Shown piece after piece: positions 1 through 64,000 of a DNA stretch of 64,000 nucleotides. A model generated the notes under the pieces. It was not told where the DNA came from. It ran no database searches and saw only the letters and a program-made list of their open reading frames with translations. Source of the DNA: Rhodanobacter glycinis (GTDB taxonomy: Bacteria; Pseudomonadota; Gammaproteobacteria; Xanthomonadales; Rhodanobacteraceae); the NCBI RefSeq assembly GCF_900114325.1, contig NZ_FOSR01000001.1, positions 62,001 through 126,000 on the forward strand. The letters run 5' to 3'. The stretch's first letter is position 1, and each line of letters opens with the position of its first letter. The position numbers and the translations under genes are program-made.

Positions 1-837
1 TTCGAATTGCTGCTGCTCGCGCCGGCGTCATCGCCCCGGCATGTGCTGTACTGGCTGCCTGCACTTGGCGTGCCGGCGAAGCATTACCTGCCGCTGGCCA
101 CGGCGCTGGCGGCTGATGGCGTGGCTGTGGTGCTGCATGAGTGGCGCGGGATCGGCTCGAGTGATCGTCGTGCGGGTCGGCGCTGCGACTGGGGTTATCG
201 CGAACTGCTGGAGGTCGATCTGCCGGCCGGCCTGGCGGCGGCGCGGGCGCGCTGGCCGCAGGCCGTGTTCCACATCGGCGGGCACAGTCTGGGCGGGCAA
301 GTGTCCTGCCTGTATGCGGCGCTGCATCCGACGGCCTTCGCCGGCATCGTGCTGGTGGCCAGTGGCGCACCTTACTGGCGACGTTTCCGGCGTGGCGCGG
401 CGATCGGTTCCGCCTACGTGCTGGCGCCGTGGCTGGCCCGGTTGTGCGGTCATCTTCCCGGCCGCCGGATCGGTTTCGGCGGCAACGAAGCACGTGGCGT
501 CATTGCCGACTGGGCGCGCAGCGGTCGCAGTGGGCGTTATGCCGCGGCGGGCATGACGGTGGATTTCGAGCAGTGCCTGTCCGAGCTGCAGCAGCCGGTG
601 ATGGCCCTGCGCCTGCGCGACGACTGGTTCGGGCCGTCCGCTTCACTGGAATGGCTGCTCGGCAAGATGCCACGGTCTGCACATGAGGTCGGCGTGATCG
701 AGCCGGCGGATCTCGCGGGCCACCCTGCCGATCACTTCACGTGGATGAAGACGCCGGCGGAAATTGCCGCCCGCATCGCGCATTGGGTCGATCGACGGAA
801 CACTGCGTTCGCCACGCCGGACCCACATTCATCTTGA
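1..837 (+). CDS. alpha/beta hydrolase, 5' end outside window
   Basis: A serine hydrolase of the alpha/beta fold, probably an esterase or lysophospholipase-like enzyme of unknown substrate. The nucleophile elbow GHSLGG lies about 95 residues into the visible part, and a late His in the segment AGHPADHFTW fits the catalytic histidine. The reading frame is open to base 1 (Phe-Glu precede the first possible TTG at base 7), so the gene begins upstream and only its C-terminal ~278 residues are visible. It ends 53 bp before a flavin reductase gene on the same strand, which may be co-transcribed. The family is clear from the fold motifs; the substrate is not. Confidence 0.75.
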   Translation, partial: FELLLLAPASSPRHVLYWLPALGVPAKHYLPLATALAADGVAVVLHEWRGIGSSDRRAGRRCDWGYRELLEVDLPAGLAAARARWPQAVFHIGGHSLGGQVSCLYAALHPTAFAGIVLVASGAPYWRRFRRGAAIGSAYVLAPWLARLCGHLPGRRIGFGGNEARGVIADWARSGRSGRYAAAGMTVDFEQCLSELQQPVMALRLRDDWFGPSASLEWLLGKMPRSAHEVGVIEPADLAGHPADHFTWMKTPAEIAARIAHWVDRRNTAFATPDPHSS

Positions 838-890
838 AGCGGCGGCGGGATGCAGGCACTTCCAGATATCGCTCTCCACAAGGTCGTCTG

Positions 891-1952
891 ATGCCCAAGC
901 TCTTCGAACCCCTGTCGCAACGTGGCCTGACCCTGCGCAATCGCATCGCGGTGGCGCCGATGTGCCAGTACTCGGCCGTCGACGGCTTGCCGGATCACTG
1001 GCATCTGGTGCACCTGGGCAGTCGCGCAGTGGGTGGTGCGGCGGTCGTCATTGCCGAGGCTACCGCGGTGTCGGCCGAGGGCCGCATTTCGCCGCAGGAC
1101 GCCGGTATCTGGAATGACGCGCAGCTCGCCGCATGGCGACCGATCGCCGATTTCATCGCGGCGCAGGGCGCCATCCCCGGCGTGCAACTGGCCCATGCCG
1201 GTCGCAAGGCCAGCACCCAGCGCCCGTGGGAAGGGCATGGCCCGGTGGCCGTGGCGAAGGGCGGCTGGACGGTGGTTGCGCCCTCGGCTGTGCCGTTCGA
1301 TACCGGCTGGCATGTGCCGCATGCCCTGGACGAGGCCGGTATCCGTGCCGTGATCGCGGATTTCCGCGCGGCCGCGCAACGGGCGCTGGACGCGGGCTTT
1401 CAATTGATCGAACTGCATGGCGCGCATGGCTACCTGCTGCATCAATTTCTGTCGCCGTTGAGCAACCGCCGGGCCGATGCCTATGGCGGCAGTTTCGACA
1501 ACCGCACCCGCTTGCTGCGCGAAGTGGTGGTGGCGGTACGTGAGGTATGGCCCGAGCATCTGCCGCTGTGGCTGCGCATTTCCGCCACCGATTGGGCGGA
1601 GGGCGGTTGGACCCCGGAGGAAAGCGTGGCCCTGGCGCGCATGGTGAAGCCGTTGGGCGTGGATCTGGTCGATGTGTCCAGTGGTGGCCTCGTGCCGCAC
1701 GTGACGATTCCGCTGGGCCCGGGTTACCAGGTGCCCTTTGCGGCGCAGGTGCGCCGCGAGGCTGACATCGCCACCAGTGCGGTGGGATTGATCACCGAGG
1801 CTGCGCAAGCCGAAGCCATTCTCGCCGAGGGTGCCGCGGACGTGATCTCGTTGGCGCGCGAGAGCCTGCGTGATCCGTATTTCCCGCGCCGCGCCGCCAG
1901 CGAGCTGGGTGCGCAGATCGCCGCACCGGTGCAATATGGGCGGGCTTGGTAA
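891..1952 (+). CDS. NADH:flavin oxidoreductase, old yellow enzyme family (YqjM/NamA type)
   Basis: FMN-dependent ene-reductase of 353 residues that reduces activated C=C bonds (enones, possibly quinones or nitro compounds) with NAD(P)H in the cytosol. The N-terminal APMCQYS motif carries Cys25 and Tyr27, the redox-tuning Cys and active-site Tyr of the YqjM subgroup. The substrate-binding histidines are in ELHGAH (His176, His179), followed by the typical YLLHQFLSP and the NRR..YGGS..NR FMN phosphate region. The frame is open upstream to 741, but the family N-terminus MPKLFEPL fixes the ATG at 891. It lies between a hydrolase and a pirin gene, a combination suggesting detoxification of electrophilic or aromatic compounds (inference). 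Confidence 0.88.
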   Translation: MPKLFEPLSQRGLTLRNRIAVAPMCQYSAVDGLPDHWHLVHLGSRAVGGAAVVIAEATAVSAEGRISPQDAGIWNDAQLAAWRPIADFIAAQGAIPGVQLAHAGRKASTQRPWEGHGPVAVAKGGWTVVAPSAVPFDTGWHVPHALDEAGIRAVIADFRAAAQRALDAGFQLIELHGAHGYLLHQFLSPLSNRRADAYGGSFDNRTRLLREVVVAVREVWPEHLPLWLRISATDWAEGGWTPEESVALARMVKPLGVDLVDVSSGGLVPHVTIPLGPGYQVPFAAQVRREADIATSAVGLITEAAQAEAILAEGAADVISLARESLRDPYFPRRAASELGAQIAAPVQYGRAW

Positions 1953-1987
1953 CACGCTTCCGTGCTGCCGACTCAAGGAGTGTCCCG

Positions 1988-2863
1988 ATGAACGCCACGC
2001 CGCAACGCATCGACGGTCGCCTGCACGATCTCGGCGATGGCTTCACCGTGCGTCGCCTGCTGCCGGCGCTCGATGCACGCCACGTCGGCCCGTTCGTGTT
2101 CTACGACCACATGGGGCCGGTGGACCTCGCCCCCGGACGGGGCATGGATGTGCGGCCGCATCCGCACATCGGACTGGCCACGGTGACGTGGTTGTTCGAC
2201 GGCACGATTCGCCATCGCGACACGCTGGGCAGCCTGGCCGACATTCGCCCGGGCGCGGTGAACTGGATGACGGCCGGCCGCGGGATCGCCCATTCCGAGC
2301 GCACGCCGCCCGAGGCCCGTGCCAGTGGCCAGCGCATGCATGGCGTACAGGTGTGGGTGGCGTTGCCGAAGGCGGACGAGGACGTGCCACCGGAGTTTCA
2401 TCACCACGAGGCCGATGCCTTGCCTCGCATCCGCTTGCCGGGTGCCGAATTGGTGCTGATCGCCGGTAATGCCTACGGACGTGCTTCACCGGTGAAGGTG
2501 TTCGCGCCGATGTTCTTCATCGAAGCGCGGCTCGAGGCCGGTGCCGTGCTGGAACTGCCGCACGAGCACGCGGAGCGCGGCGTGCATGTGGTCGATGGCG
2601 TGCTGGAGTGGGGCGGCGAGTCGCTGGCCCATGGCCAGATGGCGGTGCAGGCCGGACCGCCGGCACCACCGCTGCGTGCCCGTTCGGCCAGTCGGGTGAT
2701 GCTGTTCGGTGGGGCTCCGCTGGATGGCGAGCGTCACCTGTGGTGGAACTTTGTCGCCAGTACGCAGGCTCGGATCGAGCAGGCAAAGGACGACTGGCGC
2801 GAGCAGCGCTTCGGCAAGGTCGCCGGTGACGAGGATGAGTTCATCCCGTTGCCGGCGCGCTGA
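1988..2863 (+). CDS. pirin family protein
   Basis: A 291-residue bicupin of the pirin superfamily, a metal-binding cytosolic protein; some members act as quercetin 2,3-dioxygenase, others as transcriptional cofactors. The N-terminal cupin shows the pirin signature HVGPFVFYDHMGP followed by the metal-ligand segment RPHPHIGL and later GIAHSE (His and Glu ligands). The second cupin begins near residue 180 (ARLEAGAVLELPHEH). The ATG at 1988 follows AAGGAG at a good distance. It is 35 bp downstream of the ene-reductase gene and 16 bp upstream of a small membrane protein gene, so the three are probably one operon. The precise reaction cannot be read from sequence. Confidence 0.88.
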   Translation: MNATPQRIDGRLHDLGDGFTVRRLLPALDARHVGPFVFYDHMGPVDLAPGRGMDVRPHPHIGLATVTWLFDGTIRHRDTLGSLADIRPGAVNWMTAGRGIAHSERTPPEARASGQRMHGVQVWVALPKADEDVPPEFHHHEADALPRIRLPGAELVLIAGNAYGRASPVKVFAPMFFIEARLEAGAVLELPHEHAERGVHVVDGVLEWGGESLAHGQMAVQAGPPAPPLRARSASRVMLFGGAPLDGERHLWWNFVASTQARIEQAKDDWREQRFGKVAGDEDEFIPLPAR

Positions 2864-2879
2864 GCGGGAGGTGGCGCAC

Positions 2880-3182
2880 ATGGCCGGGTTCACCAGCTTT
2901 CGCGAGTTCTATCCGTTCTATCTTGGCGAACACCGCGACCGGCGCTGTCGCCGAATGCATTTCGCGGGCAGCACGCTGGTGCTGCTGATCGTGTTGCTGG
3001 CCTTGCTCAGCGGGCGGTTGGCATGGCTGTGGCTGCTGCCGGTGGTCGGCTACGGTTTCGCCTGGATCGGGCATTTCGCCTACGAGAAAAACCGCCCGGC
3101 CACGTTCCGCCATCCGCTGTACAGCCTGATGGGCGACTGGGTGATGTACTGGCAAATGTTACGCGGCAAGGTGCGGTTCTAG
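2880..3182 (+). CDS. DUF962 / Mpo1-like small membrane protein
   Basis: A 100-residue integral membrane protein with two hydrophobic segments (about residues 30-45 and 48-65). It matches the DUF962 (YGL010w/Mpo1-like) family through the conserved histidine pattern RRMHFAGS near the N-terminus and GHFAYEKNRPATFRHP after the second helix. The yeast member Mpo1 is an Fe(II)-dependent dioxygenase that alpha-oxidises 2-hydroxy fatty acids. The bacterial role is inferred, not shown. The start is the ATG right after a GGGAGGTGGC ribosome-binding region, 16 bp after the pirin gene; the longer upstream frame overlaps pirin and is rejected. Confidence 0.75.
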   Translation: MAGFTSFREFYPFYLGEHRDRRCRRMHFAGSTLVLLIVLLALLSGRLAWLWLLPVVGYGFAWIGHFAYEKNRPATFRHPLYSLMGDWVMYWQMLRGKVRF

Positions 3183-3210
3183 GAGCGCCTTGTCGTGCTG
3201 GCCGGGATGC

Positions 3211-3600
3211 TTAGCGGTACTGCTGGTGGCAGGTCTGGCAGGCCTTGCCGACCGGTTCCAGCACGGTGGCCAGCGCGGGGCAATCCGCCGGCGCGGCCAA
3301 TACGGCGGCCTTCAGTGCGCTGCGCAGGTGGTTGGCATCGTCCACGAACGGCTGCGGCGCACCAGGGAAAGCTGCGGGAATATCGCTGGCGATCACCTGC
3401 ATGTGCTGCAGCTGGTCCAGGCTCACGGCTGCTTCGCAGCGCTGCGACTTGAGCGCGCCCTTCAATTGGTGCATGTGATAACCCATGGTGGTCATCACGG
3501 CCTTGGGCATGGGATTGCGCTCACTCAGCGTGTTCATCACGGGAACCGTGCCAAGAATGCCGATGACCAAACCAAGCAGAATGAGAAGGGCTGCACGCAT
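3211..3600 (-). CDS. small c-type cytochrome, cytochrome c'-like
   Basis: A 129-residue periplasmic or membrane-tethered haem protein. The first ~18 residues after the start (MRAALLILLGLVIGILG) form a signal peptide or membrane anchor. The rest is helical, and the C-terminus carries a single CxxCH haem motif (CQTCH, residues 121-125), the layout of class II cytochromes c'. A Met-rich N-terminal region (MTTMGYHMHQL) could supply a distal ligand. The frame stays open upstream, but the start before the signal sequence is the sensible one. It is divergent from tcdA, with 156 bp between. The electron donor and acceptor, or a nitric-oxide-binding role, cannot be determined. Confidence 0.72.
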   Translation of the reverse strand: MRAALLILLGLVIGILGTVPVMNTLSERNPMPKAVMTTMGYHMHQLKGALKSQRCEAAVSLDQLQHMQVIASDIPAAFPGAPQPFVDDANHLRSALKAAVLAAPADCPALATVLEPVGKACQTCHQQYR

Positions 3601-3756
3601 GTCGACGATCCGGGTGGCAATGAAGATTGCCGCCGAGGATACCGCAGCCTCGTGTCCTTGCCATGCGCGCGGTTGGTTAAACTGTCGGCCTTTCGGTGGC
3701 ATCGTCGGGAACGACATGAAGTTTTGCAGGAAATCTCGCGCAACAGGTGCACGGTC

Positions 3757-4542
3757 ATGAGCGAAGCGACTTATCCGGTCGAGCGCTTTGCCGGTGTCGA
3801 GCGCTTGTATGGCACGGGCAGCCTCGACCGGCTGGCGCAGGCGCACGTCTGCGTGGTCGGTGTCGGCGGCGTGGGTTCATGGGCGGCCGAGGCACTGGCG
3901 CGCAGCGGGGTGGGGCGACTCACCCTGATCGATGCCGACGATATCTGCGTATCCAACACCAACCGCCAATTGCATGCGCTGGACGGCGAGTACGGCAAGA
4001 CCAAGGTCGGCGTGATGGCCACGCGGTTGCATGCAATCAACCCGGTGCTGCGGCTGGAGGCGATCGAACGCTTCCTGACCACCTCGACGCTGGACGAACT
4101 GCTCGACCGCGGCTACGACGTGGTGCTGGATGCCTGCGATGCCTTTCGCGTGAAGCTGGAGATGATCGCCTGGTGCCGCCGTCGCAAGTTGCCGATCGTC
4201 AGCGTGGGTTCGGCTGGTGGTCGCACCGACCCCACCCAGATCCGCGTGCGCGACCTGTCGCGCACCGAACACGACGCGATGTTCAGCCTGATCCGCAAGA
4301 AGCTCCGCACCGATTTCAACTTCCCGCGCAACCCGGACCGCTACTTCGGCGTGTCAGCCGTCTATTCGCTGCAGAACGTGCAGTACCCGCAACCGGATGG
4401 CACCGTGTGTGGCAACCGCCCGCCGGGTGGCGACGCATTGAACCTGGCCTGCGGCGGCGGGCTGGGCGCGGCGACACACGTCACCGGCGCGTTTGCGTTT
4501 GCGGCGGTGGGCAAGGTGATGGAGAAGTTGCTGCAAGCCTGA
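3757..4542 (+). CDS. tcdA: tRNA threonylcarbamoyladenosine dehydratase TcdA
   Basis: ThiF/MoeB/E1-like ATP-dependent enzyme (261 residues). It dehydrates t6A37 of ANN-decoding tRNAs to the cyclic form ct6A. The nucleotide-binding loop GVGGVGSW is at residues 35-42, with the adenylation-domain segments DADDICVSNTNRQLHAL and KVGVMATRL following. The TcdA-specific stretch LSRTEHDAMFSLIRKKLR lies near residue 170, and a late GxxxCGGGLGAATHVTG precedes the C-terminal helix typical of the family. The ATG at 3757 gives the family length; the open frame extends far upstream but without conserved sequence. In other bacteria the partner sulfur-transfer genes csdA/csdE lie nearby; none are visible here. 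Confidence 0.9.
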   Translation: MSEATYPVERFAGVERLYGTGSLDRLAQAHVCVVGVGGVGSWAAEALARSGVGRLTLIDADDICVSNTNRQLHALDGEYGKTKVGVMATRLHAINPVLRLEAIERFLTTSTLDELLDRGYDVVLDACDAFRVKLEMIAWCRRRKLPIVSVGSAGGRTDPTQIRVRDLSRTEHDAMFSLIRKKLRTDFNFPRNPDRYFGVSAVYSLQNVQYPQPDGTVCGNRPPGGDALNLACGGGLGAATHVTGAFAFAAVGKVMEKLLQA

Positions 4543-4772
4543 ATCCTTCCCCCCTCCGGAGAGAAGAGCCTGGCCCGAATTTGATCCGGGGTGCCCGAAG
4601 AGCGGATGAGGGGTGGGTGCTCGCGATCAGGCGGGTTCGAAGCGCGCTTTACATGTCCTTGTGGGGCGATATGGCAAGCAGGCATCCCTGCGTCGCCGCC
4701 CGTTCGGCATCCATGCCTCACCTGGTAATCGCTGCGCGAGATGCGCTTCAACGCATCTCGCAAACGCAGCAA

Positions 4773-5513
4773 TTACCAACCCATGTATTGCCCGCCGTTG
4801 ATGGCCAGGTTGGCGCCGGTCATCCAGCCGGTTTCCTCGCCGGTGAGGAAAGCCACGGCATGGGCGATTTCCTCGGGCTTGCCGAGGCGGCCGATCGGAA
4901 TCTGCGCCTCGATCTTGGCGCGCACGTCTTCCGGCACGGCCATTACCATGTCGGTGGCCACGTAGCCGGGCGAAACGGTGTTCACGGTGATGCCGAACTT
5001 TGCATTCTCCTGTGCCAGCGAGATGGTGAAGCCGTGCATGCCGGCCTTGGCGGCGGCGTAATTGGCCTGGCCGTACTGGCCTTTCTGGCCGTTGATCGAG
5101 CTGATCTGCACGATGCGGCCCCACTTGCGCGCACGCATGCCCTCGATCACCGGGCGGGTGACGTTGAAGCAGGCGTTGAGGTTGGTGTTCACCACCTCCG
5201 TCCACTGCTGGTAGCTCATCTTGTGGAAGGTGGTGTCGCGGGTGATGCCGGCGTTGTTGACCAGGATGTCGACGGGACCGCACTGCGACTCGATGGCGCG
5301 AACCATGGCCGCGCACGCTTCCGGGTCGGAGACATCACCTTGCACCATGCAGACCTCGATGCCTTCCCGTGCCATCTGCTGTCGCCATGTCTCGGCCTTG
5401 GCGGCATCGCGAAAGTTGGTGGCCACGCGATGTCCATGCCCGGCAAGATAGCGCACGATCGCGGTGCCAATGCCGCCGGTGCCGCCTGTGACCAATGCCG
5501 TGCGCTGTGCCAT
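4773..5513 (-). CDS. phaB: acetoacetyl-CoA reductase (PhaB/FabG-type SDR)
   Basis: Short-chain dehydrogenase of 246 residues that reduces acetoacetyl-CoA to (R)-3-hydroxybutyryl-CoA with NADPH, the second step of polyhydroxybutyrate synthesis. The Rossmann motif TGGTGGIG is at residues 9-16, NNAG at 86-89, Ser139 in the QISSINGQKGQ loop, and the catalytic pair Tyr152-xxx-Lys156. The NGQKGQ.GQ.NY stretch and the C-terminal INGGQYM are characteristic of PhaB rather than fatty-acid FabG. The start has a good AGGAGA ribosome-binding site. No phaA or phaC is visible here, so it stands alone. The 230 bp on its 3' side hold only degenerate GC-rich repeat-like sequence. Confidence 0.85.
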   Translation of the reverse strand: MAQRTALVTGGTGGIGTAIVRYLAGHGHRVATNFRDAAKAETWRQQMAREGIEVCMVQGDVSDPEACAAMVRAIESQCGPVDILVNNAGITRDTTFHKMSYQQWTEVVNTNLNACFNVTRPVIEGMRARKWGRIVQISSINGQKGQYGQANYAAAKAGMHGFTISLAQENAKFGITVNTVSPGYVATDMVMAVPEDVRAKIEAQIPIGRLGKPEEIAHAVAFLTGEETGWMTGANLAINGGQYMGW

Positions 5514-5655
5514 CGCTGTTCTCCTGGGTTTCCGGGTTTTCGTGTCTGCATGTGTCGAATCGGGATTGGACGTCCGAAACGCGTCGGACGTCCGCTTCCA
5601 TCATCGCGCGTCGCGGCGTGGTTTTGGAAACTTTCTTCGCATGGATGCGTTGCCT

Positions 5656-6519
5656 TTATGTGACATGGCGTCCTGCGCCGCGCGGCAAACGCGCGGGATC
5701 GAAGTGCGCCAGCGCGTGCGCGAGCAGTTCAGCCGGTTGTTCGGCGTCGCTCGCCGGGACCCCGAGGAAGCCCAGCGCACGTCGCAGTGCCGGCAGGGGC
5801 CGGGCTGCATCGACGGGACAGGCGCCGTCGGACTTGGACAGCTTGCTGCCTTGCGCGTCGAGCGCCAGCGGCAGGTGGCGGTAGCGCAGCGTGGGCAGGC
5901 CAAGCAGGCGCTGCAGCCAGATCTGCCGCGGCGTGGCATCGAGCAGGTCGTTGCCGCGGACGACTTCGGTGATGCCCTGGAAGGCATCGTCCACCACGCA
6001 GGCGAGCTGGTAGGCGTAGATGCCTTTGGCGCGGCGGATCACGAAATCGCCCACGTCTTCGCGCAGGTTCTGTCGGTACGCCCCCTGCACGGCATCCTCG
6101 AAGGCGACGTCGATATCCGGTGCGCGCAGGCGCCAGGCCGGCGGGCGATCCGTGGTCGGTGGAGTGACGCATCGGCCGTCGCGGTGCAGGCCATGCGTGG
6201 CGGCAAGGTCGCTGCGGCTGCACCAGCAGGGAAAGACGTGATCGTCCACCCGCAGCACCGCGAAAGCGGCGTCATAGGCGGCGCGGCGTTGCGACTGGTA
6301 AAGCACGGGCGCGTCCGCGCGCATGCCGAAGGCGTCCAGTGTGGCGAGGATGTTGGCGGCGGCTCCGGGCACTTCGCGCGGCGGGTCGAGATCCTCCATG
6401 CGCAGCAGCCATTGGCCGCCGGTGTGACGTGCGCACAACCAGCTGCCCACAGCGGCCACCAGCGAGCCGAAATGCAGTGGCCCGCTGGGTGATGGGGCGA
6501 AACGACCGCGGCAACTCAT
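5656..6519 (-). CDS. gluQ: glutamyl-Q tRNA(Asp) synthetase
   Basis: Truncated GluRS paralogue (287 residues; no anticodon-binding domain). It activates glutamate without tRNA and attaches it to queuosine 34 of tRNA-Asp. The class I HIGH-equivalent is PSGPLHFGSL (residues 12-20) and the KMSKS-equivalent is GSKLSKSDG. The zinc-binding insert shows Cys98-x-Cys100 and Cys117, as in the family. The ATG at 6519 precedes MSCRGRFAPSPSG, the usual N-terminus. In enterobacteria the gene follows dksA; here it sits between a PHB-type reductase and a hemerythrin gene. Confidence 0.92.
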   Translation of the reverse strand: MSCRGRFAPSPSGPLHFGSLVAAVGSWLCARHTGGQWLLRMEDLDPPREVPGAAANILATLDAFGMRADAPVLYQSQRRAAYDAAFAVLRVDDHVFPCWCSRSDLAATHGLHRDGRCVTPPTTDRPPAWRLRAPDIDVAFEDAVQGAYRQNLREDVGDFVIRRAKGIYAYQLACVVDDAFQGITEVVRGNDLLDATPRQIWLQRLLGLPTLRYRHLPLALDAQGSKLSKSDGACPVDAARPLPALRRALGFLGVPASDAEQPAELLAHALAHFDPARLPRGAGRHVT

Positions 6520-6578
6520 CGATTGCGGTGCTTCGCGTGAGCGATGACGTGGCGGGGCAAGCGTGTCCTCGTGTCTGG

Positions 6579-7160
6579 TCAGTCTGGCTGGTAGAGCGGA
6601 TACAGGCTGGATTCCTCGCGGTTGATCCGCTGCTTGAACAGCGCCCCCACGGATTGGTAGTCCGCGGCGAACTCGGACTGCAGCGTGGCATCGAATGTTC
6701 CCGGAGACTGGTATTTCTTGACGAAGACGACGACGCCGCGTGCGATGGTGTTCATCTCGCGACGGAAGTCGCGCATCATCTCGGCATTGTGCGTGTCGCC
6801 GGCCAGGCTTTGTTCGAGATAAGTGTAGAAACGCACGTTCTCGGTAAGGATGTGTGCTTCCAGCCGGGTCTTGAAATTGACCAGCTCGGGGCGGATTTCG
6901 TCGTATCGTCCGTCTTGCATGAGCTTGCCGATGCGCTCGAACAGCGCGCCCAGCTCGGCGTGGTCATGCAGCAGCGAGTTGAGCAGGGCTGGATCGTAGC
7001 GGATGGTGCGCTGGGGCCCGCTCGCCTCGGTTGGCGCGGCGTGGGAGATGGTGTCCTTGGTGGCATCGTTTGAGCCGAACAGCTTGCCTAAAATTCCCAC
7101 GGTGGCCCCCTTGTTTTGGCCCGGGTCCATCCCGTGACCAGTCATTACTGTACTGCGCAT
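6579..7160 (-). CDS. hemerythrin HHE domain protein
   Basis: A 193-residue cytosolic protein with a helical hemerythrin-like HHE domain. Iron-ligand candidates are His in SLLHDHAELG (about residue 66), His and Glu in EAHILTENVRFY (about residue 98), and Glu in REESSLYPLY near the C-terminus. Related proteins bind a di-iron centre and are tied to oxygen or NO handling or anti-sigma functions; which applies here is unknown. The first ~50 residues are poorly conserved and probably disordered. The ATG at 7160 has a strong AAGGAGG only 3 nt away, so the second in-frame ATG (7145) may also be used. It is divergent from htpX. Confidence 0.75.
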   Translation of the reverse strand: MRSTVMTGHGMDPGQNKGATVGILGKLFGSNDATKDTISHAAPTEASGPQRTIRYDPALLNSLLHDHAELGALFERIGKLMQDGRYDEIRPELVNFKTRLEAHILTENVRFYTYLEQSLAGDTHNAEMMRDFRREMNTIARGVVVFVKKYQSPGTFDATLQSEFAADYQSVGALFKQRINREESSLYPLYQPD

Positions 7161-7350
7161 TTGCCTCCTTGCAACGGCTTGCGCGAAGACGCGGGCTGGG
7201 TGCAAATTATCGTGTTGTACCGGTGCGCCAGCGCCGTGATCGTATGGATTTGCGGGCGATTTCTCCCTCTTGAAATGACCCCTGATCGCCCCGACTGATT
7301 TGCTGGCGCCCCGTCGCGCTCCCATTTCATCGACTGCCCGAGAGACAGCC

Positions 7351-8244
7351 GTGCGCCGCATAGCCCTGTTCGTTGCCACCAACCTTGCCGTTCTGCTCCT
7401 GCTGAGCATCATTTGCCACCTGTTCGGGGTGGATCGGATGGCTTCCGTCCAGGGCATTGGCGGCAGTACCGGGCTGCTGATCTTCGCGGCAGTGTTTGGC
7501 ATGGGCGGCGCTTTCATTTCACTGGCCATGTCCAAATGGATGGCGAAGATGTCCACCGGTGCGAAGGTGATCGCGCAACCCGCGAACGAAACCGAGCGCT
7601 GGTTGCTGGATACCGTGCGTCATCACGCGCAGAACGCCGGCATCGGCATGCCCGAAGTGGCGATCTACGACGCCCCGGAAATGAACGCCTTCGCCACCGG
7701 TATGACGAAAAACAGCGCGTTGGTGGCGGTGAGCTCCGGCCTGCTGCAGCAGATGGACCGCGAGCAGGTTGCCGCGGTGCTCGGCCATGAGATCGGTCAT
7801 GTGGCCAATGGCGACATGGTCACCATGACCCTGATCCAGGGCGTGCTGAATACGCTGGTGATCCTGGCAGCGCGCATCGTTGGCCGGATGGTGGACAGCT
7901 GGATGAGTGGCGGTCGCGACGACAACCGCGGTGGCGGCGGCATCGGCTATTTCGTGGTGGTGATGGTGCTGCAGGTGGTGTTCGGCCTGTTCGCCTCGAT
8001 GATCGTGATGGCCTTCTCGCGCTGGCGCGAGTTCCATGCCGACGCCGCCGGCGCGAAACTGGCCGGACGCGGTGCGATGATTTCCGCCTTGCAACGGCTG
8101 CAGACCGATCACGGCGAGAACACGCTGCCGAAAACCCTGGCCGCCTTCGGCATTTCCGGCCCGCTGGCGCAGGGCTTCCAGCGTCTGTTCATGAGCCACC
8201 CGCCGCTGAATGAGCGCATCGCCGCGCTGCAAAGCGGTCGCTGA
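7351..8244 (+). CDS. htpX: membrane zinc protease HtpX
   Basis: Inner-membrane M48B metalloprotease (297 residues) that degrades misfolded membrane proteins together with FtsH. Two N-terminal transmembrane helices (residues 5-25 and 40-60) are followed by the zinc site HEIGH (His146, Glu147, His150) with the downstream Glu in FHADAAG. Two further hydrophobic segments lie around residues 160-175 and 205-225. A GTG start at 7351 gives the canonical N-terminus MRRIALFVATN; the longer upstream frame is not conserved. It is followed, in the same direction, by htpG, an envelope/heat-stress pair. Confidence 0.93.
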   Translation: MRRIALFVATNLAVLLLLSIICHLFGVDRMASVQGIGGSTGLLIFAAVFGMGGAFISLAMSKWMAKMSTGAKVIAQPANETERWLLDTVRHHAQNAGIGMPEVAIYDAPEMNAFATGMTKNSALVAVSSGLLQQMDREQVAAVLGHEIGHVANGDMVTMTLIQGVLNTLVILAARIVGRMVDSWMSGGRDDNRGGGGIGYFVVVMVLQVVFGLFASMIVMAFSRWREFHADAAGAKLAGRGAMISALQRLQTDHGENTLPKTLAAFGISGPLAQGFQRLFMSHPPLNERIAALQSGR

Positions 8245-8346
8245 TCCGCCGCTTTTCACTCGCCCTTGCGTGTAGGGGAGGGTTGGGGCGGGGTGCTCTT
8301 GCCCTTATCTTTGAAAGTCCAGGTTGAAAAGCGACCTCCCTCTCAA

Positions 8347-8370
8347 CCTCCCCCTGCGGACAGGGGGAGG
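8347..8370. repeat. GC-rich hairpin between htpX and htpG
   Basis: Perfect 10-bp inverted repeat (CCTCCCCCTG, 4-nt loop, CAGGGGGAGG) 48 bp before the htpG start. It is embedded in a region that also holds a roughly inverted GGGGAGGGTTGGGGCGGGGT stretch at 8274-8300. This looks like a degenerate copy of a genome-wide intergenic repeat. It could also act as a weak terminator for htpX, but no T-run follows. Confidence 0.5.
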
Positions 8371-8417
8371 AGCTATTGTCCATAGTCATAGTCAACGTCT
8401 GTTCGGAATATCCACGC

Positions 8418-10286
8418 ATGAACGCACCCGCCGAAACCCGCAAATTCGAAGCCGAAGTCGCCCAGGTCCTGCACCTGGTCACGCATTCGCTGTACTCGCA
8501 CAAGGAAATCTTCCTGCGCGAGCTGATCTCCAACGCCTCCGACGCCTGCGACAAGCTGCGCTTCGAGTCGATCGCCAACCCGGCGTTGTCAGCGGGTGAC
8601 AGCGAGCTGCATATCGACGTCAGCTGGGATCCGGACGCGCGCACCGTCACCGTGCACGACAACGGCATCGGCATGACCCGCGATGAAGTGGTGGCGAACA
8701 TCGGCACCATCGCCAGCTCCGGTACCAAGCGTTTCCTCGAAGCAATGTCCGGCGAGCAGAAGGCCGACGCGCGCCTGATCGGCCAGTTCGGTGTGGGCTT
8801 CTATTCCGCCTTCGTGGTAGCCGACAAGGTCACCGTGATCACCCGTCGCGCCGATGCGCCGGAAAGCGGCGGCGTCAAATGGGAGAGCGACGGCAAGGGT
8901 GAGTATTCGCTGGAGCAGGTCGACCAGCCGCAGCGCGGCACTTCGGTGATCCTGCACCTGAAGGCTGACGAGGACGAGTTCCTCAAGCGCTGGCAGCTGC
9001 GTTCGCTGATCACCAAGTATTCCGACCACGTTGCCTTCCCGATCCGCATGCCGCAGGAGAAGGACGACAAGCCGACCGACGAATTCGAAACCATCAACGC
9101 CGCCTCGGCGCTGTGGACCAAGCCCAAATCGGAGATTTCCGACGAGGATTACCAGAGCTTCTACAAGTCGCTCGGCCACGACTTCAACGACGCGCTGGCG
9201 TGGACGCACAACCGCGTCGAGGGCAGCCAGAGCTTCACCACCTTGCTGTACCTGCCGTCGCAGCCGCCGTTCGACCTGATGATGGGCGGCCGCGACGAGC
9301 GCAAGGGCCTCAAGCTCTACATCAAGCGCGTCTTCATCATGGACGCCGCCGAAGAGCTGCTGCCGAACTACCTGCGCTTCGTGCGCGGCGTGGTCGATGC
9401 CGACGACCTGCCGCTCAACGTCAGCCGCGAAATCCTGCAGCACAACCGCCAGCTCGATCGCATCAAGGCTGCCTGCGTCAAGCGCGTGCTCGACCTGATC
9501 GAGAAACTGGCGCGCGACGAACCCGAGAAATTCCACACCTTCTACAAGGCCTTCGGCAACACGCTCAAGGAAGGCATCAGCGAAGACGCCAACAACCGCG
9601 AACGCATCGCCAAGCTGCTGCGCTTCGCCAGCACCAAGGGCGAAGGCACCGCGCAGAACGTGTCGCTGGACGACTACATCGGCCGCATGGCCGTCGGCCA
9701 GGACGCGATCTGGTACATCACCGCCGACAGCTACGCCGCCGCCGCCGGCAGCCCGCAGCTGGAAGCGTTCAAGGCCAAGGACATCGAAGTGCTGCTGATG
9801 TCCGACCGCATCGACGAATGGATGATCGGCAGCCTCAGCGAGTACGACGGCAAGAAGCTCAAGAGCGTAGCCAAGGGCGACGTGCCGCTGGACGAAGCCG
9901 ACAAGAAAAAGCAGGAAGAGGCAACCAAGGAAGCCGAGCCGCTGCTGAAGAAACTCAAGGACCTGCTCGGCGATCGCGTGGGTGACGTGAAGGTCTCGGC
10001 CCGCCTCACCGATTCACCGTCGTGCCTGGCCCTGAGCGACTACGAAATGGCACCGCACCTTGCCCGCCTGCTGCGCGAAGCCGGGCAGGACATGCCCGAG
10101 TCCAAGCCCACGCTGGAGATCAACCCCGCTCACGCGCTGGTCAAACGCGTGGAGACCGAAGCCGACGAAGCCAAGGCCAAGGATCTGGCCACGCTGCTGC
10201 TGGAGCAGGCAGAGATTTCCGCCGGCGCGCAGCTGCCGGATCCCGCCGCGTTCGTGCAGCGGATGAACCGGGTGTTGCTGGGGTAA
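8418..10286 (+). CDS. htpG: molecular chaperone HtpG (Hsp90)
   Basis: Cytosolic Hsp90 homologue of 622 residues, an ATP-dependent chaperone. The N-terminal GHKL ATPase domain shows EIFLRELISNASDACDK (metal-binding Asn), DNGIGM, and GQFGVGFYSAF. The middle domain contains LYIKRVFIMD and the arginine-containing LPLNVSREILQ. The C-terminal dimerisation domain is complete and ends LEINPAHALVKR. The start at 8418 (MNAPAETRKFEAEV) is the family N-terminus; the frame's earlier start at 8376 adds 14 non-conserved residues. Confidence 0.96.
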   Translation: MNAPAETRKFEAEVAQVLHLVTHSLYSHKEIFLRELISNASDACDKLRFESIANPALSAGDSELHIDVSWDPDARTVTVHDNGIGMTRDEVVANIGTIASSGTKRFLEAMSGEQKADARLIGQFGVGFYSAFVVADKVTVITRRADAPESGGVKWESDGKGEYSLEQVDQPQRGTSVILHLKADEDEFLKRWQLRSLITKYSDHVAFPIRMPQEKDDKPTDEFETINAASALWTKPKSEISDEDYQSFYKSLGHDFNDALAWTHNRVEGSQSFTTLLYLPSQPPFDLMMGGRDERKGLKLYIKRVFIMDAAEELLPNYLRFVRGVVDADDLPLNVSREILQHNRQLDRIKAACVKRVLDLIEKLARDEPEKFHTFYKAFGNTLKEGISEDANNRERIAKLLRFASTKGEGTAQNVSLDDYIGRMAVGQDAIWYITADSYAAAAGSPQLEAFKAKDIEVLLMSDRIDEWMIGSLSEYDGKKLKSVAKGDVPLDEADKKKQEEATKEAEPLLKKLKDLLGDRVGDVKVSARLTDSPSCLALSDYEMAPHLARLLREAGQDMPESKPTLEINPAHALVKRVETEADEAKAKDLATLLLEQAEISAGAQLPDPAAFVQRMNRVLLG

Positions 10287-10392
10287 GCCGCAGGGTCAAT
10301 TGCCACGAACGTTGGTGCCGGCGTGCGTTTGCGGCCAGAGCGGCGTATGGCATGCACTCCAGCGCTGCATGCCCAGCATGCAGCGCTGGGTC

Positions 10393-10995
10393 TTACATGG
10401 GCAGGGTGGGTGCAGGCATTTCCTGACCATGGATGCCAAGCACAGACAAGGTGCAGGCATCGAGATCGAGCCAGCACGCGACCACCATGCGATTGTCGAT
10501 GCGCCGCGCCGGCCCGGCGCGATGGGCATGGACGCCGATACGGCGAAACAGGCGCTCCATGCTGAGAAACGTCACCGCAACCAGCCGGTGCGCGCCAAGC
10601 CGCAGCGCTTGGCGTACCACCAACGCCAACATTGGCCGGATGGCCCACTCCGGATCGTCACCTGACAGATGCGCGGCGAAGCGCGACAGCTCCCAAGTGC
10701 CTGCGTCCTCGGGTGGCAGCATGGGTTTGGCCAGCAGAAATGGGAACAGCTCCTTCAGCAGGTAGGGGCGCGTGGTGGGTAGTAACCGTGCACACCCGCA
10801 GATCGAGCCGCTGTCGTCGCGGGCGATGACATAGATGGTGTCGTTGCGATCGAACTGGTCGCGCTCCATGCAGCCATCCACGACGGGAAGTTCCCAGCCC
10901 AGTTGCTCGACGAAGACCCTATAGCGGTAGCGCGCGAGTGCGTCGTCGATCTCAGCGGGCAGGCGCCCGCCATCATGCATGGTCGCTTGCATCAT
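10393..10995 (-). CDS. luxI: LuxI-family N-acyl-homoserine lactone synthase
   Basis: A 200-residue autoinducer synthase that makes an AHL from S-adenosylmethionine and an acyl-ACP or acyl-CoA. The conserved LuxI residues are visible: Arg26, Phe28 and Trp34 in YRVFVEQLGWELP, Asp46 and Asp49 in DQFDRND, Arg70 in CGCARLLPT, and Glu102 and Arg105 in WELSRFAA. The acyl-chain length cannot be predicted. Two adjacent ATGs (10995 and 10992) follow AGGGG, so either may start. It is the second gene of a leftward pair after the RsaM-like gene, 208 bp apart, but it has its own lux-box-like dyad in that gap. It is divergent from luxR. Confidence 0.9.
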   Translation of the reverse strand: MMQATMHDGGRLPAEIDDALARYRYRVFVEQLGWELPVVDGCMERDQFDRNDTIYVIARDDSGSICGCARLLPTTRPYLLKELFPFLLAKPMLPPEDAGTWELSRFAAHLSGDDPEWAIRPMLALVVRQALRLGAHRLVAVTFLSMERLFRRIGVHAHRAGPARRIDNRMVVACWLDLDACTLSVLGIHGQEMPAPTLPM

Positions 10996-11027
10996 TCCAC
11001 CCCTGGCTTTCCATTGCAGAAGTGAGA

Positions 11028-11074
11028 ACTACAGCGTCAGATCGAGACATTGATAACTGTCAGAATCGACAGGC
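11028..11074 (-). promoter_or_regulatory. lux box and promoter candidate for luxI
   Basis: Dyad CTGTC-N6-GACAG inside a 20-bp lux-box-like site at 11055-11074, centred at 11064.5. On the minus strand a -10-like TGTAGT lies at 11028-11033, which predicts transcription starting near 11022. The dyad centre is then at about -42.5, the usual distance for LuxR-type activation of luxI. The site is 60 bp upstream of the luxI start. Confidence 0.6.
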
Positions 11075-11203
11075 ATCAGCGGAGTCTGAGGGGGTGAGGC
11101 GTGACGTACTTTTTCTTGCAGTTCGAATCGATGGATGCCCGGGAGCGACGATCGCCACGAGTGCGAGCCGTGCTTGGCCTTCGGCCGGATGCAAGGAGTG
11201 GCT

Positions 11204-11656
11204 CTAGTTGAGGCACGAGCCGCGCGGGTGAAACGCGAGCGGGACGGCTGCGGCCACAATGCATTGCCAATCCAGCATGGCCAGCCCACGGTCAAGCGCC
11301 AAGGTCGTCCGCATCATGCCAAGGTCATGGCCATTGCAGTCGACGGCCATGACATTGCTGCGGATGTCGCCTCCTGCGAGCAGCAGCGTCCCTGCGGCGC
11401 TCTCCTGGTACCAGTCCCAGCCAACCGATATCTGGACAATGTCGTCAGCCACGCCACCAATCCAGCCGGTGCATAGCCACTCGGTGTAACCGGCGCTGAG
11501 TGCATTGATGGCCGTGCGCCACAGATTGTCTAGCAGTGCGGTGTCCAAGCCGGAAGAAAGGTGACGCAATGCCAGACGAGGAATTGCCAGCTCGGGGATG
11601 CGCACGTAACCGTCGGCTTGTGCATCCCGAAAGATGATGGGGGCGGACGTGTTCAT
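11204..11656 (-). CDS. RsaM-like quorum-sensing modulator (DUF4902-type)
   Basis: A 150-residue cytosolic protein between luxI and luxR. Size, position and the segments GYTEW, ISVGWDWY, RSNVMAVD..GHDLG and a late LDWQ match what I remember of the RsaM family, which represses or tunes AHL production in Burkholderia and Pseudomonas fuscovaginae. No DNA-binding domain is recognisable, as in RsaM. The ATG at 11656 has no Shine-Dalgarno, and a TATAGT box lies 7-12 nt before it, so the transcript may be leaderless. The frame extends further upstream into the luxR promoter, but that part is not credible coding sequence. The assignment rests on recalled motifs and context. Confidence 0.7.
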   Translation of the reverse strand: MNTSAPIIFRDAQADGYVRIPELAIPRLALRHLSSGLDTALLDNLWRTAINALSAGYTEWLCTGWIGGVADDIVQISVGWDWYQESAAGTLLLAGGDIRSNVMAVDCNGHDLGMMRTTLALDRGLAMLDWQCIVAAAVPLAFHPRGSCLN

Positions 11657-11662
11657 CGAAGG

Positions 11663-11708
11663 ACTATAACGATTTGTCGCGTGTGCGGACCTGCAGGCTT
11701 TGACAGCG
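11663..11708 (-). promoter_or_regulatory. lux box and promoter candidate for the RsaM-like gene
   Basis: Minus-strand TATAGT at 11663-11668 would start transcription near the A of the ATG at 11656. A CTG-N10-CAG dyad (20-bp site 11689-11708; one half-site is a perfect CAGGT, the other imperfect) is centred at 11698.5, again about -42.5. The same dyad ends 19 bp before the luxR start on the other strand, so LuxR bound here could also affect its own gene. Confidence 0.5.
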
Positions 11709-11727
11709 CGATGGCAGGGAGGGGCGA

Positions 11728-12450
11728 ATGGATCTTCATTGGCAGGATGTCTACCAACAGCTGGGCGCCGCACGCAACGAGCACGAGCTGTTTTTCAGCG
11801 TGGCCGGAATCGCGCGGGAGCTGGGTTTCGACTATTGCTGCTATGGGGTGCGTGTCCCTTATCCTGTGCACAAACCAAGGACGGCCATCTTCGACACGTA
11901 CCCCGCTGGCTGGATGGATCACTATCGGGACAGTGGCTACCTGGACGTGGATCCGGTCGTGCAGGCCGGCTTGCTCAGCAATGAGCTCGTGGTCTGGCCG
12001 CAAACGATGCGCGGCGAAGCGCATCGGCTGTGGGCAGACGCCTGCGAATACGGCATCCGGACGGGGGTGGCGTGCTCCAGCTGGGGGCAGCATGGCGTGT
12101 TCGGCTTGTTGTCGCTGGCGCGCCCTCACGGCGCGCTTGCCTCGTCGGAGATCGACGAAGTGTCACGGTCAGTACATTGGCTGGGCAACTTGACCCACAT
12201 GCTGATGAGCCAGTTTCTGGTGCCCGACATGACGGCGGCAGGCGAGGTGACGTTGACGCAACGCGAGCACGAAGTGCTGATCTGGACCGCCGAAGGCAAG
12301 ACAGCCTACGAGATCGGCCGGATCCTCGGTATCGCCGAGCGCACGGTCAACTTCCATATCAGTAATGTGATGATGAAGCTTGGAGTGGTCAACAAATTGC
12401 AGGCGGTGGTGAAGGCCATCATGACCGGCCTGCTGCAGCCCTTGCGCTGA
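11728..12450 (+). CDS. luxR: LuxR-family AHL-responsive regulator
   Basis: A 240-residue quorum-sensing receptor and transcription factor. The N-terminal autoinducer-binding domain (about residues 15-160) keeps the six invariant residues at Trp62, Tyr66, Asp75, Pro76, Trp90 and Gly113. The C-terminal GerE-type helix-turn-helix (about 174-236) reads LTQREHEVLIWTAEGKTAYEIG followed by ERTVNFHISNVMMKL. A GGGAGGGG ribosome-binding site precedes the ATG. It is divergent from the RsaM-like gene and luxI, and upstream of aidA. With all ligand residues intact it should respond to AHL, most likely that made by the neighbouring LuxI. Confidence 0.93.
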   Translation: MDLHWQDVYQQLGAARNEHELFFSVAGIARELGFDYCCYGVRVPYPVHKPRTAIFDTYPAGWMDHYRDSGYLDVDPVVQAGLLSNELVVWPQTMRGEAHRLWADACEYGIRTGVACSSWGQHGVFGLLSLARPHGALASSEIDEVSRSVHWLGNLTHMLMSQFLVPDMTAAGEVTLTQREHEVLIWTAEGKTAYEIGRILGIAERTVNFHISNVMMKLGVVNKLQAVVKAIMTGLLQPLR

Positions 12451-12464
12451 GCTGGCGATGTTCG

Positions 12465-12513
12465 CCACCTGACAGGATTGGCAGGTGGAAGCGGGGACCC
12501 CGGGTGCGATTCT
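12465..12513 (+). promoter_or_regulatory. strong lux box and promoter candidate for aidA
   Basis: Perfect inverted repeat CCACCTG-N10-CAGGTGG at 12465-12488 contains the classic lux box half-sites ACCTG and CAGGT. It lies between the luxR stop and the aidA start. A modest -10-like GATTCT at 12508-12513 would place +1 near 12519, with the dyad centre (12476.5) at about -42.5. It could also overlap termination of luxR transcripts. Confidence 0.65.
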
Positions 12514-12578
12514 TCGTGTCGACATGCTTGGGCATGTCTTTCGGCAATTTCCGTCACGAACGCACAAGGGGATTCACC

Positions 12579-13133
12579 ATGGCAATGAAGATCATGTTGG
12601 AATCGAGCGCGCAGCAGATCAACGTACTGGTCGTGATCGACACGGAGTACGTCAAGACCAACTATCCGAACCCCAGCAAAGACCCCAGTCATCCCACTGG
12701 AATCAATCACAACAGTCAGTTCATGATCTGCACCGGTTCACGCGGCATCGTCAGTGGGCAAGGGTCCGCCGACCTCAATTTCCGCGCCAACCCGGGTGAT
12801 CTGGTGGCCTTCACCGGCGTGTCGATCTACGACAATTCCGATGATGCGGTGATCGTCTATGGCATCCAGTACTGGAAGGGAGATCAGGTGTTCAACCAGT
12901 TCGTGCCGAACCTGGTAACCCGCAACGGCGCGGTGATGCCTGATGCGAACTCCGAAAACGGCTTGCCGGCGCTGCAGACGAAGATCGATTTTTCCAGCTT
13001 CGACTCGAAGGTGCGCAACGGAGGCACGGAAAACTTCTATGTCGTCTTCGCGCTGTACACGCTTTCCGACAACGGCGAGAACCAGGAAGTCTTCGGCTAC
13101 TACTACTGGGATCCCACCATCACCGTGTCATGA
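12579..13133 (+). CDS. aidA: AidA/PixA family inclusion body protein
   Basis: A 184-residue soluble protein of the PixA/AidA inclusion-body family. The family hallmark near the N-terminus, VIDTEYVKTNYPNPSKD followed by P.GI, is present, as are a central beta-rich region and the C-terminal YYYWDPTI. PixA forms methionine-rich crystals in Xenorhabdus. AidA of Ralstonia and Burkholderia is an autoinducer-dependent protein, linked in Burkholderia cenocepacia to nematode killing. The ATG at 12579 follows AAGGGG; the frame opens earlier at 12504, but the family begins at the chosen Met. It lies directly behind luxR and a lux box, which supports quorum-sensing control. Confidence 0.85.
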   Translation: MAMKIMLESSAQQINVLVVIDTEYVKTNYPNPSKDPSHPTGINHNSQFMICTGSRGIVSGQGSADLNFRANPGDLVAFTGVSIYDNSDDAVIVYGIQYWKGDQVFNQFVPNLVTRNGAVMPDANSENGLPALQTKIDFSSFDSKVRNGGTENFYVVFALYTLSDNGENQEVFGYYYWDPTITVS

Positions 13134-13489
13134 GCGCTTTATAGGGCCAGGGTGTTGGCTGCCATGGCCTTGATGCCGCAATTTCGTGAAAACCAGTCAG
13201 CGAGGGCGCGCAGTCATGCGCTCCCTCGCTGTGTCGTGCGTGAGCGCCGCATGATACGGGGTACCGCGGCACCGCTTGCATCGATAGCCGGACACGATGG
13301 TTCGCGGCCTGACCTTGATGCCGATCCGCGATGCATCGGATTCACGTGATGACCTGATTGGCGGCGAAGCTCAGCAAAAAAAGGCCATTCGCGCTGAACG
13401 CGGCTTGCGTTGACCAGCGCACGCGGAGAGTAGCCATGGTTGGCTACGACTTTGAGGAGCGAGGAAGTCGAAGCGATCACGGGCGATCA

Positions 13490-13531
13490 CCCTTCGACTC
13501 CGGCCTATGGGCCTACGCTCAGGGCGAACGG
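13490..13531. repeat. intergenic palindromic repeat, CCCTTCGAC / GGGCGAACGG type
   Basis: The stretch starts CACCCTTCGACTCCGGCC and ends GCTCAGGGCGAACGG, the pattern of a short dispersed repeat seen in many proteobacterial intergenic regions. The ends are only partly complementary. No transposase is nearby. Confidence 0.5.
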
Positions 13532-13788
13532 TGAGATATCGGCTGAACGTTGTCGCCGATCAGGTGTGAAGGGCGGGCACGTGACGTGGACCTCTGGTGT
13601 TCGCGTGCGACGGCGCATACGGCCACGTCGTCAGTTGGTTGACCTGCACGTGCCCTCACCAGTCAACCGCACGCGCGTGTCTGCGCGAAAGCTGCCTGTC
13701 CCTGTCGTGCGACAGCGGTATGAATTGATGTTGTCCTCACCGTTGGCTTTTGTGCGGGGAGCTCACGGCTGCCTCTTGTGTGCCAAGT

Positions 13789-13834
13789 ATGATAAAAAAA
13801 TATCATTGACACAGTAATGTTAATGAGATATCAA
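13789..13834 (+). promoter_or_regulatory. promoter of the TonB receptor gene with AT-rich dyad
   Basis: A perfect -35 hexamer TTGACA (13806-13811) is followed after 17 bp by TATCAA (13829-13834). Immediately upstream, and sharing one base with the -35, is an inverted repeat ATGATA-A6-TATCAT (13789-13806). This is unusually AT-rich for this genome and is a good operator candidate for an unidentified repressor or activator. Confidence 0.6.
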
Positions 13835-13876
13835 AGTGCCCCAGGGTTGTCCATGCGATTCCATGGGGAGAACGTC

Positions 13877-16222
13877 ATGCAATTTCAGCAGTATCCGCAG
13901 AAGCGACATGGCCTCAGTCTGGCGATAGCCATCGCCTTGCTTGGGTCCTTCAATGCAGTGGCACAGCCGTCCACGCCTGATGGTGGTGATCCCGCGGCAG
14001 GGGCCGCCGTTGGTGGCGTATCCGTGCAAGGCCAGGTGCCCGCGGCGGACGTCGGGGCACAACACGCACAGCAGGCGCAGTCCTCGACCAGCAGCACCGC
14101 GCCGATCGATCTGGCGACAATCGTGGTCACCGCGAACAAGCGCAGCGAGTTGCTGCAGAACGTGCCGATGGCGGTGTCGGTGGTTTCCGGTGACGACCTT
14201 CGTCGCGAAGGCGCCAACAGCTTTGCCGACTACGCCACCCAGATCCCCGGTCTCAACCTGATCTCCACCGCGGCGGGGCAGACCCAGCTGGTATTGCGCG
14301 GCATTACGTCAGGCAGCGGGCAGGCCAATGCCAGCGTCAGTACCTATATCGACGATGCGCCGTACGGTTCGAGCACGGTGTACGCCATCGGCGGTTTGCT
14401 GACGCCGGATATCGATCCGGCGGATATCGAGCGCATCGAGGTGCTGCGCGGCCCGCAAGGCACGCTGTATGGCGCGAACTCGCTGGGTGGGCTGGTGAAG
14501 TTCGTCACCACGCCGCCGGACGCCACTCGCGCCTACGGCCGCGTGACGGTCGGCTATGACAGTGTCAGCGGTGGTGGCAGCGGCCTCACCGAGCGCGCCA
14601 TGTTCAACGTTCCCTTGATCGAGGACAAGCTCGCGCTGCGCGTGAATGCCTATCATCGCGACGATCCCGGCTACATCGACAACGTGGCCACCGGCAAGTC
14701 CGAGGTCAATGAGGACACGGTCAGCGGTGGCCGTGCGCAAGTGCTGTGGACGCCGAACGACAAGGTCTCGGTGCGCTTCTCGGCGCTGGCGCAGAACCTC
14801 AGTGGTGATGGCCTGGCCAATGCCGGCGTGGAAGTGGATCCGACCACGCTCAAGCCCATCTATGGTTACCAGAAGCAGAGCCGCGCCGCGGGTACCGGCC
14901 TGTTCAAGGTCAAATATCGTCTCTATGACCTTTCGATCAATGCGGACCTCGGTTGGGCCACGCTGGTGTCTTCGAGCAGTTACGGCACGCAGCGGGTCAA
15001 TCAGGACCAGGACGTCACCATGGCGTACGGTCCGATGCTCAACCCCGCTTTCGGTCTGGCCAATGGCGGGTATTCGATCAGCGATCCCATCACGTTGGGG
15101 AAATTCACCCAGGAACTTCGACTGCAATCGTCGACGGAGCAAACCCTGGCGTGGCGCGCGGGCGTGTTCTACACGCGCGAAAACACCACGAATCACCAGA
15201 CCATCAATGTCTTCGACGCAACCACCGGGGCGCTGATCGATCTGCCCAGCCTGGCCGAGATTTCCATCGGTCCCGGCATCTTCAAGGAGTGGGCGGGTTA
15301 TGCCGATGTGACCTGGCATGCCACGTCGCAGTTGAGCGTCCTGGTGGGTGCCCGCTATACCCATGACAGCACCACTTATACGCAAACCGGCAGCGGTCTG
15401 TTGACCGGGCCCAGCCAGTTCACCAGTCGCAGCACGGATACGCCCACCACCTTCCTGGTCAATCCCAGTTTCAAGTTCAACGACAACCTGATGGCATACG
15501 TGCGCGTGGCATCGGGTTTCCGTCCCGGTGGCGCGAATGTGGGCGTGCCGCCCGGGCTGGGCGCGCCGGCAACATTCAAGCCGGACAAGCTGACCAGCTA
15601 CGAGCTCGGTTTCAAATCCACCTTGCTGGATCGCAGCATGGTCTTCGATGCCGACGTGTTCTACATCGACTGGAGCCAGATCCAGCTTGCGTCCACCGCG
15701 GGCAATTTCAGCTTCCTCGGCAATGGCGGCAAGGCCAAGAGTCAGGGTGTGGAAGCCAACTGGAAGTACGAGCCCATGCGCGGACTGGTGCTGTCGGCCA
15801 ACGCCAGCTGGACCGATGCGACGTTGACGCAGGACACGCCGCCGGGCTTGTACGGCTACAACGGTGATCGCCTGCCGTGGGTGCCGAAATGGAATGCCAA
15901 CGCGGGCGTGGATTACAACTTCCCGCTGGGCGGTGGCTGGTCGGGGTTCGTCGGCGGCAGCTATCGCTACGTGGGCGCGCGCATGACGGATTTCCTGTCC
16001 GAGCCGGGCCCGCGCTTCACGGTGCCGTCCTATCACGGTGTCGATCTGCACGCCGGAGTCTATGTCGGCAACTGGACGATCCGGGGGTACGTCAAGAATC
16101 TGACCAACGCCCGCGGCATCACCTCGCTGTCTTCCGAAACCGAGGATCCGCGCGGGAGTCCGTTTGCCGCGTCCTATGTGCCGCCGCGCACCGTCGGCGT
16201 GACCGTCGGCCTGGACTTCTGA
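13877..16222 (+). CDS. TonB-dependent outer membrane receptor
   Basis: A 781-residue TonB-dependent transporter. The N-terminal signal peptide (about residues 12-32, ending NAVAQ) is followed by a low-complexity Ala/Gly/Gln linker. The plug domain begins near residue 80 (IVVTANKRSELLQNVPMAVSVV) with the typical GLNLIS, VLRGI and IERIEVLRGPQGTLYGANSLGG. A 22-strand barrel ends in the terminal aromatic GLDF. The ATG at 13877 follows GGGGAG. It heads an operon-like run with a serine hydrolase, a dipeptide epimerase and a peptide transporter, so a peptide or muropeptide substrate is inferred. Iron import is less likely from context. Confidence 0.9.
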   Translation: MQFQQYPQKRHGLSLAIAIALLGSFNAVAQPSTPDGGDPAAGAAVGGVSVQGQVPAADVGAQHAQQAQSSTSSTAPIDLATIVVTANKRSELLQNVPMAVSVVSGDDLRREGANSFADYATQIPGLNLISTAAGQTQLVLRGITSGSGQANASVSTYIDDAPYGSSTVYAIGGLLTPDIDPADIERIEVLRGPQGTLYGANSLGGLVKFVTTPPDATRAYGRVTVGYDSVSGGGSGLTERAMFNVPLIEDKLALRVNAYHRDDPGYIDNVATGKSEVNEDTVSGGRAQVLWTPNDKVSVRFSALAQNLSGDGLANAGVEVDPTTLKPIYGYQKQSRAAGTGLFKVKYRLYDLSINADLGWATLVSSSSYGTQRVNQDQDVTMAYGPMLNPAFGLANGGYSISDPITLGKFTQELRLQSSTEQTLAWRAGVFYTRENTTNHQTINVFDATTGALIDLPSLAEISIGPGIFKEWAGYADVTWHATSQLSVLVGARYTHDSTTYTQTGSGLLTGPSQFTSRSTDTPTTFLVNPSFKFNDNLMAYVRVASGFRPGGANVGVPPGLGAPATFKPDKLTSYELGFKSTLLDRSMVFDADVFYIDWSQIQLASTAGNFSFLGNGGKAKSQGVEANWKYEPMRGLVLSANASWTDATLTQDTPPGLYGYNGDRLPWVPKWNANAGVDYNFPLGGGWSGFVGGSYRYVGARMTDFLSEPGPRFTVPSYHGVDLHAGVYVGNWTIRGYVKNLTNARGITSLSSETEDPRGSPFAASYVPPRTVGVTVGLDF

Positions 16223-16248
16223 CTATGACTCATCGGAGTAAGCGCTTC

Positions 16249-18267
16249 ATGAATCGCTATGTGAAATGCCTTGCGTCGCTGGTCGCCACTTGCATCACTG
16301 GTCTGGCGATGGCGCAGGTGCCGCCGCCGATGCAGCCGGCATCGACGACTCCTGCGGCCGTACCCGCATCTGCATCGGCGGCGGTCGATTCCACCGCGAA
16401 TGCCAGTGGCCAACTCCACGCGCTGACTGGCGCGGACCTGTCGAACTTCTTCGACGGGTTGGTGCCGTTTGCATTGCGGCGGGGCGACGTGGCCGGCGGC
16501 GTGATTTCGGTGGTGAAAGACGGCAAAGTGCTCTTCGCCAAGGGCTATGGCTACAACAACCTGAAGCAACGGACGGTGCCGTCTCCCGCGGACACGCTGT
16601 TCCGCATCGGCTCGACGTCCAAGTTGTTTACATGGACGGCGGCGATGCAGCTGGTGCAGGCGGGCAAGCTGAATCTGGACAGCGACGTCAACGACTATCT
16701 CGACTTCAAGATTCCGCCGTTCCAGGGCAAGCCAATCACGTTGCGCAACCTGTTGACGCAAAGCCCCGGCTTTGAAGATACCGCGCGCAACCTGATTTCC
16801 ACCGATGGCAAGCCGGTCGATCTGGAGCGTTACCTGAAATCGCACCTGCCGGCGCGGATTTATCCGCCAGGCGATGTGGTGGCGTACTCCAATTACGGTT
16901 GCGGCCTGGCCGGCTATATCGTGCAGCGGGTGTCCGGGCAGAGCTTCGACGATTACGTCGAGCAGCACCTCTTCAAGCCGCTGGACATGCAGCACTCCAC
17001 CTTCCGTCAGCCGCTGCCGGCACAGTTCGAGCCGCTGATGGCCGCCAGTTACGACAAAGCCTCCGACGGCAAGCTGCAGCCCTTCGAGATCGTCGACCCG
17101 GCCCCGGCCGGTGCGATGAGCTCGACGGCGCTGGACATGGCGCATTTCATGATCGCCCAGCTGCAAGGCGGCAGTTACGACGGCAACTCGATCCTGTCGC
17201 CGGCCACGACCGCCTTGATGCACACGCCGCAACGCACCGATGCGCCGGGGATGAATGGCTACGCCCTGGGTTTCTACCAGGAGAACAGCCACGGCCAGAC
17301 CATCATCGGCCATGCCGGCGATACGGACTATTTCCATACCGATCTGCATCTGATGCTGGATGCCGACGTTGGCGTGTTCATGTCGTTCAACAGCGCGGGC
17401 AACGAGGGTGGTGCCGAAGTGATTCGCGCAGGAATCTTCAACGCATTCCTCGACCGCTATTTCCCGGTCGCGACACCGCAGCTGCCCACCGCTGCGACAG
17501 CCAAGGCCGATGCCGCGCGAGTGGCGGGCTGGTATCTGTCCAGTCGCCGCAACGACAGTGCGCTGCGCATGCTCTACGCCTTGACCCAGACCCAGGTATC
17601 GGCCTTGCCCGACGGCACGATCCAGACTGCGGCGTTCATGAATCCCTCCGGTGCACCGATGCATTGGCGCGAGGTGGGGCCGCTGAAATATCAGCAGGTG
17701 GATGGTCCCTACCATCTGGATTTCGTGGCGGCGGCCAATGGCGACATTCGTTACTGGGTCACCGACTCATTGCCGCCGGTGATGGTTTTCCAGACAGTGA
17801 CGGGCCTGCACACGCTGGGCAGCATCGAACTGCTGGGTACGTTGTCGTTGCTGCTCCTGCTGGCTACCTTGCTGAGCTGGTTGTGCGGTTGGCTGGTGCG
17901 TCGTCACTACGGCCGGGGACTTGCGCTGAATCCGAAGCAGCGCCGCTTCCGCCTGTGGTCGCGACTGGGCGTGCTGGCGCTGTTTGTCACGCTGCTTGGC
18001 TGGCTGATCCTGATGGTGAGCATGGCCAGCGACCAGAGCCTGCTGCTGCAGGGCGGCGCGACGCCTTGGCTTTATCTGCTCTATGCCTTGGGCGTACTGG
18101 CCTTGCTGGGTGTGGTGTTGATCGTGCACCACACGGTGCGCAGCTGGATGACGCCACGTCGCGGTCGCTGGGTGCTGGTGGGCGAGACCCTGCTGGCGCT
18201 GGCGGCGATCTATCTGGCGTGGCTGATCCTGGCGCTCAGGATGATCAGCTTCAACGTCCACTACTGA
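16249..18267 (+). CDS. serine hydrolase, class C beta-lactamase fold, with C-terminal membrane segments
   Basis: A 672-residue exported serine hydrolase of the beta-lactamase/DD-peptidase (AmpC, PBP4*-like) fold. A signal peptide covers about residues 1-22. Catalytic motifs are STSK (Ser122-x-x-Lys125), YSN (213-215) and HAG (355-357, the KTG equivalent). A small accessory domain follows (about 420-510). Four hydrophobic segments in the last ~150 residues predict anchoring in the inner membrane, with the catalytic domain in the periplasm. The start was chosen before the signal peptide with GGAG upstream; an ATG at 16225 is possible. It is 26 bp behind the TonB receptor. A D-amino acid peptidase role is inferred from context. 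Confidence 0.82.
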   Translation: MNRYVKCLASLVATCITGLAMAQVPPPMQPASTTPAAVPASASAAVDSTANASGQLHALTGADLSNFFDGLVPFALRRGDVAGGVISVVKDGKVLFAKGYGYNNLKQRTVPSPADTLFRIGSTSKLFTWTAAMQLVQAGKLNLDSDVNDYLDFKIPPFQGKPITLRNLLTQSPGFEDTARNLISTDGKPVDLERYLKSHLPARIYPPGDVVAYSNYGCGLAGYIVQRVSGQSFDDYVEQHLFKPLDMQHSTFRQPLPAQFEPLMAASYDKASDGKLQPFEIVDPAPAGAMSSTALDMAHFMIAQLQGGSYDGNSILSPATTALMHTPQRTDAPGMNGYALGFYQENSHGQTIIGHAGDTDYFHTDLHLMLDADVGVFMSFNSAGNEGGAEVIRAGIFNAFLDRYFPVATPQLPTAATAKADAARVAGWYLSSRRNDSALRMLYALTQTQVSALPDGTIQTAAFMNPSGAPMHWREVGPLKYQQVDGPYHLDFVAAANGDIRYWVTDSLPPVMVFQTVTGLHTLGSIELLGTLSLLLLLATLLSWLCGWLVRRHYGRGLALNPKQRRFRLWSRLGVLALFVTLLGWLILMVSMASDQSLLLQGGATPWLYLLYALGVLALLGVVLIVHHTVRSWMTPRRGRWVLVGETLLALAAIYLAWLILALRMISFNVHY

Positions 18268-18323
18268 CTTCATTCGCGCGGCGGCGGATCTGCGTCGCCG
18301 CGCATTTCATCCAGGAAGCAAGC

Positions 18324-19352
18324 ATGAATATCCATGTTGGCGGGCGGTTGCGCCTGCGAGCGACACCCAAGAGCTGGGCGATCGAGGCACCGTTCCACAT
18401 CACCGGCTACACCTTCAACGCGTTCGATGCAGTGATCGTCGAGCTGACGGATGAACAAGGGCATACAGGGCGCGCGGAAGCGCAGGGCGTCTATTACCAC
18501 CAGGACACATCCGCTTCGATGGTGGCGCAGGTCGAAGCGTTGCGCGCACGGGTCGAAGCCGGCATCACGCGGGAGGAATTGCAGGCCCTGTTGCCGGCCG
18601 GCGGCGCGCGCAACGCGTTGGACTGTGCCTTGTGGGATCTCGAAGCCAAGCGTGCCGACAAGCCGGTCTGGCAGCTTGCCGGACTGGATGCACCGAAGCC
18701 GTTGCTGACCACCTATACATTGAGTGCGGAGGAGCCGGAGGTGATGGCAAGTCGCGCGGGTGCCTACGCGCAGGCCCGGGCGATCAAGCTCAAGCTGACT
18801 GATGATGATCGCAATGCCGAACGCGTGCTGGCCGTGCGCAAGGCGCGTCCGGACGTATGGCTGATGGTCGACGCCAACCAGGGTTTCACGCGGGAGTCGT
18901 TCGCGCGCCTACTGCCGACGCTGGTGGATGCGCGCGTGGATGTCGTCGAGCAACCGTTCCCGGTGGGCAACGAAGCGTGGCTGGATGGCCTGGAACGCCC
19001 GATCCGCATCGCGGCGGACGAAAGCGTGCAGGATCGCAGTGACCTGGCCAGGTTGGTCGGTCGCGTCGACGTCATCAACATCAAGCTGGACAAGTGCGGC
19101 GGCCTCACCGAAGGATTGGCCCTGGCCGAGGAAGCACGCAAGCTGGGCTTCGAATTGATGGTCGGCAACATGGGTGGTTCGTCGCTGGCGATGGGACCCG
19201 CTTTCGTGGTGGGCCAGTTGTGCGACGTGGTGGATCTTGACGGGCCGCTTGGCCTGCTGGCCGATCACGTTCCGTCGGTGGTGTACGAGGGCGGTACCAT
19301 CTGGTGCCCCGACGCGCTATGGGGCGGCCCGCTGGCGGTGCCGGCATCGTGA
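18324..19352 (+). CDS. dipeptide epimerase of the enolase superfamily (L-Ala-D/L-Glu epimerase type)
   Basis: A 342-residue muconate-lactonizing/mandelate racemase-subgroup enzyme. It shows the Lys-x-Lys acid/base motif (Lys155-x-Lys157), metal ligands Asp183 (MVDAN), Glu209 (VEQP) and Asp232 (ADES), and the opposite lysine in NIKLDKCGG (Lys254/Lys257). This arrangement is typical of enzymes that epimerise dipeptides such as L-Ala-D-Glu derived from murein. Substrate specificity within the subgroup varies, so Ala-Glu is likely but not certain. The ATG at 18324 follows CAGGAAG. It lies between a serine hydrolase and a POT peptide transporter on the same strand. Confidence 0.85.
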   Translation: MNIHVGGRLRLRATPKSWAIEAPFHITGYTFNAFDAVIVELTDEQGHTGRAEAQGVYYHQDTSASMVAQVEALRARVEAGITREELQALLPAGGARNALDCALWDLEAKRADKPVWQLAGLDAPKPLLTTYTLSAEEPEVMASRAGAYAQARAIKLKLTDDDRNAERVLAVRKARPDVWLMVDANQGFTRESFARLLPTLVDARVDVVEQPFPVGNEAWLDGLERPIRIAADESVQDRSDLARLVGRVDVINIKLDKCGGLTEGLALAEEARKLGFELMVGNMGGSSLAMGPAFVVGQLCDVVDLDGPLGLLADHVPSVVYEGGTIWCPDALWGGPLAVPAS

Positions 19353-19386
19353 GCGCGTGCAATCAGCAAGGAGACCTGTCGGCGTG

Positions 19387-20709
19387 ATGTCCAGCATGGC
19401 GGCCCCATCCATCGAGAAAAACTGGTTCGGTCACCCGCGTGGCCTGACCGTGCTGTTCCTCACCGAAATGTGGGAGATGTTCTCCTTCTTCGGCATGCGC
19501 GCGATCCTGGTCTATTACATGACCATGCATCTGGACATGGAGCAGGAGTACGCCTCGCTGGTCTATGGCGCGTACGCGGCCTTTGTCTACTTCACCCCGG
19601 TGTTCGGCGGCATGCTCGCCGATCGCTGGCTGGGCAAGAGCCGCGCCGTGGTCATCGGCGGCTCGATGATGGCGCTCGGCCATTTCATGATGTCGTCGGA
19701 AGCCTTGTTCTATCCGGCGTTGTGCATGATTGCGCTGGGCAATGGGCTGTTCCTGCCCAGCCTGGCCAGCCAGATCGAAGGGCTGTATCGCGACGGCGAC
19801 GTGCGCAGCAAGAGCGCGTACAACATCTATTACGTCGGCATCAATCTGGGTGGATTTCTGGCGCCGCTGGTGTGCGGCACGCTGGGCGAGGCGTTTGGCT
19901 GGCACTGGGGTTTTGCGGCCGCCGGCATCGGCATGTTGCTGTCGTTGGTGATCTATCTGTGCGGCCGTCGCTATCTGCCGCCGGAGCCCAAGCGCGGTGT
20001 CGAGGCGCGCGCGGCACGACCACCGATGGACCGGGCCGCGCGTGATCGCTTCGCCTTGCTGATCGGCATCGCCGCCATCGTGGTGATTTTCCGTGGCGCC
20101 TATGAGCAGAACGGCAACACCATTGCGTTGTGGGCCGACACCGGCATCGACCGGCAACTGACCGCAAGCTGGTCGATACCGATGACCTGGTTCCAGTCGA
20201 TCAACTCCTTGGCCGTGTTCATCTTCACGCCCGTGTTGGTGGCGCGCTGGGCGCGGCTGGCGAAGCGTGGCGTGGATACGCCGCTGCTGGCACGCATGGC
20301 ATTCGGCGCGACGATTGTCGGTGCGTCGTACGTGGCCCTGGGCCTGGTGGCGGCATGGAGCGAGGCGCATGGCACGCGTGCGAGCTGGGTGTGGCTTTTC
20401 GTCTGGTTCGTGGTGTTCACCATCGGCGAGCTGTACATCCTGCCGGTCGGGCTGGCGTTGTTCGGGCGCATGGCGCCGGAGGGTTTCCGTGCCACCAGCA
20501 TTGCCACGTGGTTCTTCGCAGGGTTCTTCGGCAACCTGCTGGCCGGCGGGCTGGGCACGCTGTGGAGCCTGATGAACCACGGCCTGTTCTTCGTGCTGAT
20601 CGGTGCGGTCTCCGGGCTGTCAGCCGTGCTTTTGTATATGCTCAGTCGGCGCCATCGCGGCGTGGGACAACAGGGAGAGGTCGGCGGCACTGCGGTGCTG
20701 GCCCGATGA
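19387..20709 (+). CDS. POT/PTR family proton-dependent oligopeptide transporter
   Basis: A 440-residue inner-membrane transporter of the POT branch of the MFS, importing di- and tripeptides with protons. The first helix carries the family ExxE(R)-type motif in variant form, TEMWEMFSFFGMRAILVYYM; the usual Arg after the second Glu is Met here. YGAYAAFVYFTPVFGGMLADRWLG (two halves) and GFFGNLLAGGLG near the end are typical. About 12 hydrophobic helices are visible. An ATG at 19387 (or GTG at 19384) starts it. It probably brings hydrolase-released dipeptides into the cell for the epimerase encoded 34 bp upstream. Confidence 0.87.
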   Translation: MSSMAAPSIEKNWFGHPRGLTVLFLTEMWEMFSFFGMRAILVYYMTMHLDMEQEYASLVYGAYAAFVYFTPVFGGMLADRWLGKSRAVVIGGSMMALGHFMMSSEALFYPALCMIALGNGLFLPSLASQIEGLYRDGDVRSKSAYNIYYVGINLGGFLAPLVCGTLGEAFGWHWGFAAAGIGMLLSLVIYLCGRRYLPPEPKRGVEARAARPPMDRAARDRFALLIGIAAIVVIFRGAYEQNGNTIALWADTGIDRQLTASWSIPMTWFQSINSLAVFIFTPVLVARWARLAKRGVDTPLLARMAFGATIVGASYVALGLVAAWSEAHGTRASWVWLFVWFVVFTIGELYILPVGLALFGRMAPEGFRATSIATWFFAGFFGNLLAGGLGTLWSLMNHGLFFVLIGAVSGLSAVLLYMLSRRHRGVGQQGEVGGTAVLAR

Positions 20710-20719
20710 GCGCGCACTG

Positions 20720-21661
20720 ATGATCAAAGACCTGCAGAAAAACCTGAAAGACCACTGGGACAGCTTCACCACGTCCGAGCAGAAAATTGCCACCTACCTG
20801 CTGCAGAACCCGGGCGGCATCCCGTTCGAAACCGCCTCGTCGCTGGGCCAACGCGTGGGCGTGAGCGCGATGACGGTGGGGCGCTTCCTGCGCAACCTCG
20901 GCTATGCCGGCCTGAATGAACTGAAGGAAGAGTTGCGCGGCGACGCACCGTGGCTGCAGCTGTACCAGAACCCGGACGTGGCGGGCGATCCGGCCACGAT
21001 GTCCGAAAGCCTGAAAGCCGAAATCCGCGGCATCACCACGGCGCATGCGCTGACCCGCACGGCAGAGTGGAAGGGGGTGGTCAAGCTGCTGGTGGAGGCT
21101 GACCGCGTTTCGGTGGCCAGTTTTCATCAGGGGCGCTTCCTCGGGCTGGGTTTGGCCAGTCTGATGCAGAGCGTCAAACCGCGTACCCGTTTCGACGAAG
21201 GCCTGGATGGCGCCTATACCGACCTGCTGCTGGATTCCAGCGGAAAAAGCTGTGTGCTGCTGATCGATTTCCGGCGCTATTCGCGGCACTTCCGCATTCT
21301 GGCCGAGGAATGCGTGGCGCGCGGCATCCCGCTGGCCATCATCACCGACAGCCAGTGTTACTGGGCGCGCCAGCTCACCGACAAGGTGCTGATGCTGCCG
21401 GCCGAGATGGAGCGGCCGTGGCACAACTTCACTGCTGCCATGAGCCTGCTCAGCCTGCTGATCGGCGCGGTCACGCGCGCGCAGGGCGACATGTTCGATC
21501 GCATCGGCGACATCACCCAGTTGCGCCAGAAACTGGTGGGTTATGTCGAGGCGCCGCCTGTCATCGACCGGAATGCAAAAGCTGCCACGAAGGCAACTCG
21601 GTCCACCGCAAAGAAAAGCGGTAGCAGCTCACGCAAACGCAACGGCAAACCGGGGGCCTGA
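20720..21661 (+). CDS. MurR/RpiR family transcriptional regulator
   Basis: A 313-residue regulator. The N-terminal HTH_6 domain (about residues 1-75) shows FTTSEQKIATYLLQNP and SASLGQ-type SSLGQRVGVSAMTVGRFLRNLGY. The C-terminal SIS domain (about 115-265) has VSVASFHQGRFLGLGLASLMQ and LLIDFRRYSR, and binds phosphosugars in relatives such as MurR. A basic Lys/Ser-rich tail ends the protein. It begins 10 bp after the peptide transporter gene and is the likely local regulator of the peptide-utilisation genes. The effector is unknown. Confidence 0.85.
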   Translation: MIKDLQKNLKDHWDSFTTSEQKIATYLLQNPGGIPFETASSLGQRVGVSAMTVGRFLRNLGYAGLNELKEELRGDAPWLQLYQNPDVAGDPATMSESLKAEIRGITTAHALTRTAEWKGVVKLLVEADRVSVASFHQGRFLGLGLASLMQSVKPRTRFDEGLDGAYTDLLLDSSGKSCVLLIDFRRYSRHFRILAEECVARGIPLAIITDSQCYWARQLTDKVLMLPAEMERPWHNFTAAMSLLSLLIGAVTRAQGDMFDRIGDITQLRQKLVGYVEAPPVIDRNAKAATKATRSTAKKSGSSSRKRNGKPGA

Positions 21662-21707
21662 CGGCTGCGGGCAGGCCTGCAATGGCCATGCGCTGAAGTC
21701 AGGCTTG

Positions 21708-21734
21708 TGTCATCCCGGCGAAGGCCTGGATCCA
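21708..21734. repeat. GTCATCCCGGCGAAGGCC-type intergenic repeat
   Basis: Part of a common dispersed repeat (GTCATCCCGGCGAAGGCC then TGGATCC). A partial inverted counterpart, GCTGGAATGACGA, lies near 21830-21845. It fills the 259-bp gap between the RpiR gene and the second serine hydrolase, suggesting the operon is interrupted there. Confidence 0.5.
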
Positions 21735-21920
21735 ATGGCTTGTGTCACTGGGCCAGAGGCACTGGATGACCAGACATTCGTCTGTTGTAAAGCGCTTCCA
21801 GCTTGACCAGCCCTTCGGTTGTTGAGAGCCGCTGGAATGACGAGCAGGAAAATGGCCTGACTCCCGGCGCATTGCCGGCGACGGGAGGCGCGTAGATAAC
21901 GCCATCGAAGAGGTGCACTG

Positions 21921-23573
21921 ATGATCCATCGATTCCGCAAAAATGGCGTGCCGCAAGCCGGAGCCATTCGCTGGCACACCACGCTCGTGCTCGCGCTGGT
22001 CATGCTGCTGTCCTCCGGGATGGGTCAAGCAGTGCTGGCTCACGGGGCCTTGGCCCCAACCGTGTCGGCACCTGCGCTGGATGCGTTCGCCCACAAGGAC
22101 ATGCAGACCTTCGGCACCCCGGGCATGGCGGCGGTGATCGTCGATGGCGACAAGACCACCACCTATGCCTGGGGTGTGCGCAAGCTGGGCACCAGCGCCA
22201 AGGTGGACGCGCACACCATCTTCCCGATCGGCTCCAACACCAAGGCCTTCACCGCCGCCGCGCTGGCGATTCTGGTCGATGAAGGAAAGTTGCACTGGAA
22301 TGACCGCGTCGCCGACAAGCTGCCGGGATTCCGCATGTACGACGCCTATGCGTCCAGCGAGATGACCGTCACCGACCTGCTCGTGCATCGCAGCGGGCTG
22401 GGTCTGGGTGAGGGCGATCTGATGATGTTCCCCACCTCCAACCGCACCCGCGCGGAGCTGGTGCACGACATTCGCTACCTGAAACCCAAGTATTCGTTCC
22501 GCAGCGGCTACGACTACGACAACGTGCTATACGTCGTGGCCGGGCAATTGGTCCAGGCCGTTTCCGGCCAGCGCTGGGAAGACTTCGTGCAGCAGCACAT
22601 CCTCGATCCGCTGCAAATGCACGACACGCGGACCAGCATCGATGCACATACCGCCGATCAGGTGGCGCTGCATGCCAAGAACACCACGTCGGTGCGCGGC
22701 GTCGGCAAGCAGGCGGTGCTCACCACGGTGATGACGGGCGATGTGTTTGCGCCGGCCGGTGCGCTGCAAGTCAGCGCAGTGGACATGGGCCGCTGGCTGC
22801 AGCTGCAACTGGATCGCGGAAAAATGGCCGATGGCAAACGGCTGCTCAGTGCGGCGTCGGCGAAGATGTTGTGGACGCCGCAGACATTGATTCCGATTTC
22901 ACCGTTGCCACCCGAGGTTGCGCTGGCGCAGCCGCAATTCGATGCCTATGCGTTGGGTCTCGAAGTGCAGGATTATCGCGGCCACAAGATCATCACCCAT
23001 CTCGGCGGCGTGCTGGGCGGCGTGTCGGCGGTGGTGATCATTCCGGACCGGCATGCAGCGTTTGCCATCATGCTCAATTCCGAAGACATTGGTGCCTTGT
23101 TCGCGATGCGCGAGCATCTGCTGGATACCTTGCTGGACCTGCCTTCGCCGGACTGGATCGCCGGCTACAAGCAGATGTTCGACAGCATCCACGCCGGCGC
23201 CATCGCAGCACTGCACAACCAGGGCGCGACCACGCATCCGGAACGCGGACCGTCGCTGCCGTTGTCCGGTTATGCCGGCGTCTATCGCGATCCGTGGTAC
23301 GGCACCGCCACGATCAGTCAGGACAAGAGTCGGCATAGCGCGCTGGACATCAGCTTCGATCGTTCGCCGGGGTTGCACGGCACGCTGGAGCACGTGCAGT
23401 ACGACACCTTCCGCACGCACTGGGCGATGCCCGATGTCGAGGATGCCTACGTCACCTTTGCGCTCAATCCCGATGGCAGCATCGACCGGATGACGATGAA
23501 GGCCGTTTCGCCGCTGGCCGATTTCAGCTGGGATTACCAGGATCTTCGCTTCGTTCCGGTAACGAAGCATTAG
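21921..23573 (+). CDS. serine hydrolase, class C beta-lactamase fold, exported
   Basis: A 550-residue exported serine hydrolase of the PBP4*/AmpC-like group. A long signal peptide (about residues 18-40, ending VLAHG) is followed by the catalytic motifs SNTK (Ser105-x-x-Lys108), YDN (199-201) and THLGG near residue 360. The C-terminal ~130 residues form a DUF3471-like beta domain that begins after PLSGYAGVYRDPWYG. Unlike the hydrolase encoded at 16249 it has no C-terminal membrane helices. It lies downstream of the RpiR regulator, separated by a repeat. The substrate is unknown; a D-Ala or D-amino-acid peptide is inferred from neighbours. Confidence 0.83.
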   Translation: MIHRFRKNGVPQAGAIRWHTTLVLALVMLLSSGMGQAVLAHGALAPTVSAPALDAFAHKDMQTFGTPGMAAVIVDGDKTTTYAWGVRKLGTSAKVDAHTIFPIGSNTKAFTAAALAILVDEGKLHWNDRVADKLPGFRMYDAYASSEMTVTDLLVHRSGLGLGEGDLMMFPTSNRTRAELVHDIRYLKPKYSFRSGYDYDNVLYVVAGQLVQAVSGQRWEDFVQQHILDPLQMHDTRTSIDAHTADQVALHAKNTTSVRGVGKQAVLTTVMTGDVFAPAGALQVSAVDMGRWLQLQLDRGKMADGKRLLSAASAKMLWTPQTLIPISPLPPEVALAQPQFDAYALGLEVQDYRGHKIITHLGGVLGGVSAVVIIPDRHAAFAIMLNSEDIGALFAMREHLLDTLLDLPSPDWIAGYKQMFDSIHAGAIAALHNQGATTHPERGPSLPLSGYAGVYRDPWYGTATISQDKSRHSALDISFDRSPGLHGTLEHVQYDTFRTHWAMPDVEDAYVTFALNPDGSIDRMTMKAVSPLADFSWDYQDLRFVPVTKH

Positions 23574-23738
23574 CCATCGCTGACGGTTCCTGATGCCGGA
23601 CTTCCACCGCATGTTGCCTGGCGCGCACGTGAACTGATGCATGGGCATGCGCTGCGCGTTCAATCGGGTTGGCGAGTTTTTGATGCATCATGGGCGTGCT
23701 GCCGCGTGGTGCGGCAAGGACGGCGAGCTGGGCGTGGC

Positions 23739-25379
23739 ATGAGTTCGATCGAACTGGTTTTGGCGATGTTGCTGGCGGTGGTGGCCAGCGGCTATCTGGT
23801 GCGGGTACTGCCGTTCTCGCTGCCGCTGCCCCTGGTGCAGATTGCGCTGGGCGCGGTGATTTCCGGGGTGCTCAAGCATGGCGTGACGCTGGACCCGGAT
23901 GTGTTCTTCCTGCTGTTCCTGCCGCCGCTGCTGTTTCTTGACGGCTGGCGCATTCCCAAGAATGGCCTGTTGCGTGACCGCGCGGTGATCCTGGAACTGG
24001 CGCTGGGGCTGGTGGTGTTCACGGTGCTGGGGGCCGGGCTGTTGATCCATTGGCTGATCCCGAGCATGCCGCTGGCGGTGGCCTTTGCGCTGGCGGCGAT
24101 CGTGTCGCCGACCGATCCGGTGGCGGTGTCGTCGATCGCGGCGCGCGTGCCGATTCCCACCCGGCTGATGCACATTCTGGAGGGCGAGTCGTTGCTCAAC
24201 GATGCGTCCGGCCTGGTGTGCTTCCGCTTTGCGGTAGCCGCGGTGGTGACCGGCAGTTTTTCGTTGCTGTCCGCATCGCTGACGTTCCTGTGGGTCGCCT
24301 TGATCGGGCTGGCGGTCGGCGCGCTGTTCACCTTGCTGGTGAGCTATGTGCAGCAGCGGTTGTCGCGCCGGTTCGGGCAGGAAAGCGGTTCGTCGATCCT
24401 GATCAGCCTGCTGATCCCGTTCGGGGCTTATCTGCTGGCCGAGAAGCTGCAGGCCTCGGGCATCCTGGCGGCGGTGGCGGCCGGCATCACCATGAGTTAC
24501 GTGGAACTCAACGGCAAGGTGCTGGCGAGCACGCGGGTCCAGCGTTCGGCGGTATGGGCCACGATCCAGTTCGCGCTGAATGGCATCGTGTTCATGCTGC
24601 TGGGCGAGCAATTGCCGGGCATTCTGCAAGGCGCGGTGCGCTCGGTGGAACAGAGCGGTCGGGCCAATCCGTGGTGGCTGCTGGTGTACGTGCTAGTGAT
24701 CAACGTGGGGCTGGCCGTGCTGCGTTACGTATGGGTGCAGGTGTCATTGCGGATGAGCCTGTGGCATGCGCGCCGTCGCGGCGAGATACGCCCGAAACCG
24801 CCCTGGCGGCTGGTGGTGGCCACCTCGCTGGCTGGCGTGCGTGGCGCGATCACGCTGGCCGGCGTGCTGACCCTGCCGCTGGTGCTGGGCGACGGTTCGG
24901 CGTTTCCCGCGCGCGATCTGGCGATCTTCCTCGCCACGGCGGTGATCCTGATTTCGCTGGTCACCGCCAGCGTGGGTTTGCCGATCCTGCTCAAGGGGCT
25001 GGAGATGCCGCCGGAGACGATGGCGGAGCAGGAAGAAAGCCTGGCTCGCCAGCAGGCCGCCACCAAGGCCATCGCCGCCGTCGAGAAGGCGCAGCAGGCC
25101 TTGCTGAAAGAAGCGCCCGCGACCGATGCGGATATCTACACGCACGCGGCGACGCGGGTCATCGCGCTATACAAGCGGCATCTGGACAGCACCGGCGAGG
25201 AAGGTGTCGACCCGGTGCAGCTGCGCAAGTCCGATGCCGCCGAGCGCACGCTGCGCCTGGCCGGTCTGCAAGCCGAGCGCAACGAGATCTTCCACATGGC
25301 GCGGCATCTGCGGATTTCCGACGAGATGTCACGCAAGCTGGTGCGCGAAATCGACCTGGCCGAATCGCGTTACCGCTGA
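23739..25379 (+). CDS. Na+/H+ antiporter, CPA1 family
   Basis: A 546-residue inner-membrane cation/proton antiporter (NhaP/YjcE type). About 12 hydrophobic helices fill the first ~420 residues. The ion-binding motifs SPTDPVAV (123-130) and ESLLNDASG (150-158) are intact. A ~120-residue cytoplasmic, charged, probably helical tail ends the protein. The ATG at 23739 precedes MSSIELVLAML; the frame opens 102 bp earlier without conserved sequence. Its last 10 bp overlap the end of the convergent pnuT gene. No functional link to the upstream peptide genes is evident. Confidence 0.87.
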   Translation: MSSIELVLAMLLAVVASGYLVRVLPFSLPLPLVQIALGAVISGVLKHGVTLDPDVFFLLFLPPLLFLDGWRIPKNGLLRDRAVILELALGLVVFTVLGAGLLIHWLIPSMPLAVAFALAAIVSPTDPVAVSSIAARVPIPTRLMHILEGESLLNDASGLVCFRFAVAAVVTGSFSLLSASLTFLWVALIGLAVGALFTLLVSYVQQRLSRRFGQESGSSILISLLIPFGAYLLAEKLQASGILAAVAAGITMSYVELNGKVLASTRVQRSAVWATIQFALNGIVFMLLGEQLPGILQGAVRSVEQSGRANPWWLLVYVLVINVGLAVLRYVWVQVSLRMSLWHARRRGEIRPKPPWRLVVATSLAGVRGAITLAGVLTLPLVLGDGSAFPARDLAIFLATAVILISLVTASVGLPILLKGLEMPPETMAEQEESLARQQAATKAIAAVEKAQQALLKEAPATDADIYTHAATRVIALYKRHLDSTGEEGVDPVQLRKSDAAERTLRLAGLQAERNEIFHMARHLRISDEMSRKLVREIDLAESRYR

Positions 25380-25978
25380 ACCTCGCCGGGGTGCAGGCTT
25401 GGGCTTGCCGGTGCGGTGTCCGGCTCGCTGGCCGCAAGCTGCCATTCGCGCAGGCCGATGATCGCCAGCACCACGAAGCCGGCATACAGCACCGAGGTGA
25501 TCAGCAGGTGCTTGTAGACGTATTCGCCGACATAGATCACGTCGACCACGATCCACAGCCACCATGCGGCGGTGTGGCGACGGTCCTGCCACCACTGGGC
25601 AACCAGGCTGAAGGCGGTCAGCGCCGAATCGAGCCAGGGCAGGGTGGCGTCGGTCCATGCGTGCATCGCATAGCCCAGACACAACGCGCCGAGCGTGCCG
25701 GCGCCCAGGTTGACCAGCGCGCGGGCGCGCGACAGCGGCGTCACCCGGACCCGGCCATCCTGTCCCAGGTTCTGCTGCCAGCGGTACCAGCCGTAGGCGA
25801 TGAAAATCGCGAACGCCAGCTGCAACAGCGTGTCCGAATACAGTCTGGCATCGAGAAAGACCCAGCCGTAGATCAGGCAGGCGGCGAAGCCGACCGGCCA
25901 GCTCAGCATGCGGCGCCGGGTGGTCAGCCAGACGCCCCAGACGCTGAGGATGGCGGCGATCAGTTCAACCCAGGTCAT
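25370..25978 (-). CDS. pnuT: PnuC-family vitamin transporter, probably thiamine (PnuT)
   Basis: A 202-residue inner-membrane facilitator of the PnuC family with about seven hydrophobic helices. The family core DSALTAFSLVAQWWQDR and WWLWIVVDVIYVGEYVYK (Trp/Asn-rich vitamin site) is clear. PnuC proteins take up nicotinamide riboside, riboflavin or thiamine. Here the gene is translationally coupled to a TonB receptor (stop and start separated by one base, TGA-A-ATG), and the pair is preceded by a TPP riboswitch. Thiamine is therefore the likely substrate, which would be trapped inside by phosphorylation. The name rests on this context, not on residues alone. Confidence 0.85.
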   Translation of the reverse strand: MTWVELIAAILSVWGVWLTTRRRMLSWPVGFAACLIYGWVFLDARLYSDTLLQLAFAIFIAYGWYRWQQNLGQDGRVRVTPLSRARALVNLGAGTLGALCLGYAMHAWTDATLPWLDSALTAFSLVAQWWQDRRHTAAWWLWIVVDVIYVGEYVYKHLLITSVLYAGFVVLAIIGLREWQLAASEPDTAPASPSLHPGEVQR

Positions 25979-25979
25979 T

Positions 25980-28145
25980 TCAAAGAGCCATGGTCAGCGA
26001 CAGCCGAGCCAGTCGCTGCGCGCCGGGGAACAAGTAGCTGTCGCCGCCGGAACTGCCGGTGTCGCGCCAGTAGAAGCGGTTGAACACGTTGTCCATGCTC
26101 AGCCGCCAGGTCAGCGCGTGATCGTGCCACTGCGTGGCGTAGCGCAGACCGGCGTCGAACACGTTATAGGCACTCACGCGCACGCGCCCGTCCGGCGTGG
26201 CCACGTTGGGCGACGCGTAGCGCCAGCCGCCGAGCAGGCTGAGCTTGGGCAGGAAGGGCAGGCGGTAATCGGCGTGCAGCACGGCGCGGAAGTGCGGCAC
26301 ATTGGCCACCTGATGGCCTTCGTAGGCCGGCGTGCCGGTGTTCTGCGCCTCGGCGCGAATGAAGCTGGCGCTGGCGGTGACATGCAGGTTGTCGCTCACG
26401 CGGCCCTGCGCGCCCAGTTCCAGCCCGGTGTGCACTTCCTCGCCGTGCTGCACGAAGGTGAAGCCGGCGGCGGAGTTGTCCGGTTGCGCGAACTGGTAGG
26501 GCTGGCGGATGTGGTAGATCGCGCCGGTCAGGTCGAACGCATCGCTCATGGCGTACTTCACCCCGGCCTCGATCTGGCGCGACAGGCGCGGTGCCAGCAT
26601 GTCGCCATTGTTGCTGGTCCAGTACGGCGCTTCCTCGCCCAGCGACAGGCCTTCGCTGTAGCTGAGATAGGCGGTAAGCGGCGCGGTGGGTTGCCACAGC
26701 ACGGCGGCTTGCGGCAGTGCCTTGCTCATCACGGTGTCGCGTTCCAGCACGCCGCTGCTGTCCCAGGCGCGTTCGTGCAAGCGCACGAAGCGGTCGCCGG
26801 CAATCACCTGCCAGTGATCGCCCAGATGGATGCGATCCAGCGCGAATACCGAGTGTTGCCAGCTGGTGAGCCGGCGCCGCGAGGCACCCGGCTGGTTGGG
26901 CGAGGGCGGGAAATACGGCGGGTCGACATCGGCGATGTTGGCGGTGCCGACGTAGTCGTAGACCTCCACGCGACGATCGATGGTGCGGCGGAACGCGCTG
27001 GTGCCGACGCTGATGTCGTGGCTCACGCTGCCGGTGTCGAAGTGGCCTTGCAACGTGGCGCGCGCTTCGTCGCTGACCCGGGTGTCGTCGGGGCTGCGGT
27101 AGTCGTAAACGTCGTAGTCGCCGTTTGGCGCGAAGAAATTGCCGGGCGTGGCGCCGCTGGCGCAATCGGGCGAATAGAAACAACCGTAGGCGAAGGCCAC
27201 GTTGTCGTTGATCACGCTGCGGCTGTGCCCGGCGGCAAGGCGCACTATCCAGTCGTCGTCGAAGGCGAAGTTGAAGCGTGCGCTGGTATTGGACGTATGC
27301 ACGCTCACCGGCTGTTGCCACGGCTCGAAACCAAGCATGCGGGAGGTGCTGGCGTGCGGGGGAATCACGCTGCCGCCGAGCAACTGGTAGCCGGAGACCG
27401 AGCGCTGCGCGCTGGCCTGGTCATCGCTGTCCAGCTCAAGCGTGGCCTTGGGCGTGATGTGCCAGTCGGCGGCGATGGAATAGAAGTTGCGGCGACCATC
27501 GGCATGGTGCACGTAGGAGTGCGTGTCTTCCCAGGCAAGATTCGCACGCAGGCCGAAATCAGGCGTGAGCCAGCCGCCAAGATCCAGCGCGCCATAGCGC
27601 GACCCGTGCGAGTCGGTGCCAAGGGTGACGGTGCGCACGTTGGCGGGGCGTTTGCTCACGTAGTTCACCACGCCGCCCGGCTCCATCACGCCCGCCTGCA
27701 GGCCGGCCAGGCCCTTGAGCACTTGCACCTGCTGCTTGTCTTCCAGCGCGATTTCCTGCTCGCCGGTGACGGTGAGGTTGTTGAAGCGAAAACCGGTGGC
27801 CGGGTCCAGCGGATAGCCGCGGATGCTGATGTCCTGGTAGTAGCCGACGGGGGCGTAGTTGTCGCCCAGCGAGGCATCCTCGCGCGCCAGCTCGCTCAGC
27901 GTGCGGATCTGGCGATCCTCGATCTGTCGGCGGCCGATCACCGTGACCGAGGCCGGCGTGTCGTGCAGCGAGGCGTTGCCGTAGGCATCGATGGCGGTGC
28001 CGTGGCGATCGTTGTGGGTACTGGCCTTGACCTGCACCGGCGCGAGGTCGGTGGTCTGTGGCGTGGTGGCAGTGTCGGCCGCCTGTGCGGCAGGGCACAG
28101 TGCGGTGAGCAGGGCGAGCAGCAGGGGTGTGCGGGAAAAATTCAT
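25980..28145 (-). CDS. TonB-dependent receptor, probable thiamine uptake
   Basis: A 721-residue outer-membrane receptor of the FhuA/siderophore-like subgroup. The signal peptide MNFSRTPLLLALLTALCPAA (residues 1-20) is followed by a TonB-box-like region and plug (VTVIGRRQIEDRQIRTLSEL, then ISIRGYPLD and VQVLKGLAGLQ), and a long barrel ending in a terminal SLTMAL. By sequence alone it could be taken for a siderophore receptor. The TPP riboswitch about 75 nt upstream and the coupled PnuC-type gene point instead to thiamine or a thiamine derivative. The start at 28145 was chosen at the signal peptide; no strong ribosome-binding site is visible there. Confidence 0.87.
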   Translation of the reverse strand: MNFSRTPLLLALLTALCPAAQAADTATTPQTTDLAPVQVKASTHNDRHGTAIDAYGNASLHDTPASVTVIGRRQIEDRQIRTLSELAREDASLGDNYAPVGYYQDISIRGYPLDPATGFRFNNLTVTGEQEIALEDKQQVQVLKGLAGLQAGVMEPGGVVNYVSKRPANVRTVTLGTDSHGSRYGALDLGGWLTPDFGLRANLAWEDTHSYVHHADGRRNFYSIAADWHITPKATLELDSDDQASAQRSVSGYQLLGGSVIPPHASTSRMLGFEPWQQPVSVHTSNTSARFNFAFDDDWIVRLAAGHSRSVINDNVAFAYGCFYSPDCASGATPGNFFAPNGDYDVYDYRSPDDTRVSDEARATLQGHFDTGSVSHDISVGTSAFRRTIDRRVEVYDYVGTANIADVDPPYFPPSPNQPGASRRRLTSWQHSVFALDRIHLGDHWQVIAGDRFVRLHERAWDSSGVLERDTVMSKALPQAAVLWQPTAPLTAYLSYSEGLSLGEEAPYWTSNNGDMLAPRLSRQIEAGVKYAMSDAFDLTGAIYHIRQPYQFAQPDNSAAGFTFVQHGEEVHTGLELGAQGRVSDNLHVTASASFIRAEAQNTGTPAYEGHQVANVPHFRAVLHADYRLPFLPKLSLLGGWRYASPNVATPDGRVRVSAYNVFDAGLRYATQWHDHALTWRLSMDNVFNRFYWRDTGSSGGDSYLFPGAQRLARLSLTMAL

Positions 28146-28220
28146 CGTCGTCGTCGTTGGGGATGTGACGAAGCGACGGCGAGCCGCGCGTCCGGCAAGG
28201 ATCGCACGACTCGAATCAAG

Positions 28221-28298
28221 CTCCCTACGCCGGTGCAAACCGGATCAGGTTCCAAGGGACTCTCTCAGCCCGGCGTTCGCCGGGCACCCCCGCTTCAA
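28221..28298 (-). promoter_or_regulatory. TPP riboswitch (THI element)
   Basis: On the minus strand, in order: GGGGTGCCC, the GC hairpin CCGGCGAACGCCGG (P3), CTGAGA, CCCTT, GAACCTGATC, a short stem ACCGG and the 3' closing segment CGTAGGGA. These are the conserved blocks of thiamine-pyrophosphate aptamers. It ends 76 nt before the TonB receptor start. No T-run terminator follows, so control of translation or Rho-dependent termination is more likely than intrinsic attenuation. Confidence 0.93.
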
Positions 28299-28362
28299 GA
28301 CGCGTATTGAACCACGGATGGCCATGCCGTGTCCGGCCCATGCCTGCGGGCAGGCCTCATCG

Positions 28363-28438
28363 GTAGGAGCGCACCCTGTGCGCGAATGCTCTTGGGCGGT
28401 TCCGCCAAAAGCTTTTCGCGCACAGGGTGCGCTCCTAC
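28363..28438. repeat. long palindromic REP-like element (GTAGGAGC family)
   Basis: Perfect 24-bp inverted arms (28363-28386 and 28415-28438, beginning GTAGGAGCGCACC) enclose a second small hairpin GGCGG-TT-CCGCC. A related element with different core sequence but the same GTAGGAGC ends lies at 47185. It sits between the phosphotransferase gene and the TPP riboswitch. Confidence 0.85.
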
Positions 28439-28464
28439 AGTGCAAGCTACTGATGTACGGGGAA

Positions 28465-29595
28465 TTACGGGCCGCGCAGCGCGTCCAGCAATGCCTGCCC
28501 CGGGCGCGTGCGAAACCATGCGGCGTGGCCACGCAGGAAGGTATCCCAGGCCACATCGGCATGTTCTTTCGAACGGGTAATGGCGTGGAAGTACTCCACT
28601 TCAGACAGTGCGAAATCCACGTGTACCAACGGCAGCAGGTCGGCGAGCAGGCCGAGGTCGGCGTCATCCAGCAGCCGGTGTTCGCGATAACCGGCGATCA
28701 GTGCGCGGGCGGTGTCGGGATGGGCGGCATGGCCGTCATCCAGTGCCAGCCAGGCGATGGCGTTGCGTTCGATCGCGGTGGCCAGGTCGAACAGCGCGAA
28801 GCTGCGCGCGGCCAGCCCGAAGTCGAGCACGTCGGTGATACGGGCGTGCGGGCTGGTGTCGCTCCAGCACAGGTTGGAGACATGCCAATCGCCATGCGTC
28901 CACAGCGAAGGCTGTTGGGCCAGGCGCGGTTGGGCGATGCTGTGGAAGGGCGCGAGAGTTTCCGCCAGCTCGCTGCGCCAGTCTCGCGTGCGCAGATAAC
29001 TGGTCAAACCCGGGCGTTCGGGCAGTTGCGCTTCCAGCGTCGCCATCGGGTCGGTCGCTTCGATCAGCTCGCTGCGAGCCACCAGAATGTGGGTGTCGCG
29101 CTGGGGCGCGGCGTAGTCCGCCGCGGCATTGTGCAGGCGCGCCAGCATGGCGCCAGCCGCATGGGCGTGGTCGAGGTCGCGCAACGGCGTCCAGGAGATG
29201 GTTTCGCGATAGACATCGACGCCGCTGACCGGTGTATGCACTTCGTAGGTCCAGTCGCCGAGCGCGCTGGCGGTGTCACCTTCGACATCGGCCAGTACGG
29301 CGGGGACCGGAATGCCCCTGCTGCGCAGATGGGCCATGAACGCATGCTCTTCGCCCAGCGTGGCGGCGGTGCGTACCGAGTGATGGTGGCGCTTGACGAA
29401 CACGCGGCCACCGGCCGTGTCCACCAGGGCGGCGGCGGAAAGCGGACGCGGGCTATGCCAGCGGATCGTGCGGGGACTGCGCAGGTCCGGGTAACGATCC
29501 AGCACGCTGGCCAGTTCGACGCTGGTGAGCGGTGGCCAGTCGGGCGGCACTTCGTCGGCGGCGAGGCCGTGCACGCGGTGGTCGGGATCGGTCAT
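28465..29595 (-). CDS. aminoglycoside-phosphotransferase-fold kinase (APH/choline kinase family)
   Basis: A 376-residue cytosolic kinase-like protein. The catalytic Brenner motif HGDWHVSNLCW (His, Asp, Asn) and the DFG-like DVLDFG are intact. The N-lobe ATP-binding lysine is plausible in GRVFVKRHHHS. The substrate is unknown: family members phosphorylate homoserine, choline, thiamine, aminoglycosides or hydroxylated metabolites. The ATG at 29595 (MTDPDHRVHG) was preferred to a TTG at 29628. It precedes the thiamine uptake operon on the same strand, but a REP element and the riboswitch intervene, so a thiamine-kinase role is only a possibility. Confidence 0.75.
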   Translation of the reverse strand: MTDPDHRVHGLAADEVPPDWPPLTSVELASVLDRYPDLRSPRTIRWHSPRPLSAAALVDTAGGRVFVKRHHHSVRTAATLGEEHAFMAHLRSRGIPVPAVLADVEGDTASALGDWTYEVHTPVSGVDVYRETISWTPLRDLDHAHAAGAMLARLHNAAADYAAPQRDTHILVARSELIEATDPMATLEAQLPERPGLTSYLRTRDWRSELAETLAPFHSIAQPRLAQQPSLWTHGDWHVSNLCWSDTSPHARITDVLDFGLAARSFALFDLATAIERNAIAWLALDDGHAAHPDTARALIAGYREHRLLDDADLGLLADLLPLVHVDFALSEVEYFHAITRSKEHADVAWDTFLRGHAAWFRTRPGQALLDALRGP

Positions 29596-29760
29596 GCGGG
29601 GCAGGTTTCGCACAGGGGGGGGCGTCAATTATCCCCGAAGCGCCGCCTGCGTCGGGTGCCGGCGTGGCCGCCCGTGGCACCATGCGACTTGGGTCGAGAT
29701 GACGCTGGCCACCCGCATCGCGTCTAATGGCCGCATGACATCCACGTTTCCGGCGCGCCG

Positions 29761-30666
29761 ATGAGCGCCCTCGTCCTGCTCTTCGTCTGTCTTGTGCTCG
29801 GCATGCTGGTGGCGCGTTTCGCGCGGCCGCCGAGTGGGATGGTGCATGGGCTCAACTGGTGGGTGATCAATATCGCGTTGCCGGCGCTGGTGCTGGAGCT
29901 GATTCCGAAGGTGAAGCCCGACCCGCAGCTGTGGTTCCTGGTGGTGGCGATGTGGCTGGTGTTCGCCGGGGGCTGGCTGGTGTTCGCGCTGGTCGGGCGC
30001 TGGCGAGGCTGGTCGCGCCAGCGTATCGGGGCGCTGGTGCTGGTGTGCGGGCTGGGCAACACCTCGTTCATGGGTTACCCGATGGCGCAGGCGTTGCATG
30101 GCAAGGCGGGTCTGTCGCTGGCAGTGGTGGCTGATCAGCTCGGCTGCTTTCCGTTGCTGGCGTCGGTGGGCATCGTGGTGGCTTGCCTGTACGCCGGACG
30201 TTCGCCACAGCCGCGCGTGATCGTGCGGCGCATCCTGACTTTTCCGGCGTTCATCGCGCTGATCCTGGGCATCGTGGTCGGTGTGCTGGGTGGCTGGCCG
30301 GCGTGGCTGGATGGGGTATTCGCGCCCATCGGCGAAACACTGACCCCGCTGGCGTTGTTCTCGGTAGGCCTGCAGTTCCGCTTCCATCCCGACGGCGGCC
30401 AATGGGGGGCGATGGGCTGGGGATTGGGCTGGAAGCTGCTGGCTGCGCCGCTGCTTTGCTGGGTGGTGGGCGCGGTGGCTGGCGTGGGCGGGCTGGTGCT
30501 GACCATCGGCGTGCTGCAGGCGGCGATGGCGCCGATGGTGTCCGCGGCGATCCTCGCCGATGAATACGATCTGGAACCCGCGCTGGCCAACACCGTGCTG
30601 GGCGCGGGCATCGTGCTGTCCTTGCTGACGGTGCCGTTGGGCAATCTGTGGTTGCCGGCGGGATAA
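29761..30666 (+). CDS. AEC family transporter (auxin efflux carrier-like permease)
   Basis: A 301-residue inner-membrane protein with about ten hydrophobic helices in two five-helix halves, each with a broken central helix: GLGNTSFMGYPMAQAL in the first half and GVLQAAMAPMVSAAILADEY in the second. This is typical of bacterial AEC/PIN-like secondary transporters of organic or amino acids. No accessory genes reveal its substrate. The ATG at 29761 gives the family N-terminus. It is followed by a palindromic repeat and then hslR. Confidence 0.85.
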   Translation: MSALVLLFVCLVLGMLVARFARPPSGMVHGLNWWVINIALPALVLELIPKVKPDPQLWFLVVAMWLVFAGGWLVFALVGRWRGWSRQRIGALVLVCGLGNTSFMGYPMAQALHGKAGLSLAVVADQLGCFPLLASVGIVVACLYAGRSPQPRVIVRRILTFPAFIALILGIVVGVLGGWPAWLDGVFAPIGETLTPLALFSVGLQFRFHPDGGQWGAMGWGLGWKLLAAPLLCWVVGAVAGVGGLVLTIGVLQAAMAPMVSAAILADEYDLEPALANTVLGAGIVLSLLTVPLGNLWLPAG

Positions 30667-30674
30667 CGGGGTCA

Positions 30675-30744
30675 GGGGGTCAGAGTCAGTTTTCCAATTC
30701 TTCGGGTTTTCACCAAGCGTCACAGAAAACTGACTCTGACCCCC
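30675..30744. repeat. 70-bp inverted repeat, GGGGTCAGAGTC type
   Basis: Perfect 20-bp arms (30675-30694 and 30725-30744, starting GGGGGTCAGAGTCAG) around a 30-nt loop. GGGGTCAGAGTC-type ends are typical of small palindromic elements in proteobacteria mobilised by REP-associated tyrosine transposases; no such gene is in this window. It separates the AEC transporter gene from hslR and may double as a terminator. Confidence 0.8.
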
Positions 30745-30769
30745 ACGCACACCAAAGGAGACTTGCAAC

Positions 30770-31177
30770 ATGCCACCGATGAACCCGCCCGACGATTCCA
30801 ACGTGGCCGACGTTCGCGTCGATATCTGGCTGTGGGCGGCGCGCTTTTTCAAGACCCGCAACCTGGCCAAGCAGGCGATCGTGGGGGGACACATCGACCT
30901 CAATGACGGCGGCTGCAAACCGGCGAAGACGCTGCACGTGGGCGACCGTTTGCAGATTGCCCGGGGCGAGGAGCGGCTGGATGTCGAGGTGCTGGCGTTG
31001 TCCGATCGTCGTGGCCCGGCCAGCGTGGCGCAGGGGCTTTATCGCGAAACCGAAAGCAGTCGCCTGGCACGTGAAGCGGCCATCGCGACGCGTCGGATGA
31101 CCGGCACCGGCGCACCGGCAAAACGTCCCGACAAACAGGCGCGACGCCAATTGCGGCAGTTGAAGGGCGCTGGTTGA
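30770..31177 (+). CDS. hslR: ribosome-associated heat shock protein Hsp15 (S4 domain)
   Basis: A 135-residue RNA-binding protein. The S4 domain (about residues 15-75) reads VRVDIWLWAARFFKTRNLAKQ, then GGHIDLN and KPAKTLHVGDRL. The family segment SVAQGLYRET and a basic C-terminal tail follow. Hsp15 binds free 50S subunits carrying nascent chains after stalled translation and recycles them. The ATG at 30770 follows AAAGGAGA, a strong ribosome-binding site. Confidence 0.9.
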   Translation: MPPMNPPDDSNVADVRVDIWLWAARFFKTRNLAKQAIVGGHIDLNDGGCKPAKTLHVGDRLQIARGEERLDVEVLALSDRRGPASVAQGLYRETESSRLAREAAIATRRMTGTGAPAKRPDKQARRQLRQLKGAG

Positions 31178-31287
31178 GCAGTGCATCGCAGATTTGCATG
31201 GCGTAGTGCCGGAACATCGACACCAGAGCCGGGTGGCGCTTCATGCCATGCCAGCACGGACGATGTGCATTACCCGAGGATTGCGCC

Positions 31288-31830
31288 ATGACCGGAATCG
31301 GCTTCTTCAAGCGCCTGCTTGGCCATTCTGCCGCCAACGAACAACACGACGAATCCACGCGACAGGCTGCGCTGGGTAGTCGCATGCTGGTGGTCGACGA
31401 TTCGCCCACCATTTGCGCCGTGCTTGGCCGCATGCTGGAACGCGATGGCTATGCGGTGCAGAAGGCCGTCGATGGCGAAAGTGCGCTGGAACTGGCGCGC
31501 GAAGTCCAGCCGGACCTGATCTTCCTCGACATCGTGTTGCCGGGCATCAACGGCTTCGCGGTGTTGCGCGCGTTGCGCCATGATCCGCGCACGGCACAGA
31601 TCCCGATCGTGATGATCAGCGGCAACCAGCAGGCCACCGAGCAGTTCTACGTGCAGCGCTTCGGTGCCGACGATTTCATCAAGAAGCCTTTCGGTCGCGT
31701 CGAGGTGGGTGCGTGCATCCACAAGCTGGTCCGCGCCGGGCGTCTGGCCGGGCGTGCTGCGGTGCCGGTGGCCTTGTCGGTGGACGCCGATGCCGTTCCG
31801 TTGAAGCAGGCGCCGAGCCTGCAGGCCTGA
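31288..31830 (+). CDS. single-domain response regulator (PilG/PilH-like receiver)
   Basis: A 180-residue protein with one CheY-type receiver domain (about residues 31-150) and no DNA-binding domain. The acidic pair is at Asp37-Asp38, the phosphoacceptor at Asp81 (LIFLDIVLPG), Ser at MISG and Lys at FIKKPF. The ~30-residue N-terminal and C-terminal extensions are low-complexity. Stand-alone receivers of this kind work in twitching or chemotaxis phosphorelays (PilG/PilH), but no kinase is nearby and the partner cannot be named. The start was chosen at 31288 (MTGIGFFKRLLG). Confidence 0.8.
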   Translation: MTGIGFFKRLLGHSAANEQHDESTRQAALGSRMLVVDDSPTICAVLGRMLERDGYAVQKAVDGESALELAREVQPDLIFLDIVLPGINGFAVLRALRHDPRTAQIPIVMISGNQQATEQFYVQRFGADDFIKKPFGRVEVGACIHKLVRAGRLAGRAAVPVALSVDADAVPLKQAPSLQA

Positions 31831-31873
31831 GTATCCGCATTCGTTCGCTTGAAGCACGGCCCGGCATCCGGGC

Positions 31874-32353
31874 CTATTCGTCGTCGGCGCCATCCAAGTA
31901 GATCGGCAGATCCGGATTGCGCCGGAAGGTGAAGATCAGGCTGGTTTCGATGTGCGCCACTTCCGCGCGCGTGGTGAAGGCATCCAGTGCGAAGTCGCGC
32001 AGATGGTCGCTGTCGTGCACGGCGACGTGCACCAGATAATCGTTGGCGCCGGCCACGTGGTAGAAGCCCAGCACCTCGCGCAGGGTGAGCAGATAGGCGT
32101 GGAAGGCATCAAGGTCGCCACGCGCATGCCGAGCGAGTCGCACGCTGATCATCGCCTGCAAGCCGATGCCCACGGCCTTCGGCTGGATCTCCGCATGAAA
32201 GCCCTGGATCGCGCCGTCCTCGCGCAGTCGTCGCACGCGCTCCAGCGCGGTGGATGGCGCCACGCCGATGCGTTCGGCCAGGGTCTTGTTCGGTAGCCGA
32301 GCGTTCTTTCGCAGCTCGCGCAAAATGGCGAAGTCGATTCGGTCGAGACGCAT
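31874..32353 (-). CDS. Lrp/AsnC family transcriptional regulator
   Basis: A 159-residue feast/famine regulator. The N-terminal winged HTH (MRLDRIDFAILRELRKNARL, then NKTLAERIGVAPSTALERVRRL) is followed by the RAM ligand-binding domain (about residues 65-150; GFYHVAGANDYLVHVAV carries the effector pocket). It is divergently transcribed from a PLP-dependent Cys/Met lyase, with 95 bp between. That layout resembles MdeR-MdeA of pseudomonads, in which the Lrp-type protein activates a methionine gamma-lyase. Local control of its neighbour is inferred. Confidence 0.88.
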   Translation of the reverse strand: MRLDRIDFAILRELRKNARLPNKTLAERIGVAPSTALERVRRLREDGAIQGFHAEIQPKAVGIGLQAMISVRLARHARGDLDAFHAYLLTLREVLGFYHVAGANDYLVHVAVHDSDHLRDFALDAFTTRAEVAHIETSLIFTFRRNPDLPIYLDGADDE

Positions 32354-32448
32354 GATCCGGGCCTTTTTCGAAATAATGTTTGGTCTTGTGCTTTTGATTC
32401 TGGTGATGATTCTAGTATCGAGGCAATTCTACGAATGGATCTGCCGCT

Positions 32449-33648
32449 ATGCGCGAGTCTACCCAATCGCACCCGGATACGTTGGGCGTCCACGCCGGTC
32501 GCGAGGATTTCGCCGAACTGGGCGTGCATGCGCCGCCGCTGGATCTGTCCACCACCTACCCGGTGCGTGATCTCGACGTCGGCACGGCCAGCTTCGATGC
32601 GTTGGTGGGCGGCGAGGCGAAGGCCGCCAATCCGATCTATGCGCGCCTGCACAATCCGACGGTGGCCCGTTTCGAGGATGCACTGGCCACGCTGGAAGGC
32701 ACCAGCGATGCGGTGGCTTTCGGTTCGGGCATGGCGGCGATGTCGGCCTGCCTGCTCGCCGCCGGTCAGCGCGGCAAGCACGTGCTGGGAGTGCGTCCGC
32801 TGTACGGCACCAGCGATCACCTGATGAATTCGGGACTGCTCGGCATCAAGACGCACTGGGTGGAACCGGGCGAGATCGCTGCGGCGATCAATGACGACAC
32901 CGCGCTGGTGGTGATCGAGACGCCGGCCAACCCCACGCTCGATCTGATCGATATCGCCGCCGTGGTCAAAGCGGCGCGCGGCGTGCCGGTGCTGGTCGAC
33001 TCCACGTTTGCCACGCCGGTGCTGCAGCAGCCGGCAGCGCTCGGCGCAACGCTGGTGCTGCACAGCGCAACCAAGTTCATTGGCGGCCACGGCGACGTGA
33101 TCGCCGGCGTGGTCGCGTGCAATGCCGAATGGGCCAGTGCCTTGCGCCAGGTGCGCGCGGCCACCGGCGGCCTGCTGCATCCGCTGGGCGCCTACCTGTT
33201 GCATCGCGGTCTGCAGACCCTGGGCCTGCGGGTGCGCCAGGCCCAGGCAAACGCGCAATACGTGGCCGAACGACTGGTCAAGCATCCGGCCGTGGCCAAG
33301 GTTTGTTATCCGGGGCTGGGTACGGTGGCCAACGCGCACCTGGTCGGCACGCAGATGCGCGGGCCGGGCAGCCTGCTGGCCTTTGAAATGCACGGCGGAC
33401 ATGCGGCGGCAGCCGCGGTGATGTCCGCCGTTCGCCTGGCCACCCCGGCGGTGAGCCTGGGTTCGGTGGATACCTTGATCCAGCATCCGGCCGGGCTCAC
33501 CCATCGCGTGGTGGATGCCGAGACACAGCGGCGCCATGGCATCACGCCGGGCCTGCTGCGCCTGTCGGTGGGCATCGAGCACGCGGACGATATCTGGGCC
33601 GACCTGGAGCAGGCGCTGGACGCAGCGCGCCAGGCCGAGGCCGCCTGA
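32449..33648 (+). CDS. trans-sulfuration PLP enzyme (Cys/Met metabolism lyase family)
   Basis: A 399-residue fold-type I PLP enzyme of the cystathionine gamma-synthase / gamma-lyase / methionine gamma-lyase family. The PLP lysine is Lys209 in HSATKFIGGHGD, the ring-contacting Asp is Asp184 (LVDSTFATP), the stacking Tyr is Tyr119 (RPLYGTSDH), and the phosphate-binding SGMAAMSA lies near residue 93. The residue after LYG is Thr; classical methionine gamma-lyases have Cys there, so specificity remains open. The Lrp-family neighbour on the opposite strand favours a catabolic lyase for methionine or related amino acids. Confidence 0.8.
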   Translation: MRESTQSHPDTLGVHAGREDFAELGVHAPPLDLSTTYPVRDLDVGTASFDALVGGEAKAANPIYARLHNPTVARFEDALATLEGTSDAVAFGSGMAAMSACLLAAGQRGKHVLGVRPLYGTSDHLMNSGLLGIKTHWVEPGEIAAAINDDTALVVIETPANPTLDLIDIAAVVKAARGVPVLVDSTFATPVLQQPAALGATLVLHSATKFIGGHGDVIAGVVACNAEWASALRQVRAATGGLLHPLGAYLLHRGLQTLGLRVRQAQANAQYVAERLVKHPAVAKVCYPGLGTVANAHLVGTQMRGPGSLLAFEMHGGHAAAAAVMSAVRLATPAVSLGSVDTLIQHPAGLTHRVVDAETQRRHGITPGLLRLSVGIEHADDIWADLEQALDAARQAEAA

Positions 33649-33789
33649 TGCACTGAATCGTTTTTTGCGCGGGGCGTTGGGTGGCGCAGGGACGAAGCGC
33701 CACTGCAGGTTGGGGAGGCGATGATGCCGGGGAAAGGAGCCGTCGACCTGTCTCGACGGAGGGCACGGATTGCCGGCAGGGAAGCCGAT

Positions 33790-33819
33790 AAAGGCCGGCG
33801 TCGGGAGGCGCCGGCCTTT
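33790..33819. terminator. bidirectional terminator between PLP lyase and mutS
   Basis: An 11-bp GC-rich stem (AAAGGCCGGCG / CGCCGGCCTTT) with an 8-nt loop. The AAA/TTT ends give a short T-run on both strands. It lies between two convergent genes, 20 bp from the mutS stop. Confidence 0.85.
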
Positions 33820-33839
33820 ATTCGTTCAACGACGGGTTT

Positions 33840-36461
33840 TCAGCCCAGCGACTTGAGCCGGTAGAGCGCTTCCAATGCCTCGCGCGGCGACAGCGCGTCC
33901 GGGTCGATCTCGTCCAGCATGCGCTCCGCGGCCGAGGGTGCCGACGGGGCAAACAGGCCGAGTTGTGGCGAGGCCTCGGCGTTCGGTGTCGGCGCGTTGG
34001 CCTGCTGGTGCATGCCGCGCTCCAGTTCGGCCAGCGTGCGCCTTGCGTCGGCGATAACGGCTTTCGGCAGGCCAGCCAATGCGGCCACCTGCAGGCCGAA
34101 ACTCTGGTTGGCCGGGCCGTCCTTCACCGCGTGCATGAAGACCAACTGGTCGCCGTACTCGACGGCGTCCAGATGCACGTTGGCGATCGCCGGGAATTCC
34201 GTGGCCAGCTCGGTCAGCTCGAAATAGTGGGTGGCGAACAATGTGTACGCGCGGCAGTGACGCGCCAGATGCACGGCGGCCGCGCGTGCCAGCGACAGGC
34301 CGTCGTAGGTACTGGTGCCGCGGCCGACTTCGTCCATCAGCACCAGGCTCTGCTCGGTGGCGTTGTGCAGGATGTTCGCCGTCTCGCTCATTTCCACCAT
34401 GAAGGTGGACTGGCCGCGCGAGAGGTCGTCGCCCGCGCCGATGCGGGTGAAGATGCGGTCGATCGGGCCGATCACCGCGCGGGTTGCCGGCACGTAGCTG
34501 CCGATATGCGCAAGCAGCACGATCAACGCGTTCTGGCGCATGTAGGTGCTTTTGCCGCCCATGTTCGGGCCGGTGATGACCAGCATGCGGCGGTCGTTGC
34601 CGAGCATCAGGTCATTCGGCTCGAACGGTTCGTCGCGAACTTTCTCGACCACCGGATGACGACCGCGTTTGATCGCGATGCCGGGTGCATCGGTGAGTTC
34701 CGGCATGCTCCAGTCCAGCGCCTCGGCGCGTTCGGCCAGGGTGGCCAGCACGTCCAGTTCGGCGATGGCGGAAGCGGCCTGCTTCAACGGTTCGAGCTTT
34801 TCGATGAGAAGGTCGAGCAGGGCTTCGTACAGCGCTCGCTCGCGCATCAGCGAGCGCTCCTTCGCCGACAGCACCTTGTCCTCGAACTGCTTGAGTTCCT
34901 CGGTGATGTAGCGCTCGGCGTTCTTGGTGGTCTGCCGGCGCGTGTAGTGCGTGGGCACCTTGTCCGAGTGCGCCTTGCCGATCTCGATGTAGTAGCCGTG
35001 CACGCGGTTGTAGCCGACCTTCAGCGCGCTGATGCCGCTGCTGGCTTTCTCGCGTTCCTCCAGTTCCACCAGGTATTGGTCGGCGTGGGTGGAAAGACGA
35101 CGCAGCTCGTCCAGCTCGGCGTCGTAGCCGTCGGCGATCACGCCACCATCGCGCTGCAAGGCCGGCGGCTGTTCGATCACTGCGCTGGCGAGCAGCGCCG
35201 CGGTTTCCGCGTGGTCGCCAATGCGCTTCACCAACGATTGCAGCAACGGAACGGGCTTTTGTTGAAGGGTGCGGCCATGGATGGCCGCTTCTTGATCTTC
35301 GCGATCATGGACGAGCGCACCAATAAAGGGCGCAGCCAGCAGGCCGTCGCGCAGCGTGGACAGGTCGCGCGGCCGCGCCGAGCGCAGTGCCACGCGAGCC
35401 AGAATGCGTTCCAGGTCGCCCACGCCGCGCAACTGGTCGCGCAAGGGCTCGTAACGACGGCTGTCGATCAATGCGCCGATGGCCTGGTGGCGACCGCGCA
35501 GCACGTCGCGCGAACGCAATGGACGGTTCAGCCAACGCCGCAGTGCGCGTGCGCCCATCGGCGTCACCGTCTCGTCGAGTACGCCGAGCAAGGTGTGTTC
35601 GGTGCGTCCGCTGGGATGGGTGTCCAGTTCCAGGTTGCGGCGCGTGGCGGCATCCAGTGCGATGGTTTCGCTGGCCGCTTCCACCGCCATGCCGGACAGG
35701 TGCGGCAGCGCGCTCTTCTGCGTTTCCTCGACGTAGCCGAGCAGGCAGCCGGCAGCGGCAACGGCCAGTGACAGGCCCTCCACGCCGAAACCGCCCAGAT
35801 CGCGAGTGCCGAAGAAACGGTTGAGTTCGCGCTTGGCCGCATCGGCATCGAAATGCCACGGCGGACGCTTGCGCAGGCCGGGCAGGGCGCTGACCAGTTT
35901 CGGCCACGCCACGTTTTCGTCCACCAGCGTCTCGGCTGGCTGCAGGCGCGCCAGTTCCGCGGCCAGGGCTTCGGCATTGGGTACTTCGCTGAGCAGGAAG
36001 CGGCCGCTGGAAAGATCGACCCAGGCCAGCCCGTAATCGCCACGTGCGCCGGCAGACATCGCCAGCAGCAGGGTGTCGCGGCGATCTTCCAGCAGCGCGG
36101 CATCGGTCACCGTACCGGGCGTGACGATGCGCACCACCTTGCGCTCGACGATGCCCTTGGCCAGCGCCGGGTCGCCGATCTGCTCGCAGATCGCCACCGA
36201 CTCGCCCAGTCGCACCAGCCGGGCCAGGTAATTCTCCACCGCGTGGTGGGGCACGCCAGCCATCGGGATCGGTTGGCCCGCCGATTGCCCGCGCTGGGTC
36301 AGGGTGATGTCCAGCAAGCGCGCCGCCTTGCGGGCGTCGTCGTAAAACAGTTCGTAGAAATCGCCCATGCGGAAGAACAGCAGCACGTCCGGATGGGCGG
36401 CCTTGGCCGTGAGGAACTGGCGCATCAACGGGGTGTGCTGGGAAAGATCGTCTTGGCTCAT
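33840..36461 (-). CDS. mutS: DNA mismatch repair protein MutS
   Basis: An 873-residue mismatch recognition ATPase, full length for the family. The N-terminal mismatch-reading motif is Phe35-x-Glu37 in GDFYELF. The clamp and lever domains occupy the middle. Near residue 630 the Walker A loop GPNMGGKST is followed by [14 protein letters not shown], Walker [14 protein letters not shown] and the His loop in [10 protein letters not shown]. The start [16 protein letters not shown] fits the family. It is divergent from pncC and convergent with the PLP lyase, as part of the mutS-pncC-recA-recX-alaS block. Confidence 0.97.
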
Positions 36462-36549
36462 GAATGGTGCGACGGCGAGGTGCTCGAAAGGGGTGGAACA
36501 GGGTGTCCGCTACGGGTTAACGTGCCGGCTTCAAGATCGGGAGTCTCGC

Positions 36550-37059
36550 ATGGAGTCGTTGTCCGTTCCTACCGATGCCGAGCTGACCGGGCTCGCGCGG
36601 CTTGCCGCCGACGAGGTGCAGCGGCAGAAGCTGATGCTGGTGACGGCCGAGTCCTGCACCGGTGGCTGGATTGCCAAGGTGCTGACGGACCTGGCGGGCA
36701 GTTCGGCCTGGTTCGATGCCGGCGTGGTGACCTACAGCTACGAGGCCAAGGAGTCGTTGCTGGGCGTCAATCCGCGCACGCTGGAACACGATGGCGCGGT
36801 TAGCGAGGAAACCGCGCTGGAAATGGTCTCCGGCGCCCTGGCGCGCTTCGGCGCGGGCGTGGCGGTGGCGGTCACCGGTATTGCCGGGCCATCCGGTGGT
36901 ACCCCCGAAAAGCCCGTGGGCACGGTGTGGATCGGCTGGAAGCGGCGTGGTGGCTACGCCCATGCCCGGCTGTACCAGTTCGCGGGTGATCGCGAGGCGG
37001 TACGCCGACAAACCGTGGCGGCGGCGCTCATCGGCCTTCGGAAAACGCTGACAGAGTGA
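36550..37059 (+). CDS. pncC: nicotinamide-nucleotide amidase (CinA C-terminal domain family)
   Basis: A 169-residue stand-alone CinA C-terminal domain. It deamidates NMN to nicotinate mononucleotide in the pyridine nucleotide cycle. The catalytic Ser-Lys type segments [23 protein letters not shown] and [20 protein letters not shown] are complete. The ATG at 36550 is the only reasonable start; the frame is open upstream into the mutS promoter. It lies 122 bp before recA in the same direction, the usual cinA-recA arrangement. Confidence 0.93.
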
Positions 37060-37181
37060 CGCGGCCGCTGCCGCCGGACCCTGGCGCCCGATGTGGGATA
37101 ATCGGGCGGTACAGATCGCAGCCCGTGAGACGACAGCCGGGCATCATGCTTCCCATCACCACCCAACCGGAATCAAAGACG

Positions 37182-38219
<1,038 letters not shown>

Positions 38220-38253
38220 TGCCGACCGCGGGACCCGCCCTGTCGTGGCCGCG

Positions 38254-38742
38254 ATGAAGCGGCGCGACAGCGGCGACAAGCCGGTTCCCAGCGCCTATGA
38301 CAAGGCGTTGGGGCTGCTCGCACGGCGCGAACAGTCGAGACGCGAGCTTCGACGCAAGCTCGATCAGCGCGGCTACGCCGGTGAAGAGACCACGGCGGCA
38401 CTGGACCGGCTCGGCGAGCAGCATTACCAGGATGACGAGCGCTTCGCCGGCATGCTGCTGCGCAACCGGGCGGGGCAGGGCTATGGCCCGCTGCGCATCC
38501 GCATGGAGCTGAAAACCCATGGATTGTCCGATGCCGTGATCCGCCAATTGCTGGACGGGGCAGAGGTCGACTGGGAGGCCTCCGCCGCGACACAATTGCG
38601 GCGCCGTTACGGTGGCAAGGCCAGTGCCGACCACGCTGAACGCGCCCGACGTGGGCAGTTCCTCTTGCGTCGCGGCTTTTCCGCCGCCACAGTAAGGCAA
38701 GTAACCCACGCTGAAGTGGACGACGCCGACGAGGAAAACTGA
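38254..38742 (+). CDS. recX: regulatory protein RecX
   Basis: A 162-residue RecA modulator that binds inside the RecA filament groove and limits its activity. The three-helix repeats are recognisable: [49 protein letters not shown], and [19 protein letters not shown]. It starts 34 bp after recA, most likely at the ATG at 38254 (a GTG 9 bp upstream is possible); the longer frame overlapping recA is rejected. It ends 53 bp before alaS. A T-run (38765-38771) lies in the gap without a convincing stem. Confidence 0.92.
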
Positions 38743-38795
38743 TCGCGGCGTCGCTGCGGCGTGGCCTTTTTTTCGCAGCCTTACGCCACGATCGA

Positions 38796-41462
<2,667 letters not shown>

Positions 41463-41709
41463 GCCGTTTGTCCCGTTCGAAACGCGTTGCACCCAAGGCG
41501 CGCGCTCGGCTACCATCGGCTGGATGTCGTATTGCGGCAAGATGGCAGTGCGGAGGCAAAGGCGTCTTACGGAGCATTCGCTTCATTGAGGCCCGGGAAG
41601 GCGGCAAGGCCTTTCGGATGCTGGAGTCGAACTGCAAGTGGTCGTGCTCAGGGGTGAGGCACCGCTACGCAGAAGGCCTGTGACCACTCGTATTTAATGG
41701 AGTAGCGAT

Positions 41710-41910
41710 ATGTTGATTCTGACCCGCCGGGTCGGTGAAACCCTGATGATCGGTGACGAGGTGACCGTCACTGTTCTCGGCGTAAAGGGCAACCAGGTGC
41801 GTATCGGCATCAATGCCCCGAAGAACGTTGCGGTTCATCGCGAAGAGATCTACCAGCGCATCAAGGGTGAACACGATGCCGCTGCGCCCGATGAATCCGA
41901 GGAACACTGA
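41710..41910 (+). CDS. csrA: carbon storage regulator CsrA
   Basis: A 66-residue homodimeric RNA-binding protein that binds GGA motifs in mRNA leaders and controls central metabolism, motility and biofilm. The family sequence [18 protein letters not shown], then [19 protein letters not shown], contains the conserved Arg44-type residue. The acidic 10-residue C-terminal tail is variable in the family. GGAG at -11 is the ribosome-binding site and also a possible CsrA autoregulation site. The 247 bp upstream hold no other gene. Confidence 0.97.
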
Positions 41911-41933
41911 TCTTTAGGCTTTACCTTAGCCTC

Positions 41934-41955
41934 GCCGGCAAGTATCCTTGCCGGC
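41934..41955 (+). terminator. stem-loop after csrA
   Basis: A 9-bp perfect stem GCCGGCAAG / CTTGCCGGC with a 4-nt loop, 23 bp after the csrA stop and just before tRNA-Ser. There is no T-run, so it may be a weak terminator or an RNA-processing signal between csrA and the tRNA. Confidence 0.5.
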
Positions 41956-41979
41956 TCCGCAGAAATGCGGCGAAAATCC

Positions 41980-42072
41980 GGAGAGATGCCCGAGTGGCCG
42001 AAGGGGCTCCCCTGCTAAGGGAGTATAGGGTCAAAAGCCTTATCGAGGGTTCGAATCCCTCTCTCTCCGCCA
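41980..42072 (+). tRNA. tRNA-Ser (anticodon GCU)
   Basis: A 93-nt serine tRNA with a long variable arm, encoded CCA end, acceptor stem GGAGAGA / TCTCTCC, the D-loop sequence GCCCGAGTGGCCGAAGGGG, an anticodon loop with GCT flanked by C and AAG, and T-loop GGTTCGAATCC. It reads AGC/AGU codons. It follows csrA as in related genomes. Confidence 0.97.
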
Positions 42073-42123
42073 GATACGCAAAACGCCCCCACGTGGGGCG
42101 TTTTGCGTATCTGGCGGAGAGAG
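42061..42123 (+). terminator. long perfect hairpin reaching into the tRNA-Ser 3' end
   Basis: Perfect 29-bp inverted arms (42061-42089 and 42095-42123) with a 5-nt loop. The left arm begins with the last 12 bases of tRNA-Ser, including CCA, and continues GATACGCAAAACGCCCC. The inner part looks like a normal terminator with a TTTT run. The outer part mirrors the tRNA acceptor strand. Confidence 0.85.
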
Positions 42124-42311
42124 GTGGTGGACGCCATGCACACGATGGTCACTTCAGCTTTGCGAGCATCCGCCCAAACATGCCCGATGCAACGGGTGGC
42201 GCCCATGTGTACGTGAATGGTGTCCGACCAGTCGCATGACTGGTGTCCGGTGAAAGCTGTCCGATGGCCTGCATCGATTGATCCGCAGCTCAAGCCCGGA
42301 GGTAGCGCCGC

Positions 42312-44006
42312 ATGACTGGACATGCCCGAACCCGACATCGCATGGCTGCCGACGACAAGCGGTTGCGACGCGATGTCGGCATCGTCGGACTGCTGTTCAC
42401 GGCAGTAGGTTCGATCATCGGTTCGGGCTGGCTGTTCGGGGCGTTGAGTGCGGCGCAGATCGCCGGGCCGGCGTCGATCCTGGCCTGGGGCATTGGCGGG
42501 GTGATGATCATCCTGATCGGTCTGTGCTACGCCGAGCTTGGCACCATGTTTCCGGTGTCCGGCGGTGTGGTGCGTTTCCCGCACTTCGCATTCGGTTCGT
42601 TTGCCAGTTACACGCTGGGCTGGATCAGTTGGCTGGCGGTTGCTTCCACTACATCGATCGAGGTGGAGGCCGCGCTGCAATACGCCACCAACTACCTGCC
42701 GTGGCTGCAACGCCTGCAGGATGGCGTGCCGGTACTGACCGCCGCGGGTTTCGCGGTGGCGGCGACCATGCTTGGCATCTTCAGTCTGATCAACGTGGTG
42801 GGCATTCGCTGGTTCGCGCGACTCAACAATGCGCTGGTGTGGTGGAAGCTGATCATCATCTGCGTGGTGATCATCGCGTTCCTGTTCACTGCATTCCATG
42901 GCGCGAATTTCCATGGCGGCACGCTCGCTCAGGATCACGTTGGTGGCTTCATGCCGTTCGGCTGGAGCGGTGTGTTCGCGTCCATCGCCACTGCCGGCAT
43001 CGTGTTCTCGTACCTCGGCTTTCGCCAGGGCGTGGAGCTGGCGGGCGAAACCAGCCATCCGCAGCGCAACGTGCCGATCGCGATCATCGGTTCGGTGCTG
43101 ATCACGGCCGTGATCTACGTGGCCTTGCAGGTGGCCTTCATCGGTGCGTTGCCGGCCGAGGCGCTGGCGCATGGCTGGGCACATATCGGCACCAGTTTCA
43201 GTGGCGGACTGGATCATGTGGCCGCCACCTATGGACCGTTGGCCGCACTGGCAGGGGTGATGGGGCTGACCTGGCTCGCGGTGTTGCTGTACGTCGATGC
43301 CTTCATCTCGCCAGCGGACACGGCGCTGATCTACACCACGGTGACGGCGCGCATTGCCTACGCGATGGGGCGCAACGGCAATGCGCCGCGCTCGCTGGCC
43401 AAGGTGAACGAACGTGGCGTGCCGTGGATCAGCGTGATCCTCACTTTCATCGTCGGGCTGATCTTTTTCCTGCCGTTCCCGGGCTGGCAGAAGCTGGTTG
43501 GTTTCGTGACCTCGGCCACCGTGCTCTCGTTCGGCTCGGGGCCGCTGGCGGTGCTGGCCATGCGCAGGCAGTTGCCGCGGCAGGATCGTCCGTTCCGGCT
43601 GCCGTTCGTGCACGTGATCGCCTACCTGGCGTTCCTGTCCTCGAACCTGATCGTCTATTGGTCAGGCTGGGACACCGACTGGAAGCTGTTCGTGGCGGTG
43701 CTGATCGGCTACATCGTGCTGGCCATTCACGAATGGCGCTATCGCAAGCAGACGCCGCCGCTGGAATGGCGCGCCGGTGCCTGGGTCGTGGTCTGGCTGG
43801 CAGGTCTGGCGGTGATCAGTTGGCTGGGCGATTACCCCGCCGCAGGAAAACACGCGGGCAATCTGCACCTGTTCAATTTCGCCGAGTCCATCGGCATCAT
43901 CGGTGTGTTTTCGCTGCTGGTGATGTGGATGGCCATGCGCCTGCGTCTGCCGACCGAACGGGTGGAATCGCATCTGGGCGAGACCGACGCGACGCAGGCC
44001 GGATAG
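42312..44006 (+). CDS. APC superfamily amino acid permease
   Basis: A 564-residue inner-membrane amino acid transporter with about 12-14 helices. The first helix has the consensus GIVGLLFTAVGSIIGSGWLF (residues ~21-40), the unwound substrate-binding segment of APC transporters. CYAELGTMFPVSGG and the fold's second repeat follow. The protein is longer than the usual ~480 residues because of extra C-terminal helices. The ATG at 42312 is preceded by GGAGGT. No nearby catabolic enzyme indicates the substrate. Confidence 0.86.
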   Translation: MTGHARTRHRMAADDKRLRRDVGIVGLLFTAVGSIIGSGWLFGALSAAQIAGPASILAWGIGGVMIILIGLCYAELGTMFPVSGGVVRFPHFAFGSFASYTLGWISWLAVASTTSIEVEAALQYATNYLPWLQRLQDGVPVLTAAGFAVAATMLGIFSLINVVGIRWFARLNNALVWWKLIIICVVIIAFLFTAFHGANFHGGTLAQDHVGGFMPFGWSGVFASIATAGIVFSYLGFRQGVELAGETSHPQRNVPIAIIGSVLITAVIYVALQVAFIGALPAEALAHGWAHIGTSFSGGLDHVAATYGPLAALAGVMGLTWLAVLLYVDAFISPADTALIYTTVTARIAYAMGRNGNAPRSLAKVNERGVPWISVILTFIVGLIFFLPFPGWQKLVGFVTSATVLSFGSGPLAVLAMRRQLPRQDRPFRLPFVHVIAYLAFLSSNLIVYWSGWDTDWKLFVAVLIGYIVLAIHEWRYRKQTPPLEWRAGAWVVVWLAGLAVISWLGDYPAAGKHAGNLHLFNFAESIGIIGVFSLLVMWMAMRLRLPTERVESHLGETDATQAG

Positions 44007-44024
44007 CCCACCGGGCACCACCGT

Positions 44025-44756
44025 TCAGCCGACGGCCAGACCGCGCAGCTGGACGTGGTCAGGCGTCACGCTCAGCACCGAGCCCTGCTCGTACCAGTCG
44101 CCCAGCACGATGCGCTCGGCTGGTTGGCCATCCAGGTCGAAGCGATGGATGGCCGGGCGGTGGGTGTGGCCGTGGATCAGACGGGTCACGCCGGCCTGGC
44201 GCATGGTGCCGGCCACGGCGTCGGCGTTGACGTCCATGATCGATTCCATGGTGTTGCCGGTATGCGCCTTGCTGTCGGCACGGGCCTTGGCAGCAAAGGC
44301 CCGACGCGCTTCCAGCGGCATCGACAGGATATGGGCCTTCCATTCGGGCGTGCGTACCTGCTTGCGCACGGTCTGGTAGGCGAGGTCGTCGGTGCACAGC
44401 ACGTCGCCGTGCATCAGCAGGGTGGGGCGGCCGTACAGCGTGTGCACGGTGCCGTCGTCGAGCAGTTCGAAGCCGGCGCGGCGTGCGTAGTCTGCGCCCA
44501 GCAGGAAGTCGCGGTTGCCGACCATGAAGTACACCGGCACGCCGGCATCGCGTACCGCGTGCGTGGCGTTGGCGATGCGGCGCGGCAGCTCGGCATCGTC
44601 GTCGTCACCGATCCAGGCTTCGACCAGGTCGCCCAGGATGTACAACGCGTCGGCGCTGCGCACTTCGTCGCCGGCGAGGTAGTGTTCGAACAGTTCGGTG
44701 ATCTGCGGACGGCTGTCGTCCAGATGCAGGTCGGCGATGAACAGGGTATGGCTCAT
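44025..44756 (-). CDS. lpxH: UDP-2,3-diacylglucosamine diphosphatase LpxH
   Basis: A 243-residue calcineurin-fold Mn-dependent phosphoesterase. It hydrolyses UDP-2,3-diacylglucosamine to lipid X in lipid A synthesis at the inner face of the inner membrane. Metal ligands appear as DLHLD (residues 9-13), GDLVEAWIGDDD (about 42-53), GNRDFLLG (about 80-87), HGD (about 116) and HGHTHRPAIH (about 195-204). Its ATG overlaps the stop of the cyclophilin gene upstream by four bases (ATGA), so the two are translationally coupled. Confidence 0.95.
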   Translation of the reverse strand: MSHTLFIADLHLDDSRPQITELFEHYLAGDEVRSADALYILGDLVEAWIGDDDDAELPRRIANATHAVRDAGVPVYFMVGNRDFLLGADYARRAGFELLDDGTVHTLYGRPTLLMHGDVLCTDDLAYQTVRKQVRTPEWKAHILSMPLEARRAFAAKARADSKAHTGNTMESIMDVNADAVAGTMRQAGVTRLIHGHTHRPAIHRFDLDGQPAERIVLGDWYEQGSVLSVTPDHVQLRGLAVG

Positions 44757-45493
44757 GCGGGCTTGCCGGCCTTGGCGGGCTTCTTGTGCGTCGCGGTGTG
44801 CTTGCCGGTCTTCGGCTGCGGCTGGGCCGGCGCGGCCTTGGCGCTTGTTGCGGCCTCGGCCGGCGCAGCGCTGCTGGCAGCGGAGGCCGGTGCCTCCTCG
44901 CCGATCACGCTGGCACTTTCGATCACCACCAGCGGGTTGGGGACGTCGGCAGCGAACGGGCCGAGCGCGCGGGTGGGCAGCGCGGCAATCTTGTCCACCA
45001 CGTCCATGCCCTTGACCACCTTGCCGAACACGGCGTAGCCCCAGGTCAGCCCGCTCTGGTTGCCGGCGTAGTCGAGGCGACGGTTGTCGACCAGGTTGAC
45101 GAAGAACTGCGAGGTGCCGGAATTCGGGTCGGCGCCACGCGCCACGGCCACGGTGCCGCGTAGGTTGGACAAGCCGTTGTCCGCCTCGCTGGCAATGGGC
45201 GAGTGCGTGCGGCGCGGCTGCAGTTCACGCGTGTACAGGCCACCTTGCACCAGATAGCCGGGGATCGAGCGGTGGAACACGGTGCCGGCGTAGAAGCCCT
45301 CGCGCACGTAGCGCAGGAAGTTGGCCACGCTCTTGGGCGCCTTGTCCGGAAACAGTTCCAGCGTGATGTCGCCCTGCGATGTATGCAGCAGGACCTGTGG
45401 ATCCACGGTGGGTGATGCGGTGACCTTGGGCGTGTCGGCGGCGAAAGCGGACAGCGAGAACAGGAGCAGCGGAACGAGCAGAAGCTTGGACAT
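44753..45493 (-). CDS. exported cyclophilin-type peptidyl-prolyl isomerase
   Basis: A 246-residue periplasmic PPIase. The signal peptide MSKLLLVPLLLFSLSAFAA (1-19) is followed by the cyclophilin domain: VLLHTSQGDITLELFPDKAP, FLRYVREGFYAGTVFHRSIPGYLVQGG (catalytic Arg in FHR), GTSQFFVNL and AVFGKVVKGMDVV. A Lys/Ala/Pro-rich tail of ~45 residues is low-complexity and possibly cationic surface or disordered sequence. The start at the signal peptide is preferred to the frame's earlier Met at 45604. It is the first gene of a pair with lpxH. Confidence 0.9.
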   Translation of the reverse strand: MSKLLLVPLLLFSLSAFAADTPKVTASPTVDPQVLLHTSQGDITLELFPDKAPKSVANFLRYVREGFYAGTVFHRSIPGYLVQGGLYTRELQPRRTHSPIASEADNGLSNLRGTVAVARGADPNSGTSQFFVNLVDNRRLDYAGNQSGLTWGYAVFGKVVKGMDVVDKIAALPTRALGPFAADVPNPLVVIESASVIGEEAPASAASSAAPAEAATSAKAAPAQPQPKTGKHTATHKKPAKAGKPA

Positions 45494-45622
45494 GAGGGGC
45501 AAGTCAGCGAGGGCGTCCACGCATGATACGCAAAGAGGGTGAACATGGCTCAAGCGCGAAGCCATGCCATGGCCGCACGGCGTGTGTGGATGGCGCACGC
45601 GCACGGGCGCCGGCGCCGCTGC

Positions 45623-47140
45623 TCAGGCGGTTGACACGCCAAGCGCCAGGCCGAGTTCGGTCATCGGCGGCGTCTCCTGCACGAGGTCGGCTTCGCTCAG
45701 TGGATGGTGTTCGAGCCAGTCGGCGGGCAGTTGCAGGTGCAGTTGCTGGCCGCTGGCTTGCAGCCGCAAGGAGGGCAGTGATTCGGCGCGTCGGGCACGG
45801 CGAAACAGTACGGCCAGACGCAGCAGGGCGGTGATTTGCCGGGACAGTTGGCGATAGCGTTGCGGCAGGGCGGCGAACATGGCCTTGTCCGGCTTGCGCC
45901 GGTGCGCCTCGACGATGGCGGCCAGCAATTGCTGCTCCTGCCGCGAAAAGCCGGCCATGTCGGCGTGGCGCAGGATGTAGCCGCCGTGGCGGTGGTGCTG
46001 GCTGTGGGCGATGGCCAGGCCGATCTCGTGCACGCGCGCGGCCCAGGACAGCCATTCACGCGCTTCGGCGTCCAGCTTCCACGCCGCCGCGACCTGGTCG
46101 AACAGCATCAGTGCGGTGGATTCGACACGCCGCGCCTGCGCGCGATCCACGCCGTAGCGGCTGGCCAGTGCATCGATGCTGGCGGTGCGCGGGTCGCTGC
46201 CGCCAGCGCGGCCGAGCAGGTCCCACAACAGGCCTTCGCGCATGGAGTTGTCGCACACGCGCAGGCGCTCGATGCCCAGCGCCTCGAAGGCAGCCTCGAA
46301 GATCACCACCGCACCGGCGATCACCGGCGCACGCTCTTCGGCCAGGCCGGGCAGCTTGAGCGCGCCGATCTGGCCTTGTTCCAGCATGGCCTCGCGCAGG
46401 GCTCCCAACGTGGCGAGCGTGATGCCGTCATCGGACAGCTTCATCGCTTGTACCGTCGAGCTGATCGCCTTGGCGCTGCCGGAAGAGCCATAGGCATCGA
46501 GCCAGCCGACCTCGCGGTAATCCTCGGCAAACTGCTGCAGCAGCACGCCGATTTCGGTGTGGGCGCGCTGCCAGCGTTTGCGGGTGAGCTTGCCGCCGGG
46601 GAAGAAACGCAGTGTGGAGGCGATGCAGCCGGCCTGCACACTCTCGGTCTGCAGCGGAGCGAGGCCGCGGCCGATGATGAATTCGGTGCTGCCGCCGCCC
46701 ACGTCGATCACCAGCCGGTGTTCGCGCGAGACCGGCAGGCCGTGCGACGCGCCAAGGAAGATCAGGCGGCCTTCTTCGCGGCCGGACACGACTTCCACGG
46801 GATGGCCCAGTGCCGACTCGGCCGCAGCGAGAAAGGTGTGCGGTGCGGCCAGCTGCCGCACGCTGTTGGTGGCCACCGCGCGGACATGGCTGGACGGAAT
46901 GCCGGCAATGCGCTGGCCGAAGCGGGCCAGGCAGTCGAGCGCCAGCCCGCGGCGCGCGGCATCCAGTGAGCCATCGGCACGCAGGCCGGCGGCCATGCGC
47001 ACGCTGTCGCGCAGGCGATCGATGATGCGTGGCTCGCCGTGCTCGACCCTCGCCACCATCAGATGGAAGCTATTGGAGCCCATGTCCACCGCGGCGATCA
47101 ATTCGCCGTTGCGGATCGGTGTCGGATCGCCGTGGCTCAA
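45623..47140 (-). CDS. ppx: exopolyphosphatase (Ppx/GppA family)
   Basis: A 505-residue ASKHA-fold phosphatase that degrades polyphosphate (or pppGpp). The first phosphate loop AAVDMGSNSFHLMVAR and the second DVGGGSTEFIIGRG are intact. A C-terminal HD-like helical domain contains RVHEIGLAIAHSQHHRHGGYIL. The start is TTG at 47140 with AGGGA upstream; no ATG lies before the conserved core. It follows ppk1 on the same strand after a 231-bp gap carrying a REP element, so polyphosphate synthesis and breakdown are neighbours here. Confidence 0.92.
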   Translation of the reverse strand: MSHGDPTPIRNGELIAAVDMGSNSFHLMVARVEHGEPRIIDRLRDSVRMAAGLRADGSLDAARRGLALDCLARFGQRIAGIPSSHVRAVATNSVRQLAAPHTFLAAAESALGHPVEVVSGREEGRLIFLGASHGLPVSREHRLVIDVGGGSTEFIIGRGLAPLQTESVQAGCIASTLRFFPGGKLTRKRWQRAHTEIGVLLQQFAEDYREVGWLDAYGSSGSAKAISSTVQAMKLSDDGITLATLGALREAMLEQGQIGALKLPGLAEERAPVIAGAVVIFEAAFEALGIERLRVCDNSMREGLLWDLLGRAGGSDPRTASIDALASRYGVDRAQARRVESTALMLFDQVAAAWKLDAEAREWLSWAARVHEIGLAIAHSQHHRHGGYILRHADMAGFSRQEQQLLAAIVEAHRRKPDKAMFAALPQRYRQLSRQITALLRLAVLFRRARRAESLPSLRLQASGQQLHLQLPADWLEHHPLSEADLVQETPPMTELGLALGVSTA

Positions 47141-47184
47141 GCGCGGGCTTCCCTGCGAGGTTGCGAAAGATCCGGGGTGATCGG

Positions 47185-47255
47185 GTAGGAGCCCGCTCGC
47201 GGGCGATGCTGTTGGCCGTGATTCGGGAGAGCATCGCCCGCGAGCGGGCTCCTAC
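47185..47255. repeat. long palindromic REP-like element (GTAGGAGC family)
   Basis: Perfect 25-bp arms (47185-47209 and 47231-47255, beginning GTAGGAGCCCGCTCGCGGGC) and a 21-nt loop, between ppk1 and ppx. It shares its GTAGGAGC ends and size with the element at 28363. Confidence 0.88.
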
Positions 47256-47371
47256 AACGGCCATGGTGGTGGGAGGCTGAAGTTTTCACGGGCTCGGAGA
47301 TCATGAGCAGGCTCTGGGCGGACGGTGGTTCCGGCCCGCCTCGGTACATGCATGATGCCGGATCATCACGA

Positions 47372-49483
47372 TCATGGACACAGCTTGTCCAGCAGGGTCT
47401 GCTGGGCGTCATGGGCCAGCGCGTCGCCAGGCGCGGCCCGCGCGTAGCGGCCGTTGGCGTCGAGCAGCCATGCGTGGGTGTTGTCGGCCAGGTAATTGGC
47501 CAGCGTTTCGTCGTACACGCGTTGCGCCAGTACCGGGTCGAGGATGGGGAAGGCCACCTCGATGCGGCGCAGCAGGTTGCGCTCCATCCAGTCGGCGCTG
47601 GCGCAGTACACCTCGGCGTTGCCATCGTTGGCGAACCAGTAGACGCGGCTGTGCTCCAGGAACCGGCCAATGATGGAACGCACGCGAATGCGTTCGGACA
47701 GCCCCGGCAGGCCGGGTCGCAAGGTGCACGCGCCACGCACGATCAGGTCGATCTCCACGCCGGCTTCCGAGGCGCGGTACAGCGCCTCGACCACGTGCGC
47801 TTCGTTCAGCGCGTTGAGCTTGGCCACGATGCGTGCCGGCTTGCCGGCCCGTGCGTTGGCGGTTTCGCGCTCGATCTTTGCGACCACGCTGGTGTACAGC
47901 GTGAAGGGCGAGTGCAGCAGCCGCTTCAGTTGCAACCGCGGTCCCAGCCCGGAGAGTTGCTGGAAAACCTTGTGGATGTCCTCGCCGATTTCCGGGTTGG
48001 CCGACATCAGTCCGATGTCGGTGTAAAGGCGGCTGTTGGCCTGGTGGTAGTTGCCGGTGGACAAGTGCACGTAGCGGCGCAGGTGGCCGTCTTCACGGCG
48101 CACGATCAGCATCATCTTGGCGTGGGTCTTGTAACCGACCACGCCGTAGACCACCTGCACGCCGGCTTCCTGCAGGCGCATGGCCAGGCGGATGTTGGCT
48201 TCCTCGTTGAAGCGGGCGCGCAATTCGATCACCACGGTGACGTCCTTGCCGTTGCGCGATGCTTCCACCAGCAGGTCGACCAGCGGGGTGTCCGAATCGG
48301 CGCGATACAGCGTCTGCTTGATCGCCAGCACCTCCGGGTCTTGCGCGGCCTGGCGCAGCAGGTCCACCACCGCGCCAAACGACTCGTAGGGGTGATGCAA
48401 CAGGACGTCGCGCTGGCGCAACACGTCGAACATGCGGCTTTCGACATCCAGCCCGCCGGGCAGGCGCGGAGTGAAGCGCGGGAACTTCAGCGCGGGGCGA
48501 TCGAGGCGGTTGCAGATCGAGCCGGCACGAATGATGTTGACCGGGCCGTCGCAGCGGTAGACGTCGGTTTCCTCCAGCTCGAAGTTGGCGATCAGCATGG
48601 ACACGATGGATTGCGGGCAGTCATTGCCGATTTCCAGTCGCACCGGGCGCGCGTAGCCGCGGCCGAGCAATTCCTCGCTGAGCGCGTGTGCCAGGTTGTC
48701 CACCTCGGCTTCTTCCACCACCAGTTCGCTGTTGCGGGTGACGCGAAACTGGTAGGAGCCGGCCACGTCGAGCCCGGGGAACATCAGGTCGGCAAAGGAC
48801 TGCAGCAATTCGGCCAGGAACACGAAATGGTCGCCCGGCCCGCAGACCTCGTCGGGCAGGCGGATGATGCGGGGCAACGAGCGCGGTGCGCGCACCAGTG
48901 CCATGTGGCCTTCGTGGCCGAAGGCGTCGCGGCCGTGCAGCACCACCGCGATGTTCAGCGTCTTGTTGAGGATGCGCGGGAACGGATGCACCGGGTCCAG
49001 GCCCAGCGGCGACAGCACCGGCAGCACCTCGTTCTCGAAATAGCCACGCAGCCAGCGACGTTGACGGTCGCTCCATTGCTCGTGGGTCAGGAAATGGATG
49101 TCCTCGGCACCCAGGGCCGGCCCGAGGTCATCGTGCCAGGTGGCGTATTGCGCGCTGACCAGGTCGAGCACGCGCTGGCGGATGCGGGTGAGGATTTCGG
49201 CGGAGCTCAATCCGTCCGGGCCGGGTGCGGCCGAACCGTAGCTGTGGTGATGCTTGAGCACGGCGACGCGCACCTCGAAGAACTCGTCGAGGTTGTTGGC
49301 GACGATGCTCAAGTAGCGCAATCGCTCCAGCAGTGGAATGCGGGCGTCCTGGGCCTGGCTGAGGACGCGGAAATTGAATTCCAGTGCGGCCAGCTCGCGG
49401 TTCAGGTAGAACTGCGCGGCGGTCGGGTCGGGGGACTGGGACTGGGGCGTTGCGGGATCAGGCATGCTGACATTCTCGCCCAT
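47372..49483 (-). CDS. ppk1: polyphosphate kinase Ppk1
   Basis: A 703-residue enzyme that reversibly polymerises the ATP gamma-phosphate into polyphosphate. The N domain starts YLNRELAALEFNFRVL (family N-terminus), then LSIVANNLDEFFEVR. The phospholipase-D-like catalytic domains carry the two essential histidines in VGYKTHAKMMLIVRREDG and RYVHLSTGNYH (around residues 445-475). The start is 49483 or a second ATG at 49465. It is downstream of phoBR and upstream of ppx on the same strand, consistent with phosphate-controlled polyphosphate storage. Confidence 0.96.
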   Translation of the reverse strand: MGENVSMPDPATPQSQSPDPTAAQFYLNRELAALEFNFRVLSQAQDARIPLLERLRYLSIVANNLDEFFEVRVAVLKHHHSYGSAAPGPDGLSSAEILTRIRQRVLDLVSAQYATWHDDLGPALGAEDIHFLTHEQWSDRQRRWLRGYFENEVLPVLSPLGLDPVHPFPRILNKTLNIAVVLHGRDAFGHEGHMALVRAPRSLPRIIRLPDEVCGPGDHFVFLAELLQSFADLMFPGLDVAGSYQFRVTRNSELVVEEAEVDNLAHALSEELLGRGYARPVRLEIGNDCPQSIVSMLIANFELEETDVYRCDGPVNIIRAGSICNRLDRPALKFPRFTPRLPGGLDVESRMFDVLRQRDVLLHHPYESFGAVVDLLRQAAQDPEVLAIKQTLYRADSDTPLVDLLVEASRNGKDVTVVIELRARFNEEANIRLAMRLQEAGVQVVYGVVGYKTHAKMMLIVRREDGHLRRYVHLSTGNYHQANSRLYTDIGLMSANPEIGEDIHKVFQQLSGLGPRLQLKRLLHSPFTLYTSVVAKIERETANARAGKPARIVAKLNALNEAHVVEALYRASEAGVEIDLIVRGACTLRPGLPGLSERIRVRSIIGRFLEHSRVYWFANDGNAEVYCASADWMERNLLRRIEVAFPILDPVLAQRVYDETLANYLADNTHAWLLDANGRYARAAPGDALAHDAQQTLLDKLCP

Positions 49484-49587
49484 GCCGGGCTCGCATGCAT
49501 GATGCGGCGCGGCTGGGGTTCAGTGTGGAGTCTGGGCGGTAGCCATCGTTCGGGCCGTGAACCTTTCCGCCGGCCGGGCTGCCGGGC

Positions 49588-50883
49588 TCAAGGTGTATCC
49601 GGAAAGTCCGGGGGAAAGTCGTCTTCGCCGGTATGCTCGGGCAGCAGCCGCTCCTTGCCGAAACGGCAGGCGAAGGTGGAGCCTTGTCCGGGCGTGCTGT
49701 GTATTTCCAGGCGACCCTGGTGCAGGTTCAGCACGTGCTTGACGATCGACAGGCCCAGGCCGGTGCCGCCGCTGTCGCGTGAACGGCTGGACGATACCCG
49801 GTAGAAGCGTTCGGTCAGCCGCGCCAGGTGGTCGGCGGGGATGCCGAAGCCGGTGTCGTTGACCGAGTAGAGGGCACCGTCCGGGGTACGTTCCCAGCGA
49901 ATCGTGATGGTGCCGTCGGCTGGCGTGTAGCGCACCGCATTGCTGACCAGGTTGGACAACGCGCTGTGCAGGTCCTTCGGCGAGCCGAGCAGGTCGACGT
50001 GTGCAGTGGCATCCAGCACGATGCGATGGCGACCCTGGCTGATCGCCTCGGCTTCCTTGCGCAAGGTGGCGAGCAGCGATGCCATGGGCACGCGTTCGTC
50101 GGAGACCGTGTTCTGGGTTTCCAGCCGCGACAGGGTAAGCAGGTCCTCGACGATCTGCCCCATGCGCCTGGACTGAGTGCGCATCTCGCCGAGCACCGGC
50201 GCCAGATCGGGCACGTCTTCCGGATCGAGCAATTCGAGATAGCCGTGGATGACGGTCAGCGGCGTGCGCAATTCATGCGAGACGTTGGCCACGAAGTCGC
50301 GCCGGATCTGTTCCAGTCGCGTCAGATGGCTGATGTCGCGCGCCAGCAGCAGGTGCTGGTGGTGGCCGAACGGCAGCATCTCGACGTTGATGTGCCGGCT
50401 CGGCTGGCCGGGGGCGGCGATGTCGTGCAGGGGGTGACTGGAATCGCCTTGCAGCCAGTTGGCCAGTTCCGAGCCGTGCAGGCGGGCCTGCAGGAACGCG
50501 TTGCGATCGTGCGGACGGCGCAGGCCGAGCAGAGACTCGGCGGCATGGTTGAACCAGCGCACGCGCTGCTGCTGGTCGAGCAGCACGATGGCATCCGGCA
50601 GGCTGGCGGCGGCGGAGCGCAGGTCGTGCAGGTTGCTGGCAAGGCGGCGCGAGCGGTGCATGAAGCGGTCGTGGCGGAGCAAGGGAGTGTCGGGCATGGA
50701 TGCCATGGTGTTCCGTGTTCCGTGACGGAGTCGCGACAGTAAAAGGACGATTTCCGCCACCGCGACGATAGCCACGCCGGCGGCGACATGGCCGCCCGCC
50801 GCCGCGCCACCCGCGGCGCCCGCGAGCAGCCCGGCCAGCAGGGCTGCCGGCAACATCCATGTGGCGGATCGCGATTGGGTCAT
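49588..50883 (-). CDS. phoR: phosphate regulon sensor histidine kinase PhoR
   Basis: A 431-residue inner-membrane sensor kinase. Two adjacent N-terminal hydrophobic helices (about residues 10-50) leave almost no periplasmic domain, as in PhoR, which senses through the Pst transporter and PhoU. A PAS domain (about 85-185) precedes the H-box FVANVSHELRTPLT (His203). The ATPase domain shows N (LVSNAVRYTP), G1 (DTGFGIP) and G2 (GGTGLGLSIVK). It starts 13 bp after phoB. The acidic C-terminal tail is unremarkable. Confidence 0.93.
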   Translation of the reverse strand: MTQSRSATWMLPAALLAGLLAGAAGGAAAGGHVAAGVAIVAVAEIVLLLSRLRHGTRNTMASMPDTPLLRHDRFMHRSRRLASNLHDLRSAAASLPDAIVLLDQQQRVRWFNHAAESLLGLRRPHDRNAFLQARLHGSELANWLQGDSSHPLHDIAAPGQPSRHINVEMLPFGHHQHLLLARDISHLTRLEQIRRDFVANVSHELRTPLTVIHGYLELLDPEDVPDLAPVLGEMRTQSRRMGQIVEDLLTLSRLETQNTVSDERVPMASLLATLRKEAEAISQGRHRIVLDATAHVDLLGSPKDLHSALSNLVSNAVRYTPADGTITIRWERTPDGALYSVNDTGFGIPADHLARLTERFYRVSSSRSRDSGGTGLGLSIVKHVLNLHQGRLEIHSTPGQGSTFACRFGKERLLPEHTGEDDFPPDFPDTP

Positions 50884-50896
50884 CGTGTGGCTTGGC

Positions 50897-51586
50897 TCAC
50901 TCGCTGGTGGAAAAACGATAACCGGCGCCGCGCACCGTCTGGATCAGCCCGTCCAGTTGCCACGGTTCCAGCGTCTTGCGCAGGCGGCGGATGTGCACGT
51001 CCACGGTGCGCTCTTCCACGTACACGCTGCCGCCCCACACGTGGTCGAGCAATTGCGCACGCGAATACACGCGCTCGGGATGGGTCATGAAAAAGTGCAG
51101 CAGCCGGTATTCGGTGGGGCCGATGACGACGGCTTCGTCGCCGGCGAACACGCGGTGCGCCGGGCCGTCGATGCGCAGGCCACCCACTTCGATCGTGCCG
51201 GAGCCGTCGTCGCCGTGGCTGCGTCGGAGCACGGCCTTGATGCGGGCGATCAGTTCGCGCGCGGAGAACGGCTTGATCACGTAGTCGTCCACGCCGGCTT
51301 CCAGGCCGTTCACGCGATCCATTTCCTCGCCGCGGGCGGTGAGCATGATGATCGGAATCTCGCGACCGGGTTCCTCGCGGCGCAACCGGCGCGCCAGTTC
51401 CAGCCCGCTCATGCCGGGCAGCATCCAGTCGAGCAGGATCAGGTCGGGTACGCGTTCGGCGATGGCCATTTGCGCGGACCGCGCGTCGGCGGCCTGGATG
51501 GCTTCCATGTCGGCCTTGCGCAAGGCAAAGGCGACCATGTCGCGGATCGAGGGCTCATCTTCAACGATCAGGATACGTTTGTGCAC
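50897..51586 (-). CDS. phoB: phosphate regulon response regulator PhoB
   Basis: An OmpR/PhoB-type regulator of 229 residues from the chosen start. The receiver domain has its acidic pocket in [12 protein letters not shown], phosphoacceptor Asp53 ([10 protein letters not shown]), Thr in MLTARG and Lys in [14 protein letters not shown]. The winged-helix domain (about 130-225) contains [27 protein letters not shown] and [14 protein letters not shown]. Both candidate starts are GTG; the inner one (51586) gives the standard [11 protein letters not shown]-terminus, while 51616 would add ten non-conserved residues. It is operonic with phoR. Confidence 0.94.
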
Positions 51587-51636
51587 GCGTGGGCTCGCTC
51601 GGGTGGCCTGTGACACGAGTATTGCAGCGTTGCAAT

Positions 51637-51653
51637 GTTACGAGGGCATGACA
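51637..51653 (-). promoter_or_regulatory. Pho box candidate upstream of phoB
   Basis: On the minus strand TGTCAT-N5-CGTAAC, two half-sites repeating every 11 bp as in Pho boxes (TGTCAT / TGTAAC consensus). It is about 50 bp before the chosen phoB start. One mismatch in the second half-site; autoregulation is inferred. Confidence 0.4.
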
Positions 51654-51709
51654 TGGGGCGCGAATGACGCCAGCAAGCCGTTTTCGGGCGACCGCTGTTT
51701 GTCGCAAGG

Positions 51710-53338
51710 TTACTGTTGCTGGCCGCTGTCCGGATTGTCTGGTGTCTTGATCCTGCGCTTGCGCAGTTCCATGACCAGCGGCGTGAGTTCGGCCAGGCGC
51801 CCCTGGATACGGGCGCGGGCGTAATAGTCCAGGTCCGGCCGCTTGAGCAGCCGCTTGAGCTGTTCCACCGCGTCGAAGGGGCGGCCGGACAGATAGCTGG
51901 CGTCGGCAAAGGCTTCGCCGGCCAGTTCGCTATTGCCGGCCTTGTCGCTGGCGCGGGCATAGGCGGTGTAGATGTCCGGCTCGTCGCTTTCGTCCAGCAG
52001 CGGGCGCAGCAAGGCAGCGGCTTGGGCCGCCTGGGCCTTGTCGCCGCCTTGGGTCAGGGCCTTGGCATAGTCGAGGGAGATGGCGCGATTGCGCGGTGAG
52101 GCGGCGTTGAGATCGCTGTAGATCGCCAGCGCCTGGGTACGTTGGCCGGCCTGCAGATGCGCACCGGCCATGGCCAGGCGCAGGATCTGGTTGCCGGGAT
52201 GAGCGACCAGCAAAGGTTGCAGCTCGGTGACAGCCTTGCTGCCATTACCACTGCGGGTGAGCGCCAGCGCATAGCCGTAGCGGTTCGACGGCGTGTCGAA
52301 ATCATGCCGCTTGGCGAGATTGGACGAGTAATAGAGGCTGAGTTGCTGGGCGTCGCCGGCGAGTACGCGCACGCGCTCGCGCATCAGCAGGAAGGTGTCG
52401 AGGTCATCGGCGTCGTGGTGGGGCGTCGCGAGCAGGCGGGTGGGATCCTTCACGTAGGGGATCGGCGCGGTCTGGCTTGCCCATTGGCTCTTGTCCAGGG
52501 TGAGGCCGGAGGGACGCAGTTTCTGCTGGGCGATCAGCTGGCGCGCCCGCGCCTTGGCGTCGCTGATGCGTATCGAGGTGACCGGGTGGTCCTGCAGCAG
52601 CGCCGGCACGTCTTCGCCACCGGCGCCGGTGCTCATCACGTCTTCCATGCGCTGGAAGAAATCGGCCATCGCATCGGGATCGAAGCCGGCGTTGGCGAGG
52701 GTCTGGATGCCGACGCGGTCGGCCTCGGTCTCGTCCTTGCGGGTGAAGTTGATCTGCTTCTGTTCCAGCAGGCCCTGGCCGCCAGTCAGTACAGCCATGC
52801 CGGCATCGCCGCCGTTGTGGGTCGAACCGGCGGCGATGGCGCCCAGCAATACCAGCGCCAGCAGCGGTGCATCCTTCTTCGAGGCCTCAAAGGCGCGCTG
52901 CAGGTGATGCTGGGTGATGTGGCCGATTTCGTGCGCGATCACCGCCGCCAATTCGCTCTGGTTCTGGGCAATGACGAACAATCCGGAATTGACCGCGATG
53001 TAGCCGCCCGGTGCGGCGAAGGCGTTGATTTCCGGGTCCTTGGCGATGAAGAACGCAAAGTGGTCCTTGGGTCGCGAACACGCCGCCACCAGCCGGAAGC
53101 CGAGGTTCTTGATGTAGTCGTTCAGCAGTGGGTCGTCCACCACCATGTTCAGTGCGCGCATCTGGCGCAGCATGGCGGCGCCGTAATCCTGCGCTTCCTG
53201 CGGCGAGATCAGCGCGTTGGCCGAGCTGCCGAGGTCGGGCAGGCGGCGCTCCGATTGCGCGCCGGCGCCAAAGGCCAGTCCGGCGATGATCAGGGCCGTC
53301 AGCAGACGAGTGGCGGGGCGTCGTGGCGACATGTGCAT
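51710..53338 (-). CDS. M48 family metalloprotease with TPR-like domain (BepA-like)
   Basis: A 542-residue periplasmic zinc protease. A signal peptide covers about residues 8-27. The M48 catalytic domain shows INAFAAPGGYIAVNSGL and the zinc site HEIGH (His136, Glu137, His140) with Glu in DETEADRVGIQ. The C-terminal half (about 330-530) is helical with tetratricopeptide-like repeats. This matches BepA/YfgC, which assists LptD maturation and degrades stalled outer-membrane proteins. The start is 53338 or a second ATG at 53332. It is divergent from the glutaredoxin gene. Confidence 0.9.
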   Translation of the reverse strand: MHMSPRRPATRLLTALIIAGLAFGAGAQSERRLPDLGSSANALISPQEAQDYGAAMLRQMRALNMVVDDPLLNDYIKNLGFRLVAACSRPKDHFAFFIAKDPEINAFAAPGGYIAVNSGLFVIAQNQSELAAVIAHEIGHITQHHLQRAFEASKKDAPLLALVLLGAIAAGSTHNGGDAGMAVLTGGQGLLEQKQINFTRKDETEADRVGIQTLANAGFDPDAMADFFQRMEDVMSTGAGGEDVPALLQDHPVTSIRISDAKARARQLIAQQKLRPSGLTLDKSQWASQTAPIPYVKDPTRLLATPHHDADDLDTFLLMRERVRVLAGDAQQLSLYYSSNLAKRHDFDTPSNRYGYALALTRSGNGSKAVTELQPLLVAHPGNQILRLAMAGAHLQAGQRTQALAIYSDLNAASPRNRAISLDYAKALTQGGDKAQAAQAAALLRPLLDESDEPDIYTAYARASDKAGNSELAGEAFADASYLSGRPFDAVEQLKRLLKRPDLDYYARARIQGRLAELTPLVMELRKRRIKTPDNPDSGQQQ

Positions 53339-53464
53339 AGGTTGCGAGACAATAGCATTGTGACCATGGTCGACGGGCGCAGTTCAGTCCCCGTCAGCTT
53401 GTTTTCGCCAGCGCCTGCCGCCATCTGGATGGCAGCAGTTCATGAAGTTTTCCGGAGCCAGGCA

Positions 53465-53728
53465 ATGCCCAAGATCGAAGTCTATTCCACCGCCGTATGC
53501 CCCTACTGCGTGGCAGCCAAGAACCTGCTCAAGGCCAAGGGGCTGGCCTGGGACGAGATTCGCGTGGATACCGACCTGGCCCAGCGCGAAGCCATGCTGA
53601 CGCGCAGCGGCGGCCATCGCACGGTGCCGCAGATCTTCATCAACGACCAGTTCGTGGGCGGCTACGACGAACTGGTCGCCGCGGATCGCAGCGGCAAGCT
53701 GGCCGAACTGCTGGGGCAGGCCGCATGA
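53465..53728 (+). CDS. grxC: glutaredoxin 3
   Basis: An 87-residue thioredoxin-fold redox protein with the dithiol site CPYC (Cys12-Cys15), the glutathione-binding TVPQIFINDQFVGGYDE and the usual length of GrxC. It reduces mixed disulfides with glutathione. The start at 53465 follows CCGGAGCC; the longer frame is antisense to the M48 gene and not real. Its stop overlaps the next gene's start by four bases (ATGA). Confidence 0.95.
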   Translation: MPKIEVYSTAVCPYCVAAKNLLKAKGLAWDEIRVDTDLAQREAMLTRSGGHRTVPQIFINDQFVGGYDELVAADRSGKLAELLGQAA

Positions 53729-54144
53729 GCGCCAGCGCCGACACTGTGGAAAAGAACGAGTCTGAACAGAGCCGTCTGGCCGAGTTCACCGCCTTCCGCC
53801 AGCGCATGAACGAACGCATCCTGTCCGAGGACAACCAGGTGGTGCGGCGCTTCTTCGCGCTGGATACGCAGACCTACAAGGCCGGCGCGCTGGACATCAA
53901 GACCAAGGAGATGCTCGGCCTGGTCGCCTCGATGGTGCTGCGCTGCGACGACTGCATCAGCTACCACGTGGCCCAGTGCAAGGAAGCTGGTGTGAACCGC
54001 GACGAGTTTTTCGAAGTGTTCAGCGTGGGGCTGGTGGTCGGCGGTTCGATCGTGATCCCGCACCTGCGCCGCGCCGTGGATTTCCTCGACCAGCTTGAGT
54101 CGGGCGGTGCCGGTCAGGCCGAAAACTGCGCCGACCACGCCTGA
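53725..54144 (+). CDS. carboxymuconolactone decarboxylase / AhpD-like protein
   Basis: A 139-residue all-helical AhpD-fold protein with the redox or proton-relay motif Cys74-x-x-Cys77-x3-His81 (RCDDCISYHV). Such proteins act as alkylhydroperoxidases or gamma-carboxymuconolactone decarboxylases. Translational coupling to glutaredoxin (ATGA overlap) favours a redox role, possibly with glutaredoxin as reductant (inference). Confidence 0.85.
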   Translation: MSASADTVEKNESEQSRLAEFTAFRQRMNERILSEDNQVVRRFFALDTQTYKAGALDIKTKEMLGLVASMVLRCDDCISYHVAQCKEAGVNRDEFFEVFSVGLVVGGSIVIPHLRRAVDFLDQLESGGAGQAENCADHA

Positions 54145-54154
54145 GCTTTTGCTT

Positions 54155-54175
54155 CCTCTCCCCGCCGGGGAGAGG
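54155..54175. terminator. hairpin after the grxC operon, repeat-like
   Basis: A 9-bp stem CCTCTCCCC / GGGGAGAGG with a 3-nt loop, 10 bp after the AhpD-like stop, followed by GGGCTGGGGTGAGGGG. This is a dispersed-repeat-type hairpin that probably also terminates transcription. Its style resembles the hairpin at 8347. Confidence 0.55.
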
Positions 54176-54400
54176 GGCTGGGGTGAGGGGCGACTCTTGT
54201 CCGGGCGGCCGTGCGAAACGCGTTTGGAAGAACCGTGCATGCGAGTTCCTGCAACGCTCCATGCGAGCATTTGCAACGCGCCAGTCCGGTCCGGCCCTGT
54301 TAGTTGCCTGCCGTATCGGCGATAATTACAAGGTTTTCAACCCTTCATGCCGATCCCCACGGCGCGTGGTTGACCGATTCATTCCTAAGGAGCTTCCCCC

Positions 54401-55414
54401 ATGAGCAAGACCATTGCGGTGATCCCGGGCGACGGTATCGGCCCGGAGATCATGACCGCCACGCTGCGCGTGCTCGATGCGCTGGACTGCGGCCTGACCT
54501 ACGACTTCGTTGACGCCGGCATGGTGGCGCTGGAGAAGCATGGCGACCTGCTGCCCGCGGCCACGCTGGACAAGATCGGCGAGCACAAGGTGGCGCTGAA
54601 AGGCCCGCTGACCACGCCGATCGGCGGTGGCTTCACCTCGATCAACGTCACCCTGCGTCGCCACTTCGACCTGTATGCCAACGTGCGTCCGGCGATCAGC
54701 TTCCCCGGCACCAAGGCGCGCTTCGAGAACATCGACATCATCACCGTGCGCGAGAACACCGAGGGCGCGTACCTGGCCGAGGGGCAGTCGCTGTCCGAAG
54801 ACGGCCAGACCGCGATCTCGATGATCCGCAACACGCGCAAGGGCAGCGAGCGCATCGTGCGCTATGCCTTCGAGATGGCGGTGAAGAAGGGCCGCAAGAA
54901 GGTCACGGCCGTGCACAAGGCCAACATCATCAAGACCGCCTCGGGCCTGTTCCTCAATGTGGCGCGCGAGATCGCCAAGGAATACCCGCAGATCGAGTTC
55001 AACGAGATGATCGTGGACAACACCTGCATGCAGCTGGTGATGCGCCCCGAGCAGTTCGACGTGATCGTCACCACCAACCTGTTCGGTGACATCCTGTCCG
55101 ACCTGTGCGCCGGCCTGGTTGGCGGCCTGGGTCTGGCTCCCGGCGACAACATCGGTGCGAACGCGGCGATCTTCGAGGCCGTGCACGGCTCGGCGCCGGA
55201 CATTGCCGGTAAGGGCATCGCCAACCCCTGCGCGCTGCTGCTGGCCGCGGCCGACATGCTCGATCACCTGGGCATGGTGGAGAAGGGCAGCCGCCTGCGC
55301 CAGGCCATCCGCGACACCATGACCAACGATCGCGACAGCGTGACGCCGGACCTGGGCGGCAAGGGCAGCACCGAGAGCTTCGGTGACGCCATCGTGAAGC
55401 GCGTCAAAGGCTGA
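54401..55414 (+). CDS. isocitrate dehydrogenase, NAD-type (isocitrate/isopropylmalate family)
   Basis: A 337-residue beta-decarboxylating dehydrogenase converting isocitrate to 2-oxoglutarate. It shows the N-terminal PGDGIGPEI, the isocitrate-specific SxNxxLR loop (TSINVTLRRHFDLYANVRP in the phosphorylation-loop position), RENTEGAY, the catalytic Lys in VHKANIIK, and GLAPGDNIG plus HGSAPDIAGKG for cofactor binding. The short size and SxNxxLR favour NAD-dependent IDH over LeuB or the larger NADP enzymes; homoisocitrate dehydrogenase is an alternative. A strong AAGGAG precedes the ATG. Confidence 0.88.
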   Translation: MSKTIAVIPGDGIGPEIMTATLRVLDALDCGLTYDFVDAGMVALEKHGDLLPAATLDKIGEHKVALKGPLTTPIGGGFTSINVTLRRHFDLYANVRPAISFPGTKARFENIDIITVRENTEGAYLAEGQSLSEDGQTAISMIRNTRKGSERIVRYAFEMAVKKGRKKVTAVHKANIIKTASGLFLNVAREIAKEYPQIEFNEMIVDNTCMQLVMRPEQFDVIVTTNLFGDILSDLCAGLVGGLGLAPGDNIGANAAIFEAVHGSAPDIAGKGIANPCALLLAAADMLDHLGMVEKGSRLRQAIRDTMTNDRDSVTPDLGGKGSTESFGDAIVKRVKG

Positions 55415-55435
55415 TCCGCCTCGGGCGAAAGTCTC

Positions 55436-55465
55436 CGAAGGCCGCGGCATTGTCCGCGGCCTTCG
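55436..55465 (+). terminator. terminator after isocitrate dehydrogenase
   Basis: A 12-bp perfect stem CGAAGGCCGCGG / CCGCGGCCTTCG with a 6-nt loop, 21 bp after the stop codon. The T-run is weak. Confidence 0.7.
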
Positions 55466-55482
55466 TGCATTCTGGATGGCGT

Positions 55483-55542
55483 GTTCTGGAAAGGCCCGTT
55501 GTGGAACGGCCCGTTGTGGAACGGTATGTTCTGGAACGCCGC
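55483..55542. repeat. four 15-bp tandem repeats upstream of an AraC-type gene
   Basis: Four consecutive 15-bp units with consensus GTTSTGGAAMGGCCC (55483-55497, 55498-55512, 55513-55527, 55528-55542). The middle two are nearly identical and the outer two diverge at the ends. Because 15 is divisible by 3, one frame reads as a repeating WNGP-like peptide, but no gene supports it. The position 62 bp before the AraC-type start suggests direct-repeat regulator sites. Confidence 0.75.
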
Positions 55543-55604
55543 CGCCCGCTTCGCTAGCATCAAGGGCCCTGGCCATCTCGGCGCCTTCGTCCATCCATGC
55601 GCGC

Positions 55605-56744
55605 ATGACGTTCTGGGTTTTCCTCTACTTTGCCGCCGCCCTGCAGGCGGCGCTGCTCGCACTGGCGTTGTGGCGACGACCAGCCAATCGCGAGGCGAAC
55701 CGACTGCTCGCGGTGTGGGTGGCGCTGGCCGGGCTCGACCTGGCGGTGAAGGCCGCGTACTGGCACACGCTGGCGCCGGAGTGGTTCCGAGCCTACCGCT
55801 TCGTGGCGTTGTTCCCGTTTCTCTACGGCAGCCTGTTCTATCTCTATGTGCGCGCACTGACGCAAGGGCGCGGCTTTCGCTGGCGCGATGGCGTGCACCT
55901 GCTTGGCTTCGGCGTGATGTTCGTGGCCAATGGCTACGTGTGGACCATGGGTCACGCGCAGATCGCCGCGCTGTCGTCGAGCTGGATTGCCGGGGCGCGC
56001 AACGTCGGCGTGTGGTTCGACGGGCCGCTGTTCGTCTACAGCCTGTCCTACGTGGCGGCGGCACTGGTTCGGGTGCACCGCCATCGGCGCGAGCTGCGCG
56101 AGCGGCGCTCGGATGCCGACCGTCATTCGTTGCGCTGGATCGACGCGCTGGCGCTGTGCCAGGTCGTGATCTGGATGGTCGCCATCGTGCAGGCCGTGGT
56201 GTGGATGCCGGTGATCAACTACATGCTGCTGTTCGGGTTGGTGGCGGCCTGGGTGTGCATGGTGGGCTGGTTCAGCCTGAACCAGCCGCCGGTGGCGATC
56301 GAGCCCGAAACGGCGGCGGTGGAGGAACCTGTCGAGGCGCCGGATGCTGCCGTCGAGACGGACGACGCACGCTACGACGCGGTGCAAGCACGCGTGACGG
56401 CGCTGATGGAGGGCGCCACACCGCTGTACCTGGAGCCGGCGTTGACCATCGGCCAGGTGGCCAAGCGCAGCGGCTATCCCGAGTACCTGGTGTCGGCGGT
56501 GATCAACCGTCGCTTCGGCGGCACGTTCTGGGATTACATCAACCGGCTGCGTGTGGAAGCCGTTCGCGCCTGCCTTGCCGACATCGACGACACGCGCAGC
56601 ATCCTCGACATTGCCTACGCCTGCGGCTTCACCTCCAAGTCCACTTTCAATGCCGCGTTCAAGCGGCAGGTAGGCGACACGCCCAGCAGCTACCGCAAGG
56701 CGGTGCGGCCGTTCACGGCTGCGGATGGTGCAGGGCCGCGATGA
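55605..56744 (+). CDS. membrane-anchored AraC family regulator
   Basis: A 379-residue protein with about seven hydrophobic helices in the first ~225 residues (from MTFWVFLYFAAALQAALLALAL). A cytoplasmic acidic linker follows, then a C-terminal AraC/XylS DNA-binding domain (about 275-370; LTIGQVAKRSGYPEYLVSAVINRRFGGTFWDYIN and SILDIAYACGFTSKSTFNAAFKRQVG). It is a one-component membrane regulator whose signal is unknown. The start at 55605 is at the first helix; the longer frame runs through the 15-bp repeats. Its last 32 bp overlap the convergent serine hydrolase gene. Confidence 0.85.
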   Translation: MTFWVFLYFAAALQAALLALALWRRPANREANRLLAVWVALAGLDLAVKAAYWHTLAPEWFRAYRFVALFPFLYGSLFYLYVRALTQGRGFRWRDGVHLLGFGVMFVANGYVWTMGHAQIAALSSSWIAGARNVGVWFDGPLFVYSLSYVAAALVRVHRHRRELRERRSDADRHSLRWIDALALCQVVIWMVAIVQAVVWMPVINYMLLFGLVAAWVCMVGWFSLNQPPVAIEPETAAVEEPVEAPDAAVETDDARYDAVQARVTALMEGATPLYLEPALTIGQVAKRSGYPEYLVSAVINRRFGGTFWDYINRLRVEAVRACLADIDDTRSILDIAYACGFTSKSTFNAAFKRQVGDTPSSYRKAVRPFTAADGAGPR

Positions 56745-58098
56745 TCGCCGCTACCAGGTCGCCGGTGCCGTCACCGTAGTCCAGCGAGATACCCATGCGC
56801 ACCACCACGAGCTTTTCCGACGGCACGATCACCACGTATTGCCCGAACGCGCCACGCGCGTAGTACATGTCCTTGGGCAGCTGCGGCATGCCCCAGGGCG
56901 CGTTCCATACCGGCACCCGGGTGTCGTGCTTGATGTTCAGCCAGAAGCCGGCGCCGTAGCCGGTATCCAGCGTCTGCGAATGGCTGTAGGCGACCCAGCC
57001 CGCGGGCAGGATGCGCCGGCCATCGATCATGCCGTCGTCGAGGTAGAGCTGGCCGAAGCGGGCGAAGTCGCGTGCCGTACCGTAGCTGCCGCCCGAACCG
57101 ATCAGGGTGCCGGTGGCATCGGTCTGGATCACCGTATGCGCCATGCCCAGCGGTGCGAACAGCTCGCGCCGCACGAAGCGCTCGGCATCCACGGCGCTGC
57201 CGCCGCTGGCATGGGTGACGATGCGACCGAGCAGCACGTAGTCCAGGTTGCCATAGGCCCAGTGGGTGCCGGGCGGATGCGCCAGCGGCGTGCCTGCCGC
57301 GTAGGCGGCCATGTCGCGCTGCAGGAAGGTCATGCGCGTCAGCGGGCTGATGATGCCATTGGTTTCGTCGAACGGCAGACCACTGTCCATGCGCAGCAAC
57401 TGGTTGACGGTTACGGCGCGATGCGGGTCGCCGGCACGACGCCAGGCGGGCACCGGCGCGGGCTGGTCCAATTGCAGCTTGCCTTCCCGCACCAGAATGC
57501 CGACCAGCGCGTTGATCAGCGACTTGGTCAGCGAGTGCGCCCAGATCGGCGTGTCCGGCCCGTAGCCCGGGGCATAGCGCTCGGCGATCAGTCGGCCGTC
57601 GTGCAGTACCACGATGGCCTTGGTGTTGCGCGGATGCGCAGGGTCCGGCTCGGCGAAGGCACGGTCGATCGCCTGGCGGATCGCCGGATCGGCCGTCTCG
57701 ACCACGCCGGCCGGGAACGCGCTGGCGATGAGCATCGGCGTGAAGCCGTCCGCCTCCGGTACCGGACCGTCGTCGTGCATCAGCAGGCAACCCAGTCCGG
57801 GGCGGAATACCGCACGCGCCGCGAAACCACCCAGTATGGAGGCGCGAACTTCGCGATGCTTGCGATCCACGTGGTAGCGGATCGCCCAGTCGATGCTGCG
57901 CATCATCGGCGCGTGCTGTTCGCGAAATACCTGGCCTGGATCGACGTGCGAGACGAAGGCGGCGTCACACAGCCCGCGACTGACCGAGCCGGTGGCAATG
58001 CGCAAAAGCGGGCAGCCCGCGGTGCCGAGCCAAGCCACGAAGGCCAGCAGGATCACGGCCAGGGCGGCGAGGGTGAATGTGACGATGCGTCGTGTCAT
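56713..58098 (-). CDS. serine hydrolase, class C beta-lactamase fold
   Basis: A 461-residue hydrolase with an N-terminal membrane anchor or signal (residues 5-27). The catalytic motifs are SLTK (Ser189-x-x-Lys192), YGN near residue 273, and a late RGAFGQ in the KTG-equivalent position. The ~150-residue N-terminal extension before the catalytic core is unusual for AmpC-type enzymes. The substrate is unknown. It lies beside a divergent AraC-type membrane regulator gene arranged tail to tail, and behind an unusual hairpin-rich leader. Confidence 0.78.
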   Translation of the reverse strand: MTRRIVTFTLAALAVILLAFVAWLGTAGCPLLRIATGSVSRGLCDAAFVSHVDPGQVFREQHAPMMRSIDWAIRYHVDRKHREVRASILGGFAARAVFRPGLGCLLMHDDGPVPEADGFTPMLIASAFPAGVVETADPAIRQAIDRAFAEPDPAHPRNTKAIVVLHDGRLIAERYAPGYGPDTPIWAHSLTKSLINALVGILVREGKLQLDQPAPVPAWRRAGDPHRAVTVNQLLRMDSGLPFDETNGIISPLTRMTFLQRDMAAYAAGTPLAHPPGTHWAYGNLDYVLLGRIVTHASGGSAVDAERFVRRELFAPLGMAHTVIQTDATGTLIGSGGSYGTARDFARFGQLYLDDGMIDGRRILPAGWVAYSHSQTLDTGYGAGFWLNIKHDTRVPVWNAPWGMPQLPKDMYYARGAFGQYVVIVPSEKLVVVRMGISLDYGDGTGDLVAAIIAALHHPQP

Positions 58099-58155
58099 GG
58101 GGCGTCTGCCTGGAAAGGGAGACGCCAGCATGGCGGGCACGTTCGTCGCTGGCGT

Positions 58156-58220
58156 CCGTGCCGGCGGAACCGTACCACCGAGCCGCCGGCACGGGTGCGA
58201 TCCGGCCGGATCGCACCCGT
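58156..58220 (-). promoter_or_regulatory. two overlapping, mutually exclusive hairpins before the serine hydrolase gene
   Basis: One perfect hairpin pairs 58156-58167 (CCGTGCCGGCGG) with 58183-58194. A second, a perfect 30-bp palindrome at 58191-58220 (arm ACGGGTGCGATCCGG), shares bases 58191-58194, so both cannot form fully at once. They lie between the decarboxylase stop and the hydrolase start, and could be a terminator for the former, a leader switch for the latter, or a repeat. Confidence 0.5.
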
Positions 58221-58245
58221 ACAGCCATTGCCCGGGGACGCGCCG

Positions 58246-58704
58246 TCAGTGCGAGGCCGGCTTGTAGTGGCCCCCTTCCGTGCGGGCGGCGATGTTGAGG
58301 CGGTTCCATGCGTTGATGGTGCCGACCAGCAGGATCAGGTCGACCACGCCGGCCTCCTCGAAGTGCTGGCGCACGCGCTCGTAGAGCGCATCGGAGACCG
58401 ACTCGTGCGAGGGCAGCTCGGTGAGTTCCTCGGCGAAGGCCAGCGCGGCCTGTTCGCTTTCGCTGTAGAGCGCGGTCTCGCGCCACGCCGACAGCAGGTA
58501 CAAACGCTGCTCGGTTTCGCCGGCGGCGCGGGCGTCCTTGCTGTGCATGTCGAGGCAGTAAGCGCAACCGTTGATCTGCGAGCAGCGCATCAATATCAGC
58601 TCGACCAGCTTCGAATCCAGATGGCCGCGTTCACGGATTTCCTGACCAAGCTTGACCAGCGGTTGCATGGCGGCGTAGTGGCGCTGGATGGCGAAACGAC
58701 TCAT
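58246..58704 (-). CDS. carboxymuconolactone decarboxylase family protein (ECF41 partner)
   Basis: A 152-residue AhpD-fold protein with Cys47-x-x-Cys50-x3-His54 in NGCAYCLDMHSKDA and the helix LVGTINAWNRLNIA. It lies 44 bp downstream of an ECF41 sigma factor gene in the same direction. Genes of this type are the typical partners and targets of ECF41 sigma factors, and may be linked to peroxide or aromatic stress. The start at 58704 (MSRFAIQRHYAAM) is preferred; the frame runs far upstream inside the sigma gene without conservation. Confidence 0.88.
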   Translation of the reverse strand: MSRFAIQRHYAAMQPLVKLGQEIRERGHLDSKLVELILMRCSQINGCAYCLDMHSKDARAAGETEQRLYLLSAWRETALYSESEQAALAFAEELTELPSHESVSDALYERVRQHFEEAGVVDLILLVGTINAWNRLNIAARTEGGHYKPASH

Positions 58705-58748
58705 GGGGAAGGCTCCTGTGTGGTGGGGAACGGGGCCGGATCGGCCCT

Positions 58749-59654
58749 TCAATGCAAGGACGCGCCAGCGTGCGGATTCGTGACAGTGGCGGCCAGCCGC
58801 GCAAGCTTGTCCGGATGGCGCAGTGCGTGGATGGCGGTGATGCGGTCGCCATCGCCCTCGACCCAGATCGCCGTGGTCAGCGTGTGGCCTGACCAGACCA
58901 GCAGGGCCGGCGCCCCGTTGAGGGTGAGCGCGCTGTAGCGCAGCGGATGCTGGGCGATCTGCAGATACAACTGCGCCAACCGCTCGGCCCCATGCAAGGG
59001 ACGCAAGGTGGCGCTGACCACGCCGCCGCCATCGGAGATATGCACGGCGTCCTCGGCGAACAGGGCGCGCAGCGAATCCAGCGTGGGTTGTTCCATGGCG
59101 GCGACGAAACGCTGCAGCAGCCGTTGTTGGGTATGCGCGTCCACGTTGAAGCGCGGGCGATCCTCGCGCAATCGTTCCCTGGCGCGGTGTACGCGCTGGC
59201 GGCAGGCGTTCTCGGTGATGCCGAGAATGACCGCTGCCTCGGCATGGCTGTAATCGAACACCTCGTTGAGCAGGAACGCGGCGCGCTCGTCCGGCCCCAG
59301 TCGTTCGAGCAGGGTGAGGAAGGAGAGCGTGAGCGTCTGGTCGCGTTCCAGCGCAGCATCGGGGGTGTCCGCGAGACCGTGGGCAGGGTTTTCCACCAAC
59401 GGCTCGGGCAACCACGGGCCGGTGTAGTGTTCGCGTTCGGTTTTTGCCCGGCGCAGACGATCCAGGGCCACGCGCGTGGTCACGGTGACCAGCCAGGCTT
59501 CCGGGTCATCCAGTGCGGCAGCGTCTTGCGAGTGCCAGCGCAGCCAGGCGTCGTGCAGTACGTCCTCGGCGTCGGCCGGGGTGCCGAGCATGCGATAGGC
59601 CAGTCCGAACAGTCGCGGACGGTGTTGCTGGAACAGGGTGGTTTGCGGGTCCAT
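58749..59654 (-). CDS. ECF41-type RNA polymerase sigma factor with SnoaL-like C-terminal domain
   Basis: A 301-residue extracytoplasmic-function sigma factor. Region 2 (about 10-75; RLFGLAYRMLGTPADAEDVLHDAWLRW) is linked by WLPEP (81-85), an ECF41 hallmark, to region 4 (about 105-165; HAEAAVILGITENACRQRVHRAR). A fused SnoaL-like domain (about 175-300) contains the signature DGGG (208-211) and RHPDKL (279-284, NPxKL-like). That domain modulates activity in cis, so no separate anti-sigma factor is expected. The ATG at 59654 has an ideal AAGGAGG ribosome-binding site. It is in operon with its decarboxylase partner. Confidence 0.93.
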   Translation of the reverse strand: MDPQTTLFQQHRPRLFGLAYRMLGTPADAEDVLHDAWLRWHSQDAAALDDPEAWLVTVTTRVALDRLRRAKTEREHYTGPWLPEPLVENPAHGLADTPDAALERDQTLTLSFLTLLERLGPDERAAFLLNEVFDYSHAEAAVILGITENACRQRVHRARERLREDRPRFNVDAHTQQRLLQRFVAAMEQPTLDSLRALFAEDAVHISDGGGVVSATLRPLHGAERLAQLYLQIAQHPLRYSALTLNGAPALLVWSGHTLTTAIWVEGDGDRITAIHALRHPDKLARLAATVTNPHAGASLH

Positions 59655-59682
59655 GACGACCTCCTTGCGGGATTGCATCAAG

Positions 59683-59709
59683 GACGTGCCGGCACGCCGA
59701 AACGTGACT
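59683..59709 (-). promoter_or_regulatory. ECF41-type autoregulatory promoter candidate
   Basis: On the minus strand AGTCACG, 16 bp, then CGTC, ending 28 bp before the sigma gene start. ECF41 promoters recalled from the literature have TGTCACA and CGTC elements with similar spacing, so the sigma factor may drive its own operon. Confidence 0.5.
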
Positions 59710-59712
59710 GCC

Positions 59713-60660
59713 TCAGCGTGCGAAGGGCCATGGCGCGAGGAAGATCACCCACAGCAGCACCAGCATGCCGATGTACTTCACGGCGCGGAACAGCTTCGGG
59801 TACTTGCGCTTGAATTTGCGGCTGCGACCACGGCTGCGCTGGTTGAACGCGAACATGCGGTTCACGAAACCGGTTTTTTCGGTGCCGGAATCGGAATTTG
59901 GCGACGCGGTGATCTTGCCCATGAAGGCTCCCACGCGATGATTGATCGCGGTCATCAAGCGCGAGCGCAGCGGGCGCTCCACGTCGGCGAACAGGATCAC
60001 CCGGGTCTGGTCGGTCTTGTTCTCCACCCAGTGCACGTAGGTCTCGTCGAACACCACGTCCTTGCCGTCGCCCCACGCGTGTTCCTCGCCATCCACGAAG
60101 ATGCGGCAATCGCGCGAGTTCGGCGTGATCAGGCCAAGGTGGTAGCGCAGCGAGCCGGCGAAGGGGTCGCGGTGCGGGTTGAGCCGGCTGTTCGGCGCCA
60201 GCGTGGCGAACATCGCCGCCTTGATGCCAGGAATCGTGCGCAGCAGGGCCACGGTCTTCGGGCACAAGGCTTCGGCCGACGCCAGCGGCTCGCCGTACCA
60301 CTTCAGGTAGAAGCGCTTCCAGCCCTGCTTGAAGAAGCTGTTGAAGCTGGCGTCGTTGTGCTTTTCGGCCGCGCGGATGTGGCCGTCGTCAAACAGCGCC
60401 AGCGCCTCGTCGCGGATGGTCTGCCAGTTGGCCTGCAGCAGGTCCAGTTGGGGGAAGCCGCGGCGGTCCAGGATCGGTCGGGCCGGCACCGCCGAGAACG
60501 CATACATCAGCAGATTGTACGGGGCGAAGATCGCCGAGTGGTCGACCAGCTGGCGATCGAAGCGCAGCCGCGCCCGCCCGCGCAGGTGCACCAGCAGCAC
60601 GCACAGCACGAAAAGCAGCAGGACGTAGAGAATGATGAAGCGCGGGCTGAGGAAATCCAT
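59713..60660 (-). CDS. lpxO: lipid A hydroxylase LpxO (aspartyl/asparaginyl beta-hydroxylase family)
   Basis: A 315-residue Fe(II)/2-oxoglutarate dioxygenase at the inner membrane that 2-hydroxylates a lipid A acyl chain. An N-terminal helix (residues 8-26) and a C-terminal hydrophobic segment (about 293-310) provide membrane contact. The iron site is His163-x-Asp165 (NPHRDPF) with His210 (DETYVHWVENKT), and Arg220 should bind 2-oxoglutarate. The basic stretch RSRGRSRKFKRKYPK before the last helix fits the cytoplasmic face. Its stop lies 58 bp before the ECF41 gene on the same strand. Confidence 0.88.
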   Translation of the reverse strand: MDFLSPRFIILYVLLLFVLCVLLVHLRGRARLRFDRQLVDHSAIFAPYNLLMYAFSAVPARPILDRRGFPQLDLLQANWQTIRDEALALFDDGHIRAAEKHNDASFNSFFKQGWKRFYLKWYGEPLASAEALCPKTVALLRTIPGIKAAMFATLAPNSRLNPHRDPFAGSLRYHLGLITPNSRDCRIFVDGEEHAWGDGKDVVFDETYVHWVENKTDQTRVILFADVERPLRSRLMTAINHRVGAFMGKITASPNSDSGTEKTGFVNRMFAFNQRSRGRSRKFKRKYPKLFRAVKYIGMLVLLWVIFLAPWPFAR

Positions 60661-60809
60661 CGACGGGTGACTCGAAAAACGGCCAATTGGCAGGCTTCGA
60701 GTATGTGGCCGCCCGGCGCCAAGTCAAGCGGGCTGCGACGAAAGGCCGGAGGGGACGACCTCGGCGGCGCGCGGCTGGCGTGCCATGCGTCGGCACGGAA
60801 CAGGGCCTT

Positions 60810-61595
60810 TCAATGCCGCAGAACGTCCAGCTGGCCGCCGCCGGGTTGGTAGCCATTGGCCAGCGCCTTGTGCACGTACGCGCTGGCGAGACGCACGGCG
60901 GTGCGTGGTGACCGGCCTTTGGCCAGTTCCGCCGCCATCGCGGACGCCAGCGTGCAACCCGTGCCGTGGCCTTCGCGCGGCAGGCGCGGGTGGCGGATGT
61001 CCAGCCTGCCGCGGGCGTCGTAATAGCGGTCGACCACCTCACGACCCGTACCGTGGCCACCCTTGAGCAGCACCGCCCGGGCCCCGAGCGCGAGCAGTGC
61101 CGCGCCGGCCGCATCGAAATCGTTCGCGGTCTTGATGGGCTGGCCCAGCAGGGCTTCGGCTTCGGGCAGGTTGGGCGTGAGGATGTCGGCCAGCGGAACC
61201 AGCTCATCAAGCATGGCGGCCACGGCATCCTGCGTGAGCAGGCGCGCACCGCTGGTGGCGATCATCACCGGATCGACCACCAGCCATGCCGGCTGGCGAC
61301 GACGCATCTCGCGCGCGACCAGACGGACGATGCCGGCACTGCCAAGCATGCCGGTTTTCACCGCGCCGATCGGAAAGTCGTCGAACACGGCAGCGATCTG
61401 CTGGCGAACATGTGCCAGCGGCACGGCGTGGACGGCTGTCACGCCGCGGGTGTTCTGGGAAGTGACGGCGGTAATGGCCGACAGACCATGCACGCCCCGC
61501 GCATGGAACGTCTTCAGGTCGGCCTGGATGCCGGCACCACCGCCGGAGTCGGAGCCAGCGATGGTGAGGGCGATGCGGGGCGTGGTGTGGGACAT
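60810..61595 (-). CDS. thiD: hydroxymethylpyrimidine/phosphomethylpyrimidine kinase ThiD
   Basis: A 261-residue ribokinase-fold enzyme that phosphorylates HMP and HMP-P in thiamine synthesis. It shows GSDSGGGAGIQADLKTF near the N-terminus, VVDPVMIATSGARLL, TPNLPEAEALLG, and the anion hole GHGTGCTLASA with the catalytic Cys. The start at 61595 is the family N-terminus. No TPP riboswitch is visible upstream, in contrast to the uptake operon at 28 kb; only a hairpin near 61639 precedes it. Confidence 0.93.
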   Translation of the reverse strand: MSHTTPRIALTIAGSDSGGGAGIQADLKTFHARGVHGLSAITAVTSQNTRGVTAVHAVPLAHVRQQIAAVFDDFPIGAVKTGMLGSAGIVRLVAREMRRRQPAWLVVDPVMIATSGARLLTQDAVAAMLDELVPLADILTPNLPEAEALLGQPIKTANDFDAAGAALLALGARAVLLKGGHGTGREVVDRYYDARGRLDIRHPRLPREGHGTGCTLASAMAAELAKGRSPRTAVRLASAYVHKALANGYQPGGGQLDVLRH

Positions 61596-61638
61596 GCAGG
61601 ATGTTGTCGTGCGGTTGCTGGTGGTCGCTACGGGATAC

Positions 61639-61663
61639 CTGCCCCGGATAGGGTCCGGGGCAG
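61639..61663 (-). terminator. hairpin between the PhoH-like gene and thiD
   Basis: A perfect 10-bp stem CTGCCCCGGA / TCCGGGGCAG with a 5-nt loop, 27 bp after the end of the PhoH-like gene. It lacks a T-run and is a likely terminator or repeat. Confidence 0.55.
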
Positions 61664-61689
61664 ACGCTGCGCCGGCATGACCATCAACC

Positions 61690-63066
61690 TTACAACGCCT
61701 CCGACGCGAAGTCGGCCAGCCGTGAACGTTCACCGCGGCGCAGGGTGATGTGGGCCGAATGTTCCCACTGCTTGAAGCGGTCGACCGCGTAGGTGAGGCC
61801 GGAATTGGTTTCGGTGAGGTAGGGCGTGTCGATCTGTTCCACGTTGCCCAGGCAGACGATCTTGGTGCCGGGGCCGGCGCGGGTGATCAGGGTTTTCAGC
61901 TGCTTCGGCGTGAGGTTCTGTGCCTCGTCGATGATCAGGTAGCGGCTGAGGAAGGTGCGTCCACGCATGAAGCCGAGTGAGCGGATCTTGATGCGCGAGG
62001 CAAGCAGGTCGTTGGTGGCCTGGCGCCCCCATGAACCGCCTTCCTCGGGATTGGCGAGCACTTCGAGGTTGTCGGTGAGCGCGCCCATCCACGGCGTCAT
62101 CTTTTCTTCCTCGGTGCCGGGCAGGAAGCCGATGTCCTCGCCCACCGCGACGGTGGCGCGGGTCATGATGATCTCGCGGTAGCGTTGCTGGTCCATCACC
62201 TGTGCCAGGCCGGCGGCCAGCGCCAGCAATGTCTTGCCGGTACCGGCGGTGCCGAGCAGGGTGACGAAATCCACGTCCGGGTCCATCAGCACGTTCAGCG
62301 CGAAGTTCTGCTCGCGGTTGCGCGCGGCGATGCCCCATACGCTGTGGTTGGGATGGCTGTGATCGTCCAGCAGCACCAGTGTGGCGTGTTGCTCGTCCAC
62401 CGTCAGCACGCGCAGTTCCACGCTGTTCTCGCCGGGCAGGAACAGGCACTGGTTGGGATACCAGTCTTCGCCTTCGTGGAGATCGAGCTTGTAGAAGGTG
62501 TGGCCGTGCTCGTTCCACGATTGCACTTCGGGGTGATGATCCCAGAAGTCTTCCGCCAGTTCGTCCGCGCCGGTGAACAGCAGGGCGAAGTCGTCAAGCG
62601 CACGGTCGTTCTCGTAATCCTCTGCATGCAGGCCGTAGATCTTGGCCTTGATGCGCAGGTTGATGTCCTTGCTGACCAGCACGACTTCGCGTTCGGGATT
62701 GCGGTCGCGCAACTCGATCACGGCGGCGAGGATCAGGTTGTCGGCCTTGCCGTGCCCGTTGGTGGTGCGCTGCTGGAAATACAGTCGCCCCACGGCGCCA
62801 CGTTGCAGGTTCACGCCCTGCGGGTTGGCCAGTTCCAGGCCATCGTTGAGGCCGTTTTCGTTGCCGCGCCCGATCAGCTCGTTGATGAAGCGGCTGACTT
62901 GTCGCCCATTGCGCGAAACCTCGGAAACACCCTGCTTCTTTTCGTCCAGCTCCTCCAATACCGTCATCGGGATGAATACGTCGTGCTCCTCGAAGCGGAA
63001 CAGCGACGTCGGGTCGTGCAGCAGCACATTGGTATCCAGGGCGTAGATACGCTTGCTTCCAGTCAT
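61690..63066 (-). CDS. PIN domain-PhoH fusion ATPase (YlaK-like)
   Basis: A 458-residue protein. The N-terminal PIN-type nuclease domain (about 1-135) has acidic residues in YALDTNVLLHDP, VLEELDEKK and LVSKDINLRIKA. The C-terminal PhoH P-loop ATPase (about 240-455) has Walker A GTAGTGKT, Walker B RYLIIDEAQNLTPKQLKTLITR and sensor LGNVEQIDTPYL. PIN-PhoH proteins are RNA helicase/ribonuclease candidates. Despite the PhoH name, no phosphate-regulon link is implied. The start at 63066 (MTGSKRIYALDTN) has GAGG upstream. Confidence 0.92.
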   Translation of the reverse strand: MTGSKRIYALDTNVLLHDPTSLFRFEEHDVFIPMTVLEELDEKKQGVSEVSRNGRQVSRFINELIGRGNENGLNDGLELANPQGVNLQRGAVGRLYFQQRTTNGHGKADNLILAAVIELRDRNPEREVVLVSKDINLRIKAKIYGLHAEDYENDRALDDFALLFTGADELAEDFWDHHPEVQSWNEHGHTFYKLDLHEGEDWYPNQCLFLPGENSVELRVLTVDEQHATLVLLDDHSHPNHSVWGIAARNREQNFALNVLMDPDVDFVTLLGTAGTGKTLLALAAGLAQVMDQQRYREIIMTRATVAVGEDIGFLPGTEEEKMTPWMGALTDNLEVLANPEEGGSWGRQATNDLLASRIKIRSLGFMRGRTFLSRYLIIDEAQNLTPKQLKTLITRAGPGTKIVCLGNVEQIDTPYLTETNSGLTYAVDRFKQWEHSAHITLRRGERSRLADFASEAL

Positions 63067-63148
63067 GCGGAAGAAACCTCGCGGTGGGTGTGGCAAGGGG
63101 TGCGCGGCAAGCCGGTTGCCGCGGTGAGGATATGGAAAGCGACGGGAT

Positions 63149-63610
63149 TCACTTGGCGGGGATGGCGTCCAGGACGGCCTGTGCGTGGCCGGGGACCTTC
63201 ACCCCGCGCCATTCGGCGGCGAGCTTGCCGTCCGGATCGATCAGGAAGGTACTGCGCACGATGCCCATGTGGCGTTTGCCGTAGAGCACTTTCTCGTGGA
63301 TCACGTCGAATGCCTGGCACCAGGCTTCGTCCGGATCGGAGACCAGCGCGAACGGCAGCTCCTGCCTGGTGGCGAAATTGGCGTGGGATTTTACCGAATC
63401 GCGCGAGACACCGATGATGTCGGCGTGGCGTTTGCGGAATGTCGGGTAGAGGTCGCGGAAGTCCTTCGCCTCGTTGGTGCAGCCGGGCGTGGAGTCCTTG
63501 GGGTAGAAGTACACCACGATCCAGCGACCCTTGAGGTCGGCGAGCTTCAGCGTGGAGCCGTCGCCGGTGGTGCCGGTCAGTGCGGGGGCTTTCTTTCCGA
63601 TTGCTAGCAT
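63149..63610 (-). CDS. bcp: thioredoxin-dependent peroxiredoxin Bcp (PrxQ family)
   Basis: A 153-residue peroxidase that reduces H2O2 and organic hydroperoxides. The peroxidatic Cys44 lies in STPGCTNEAKDF. The resolving cysteine positions used in many Bcp proteins (five residues later, or about 36 later in the Xanthomonas type) are Lys49 and Ala80 here. Only Cys98 (DEAWCQAF) remains, so the enzyme may use Cys98 or act as a one-Cys type. The start at 63610 has GGAGAG close by. It lies downstream of gcvR, the same pairing as in E. coli. Confidence 0.9.
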   Translation of the reverse strand: MLAIGKKAPALTGTTGDGSTLKLADLKGRWIVVYFYPKDSTPGCTNEAKDFRDLYPTFRKRHADIIGVSRDSVKSHANFATRQELPFALVSDPDEAWCQAFDVIHEKVLYGKRHMGIVRSTFLIDPDGKLAAEWRGVKVPGHAQAVLDAIPAK

Positions 63611-63792
63611 GGTCTCTCCGGAAACCCGGTGGGGTTTCACTCGTGTCGAGAGAGAGACTAGCGCGTGTGCGATGACCGAGACAGCCTTGTCAGCGGATCC
63701 GGGCGGGCGCATTCTGGGAGTCTGCGCGGCAACGACCTTCCGGATCGAAAATTCGTTCATCCAGGGGCGCCTTTTCGGGCGCCGGGGCGCCG

Positions 63793-64000
63793 CTAGAACT
63801 TCACCGGGTCCATGATCGCGTCAAGGTTCAGCCCGTCGCAGAATTCGAGGAAATCGTCGCGCACGGCGGCAATGTGCAGTTCGGCGGGAATGCCCACGGT
63901 GAATTGCGCTTGGAACATCGCCGCGCCGGTCTGCATCGCCTGGTAACGCATCGAACTGAGCTGTTCGACGCTGATCTGCAAGCGGCTGAAGAATTCCACG
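63793..64000 (-). CDS. gcvR: GcvR-like ACT domain regulator, 3' part (cut by window edge)
   Basis: The C-terminal ~69 residues of an ACT-domain protein. The segment FTVGIPAELHIAAVRDDFLEFCDGLNLDAIMDPVKF matches the end of glycine cleavage system transcriptional repressor GcvR-type proteins (LCDELNLD-like motif). The frame is open to the window edge, so the start is outside. It is followed by bcp on the same strand after 182 bp. Confidence 0.75.
   Translation of the reverse strand, partial: VEFFSRLQISVEQLSSMRYQAMQTGAAMFQAQFTVGIPAELHIAAVRDDFLEFCDGLNLDAIMDPVKF

What the first reader, a model, noticed from the sequence alone, without database searches (positions are those of the whole stretch)
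10393..13133. Self-contained quorum-sensing island: luxI, RsaM-like gene, luxR and aidA with three lux-box-like dyads
Synthase, modulator, receptor and a family-typical output protein are adjacent. CTG-N10-CAG dyads occur upstream of luxI (11055-11074), the RsaM-like gene (11689-11708) and aidA (12465-12488, arms CCACCTG/CAGGTGG). For each, a plausible -10 box puts the dyad centre at about -42.5. RsaM proteins and AidA are known from Burkholderia/Ralstonia-type systems. Finding them together in a Xanthomonadales-type chromosome suggests the whole regulatory cassette was kept or transferred as a unit, with RsaM giving negative feedback.
Basis: partly seen in the sequence, partly recalled or inferred. 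Interest (0 to 1): 0.7.

Follow-up and report, generated by a model that had tools for sequence, protein, structure and literature searches.

The report
Acquired four-gene bacterial signalling cassette
This bacterium carries a compact four-gene cell-to-cell signalling unit (a signal synthase, its receptor, a likely brake called RsaM and a likely output protein called AidA) that was not found in 14 other genomes of its genus, so it was probably acquired as one piece from a Burkholderia-like lineage, which suggests that such a circuit can move whole.

Summary
Window 10393-13133 encodes LuxI (PF00765), an RsaM/DUF4902 protein, LuxR (PF03472+PF00196) and a PixA/AidA protein. CTG-N10-CAG is not enriched in the window as such (25 seen, 23.4 expected), but its placement is conserved: strict dyads lie upstream of luxI in 20 of 21 rsaM cassettes and in the luxR/rsaM gap in 16 of 21; in the 16 tested for other spacers, those give 0-3. 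The cassette is foreign to its genus: no LuxI, DUF4902 or PixA match in 14 sibling genomes, and sibling G197 has 132 bp where the window has 3,494 bp. Concatenated LuxI+RsaM+LuxR groups the window with Burkholderiaceae (100/99) and rejects grouping with 13 other cassettes of its own family (p-AU 7e-5); LuxR alone does not decide (p-AU 0.46). A strict box made from the three dyads occurs four times in the 3.87-Mb genome, three of them here. Best reading: a horizontally acquired CepIR/SolIR-type circuit with RsaM feedback and AidA as local output, a new member of a known kind. Function is inferred.

The parts
10393..10995 (-). luxI-type N-acyl-homoserine-lactone synthase, 200 aa
   Evidence: PF00765 E 1e-22; best solved relative 3p2f 'AHL synthase' E 3.5e-72; RYRVF, LGWEL, ERDQFD, CARLLPTT, WELSRF stretches located; only PF00765 match in the genome
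11057..11072 (-). lux-box-like dyad upstream of luxI (CTGTCGATTCTGACAG on the luxI strand), with -10-like TGTAGT
   Evidence: strict CTG-N10-CAG at this place in 20 of 21 cassettes
11204..11656 (-). rsaM (DUF4902), 150 aa
   Evidence: PF16245 E 1.9e-30; 4o2h BCAM1869 E 1.5e-34; Trp60 in 26 of 26 and Trp80, 82, 130 in 27 of 27 aligned sequences
11691..11706 (-). lux-box-like dyad in the 71-bp luxR/rsaM divergent gap; TATAGT begins 23 nt after it and the rsaM ATG 35 nt after it
   Evidence: strict dyad in this gap in 16 of 21 cassettes
11728..12450 (+). luxR-type receptor/activator, 240 aa (SolR/CepR-like)
   Evidence: PF03472 E 1.4e-34, PF00196 E 5.3e-20; named hits include a Rhodanobacter sp. 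MAG 65% and SolR of Ralstonia 57-58%; only PF03472 match in the genome
12465..12488 (.). lux-box-like dyad upstream of aidA, 7-bp arms CCACCTG/CAGGTGG, centre about 102 bp before the aidA ATG
   Evidence: a dyad about 106 bp before the aidA match also in Caballeronia sp. SBC1 (L080:7887)
12579..13133 (+). aidA (PixA/inclusion-body family), 184 aa, likely output gene
   Evidence: PF12306 E 6.7e-50; 4lzk PixA E 1.8e-32; 82% to a Rhodanobacter sp. MAG, 79% to Collimonas arenae
10295..13788 (.). stretch absent from the same place in sibling G197 (132 bp there instead)
   Evidence: blastn blocks window 9261-10294 / L050 1-1037 and window 13789-21571 / L050 1170-8917; junctions read
10358..10390 (.). 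strong hairpin between the convergent htpG and luxI genes, no T run; possible shared terminator
   Evidence: -34 kcal/mol, z -3.86; no T-tailed terminator found in 10200-13900

Best explanation
Four adjacent genes (luxI, rsaM, luxR, aidA) and three CTG-N10-CAG dyads form a likely quorum-sensing unit that was probably acquired as one piece from a Burkholderiaceae-type lineage, and in which LuxR bound to the LuxI-made signal is predicted to switch on luxI, aidA and rsaM while RsaM would restrain signal production. Shown: the genes, the family matches, the conserved dyads, the unoccupied site in a sibling, and the placement of luxI-rsaM-luxR with Burkholderiaceae. Inferred: the signal (probably C8- or C6-homoserine lactone, from the nearest characterised relatives), activation from dyads near -42.5, RsaM acting as a brake by an unknown protein-level route, and AidA as the output. 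The genome has no other LuxI or AHL-type LuxR match and no other intergenic copy of the strict box, so the circuit is likely to act mostly on itself and on aidA. rsaM is predicted to be made from a leaderless mRNA, its ATG lying where transcription should begin.
For: Family matches; sole LuxI and sole Autoind_bind match in the genome. Dyads: N10 in 16 of 16 luxI-side and 12 of 16 rsaM-side gaps, the twelve other spacers from N4 to N16 in 0-3 and 0-1 of 16; a -10-like hexamer at a fixed offset after the luxI dyad (mean 3.42 of 6 at offset 23 against 0.4-2.4 at 21 other offsets, 19 loci). Transfer: 0 of 14 siblings match LuxI, DUF4902 or PixA; unoccupied site in G197; window with 5 Burkholderiaceae cassettes 100/99, window+family rejected p-AU 7e-5. 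Unit: Caballeronia sp. SBC1 has aidA, luxR, rsaM, luxI together; RsaM, LuxR and AidA hits named Rhodanobacter sp. MAG or sharing its contig length all list a 56,152-base contig. Literature (passages): aidA is CepR-dependent (88.7-fold by microarray) and BCAM1869/rsaM falls 5.9-fold in a cepR mutant (PMC2753556); direct CepR control of BCAM1869 is reported (PMC3633348, citing Wei 2011); aidA falls 31-fold without SolI (PMC4596706); AHL raises abaM, and AbaM restrains QS (PMC8088503); cep box consensus CTGTAAAAGTTACCAGTT (PMC1766932).
Against: I saw no expression, binding or AHL data for this organism. The aidA promoter has only a 3/6 -10 match. The LuxR-only tree with wider sampling does not reject window+family (p-AU 0.457). 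In the concatenated tree the two intended outgroup rows did not stay together: L088 (Burkholderia RsaM2 type, no LuxR) fell on the family side. No shared repeat or mobility domain marks the insertion, so the route of entry is unknown. aidA was not placed on a tree, so its joint arrival rests on linkage and shared absence. BCAM1869 was unchanged in the cepR cciIR mutant of the same study (PMC2753556). TofM of B. glumae acts positively on toxoflavin in the absence of TofR (PMC10710839), and SdiA of Photorhabdus negatively affects its neighbouring aidA (PMC10143992), so signs of regulation can differ.
Confidence: 0.78

Rival explanations
1. The cassette is ancestral in the genus or family and was lost from the other genomes; it is old and vertically inherited rather than acquired.
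For: 13 other genomes of the family have luxR-rsaM-luxI; the LuxR-only tree does not reject window+family; 5 of the 14 siblings are at 95% completeness or less.
Against: Concatenated tree rejects window+family (p-AU 7e-5); all three families are unmatched in 14 of 14 siblings; none of the 13 other rsaM genomes has a PixA match.
Confidence: 0.1
2. luxI-rsaM-luxR arrived as a unit but aidA joined separately and is not under LuxR control.
For: aidA has lower GC (55.7%) than luxI, rsaM, luxR (61-64%); AidA is more conserved with distant taxa (79% Collimonas) than LuxR is; weak -10 in its promoter; the family's other rsaM genomes lack PixA.
Against: 7-bp-arm dyad about 102 bp before aidA, matched at about 106 bp in Caballeronia; a Rhodanobacter sp. 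MAG contig and two unnamed contigs are listed, by equal contig length, for both LuxR and AidA hits; in Ralstonia and B. cenocepacia aidA is strongly QS-dependent.
Confidence: 0.12
3. LuxR here works mainly as a repressor of aidA or of the luxR/rsaM gap, released by the signal, as proposed for SdiA and its neighbouring aidA in Photorhabdus.
For: Photorhabdus SdiA negatively affects aidA (PMC10143992, passages); the rsaM-side dyad lies 21-37 bp before the luxR ATG, where it could also block luxR; cepR is negatively autoregulated in B. cenocepacia (PMC1766932, passages).
Against: Relatives SolR and CepR activate aidA, and CepR activates cepI; the luxI and rsaM -10 spacing fits activation.
Confidence: 0.05

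Closest known systems
CepR-BCAM1869(RsaM)-CepI of Burkholderia cenocepacia
   Same: Same three-gene order and orientation; CTG-N10-CAG dyads before luxI and in the luxR/rsaM gap; rsaM ATG 37 nt after the dyad there, 35 nt here (locus L086); aidA is a CepR target (PMC2753556).
   Different: aidA is not beside the cassette (about 650 kb away on the same replicon of the strain searched); 55 candidate cep boxes are reported for that genome (PMC1766932) against one extra, intragenic, strict box here, though by different motifs; identity 54/51/61% for LuxR/RsaM/LuxI.
SolI/SolR-aidA of Ralstonia solanacearum
   Same: aidA genes next to solR and strongly SolI/R-dependent (PMC4596706, PMC11298618, PMC10143992, passages); SolR is among the nearest named LuxRs, 57-58%.
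   Different: The word RsaM does not occur in the main text of PMC11298618; Ralstonia has aidC and lecM too, and a Phc hierarchy above it.
Four-gene cluster of the Caballeronia sp. SBC1 megaplasmid
   Same: aidA, luxR, rsaM and luxI together; dyads before aidA and luxI. SBC2 has AidA and RsaM matches about 1 kb apart.
   Different: aidA is turned toward luxR; no strict dyad in the luxR/rsaM gap; on a 2-Mb replicon.
AbaR-AbaM-AbaI of Acinetobacter baumannii
   Same: Type 1 order (PMC10710839); AHL activates abaM and abaI, AbaM restrains both: the proposed loop (PMC8088503, passages).
   Different: The locus is described with three genes, no aidA (PMC8088503); RsaMs of different genera are mostly around 25% alike (PMC10710839); not compared here.

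Membership tests
LuxI/LuxR AHL quorum sensing | Autoinducer-synthase domain with its conserved stretches | tested here: met
   PF00765 81 bits against cut-off 24; stretches located; their role is recalled
LuxI/LuxR AHL quorum sensing | Autoinducer-binding domain plus GerE HTH, with the invariant pocket residues | tested here: met
   W62, Y66, D75, W90, G113 among positions kept in at least 97% of 120 LuxRs; their role is recalled from TraR
LuxI/LuxR AHL quorum sensing | AHL made and sensed | not testable with these tools
   needs culture extracts and reporters
RsaM (PF16245) | DUF4902 match, 140-170 aa, next to luxI/luxR as own unit (PMC10710839) | tested here: met
   105.6 bits against 25, 150 aa, type 1 order; separate transcription not tested
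RsaM (PF16245) | Quartet of tryptophans in the core | tested here: met
   W60 in 26 of 26, W80, W82, W130 in 27 of 27 aligned rows, aligned to those of 4o2h
RsaM (PF16245) | Represses luxI/AHL production | not testable with these tools
   inferred from AbaM and others
AidA/PixA (PF12306) | PixA domain over the full length | tested here: met
   170 bits against 21, residues 13-183
AidA/PixA (PF12306) | LuxR-dependent expression (AidA of Ralstonia and B. cenocepacia) | not testable with these tools
   dyad present, -10 weak
lux/cep box | CTG-N10-CAG dyad, spacing kept, upstream of luxI | tested here: met
   20 of 21 cassettes strict, the other one base off
Mobile island | Occupied and unoccupied site | tested here: met
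   one sibling, G197, with both flanks
Mobile island | Integrase, transposase or flanking repeats | tested here: not met
   no repeat of 8 bp or more shared between the junctions; no mobility domain among the 6 proteins scanned

The most novel reading that the evidence does not exclude
A portable one-locus social circuit: signal, receptor, brake and effector moved together into a chromosome with no other AHL system, where the receptor's only intergenic strict binding sites are the circuit's own, and where the brake is made from a signal-activated leaderless mRNA, a wiring shared with Burkholderia.
Probability: 0.35. Interest if true: 0.6.

Novelty: new member of a known kind. Interest (0 to 1): 0.4.

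Why it matters
RsaM is a strong but mechanistically unexplained brake on quorum sensing, studied where it sits in large networks. A genome in which the whole system seems to be one 2.7-kb locus with one output, with siblings that lack it, gives a minimal background for asking what RsaM touches and whether a quorum-sensing circuit works on arrival. The predicted leaderless rsaM transcript, shared with Burkholderia, is a concrete and cheap test of how the brake is timed.

Tried and rejected
Rejected: enrichment of CTG-N10-CAG as evidence by itself (25 against 23.4). Rejected: the LuxR tree alone as proof of transfer (p-AU 0.457). Rejected: a wider regulon by strict box; the one extra match lies inside a DUF3025 gene and the reversed control also gave one. 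The strict pattern was built from the three window dyads, so it can miss diverged sites. Looked for and not found: direct or inverted repeats at the junctions, sigma-70 promoters (0 against 1.3 in shuffles) and T-tailed terminators (0 against 2.2) in 10200-13900; lack of -35 boxes fits activator-dependent promoters but proves nothing. The TSS map of B. cenocepacia J2315 (PMC4603805, passages) reports leaderless transcripts, enriched in regulators, but its main text does not name BCAM1869. Class-wide sampling for aidA linkage gave only the window's genome (1 of 369). The genome-contig scan with LuxI found one relative.

Rows left out of the dyad counts: L088 (RsaM2 type, no luxR beside it), L077-L079 (luxI without rsaM hit or cut contig), L084 (distant class hit). 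In the LuxR tree I used 20 of the 120 listed hits (641 in all), four of the five nearest being unnamed; the group that I labelled Burkholderiaceae there held one Jeongeupia row.
Full report
Genes. The window holds luxI (10393-10995, -), rsaM (11204-11656, -), luxR (11728-12450, +) and aidA (12579-13133, +) between htpG and a TonB-dependent receptor gene. Each passes its Pfam cut-off. LuxI's best solved relative is 3p2f (E 3.5e-72; that it is B. glumae TofI is recalled). RsaM matches 4o2h, BCAM1869 (E 1.5e-34), and keeps the four tryptophans that mark the family. AidA matches solved PixA proteins. The genome has one LuxI match and one Autoind_bind match.

Dyads. CTG-N10-CAG is common in this GC-rich DNA: 25 in the window against 23.4 expected. 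What is not chance is where it sits. In 16 cassettes (window, Trinickia terrae L003, Caballeronia L080, 13 of the window's family) an N10 dyad lies between rsaM and luxI in 16 and between luxR and rsaM in 12; the twelve other spacers tried (N4-N9, N11-N16) give 0-3 and 0-1. Three Burkholderia loci add 3 of 3 on both sides, B. arboris 0 on the luxI side and 1 on the rsaM side, B. glumae 1 and 0, both misses being one base off: 20 of 21 and 16 of 21 in all. These cassettes share ancestry and are not independent. In 10 of the first 16 the dyad centre is 65-69 bp before the start of the luxI match. A -10-like hexamer stands at one offset after the luxI dyad (mean 3.42 of 6 at offset 23; 0.4-2.4 at the other 21 offsets; 19 loci). 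The dyad form agrees with the published cep box CTGTAAAAGTTACCAGTT (PMC1766932, passages), and the B. cenocepacia luxI dyad found here is the cepI box in that paper's Table 2.

Which promoters. rsaM: TATAGT at exactly the place that puts the dyad centre at -42.5. luxI: TGTAGT one base off. aidA: at best 3 of 6.

Leaderless rsaM. In the window, Trinickia, B. stagnalis, B. cenocepacia and B. multivorans the rsaM ATG is 35, 36, 36, 37 and 38 nt after the dyad, and 12, 12, 12, 12 and 13 nt after the first base of the -10-like hexamer, which is where transcription should start; B. arboris gives 37 nt, and B. glumae 38 nt behind a one-off dyad. The three Burkholderia and B. arboris also have an in-frame TTG 12 nt further on. 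Caballeronia has no strict dyad there. Family-type cassettes with a dyad have longer leaders: candidate starts lie 44-114 nt after it. This is a prediction; the main text of the B. cenocepacia TSS paper does not name the gene (PMC4603805, passages).

Foreign to the genus. Of 233 family genomes, 14 match DUF4902, 17 LuxI, 3 PixA; in the 15 genomes of the genus each is found only in the window's. All 14 DUF4902 genomes have luxR-rsaM-luxI together; 13 of them have no PixA match. Against sibling G197, homology stops at window 10294 and resumes at 13789, with 132 bp in G197 in which I read, by eye, a terminator-like hairpin behind htpG. In the stretches fetched from the other 13 siblings (2.1-13 kb) no block of 200 bp or more matches window 10295-23575, so the place after htpG is variable. 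GC of 10295-13788 is 60.7% against 65.1% for the window. No repeats or mobility domains mark the ends. The stretch 13350-13568 is a dispersed repeat of this genome (37 matches to 13134-13788, itself included), so not all of the 3.5 kb is foreign.

Origin. Mean identity of the window to five Burkholderiaceae cassettes is 62/50/54% (LuxI/RsaM/LuxR), to 13 family cassettes 48/36/40%. In the concatenated tree the window joins the five (100/99), and window+family is rejected (p-AU 7e-5); the two rows meant as outgroup did not stay together, L088 falling on the family side. In the LuxR-only tree of 40 rows the window's clade (with a Rhodanobacter sp. MAG and four unnamed proteins, 100/99) lies among Burkholderiaceae, but window+family is not rejected (p-AU 0.457); the family branch is long. 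Among the hits for RsaM, LuxR and AidA is each time one listed as Rhodanobacter sp. MAG with a 56,152-base contig; that they share one contig is inferred from equal lengths. No tool named the window's organism; a Rhodanobacteraceae host is my inference.

The unit elsewhere. Caballeronia sp. SBC1 has aidA, luxR, rsaM and luxI in a row, with a dyad before aidA at a distance like the window's. Ralstonia keeps aidA beside solIR (PMC4596706, PMC11298618, passages). DUF4902 and PixA are each rare: 2 and 1 of 369 class genomes, the window's included. So adjacency of the four is not chance, and the kind is known.

How it likely works. LuxI makes a short-chain AHL (C8 or C6, by kinship). LuxR with AHL binds the three dyads and activates luxI, rsaM and aidA; from the 71-bp gap it might also restrain luxR, as cepR is negatively autoregulated (PMC1766932). 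RsaM then lowers AHL production: in A. baumannii AHL raises abaM, and AbaM restrains abaI and abaR (PMC8088503, passages). In B. cenocepacia rsaM falls 5.9-fold in a cepR mutant but is unchanged in the cepR cciIR mutant (PMC2753556), and is reported as a direct CepR target (PMC3633348 citing Wei 2011). AidA is the output: in B. cenocepacia aidA and its downstream ORF hold the most highly regulated genes of the cepR mutant (aidA 88.7-fold by microarray, PMC2753556). RsaM binds neither DNA nor AHL and its mechanism is unknown (PMC10710839, three of four parts of the text read). A strict box from the three dyads occurs four times in the genome, three here and one inside a DUF3025 gene, so I expect a small regulon; the box is narrow, so diverged sites would be missed.

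Known or new. In the listings no title or abstract opening describes this four-gene unit, or AHL signalling in Rhodanobacter, Dyella or Luteibacter; only the top rows of the longer listings were shown, and the library lacks most subscription journals. RsaM in Rhodanobacter and Stenotrophomonas is in print (PMC10710839). I file it as a new member of the CepIR/SolIR-RsaM kind, of interest for its completeness, its likely mobility and its small apparent reach.

Noticed in passing
window 11657-11727 and L003, L085-L087, L104, L105: The rsaM ATG sits 35-38 nt after the dyad and about 12-13 nt after the first base of a -10-like hexamer in Burkholderia-type cassettes: predicted leaderless mRNA.
   Followed up: partly
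window 10295-23576 against L050-L063: The stretch downstream of htpG differs in content among genus siblings (of 14 fetched, only G197 matches 13789-23576): a variable region.
   Followed up: partly
window 13350-13568: Dispersed repeat with copies on many contigs of the genome (37 matches to 13134-13788, itself included), near the right edge of the cassette.
   Followed up: partly
window 10358-10390: Very stable hairpin without T run between convergent htpG and luxI; it may replace the terminator-like hairpin seen behind htpG in sibling G197.
   Followed up: partly
L070:5156, L072:4849, L073:5410, L066:6763, L069:8875, L064:6434, L065:7113, L074:7863: Further CTG-N10-CAG dyads beyond luxR or luxI in family cassettes, perhaps marking neighbouring target genes of that lineage.
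   Followed up: no
G041, G230, G223 (L077-L079): LuxI-bearing genomes of the family without a DUF4902 match; the G223 match is cut at the contig edge.
   Followed up: no
L082 (Rhizobium leguminosarum pRL3) 7965-9199: Two PixA-family genes in tandem amid IS5 and IS6 transposase genes, without a luxR or luxI listed within 8 kb (that gene table is incomplete).
   Followed up: no
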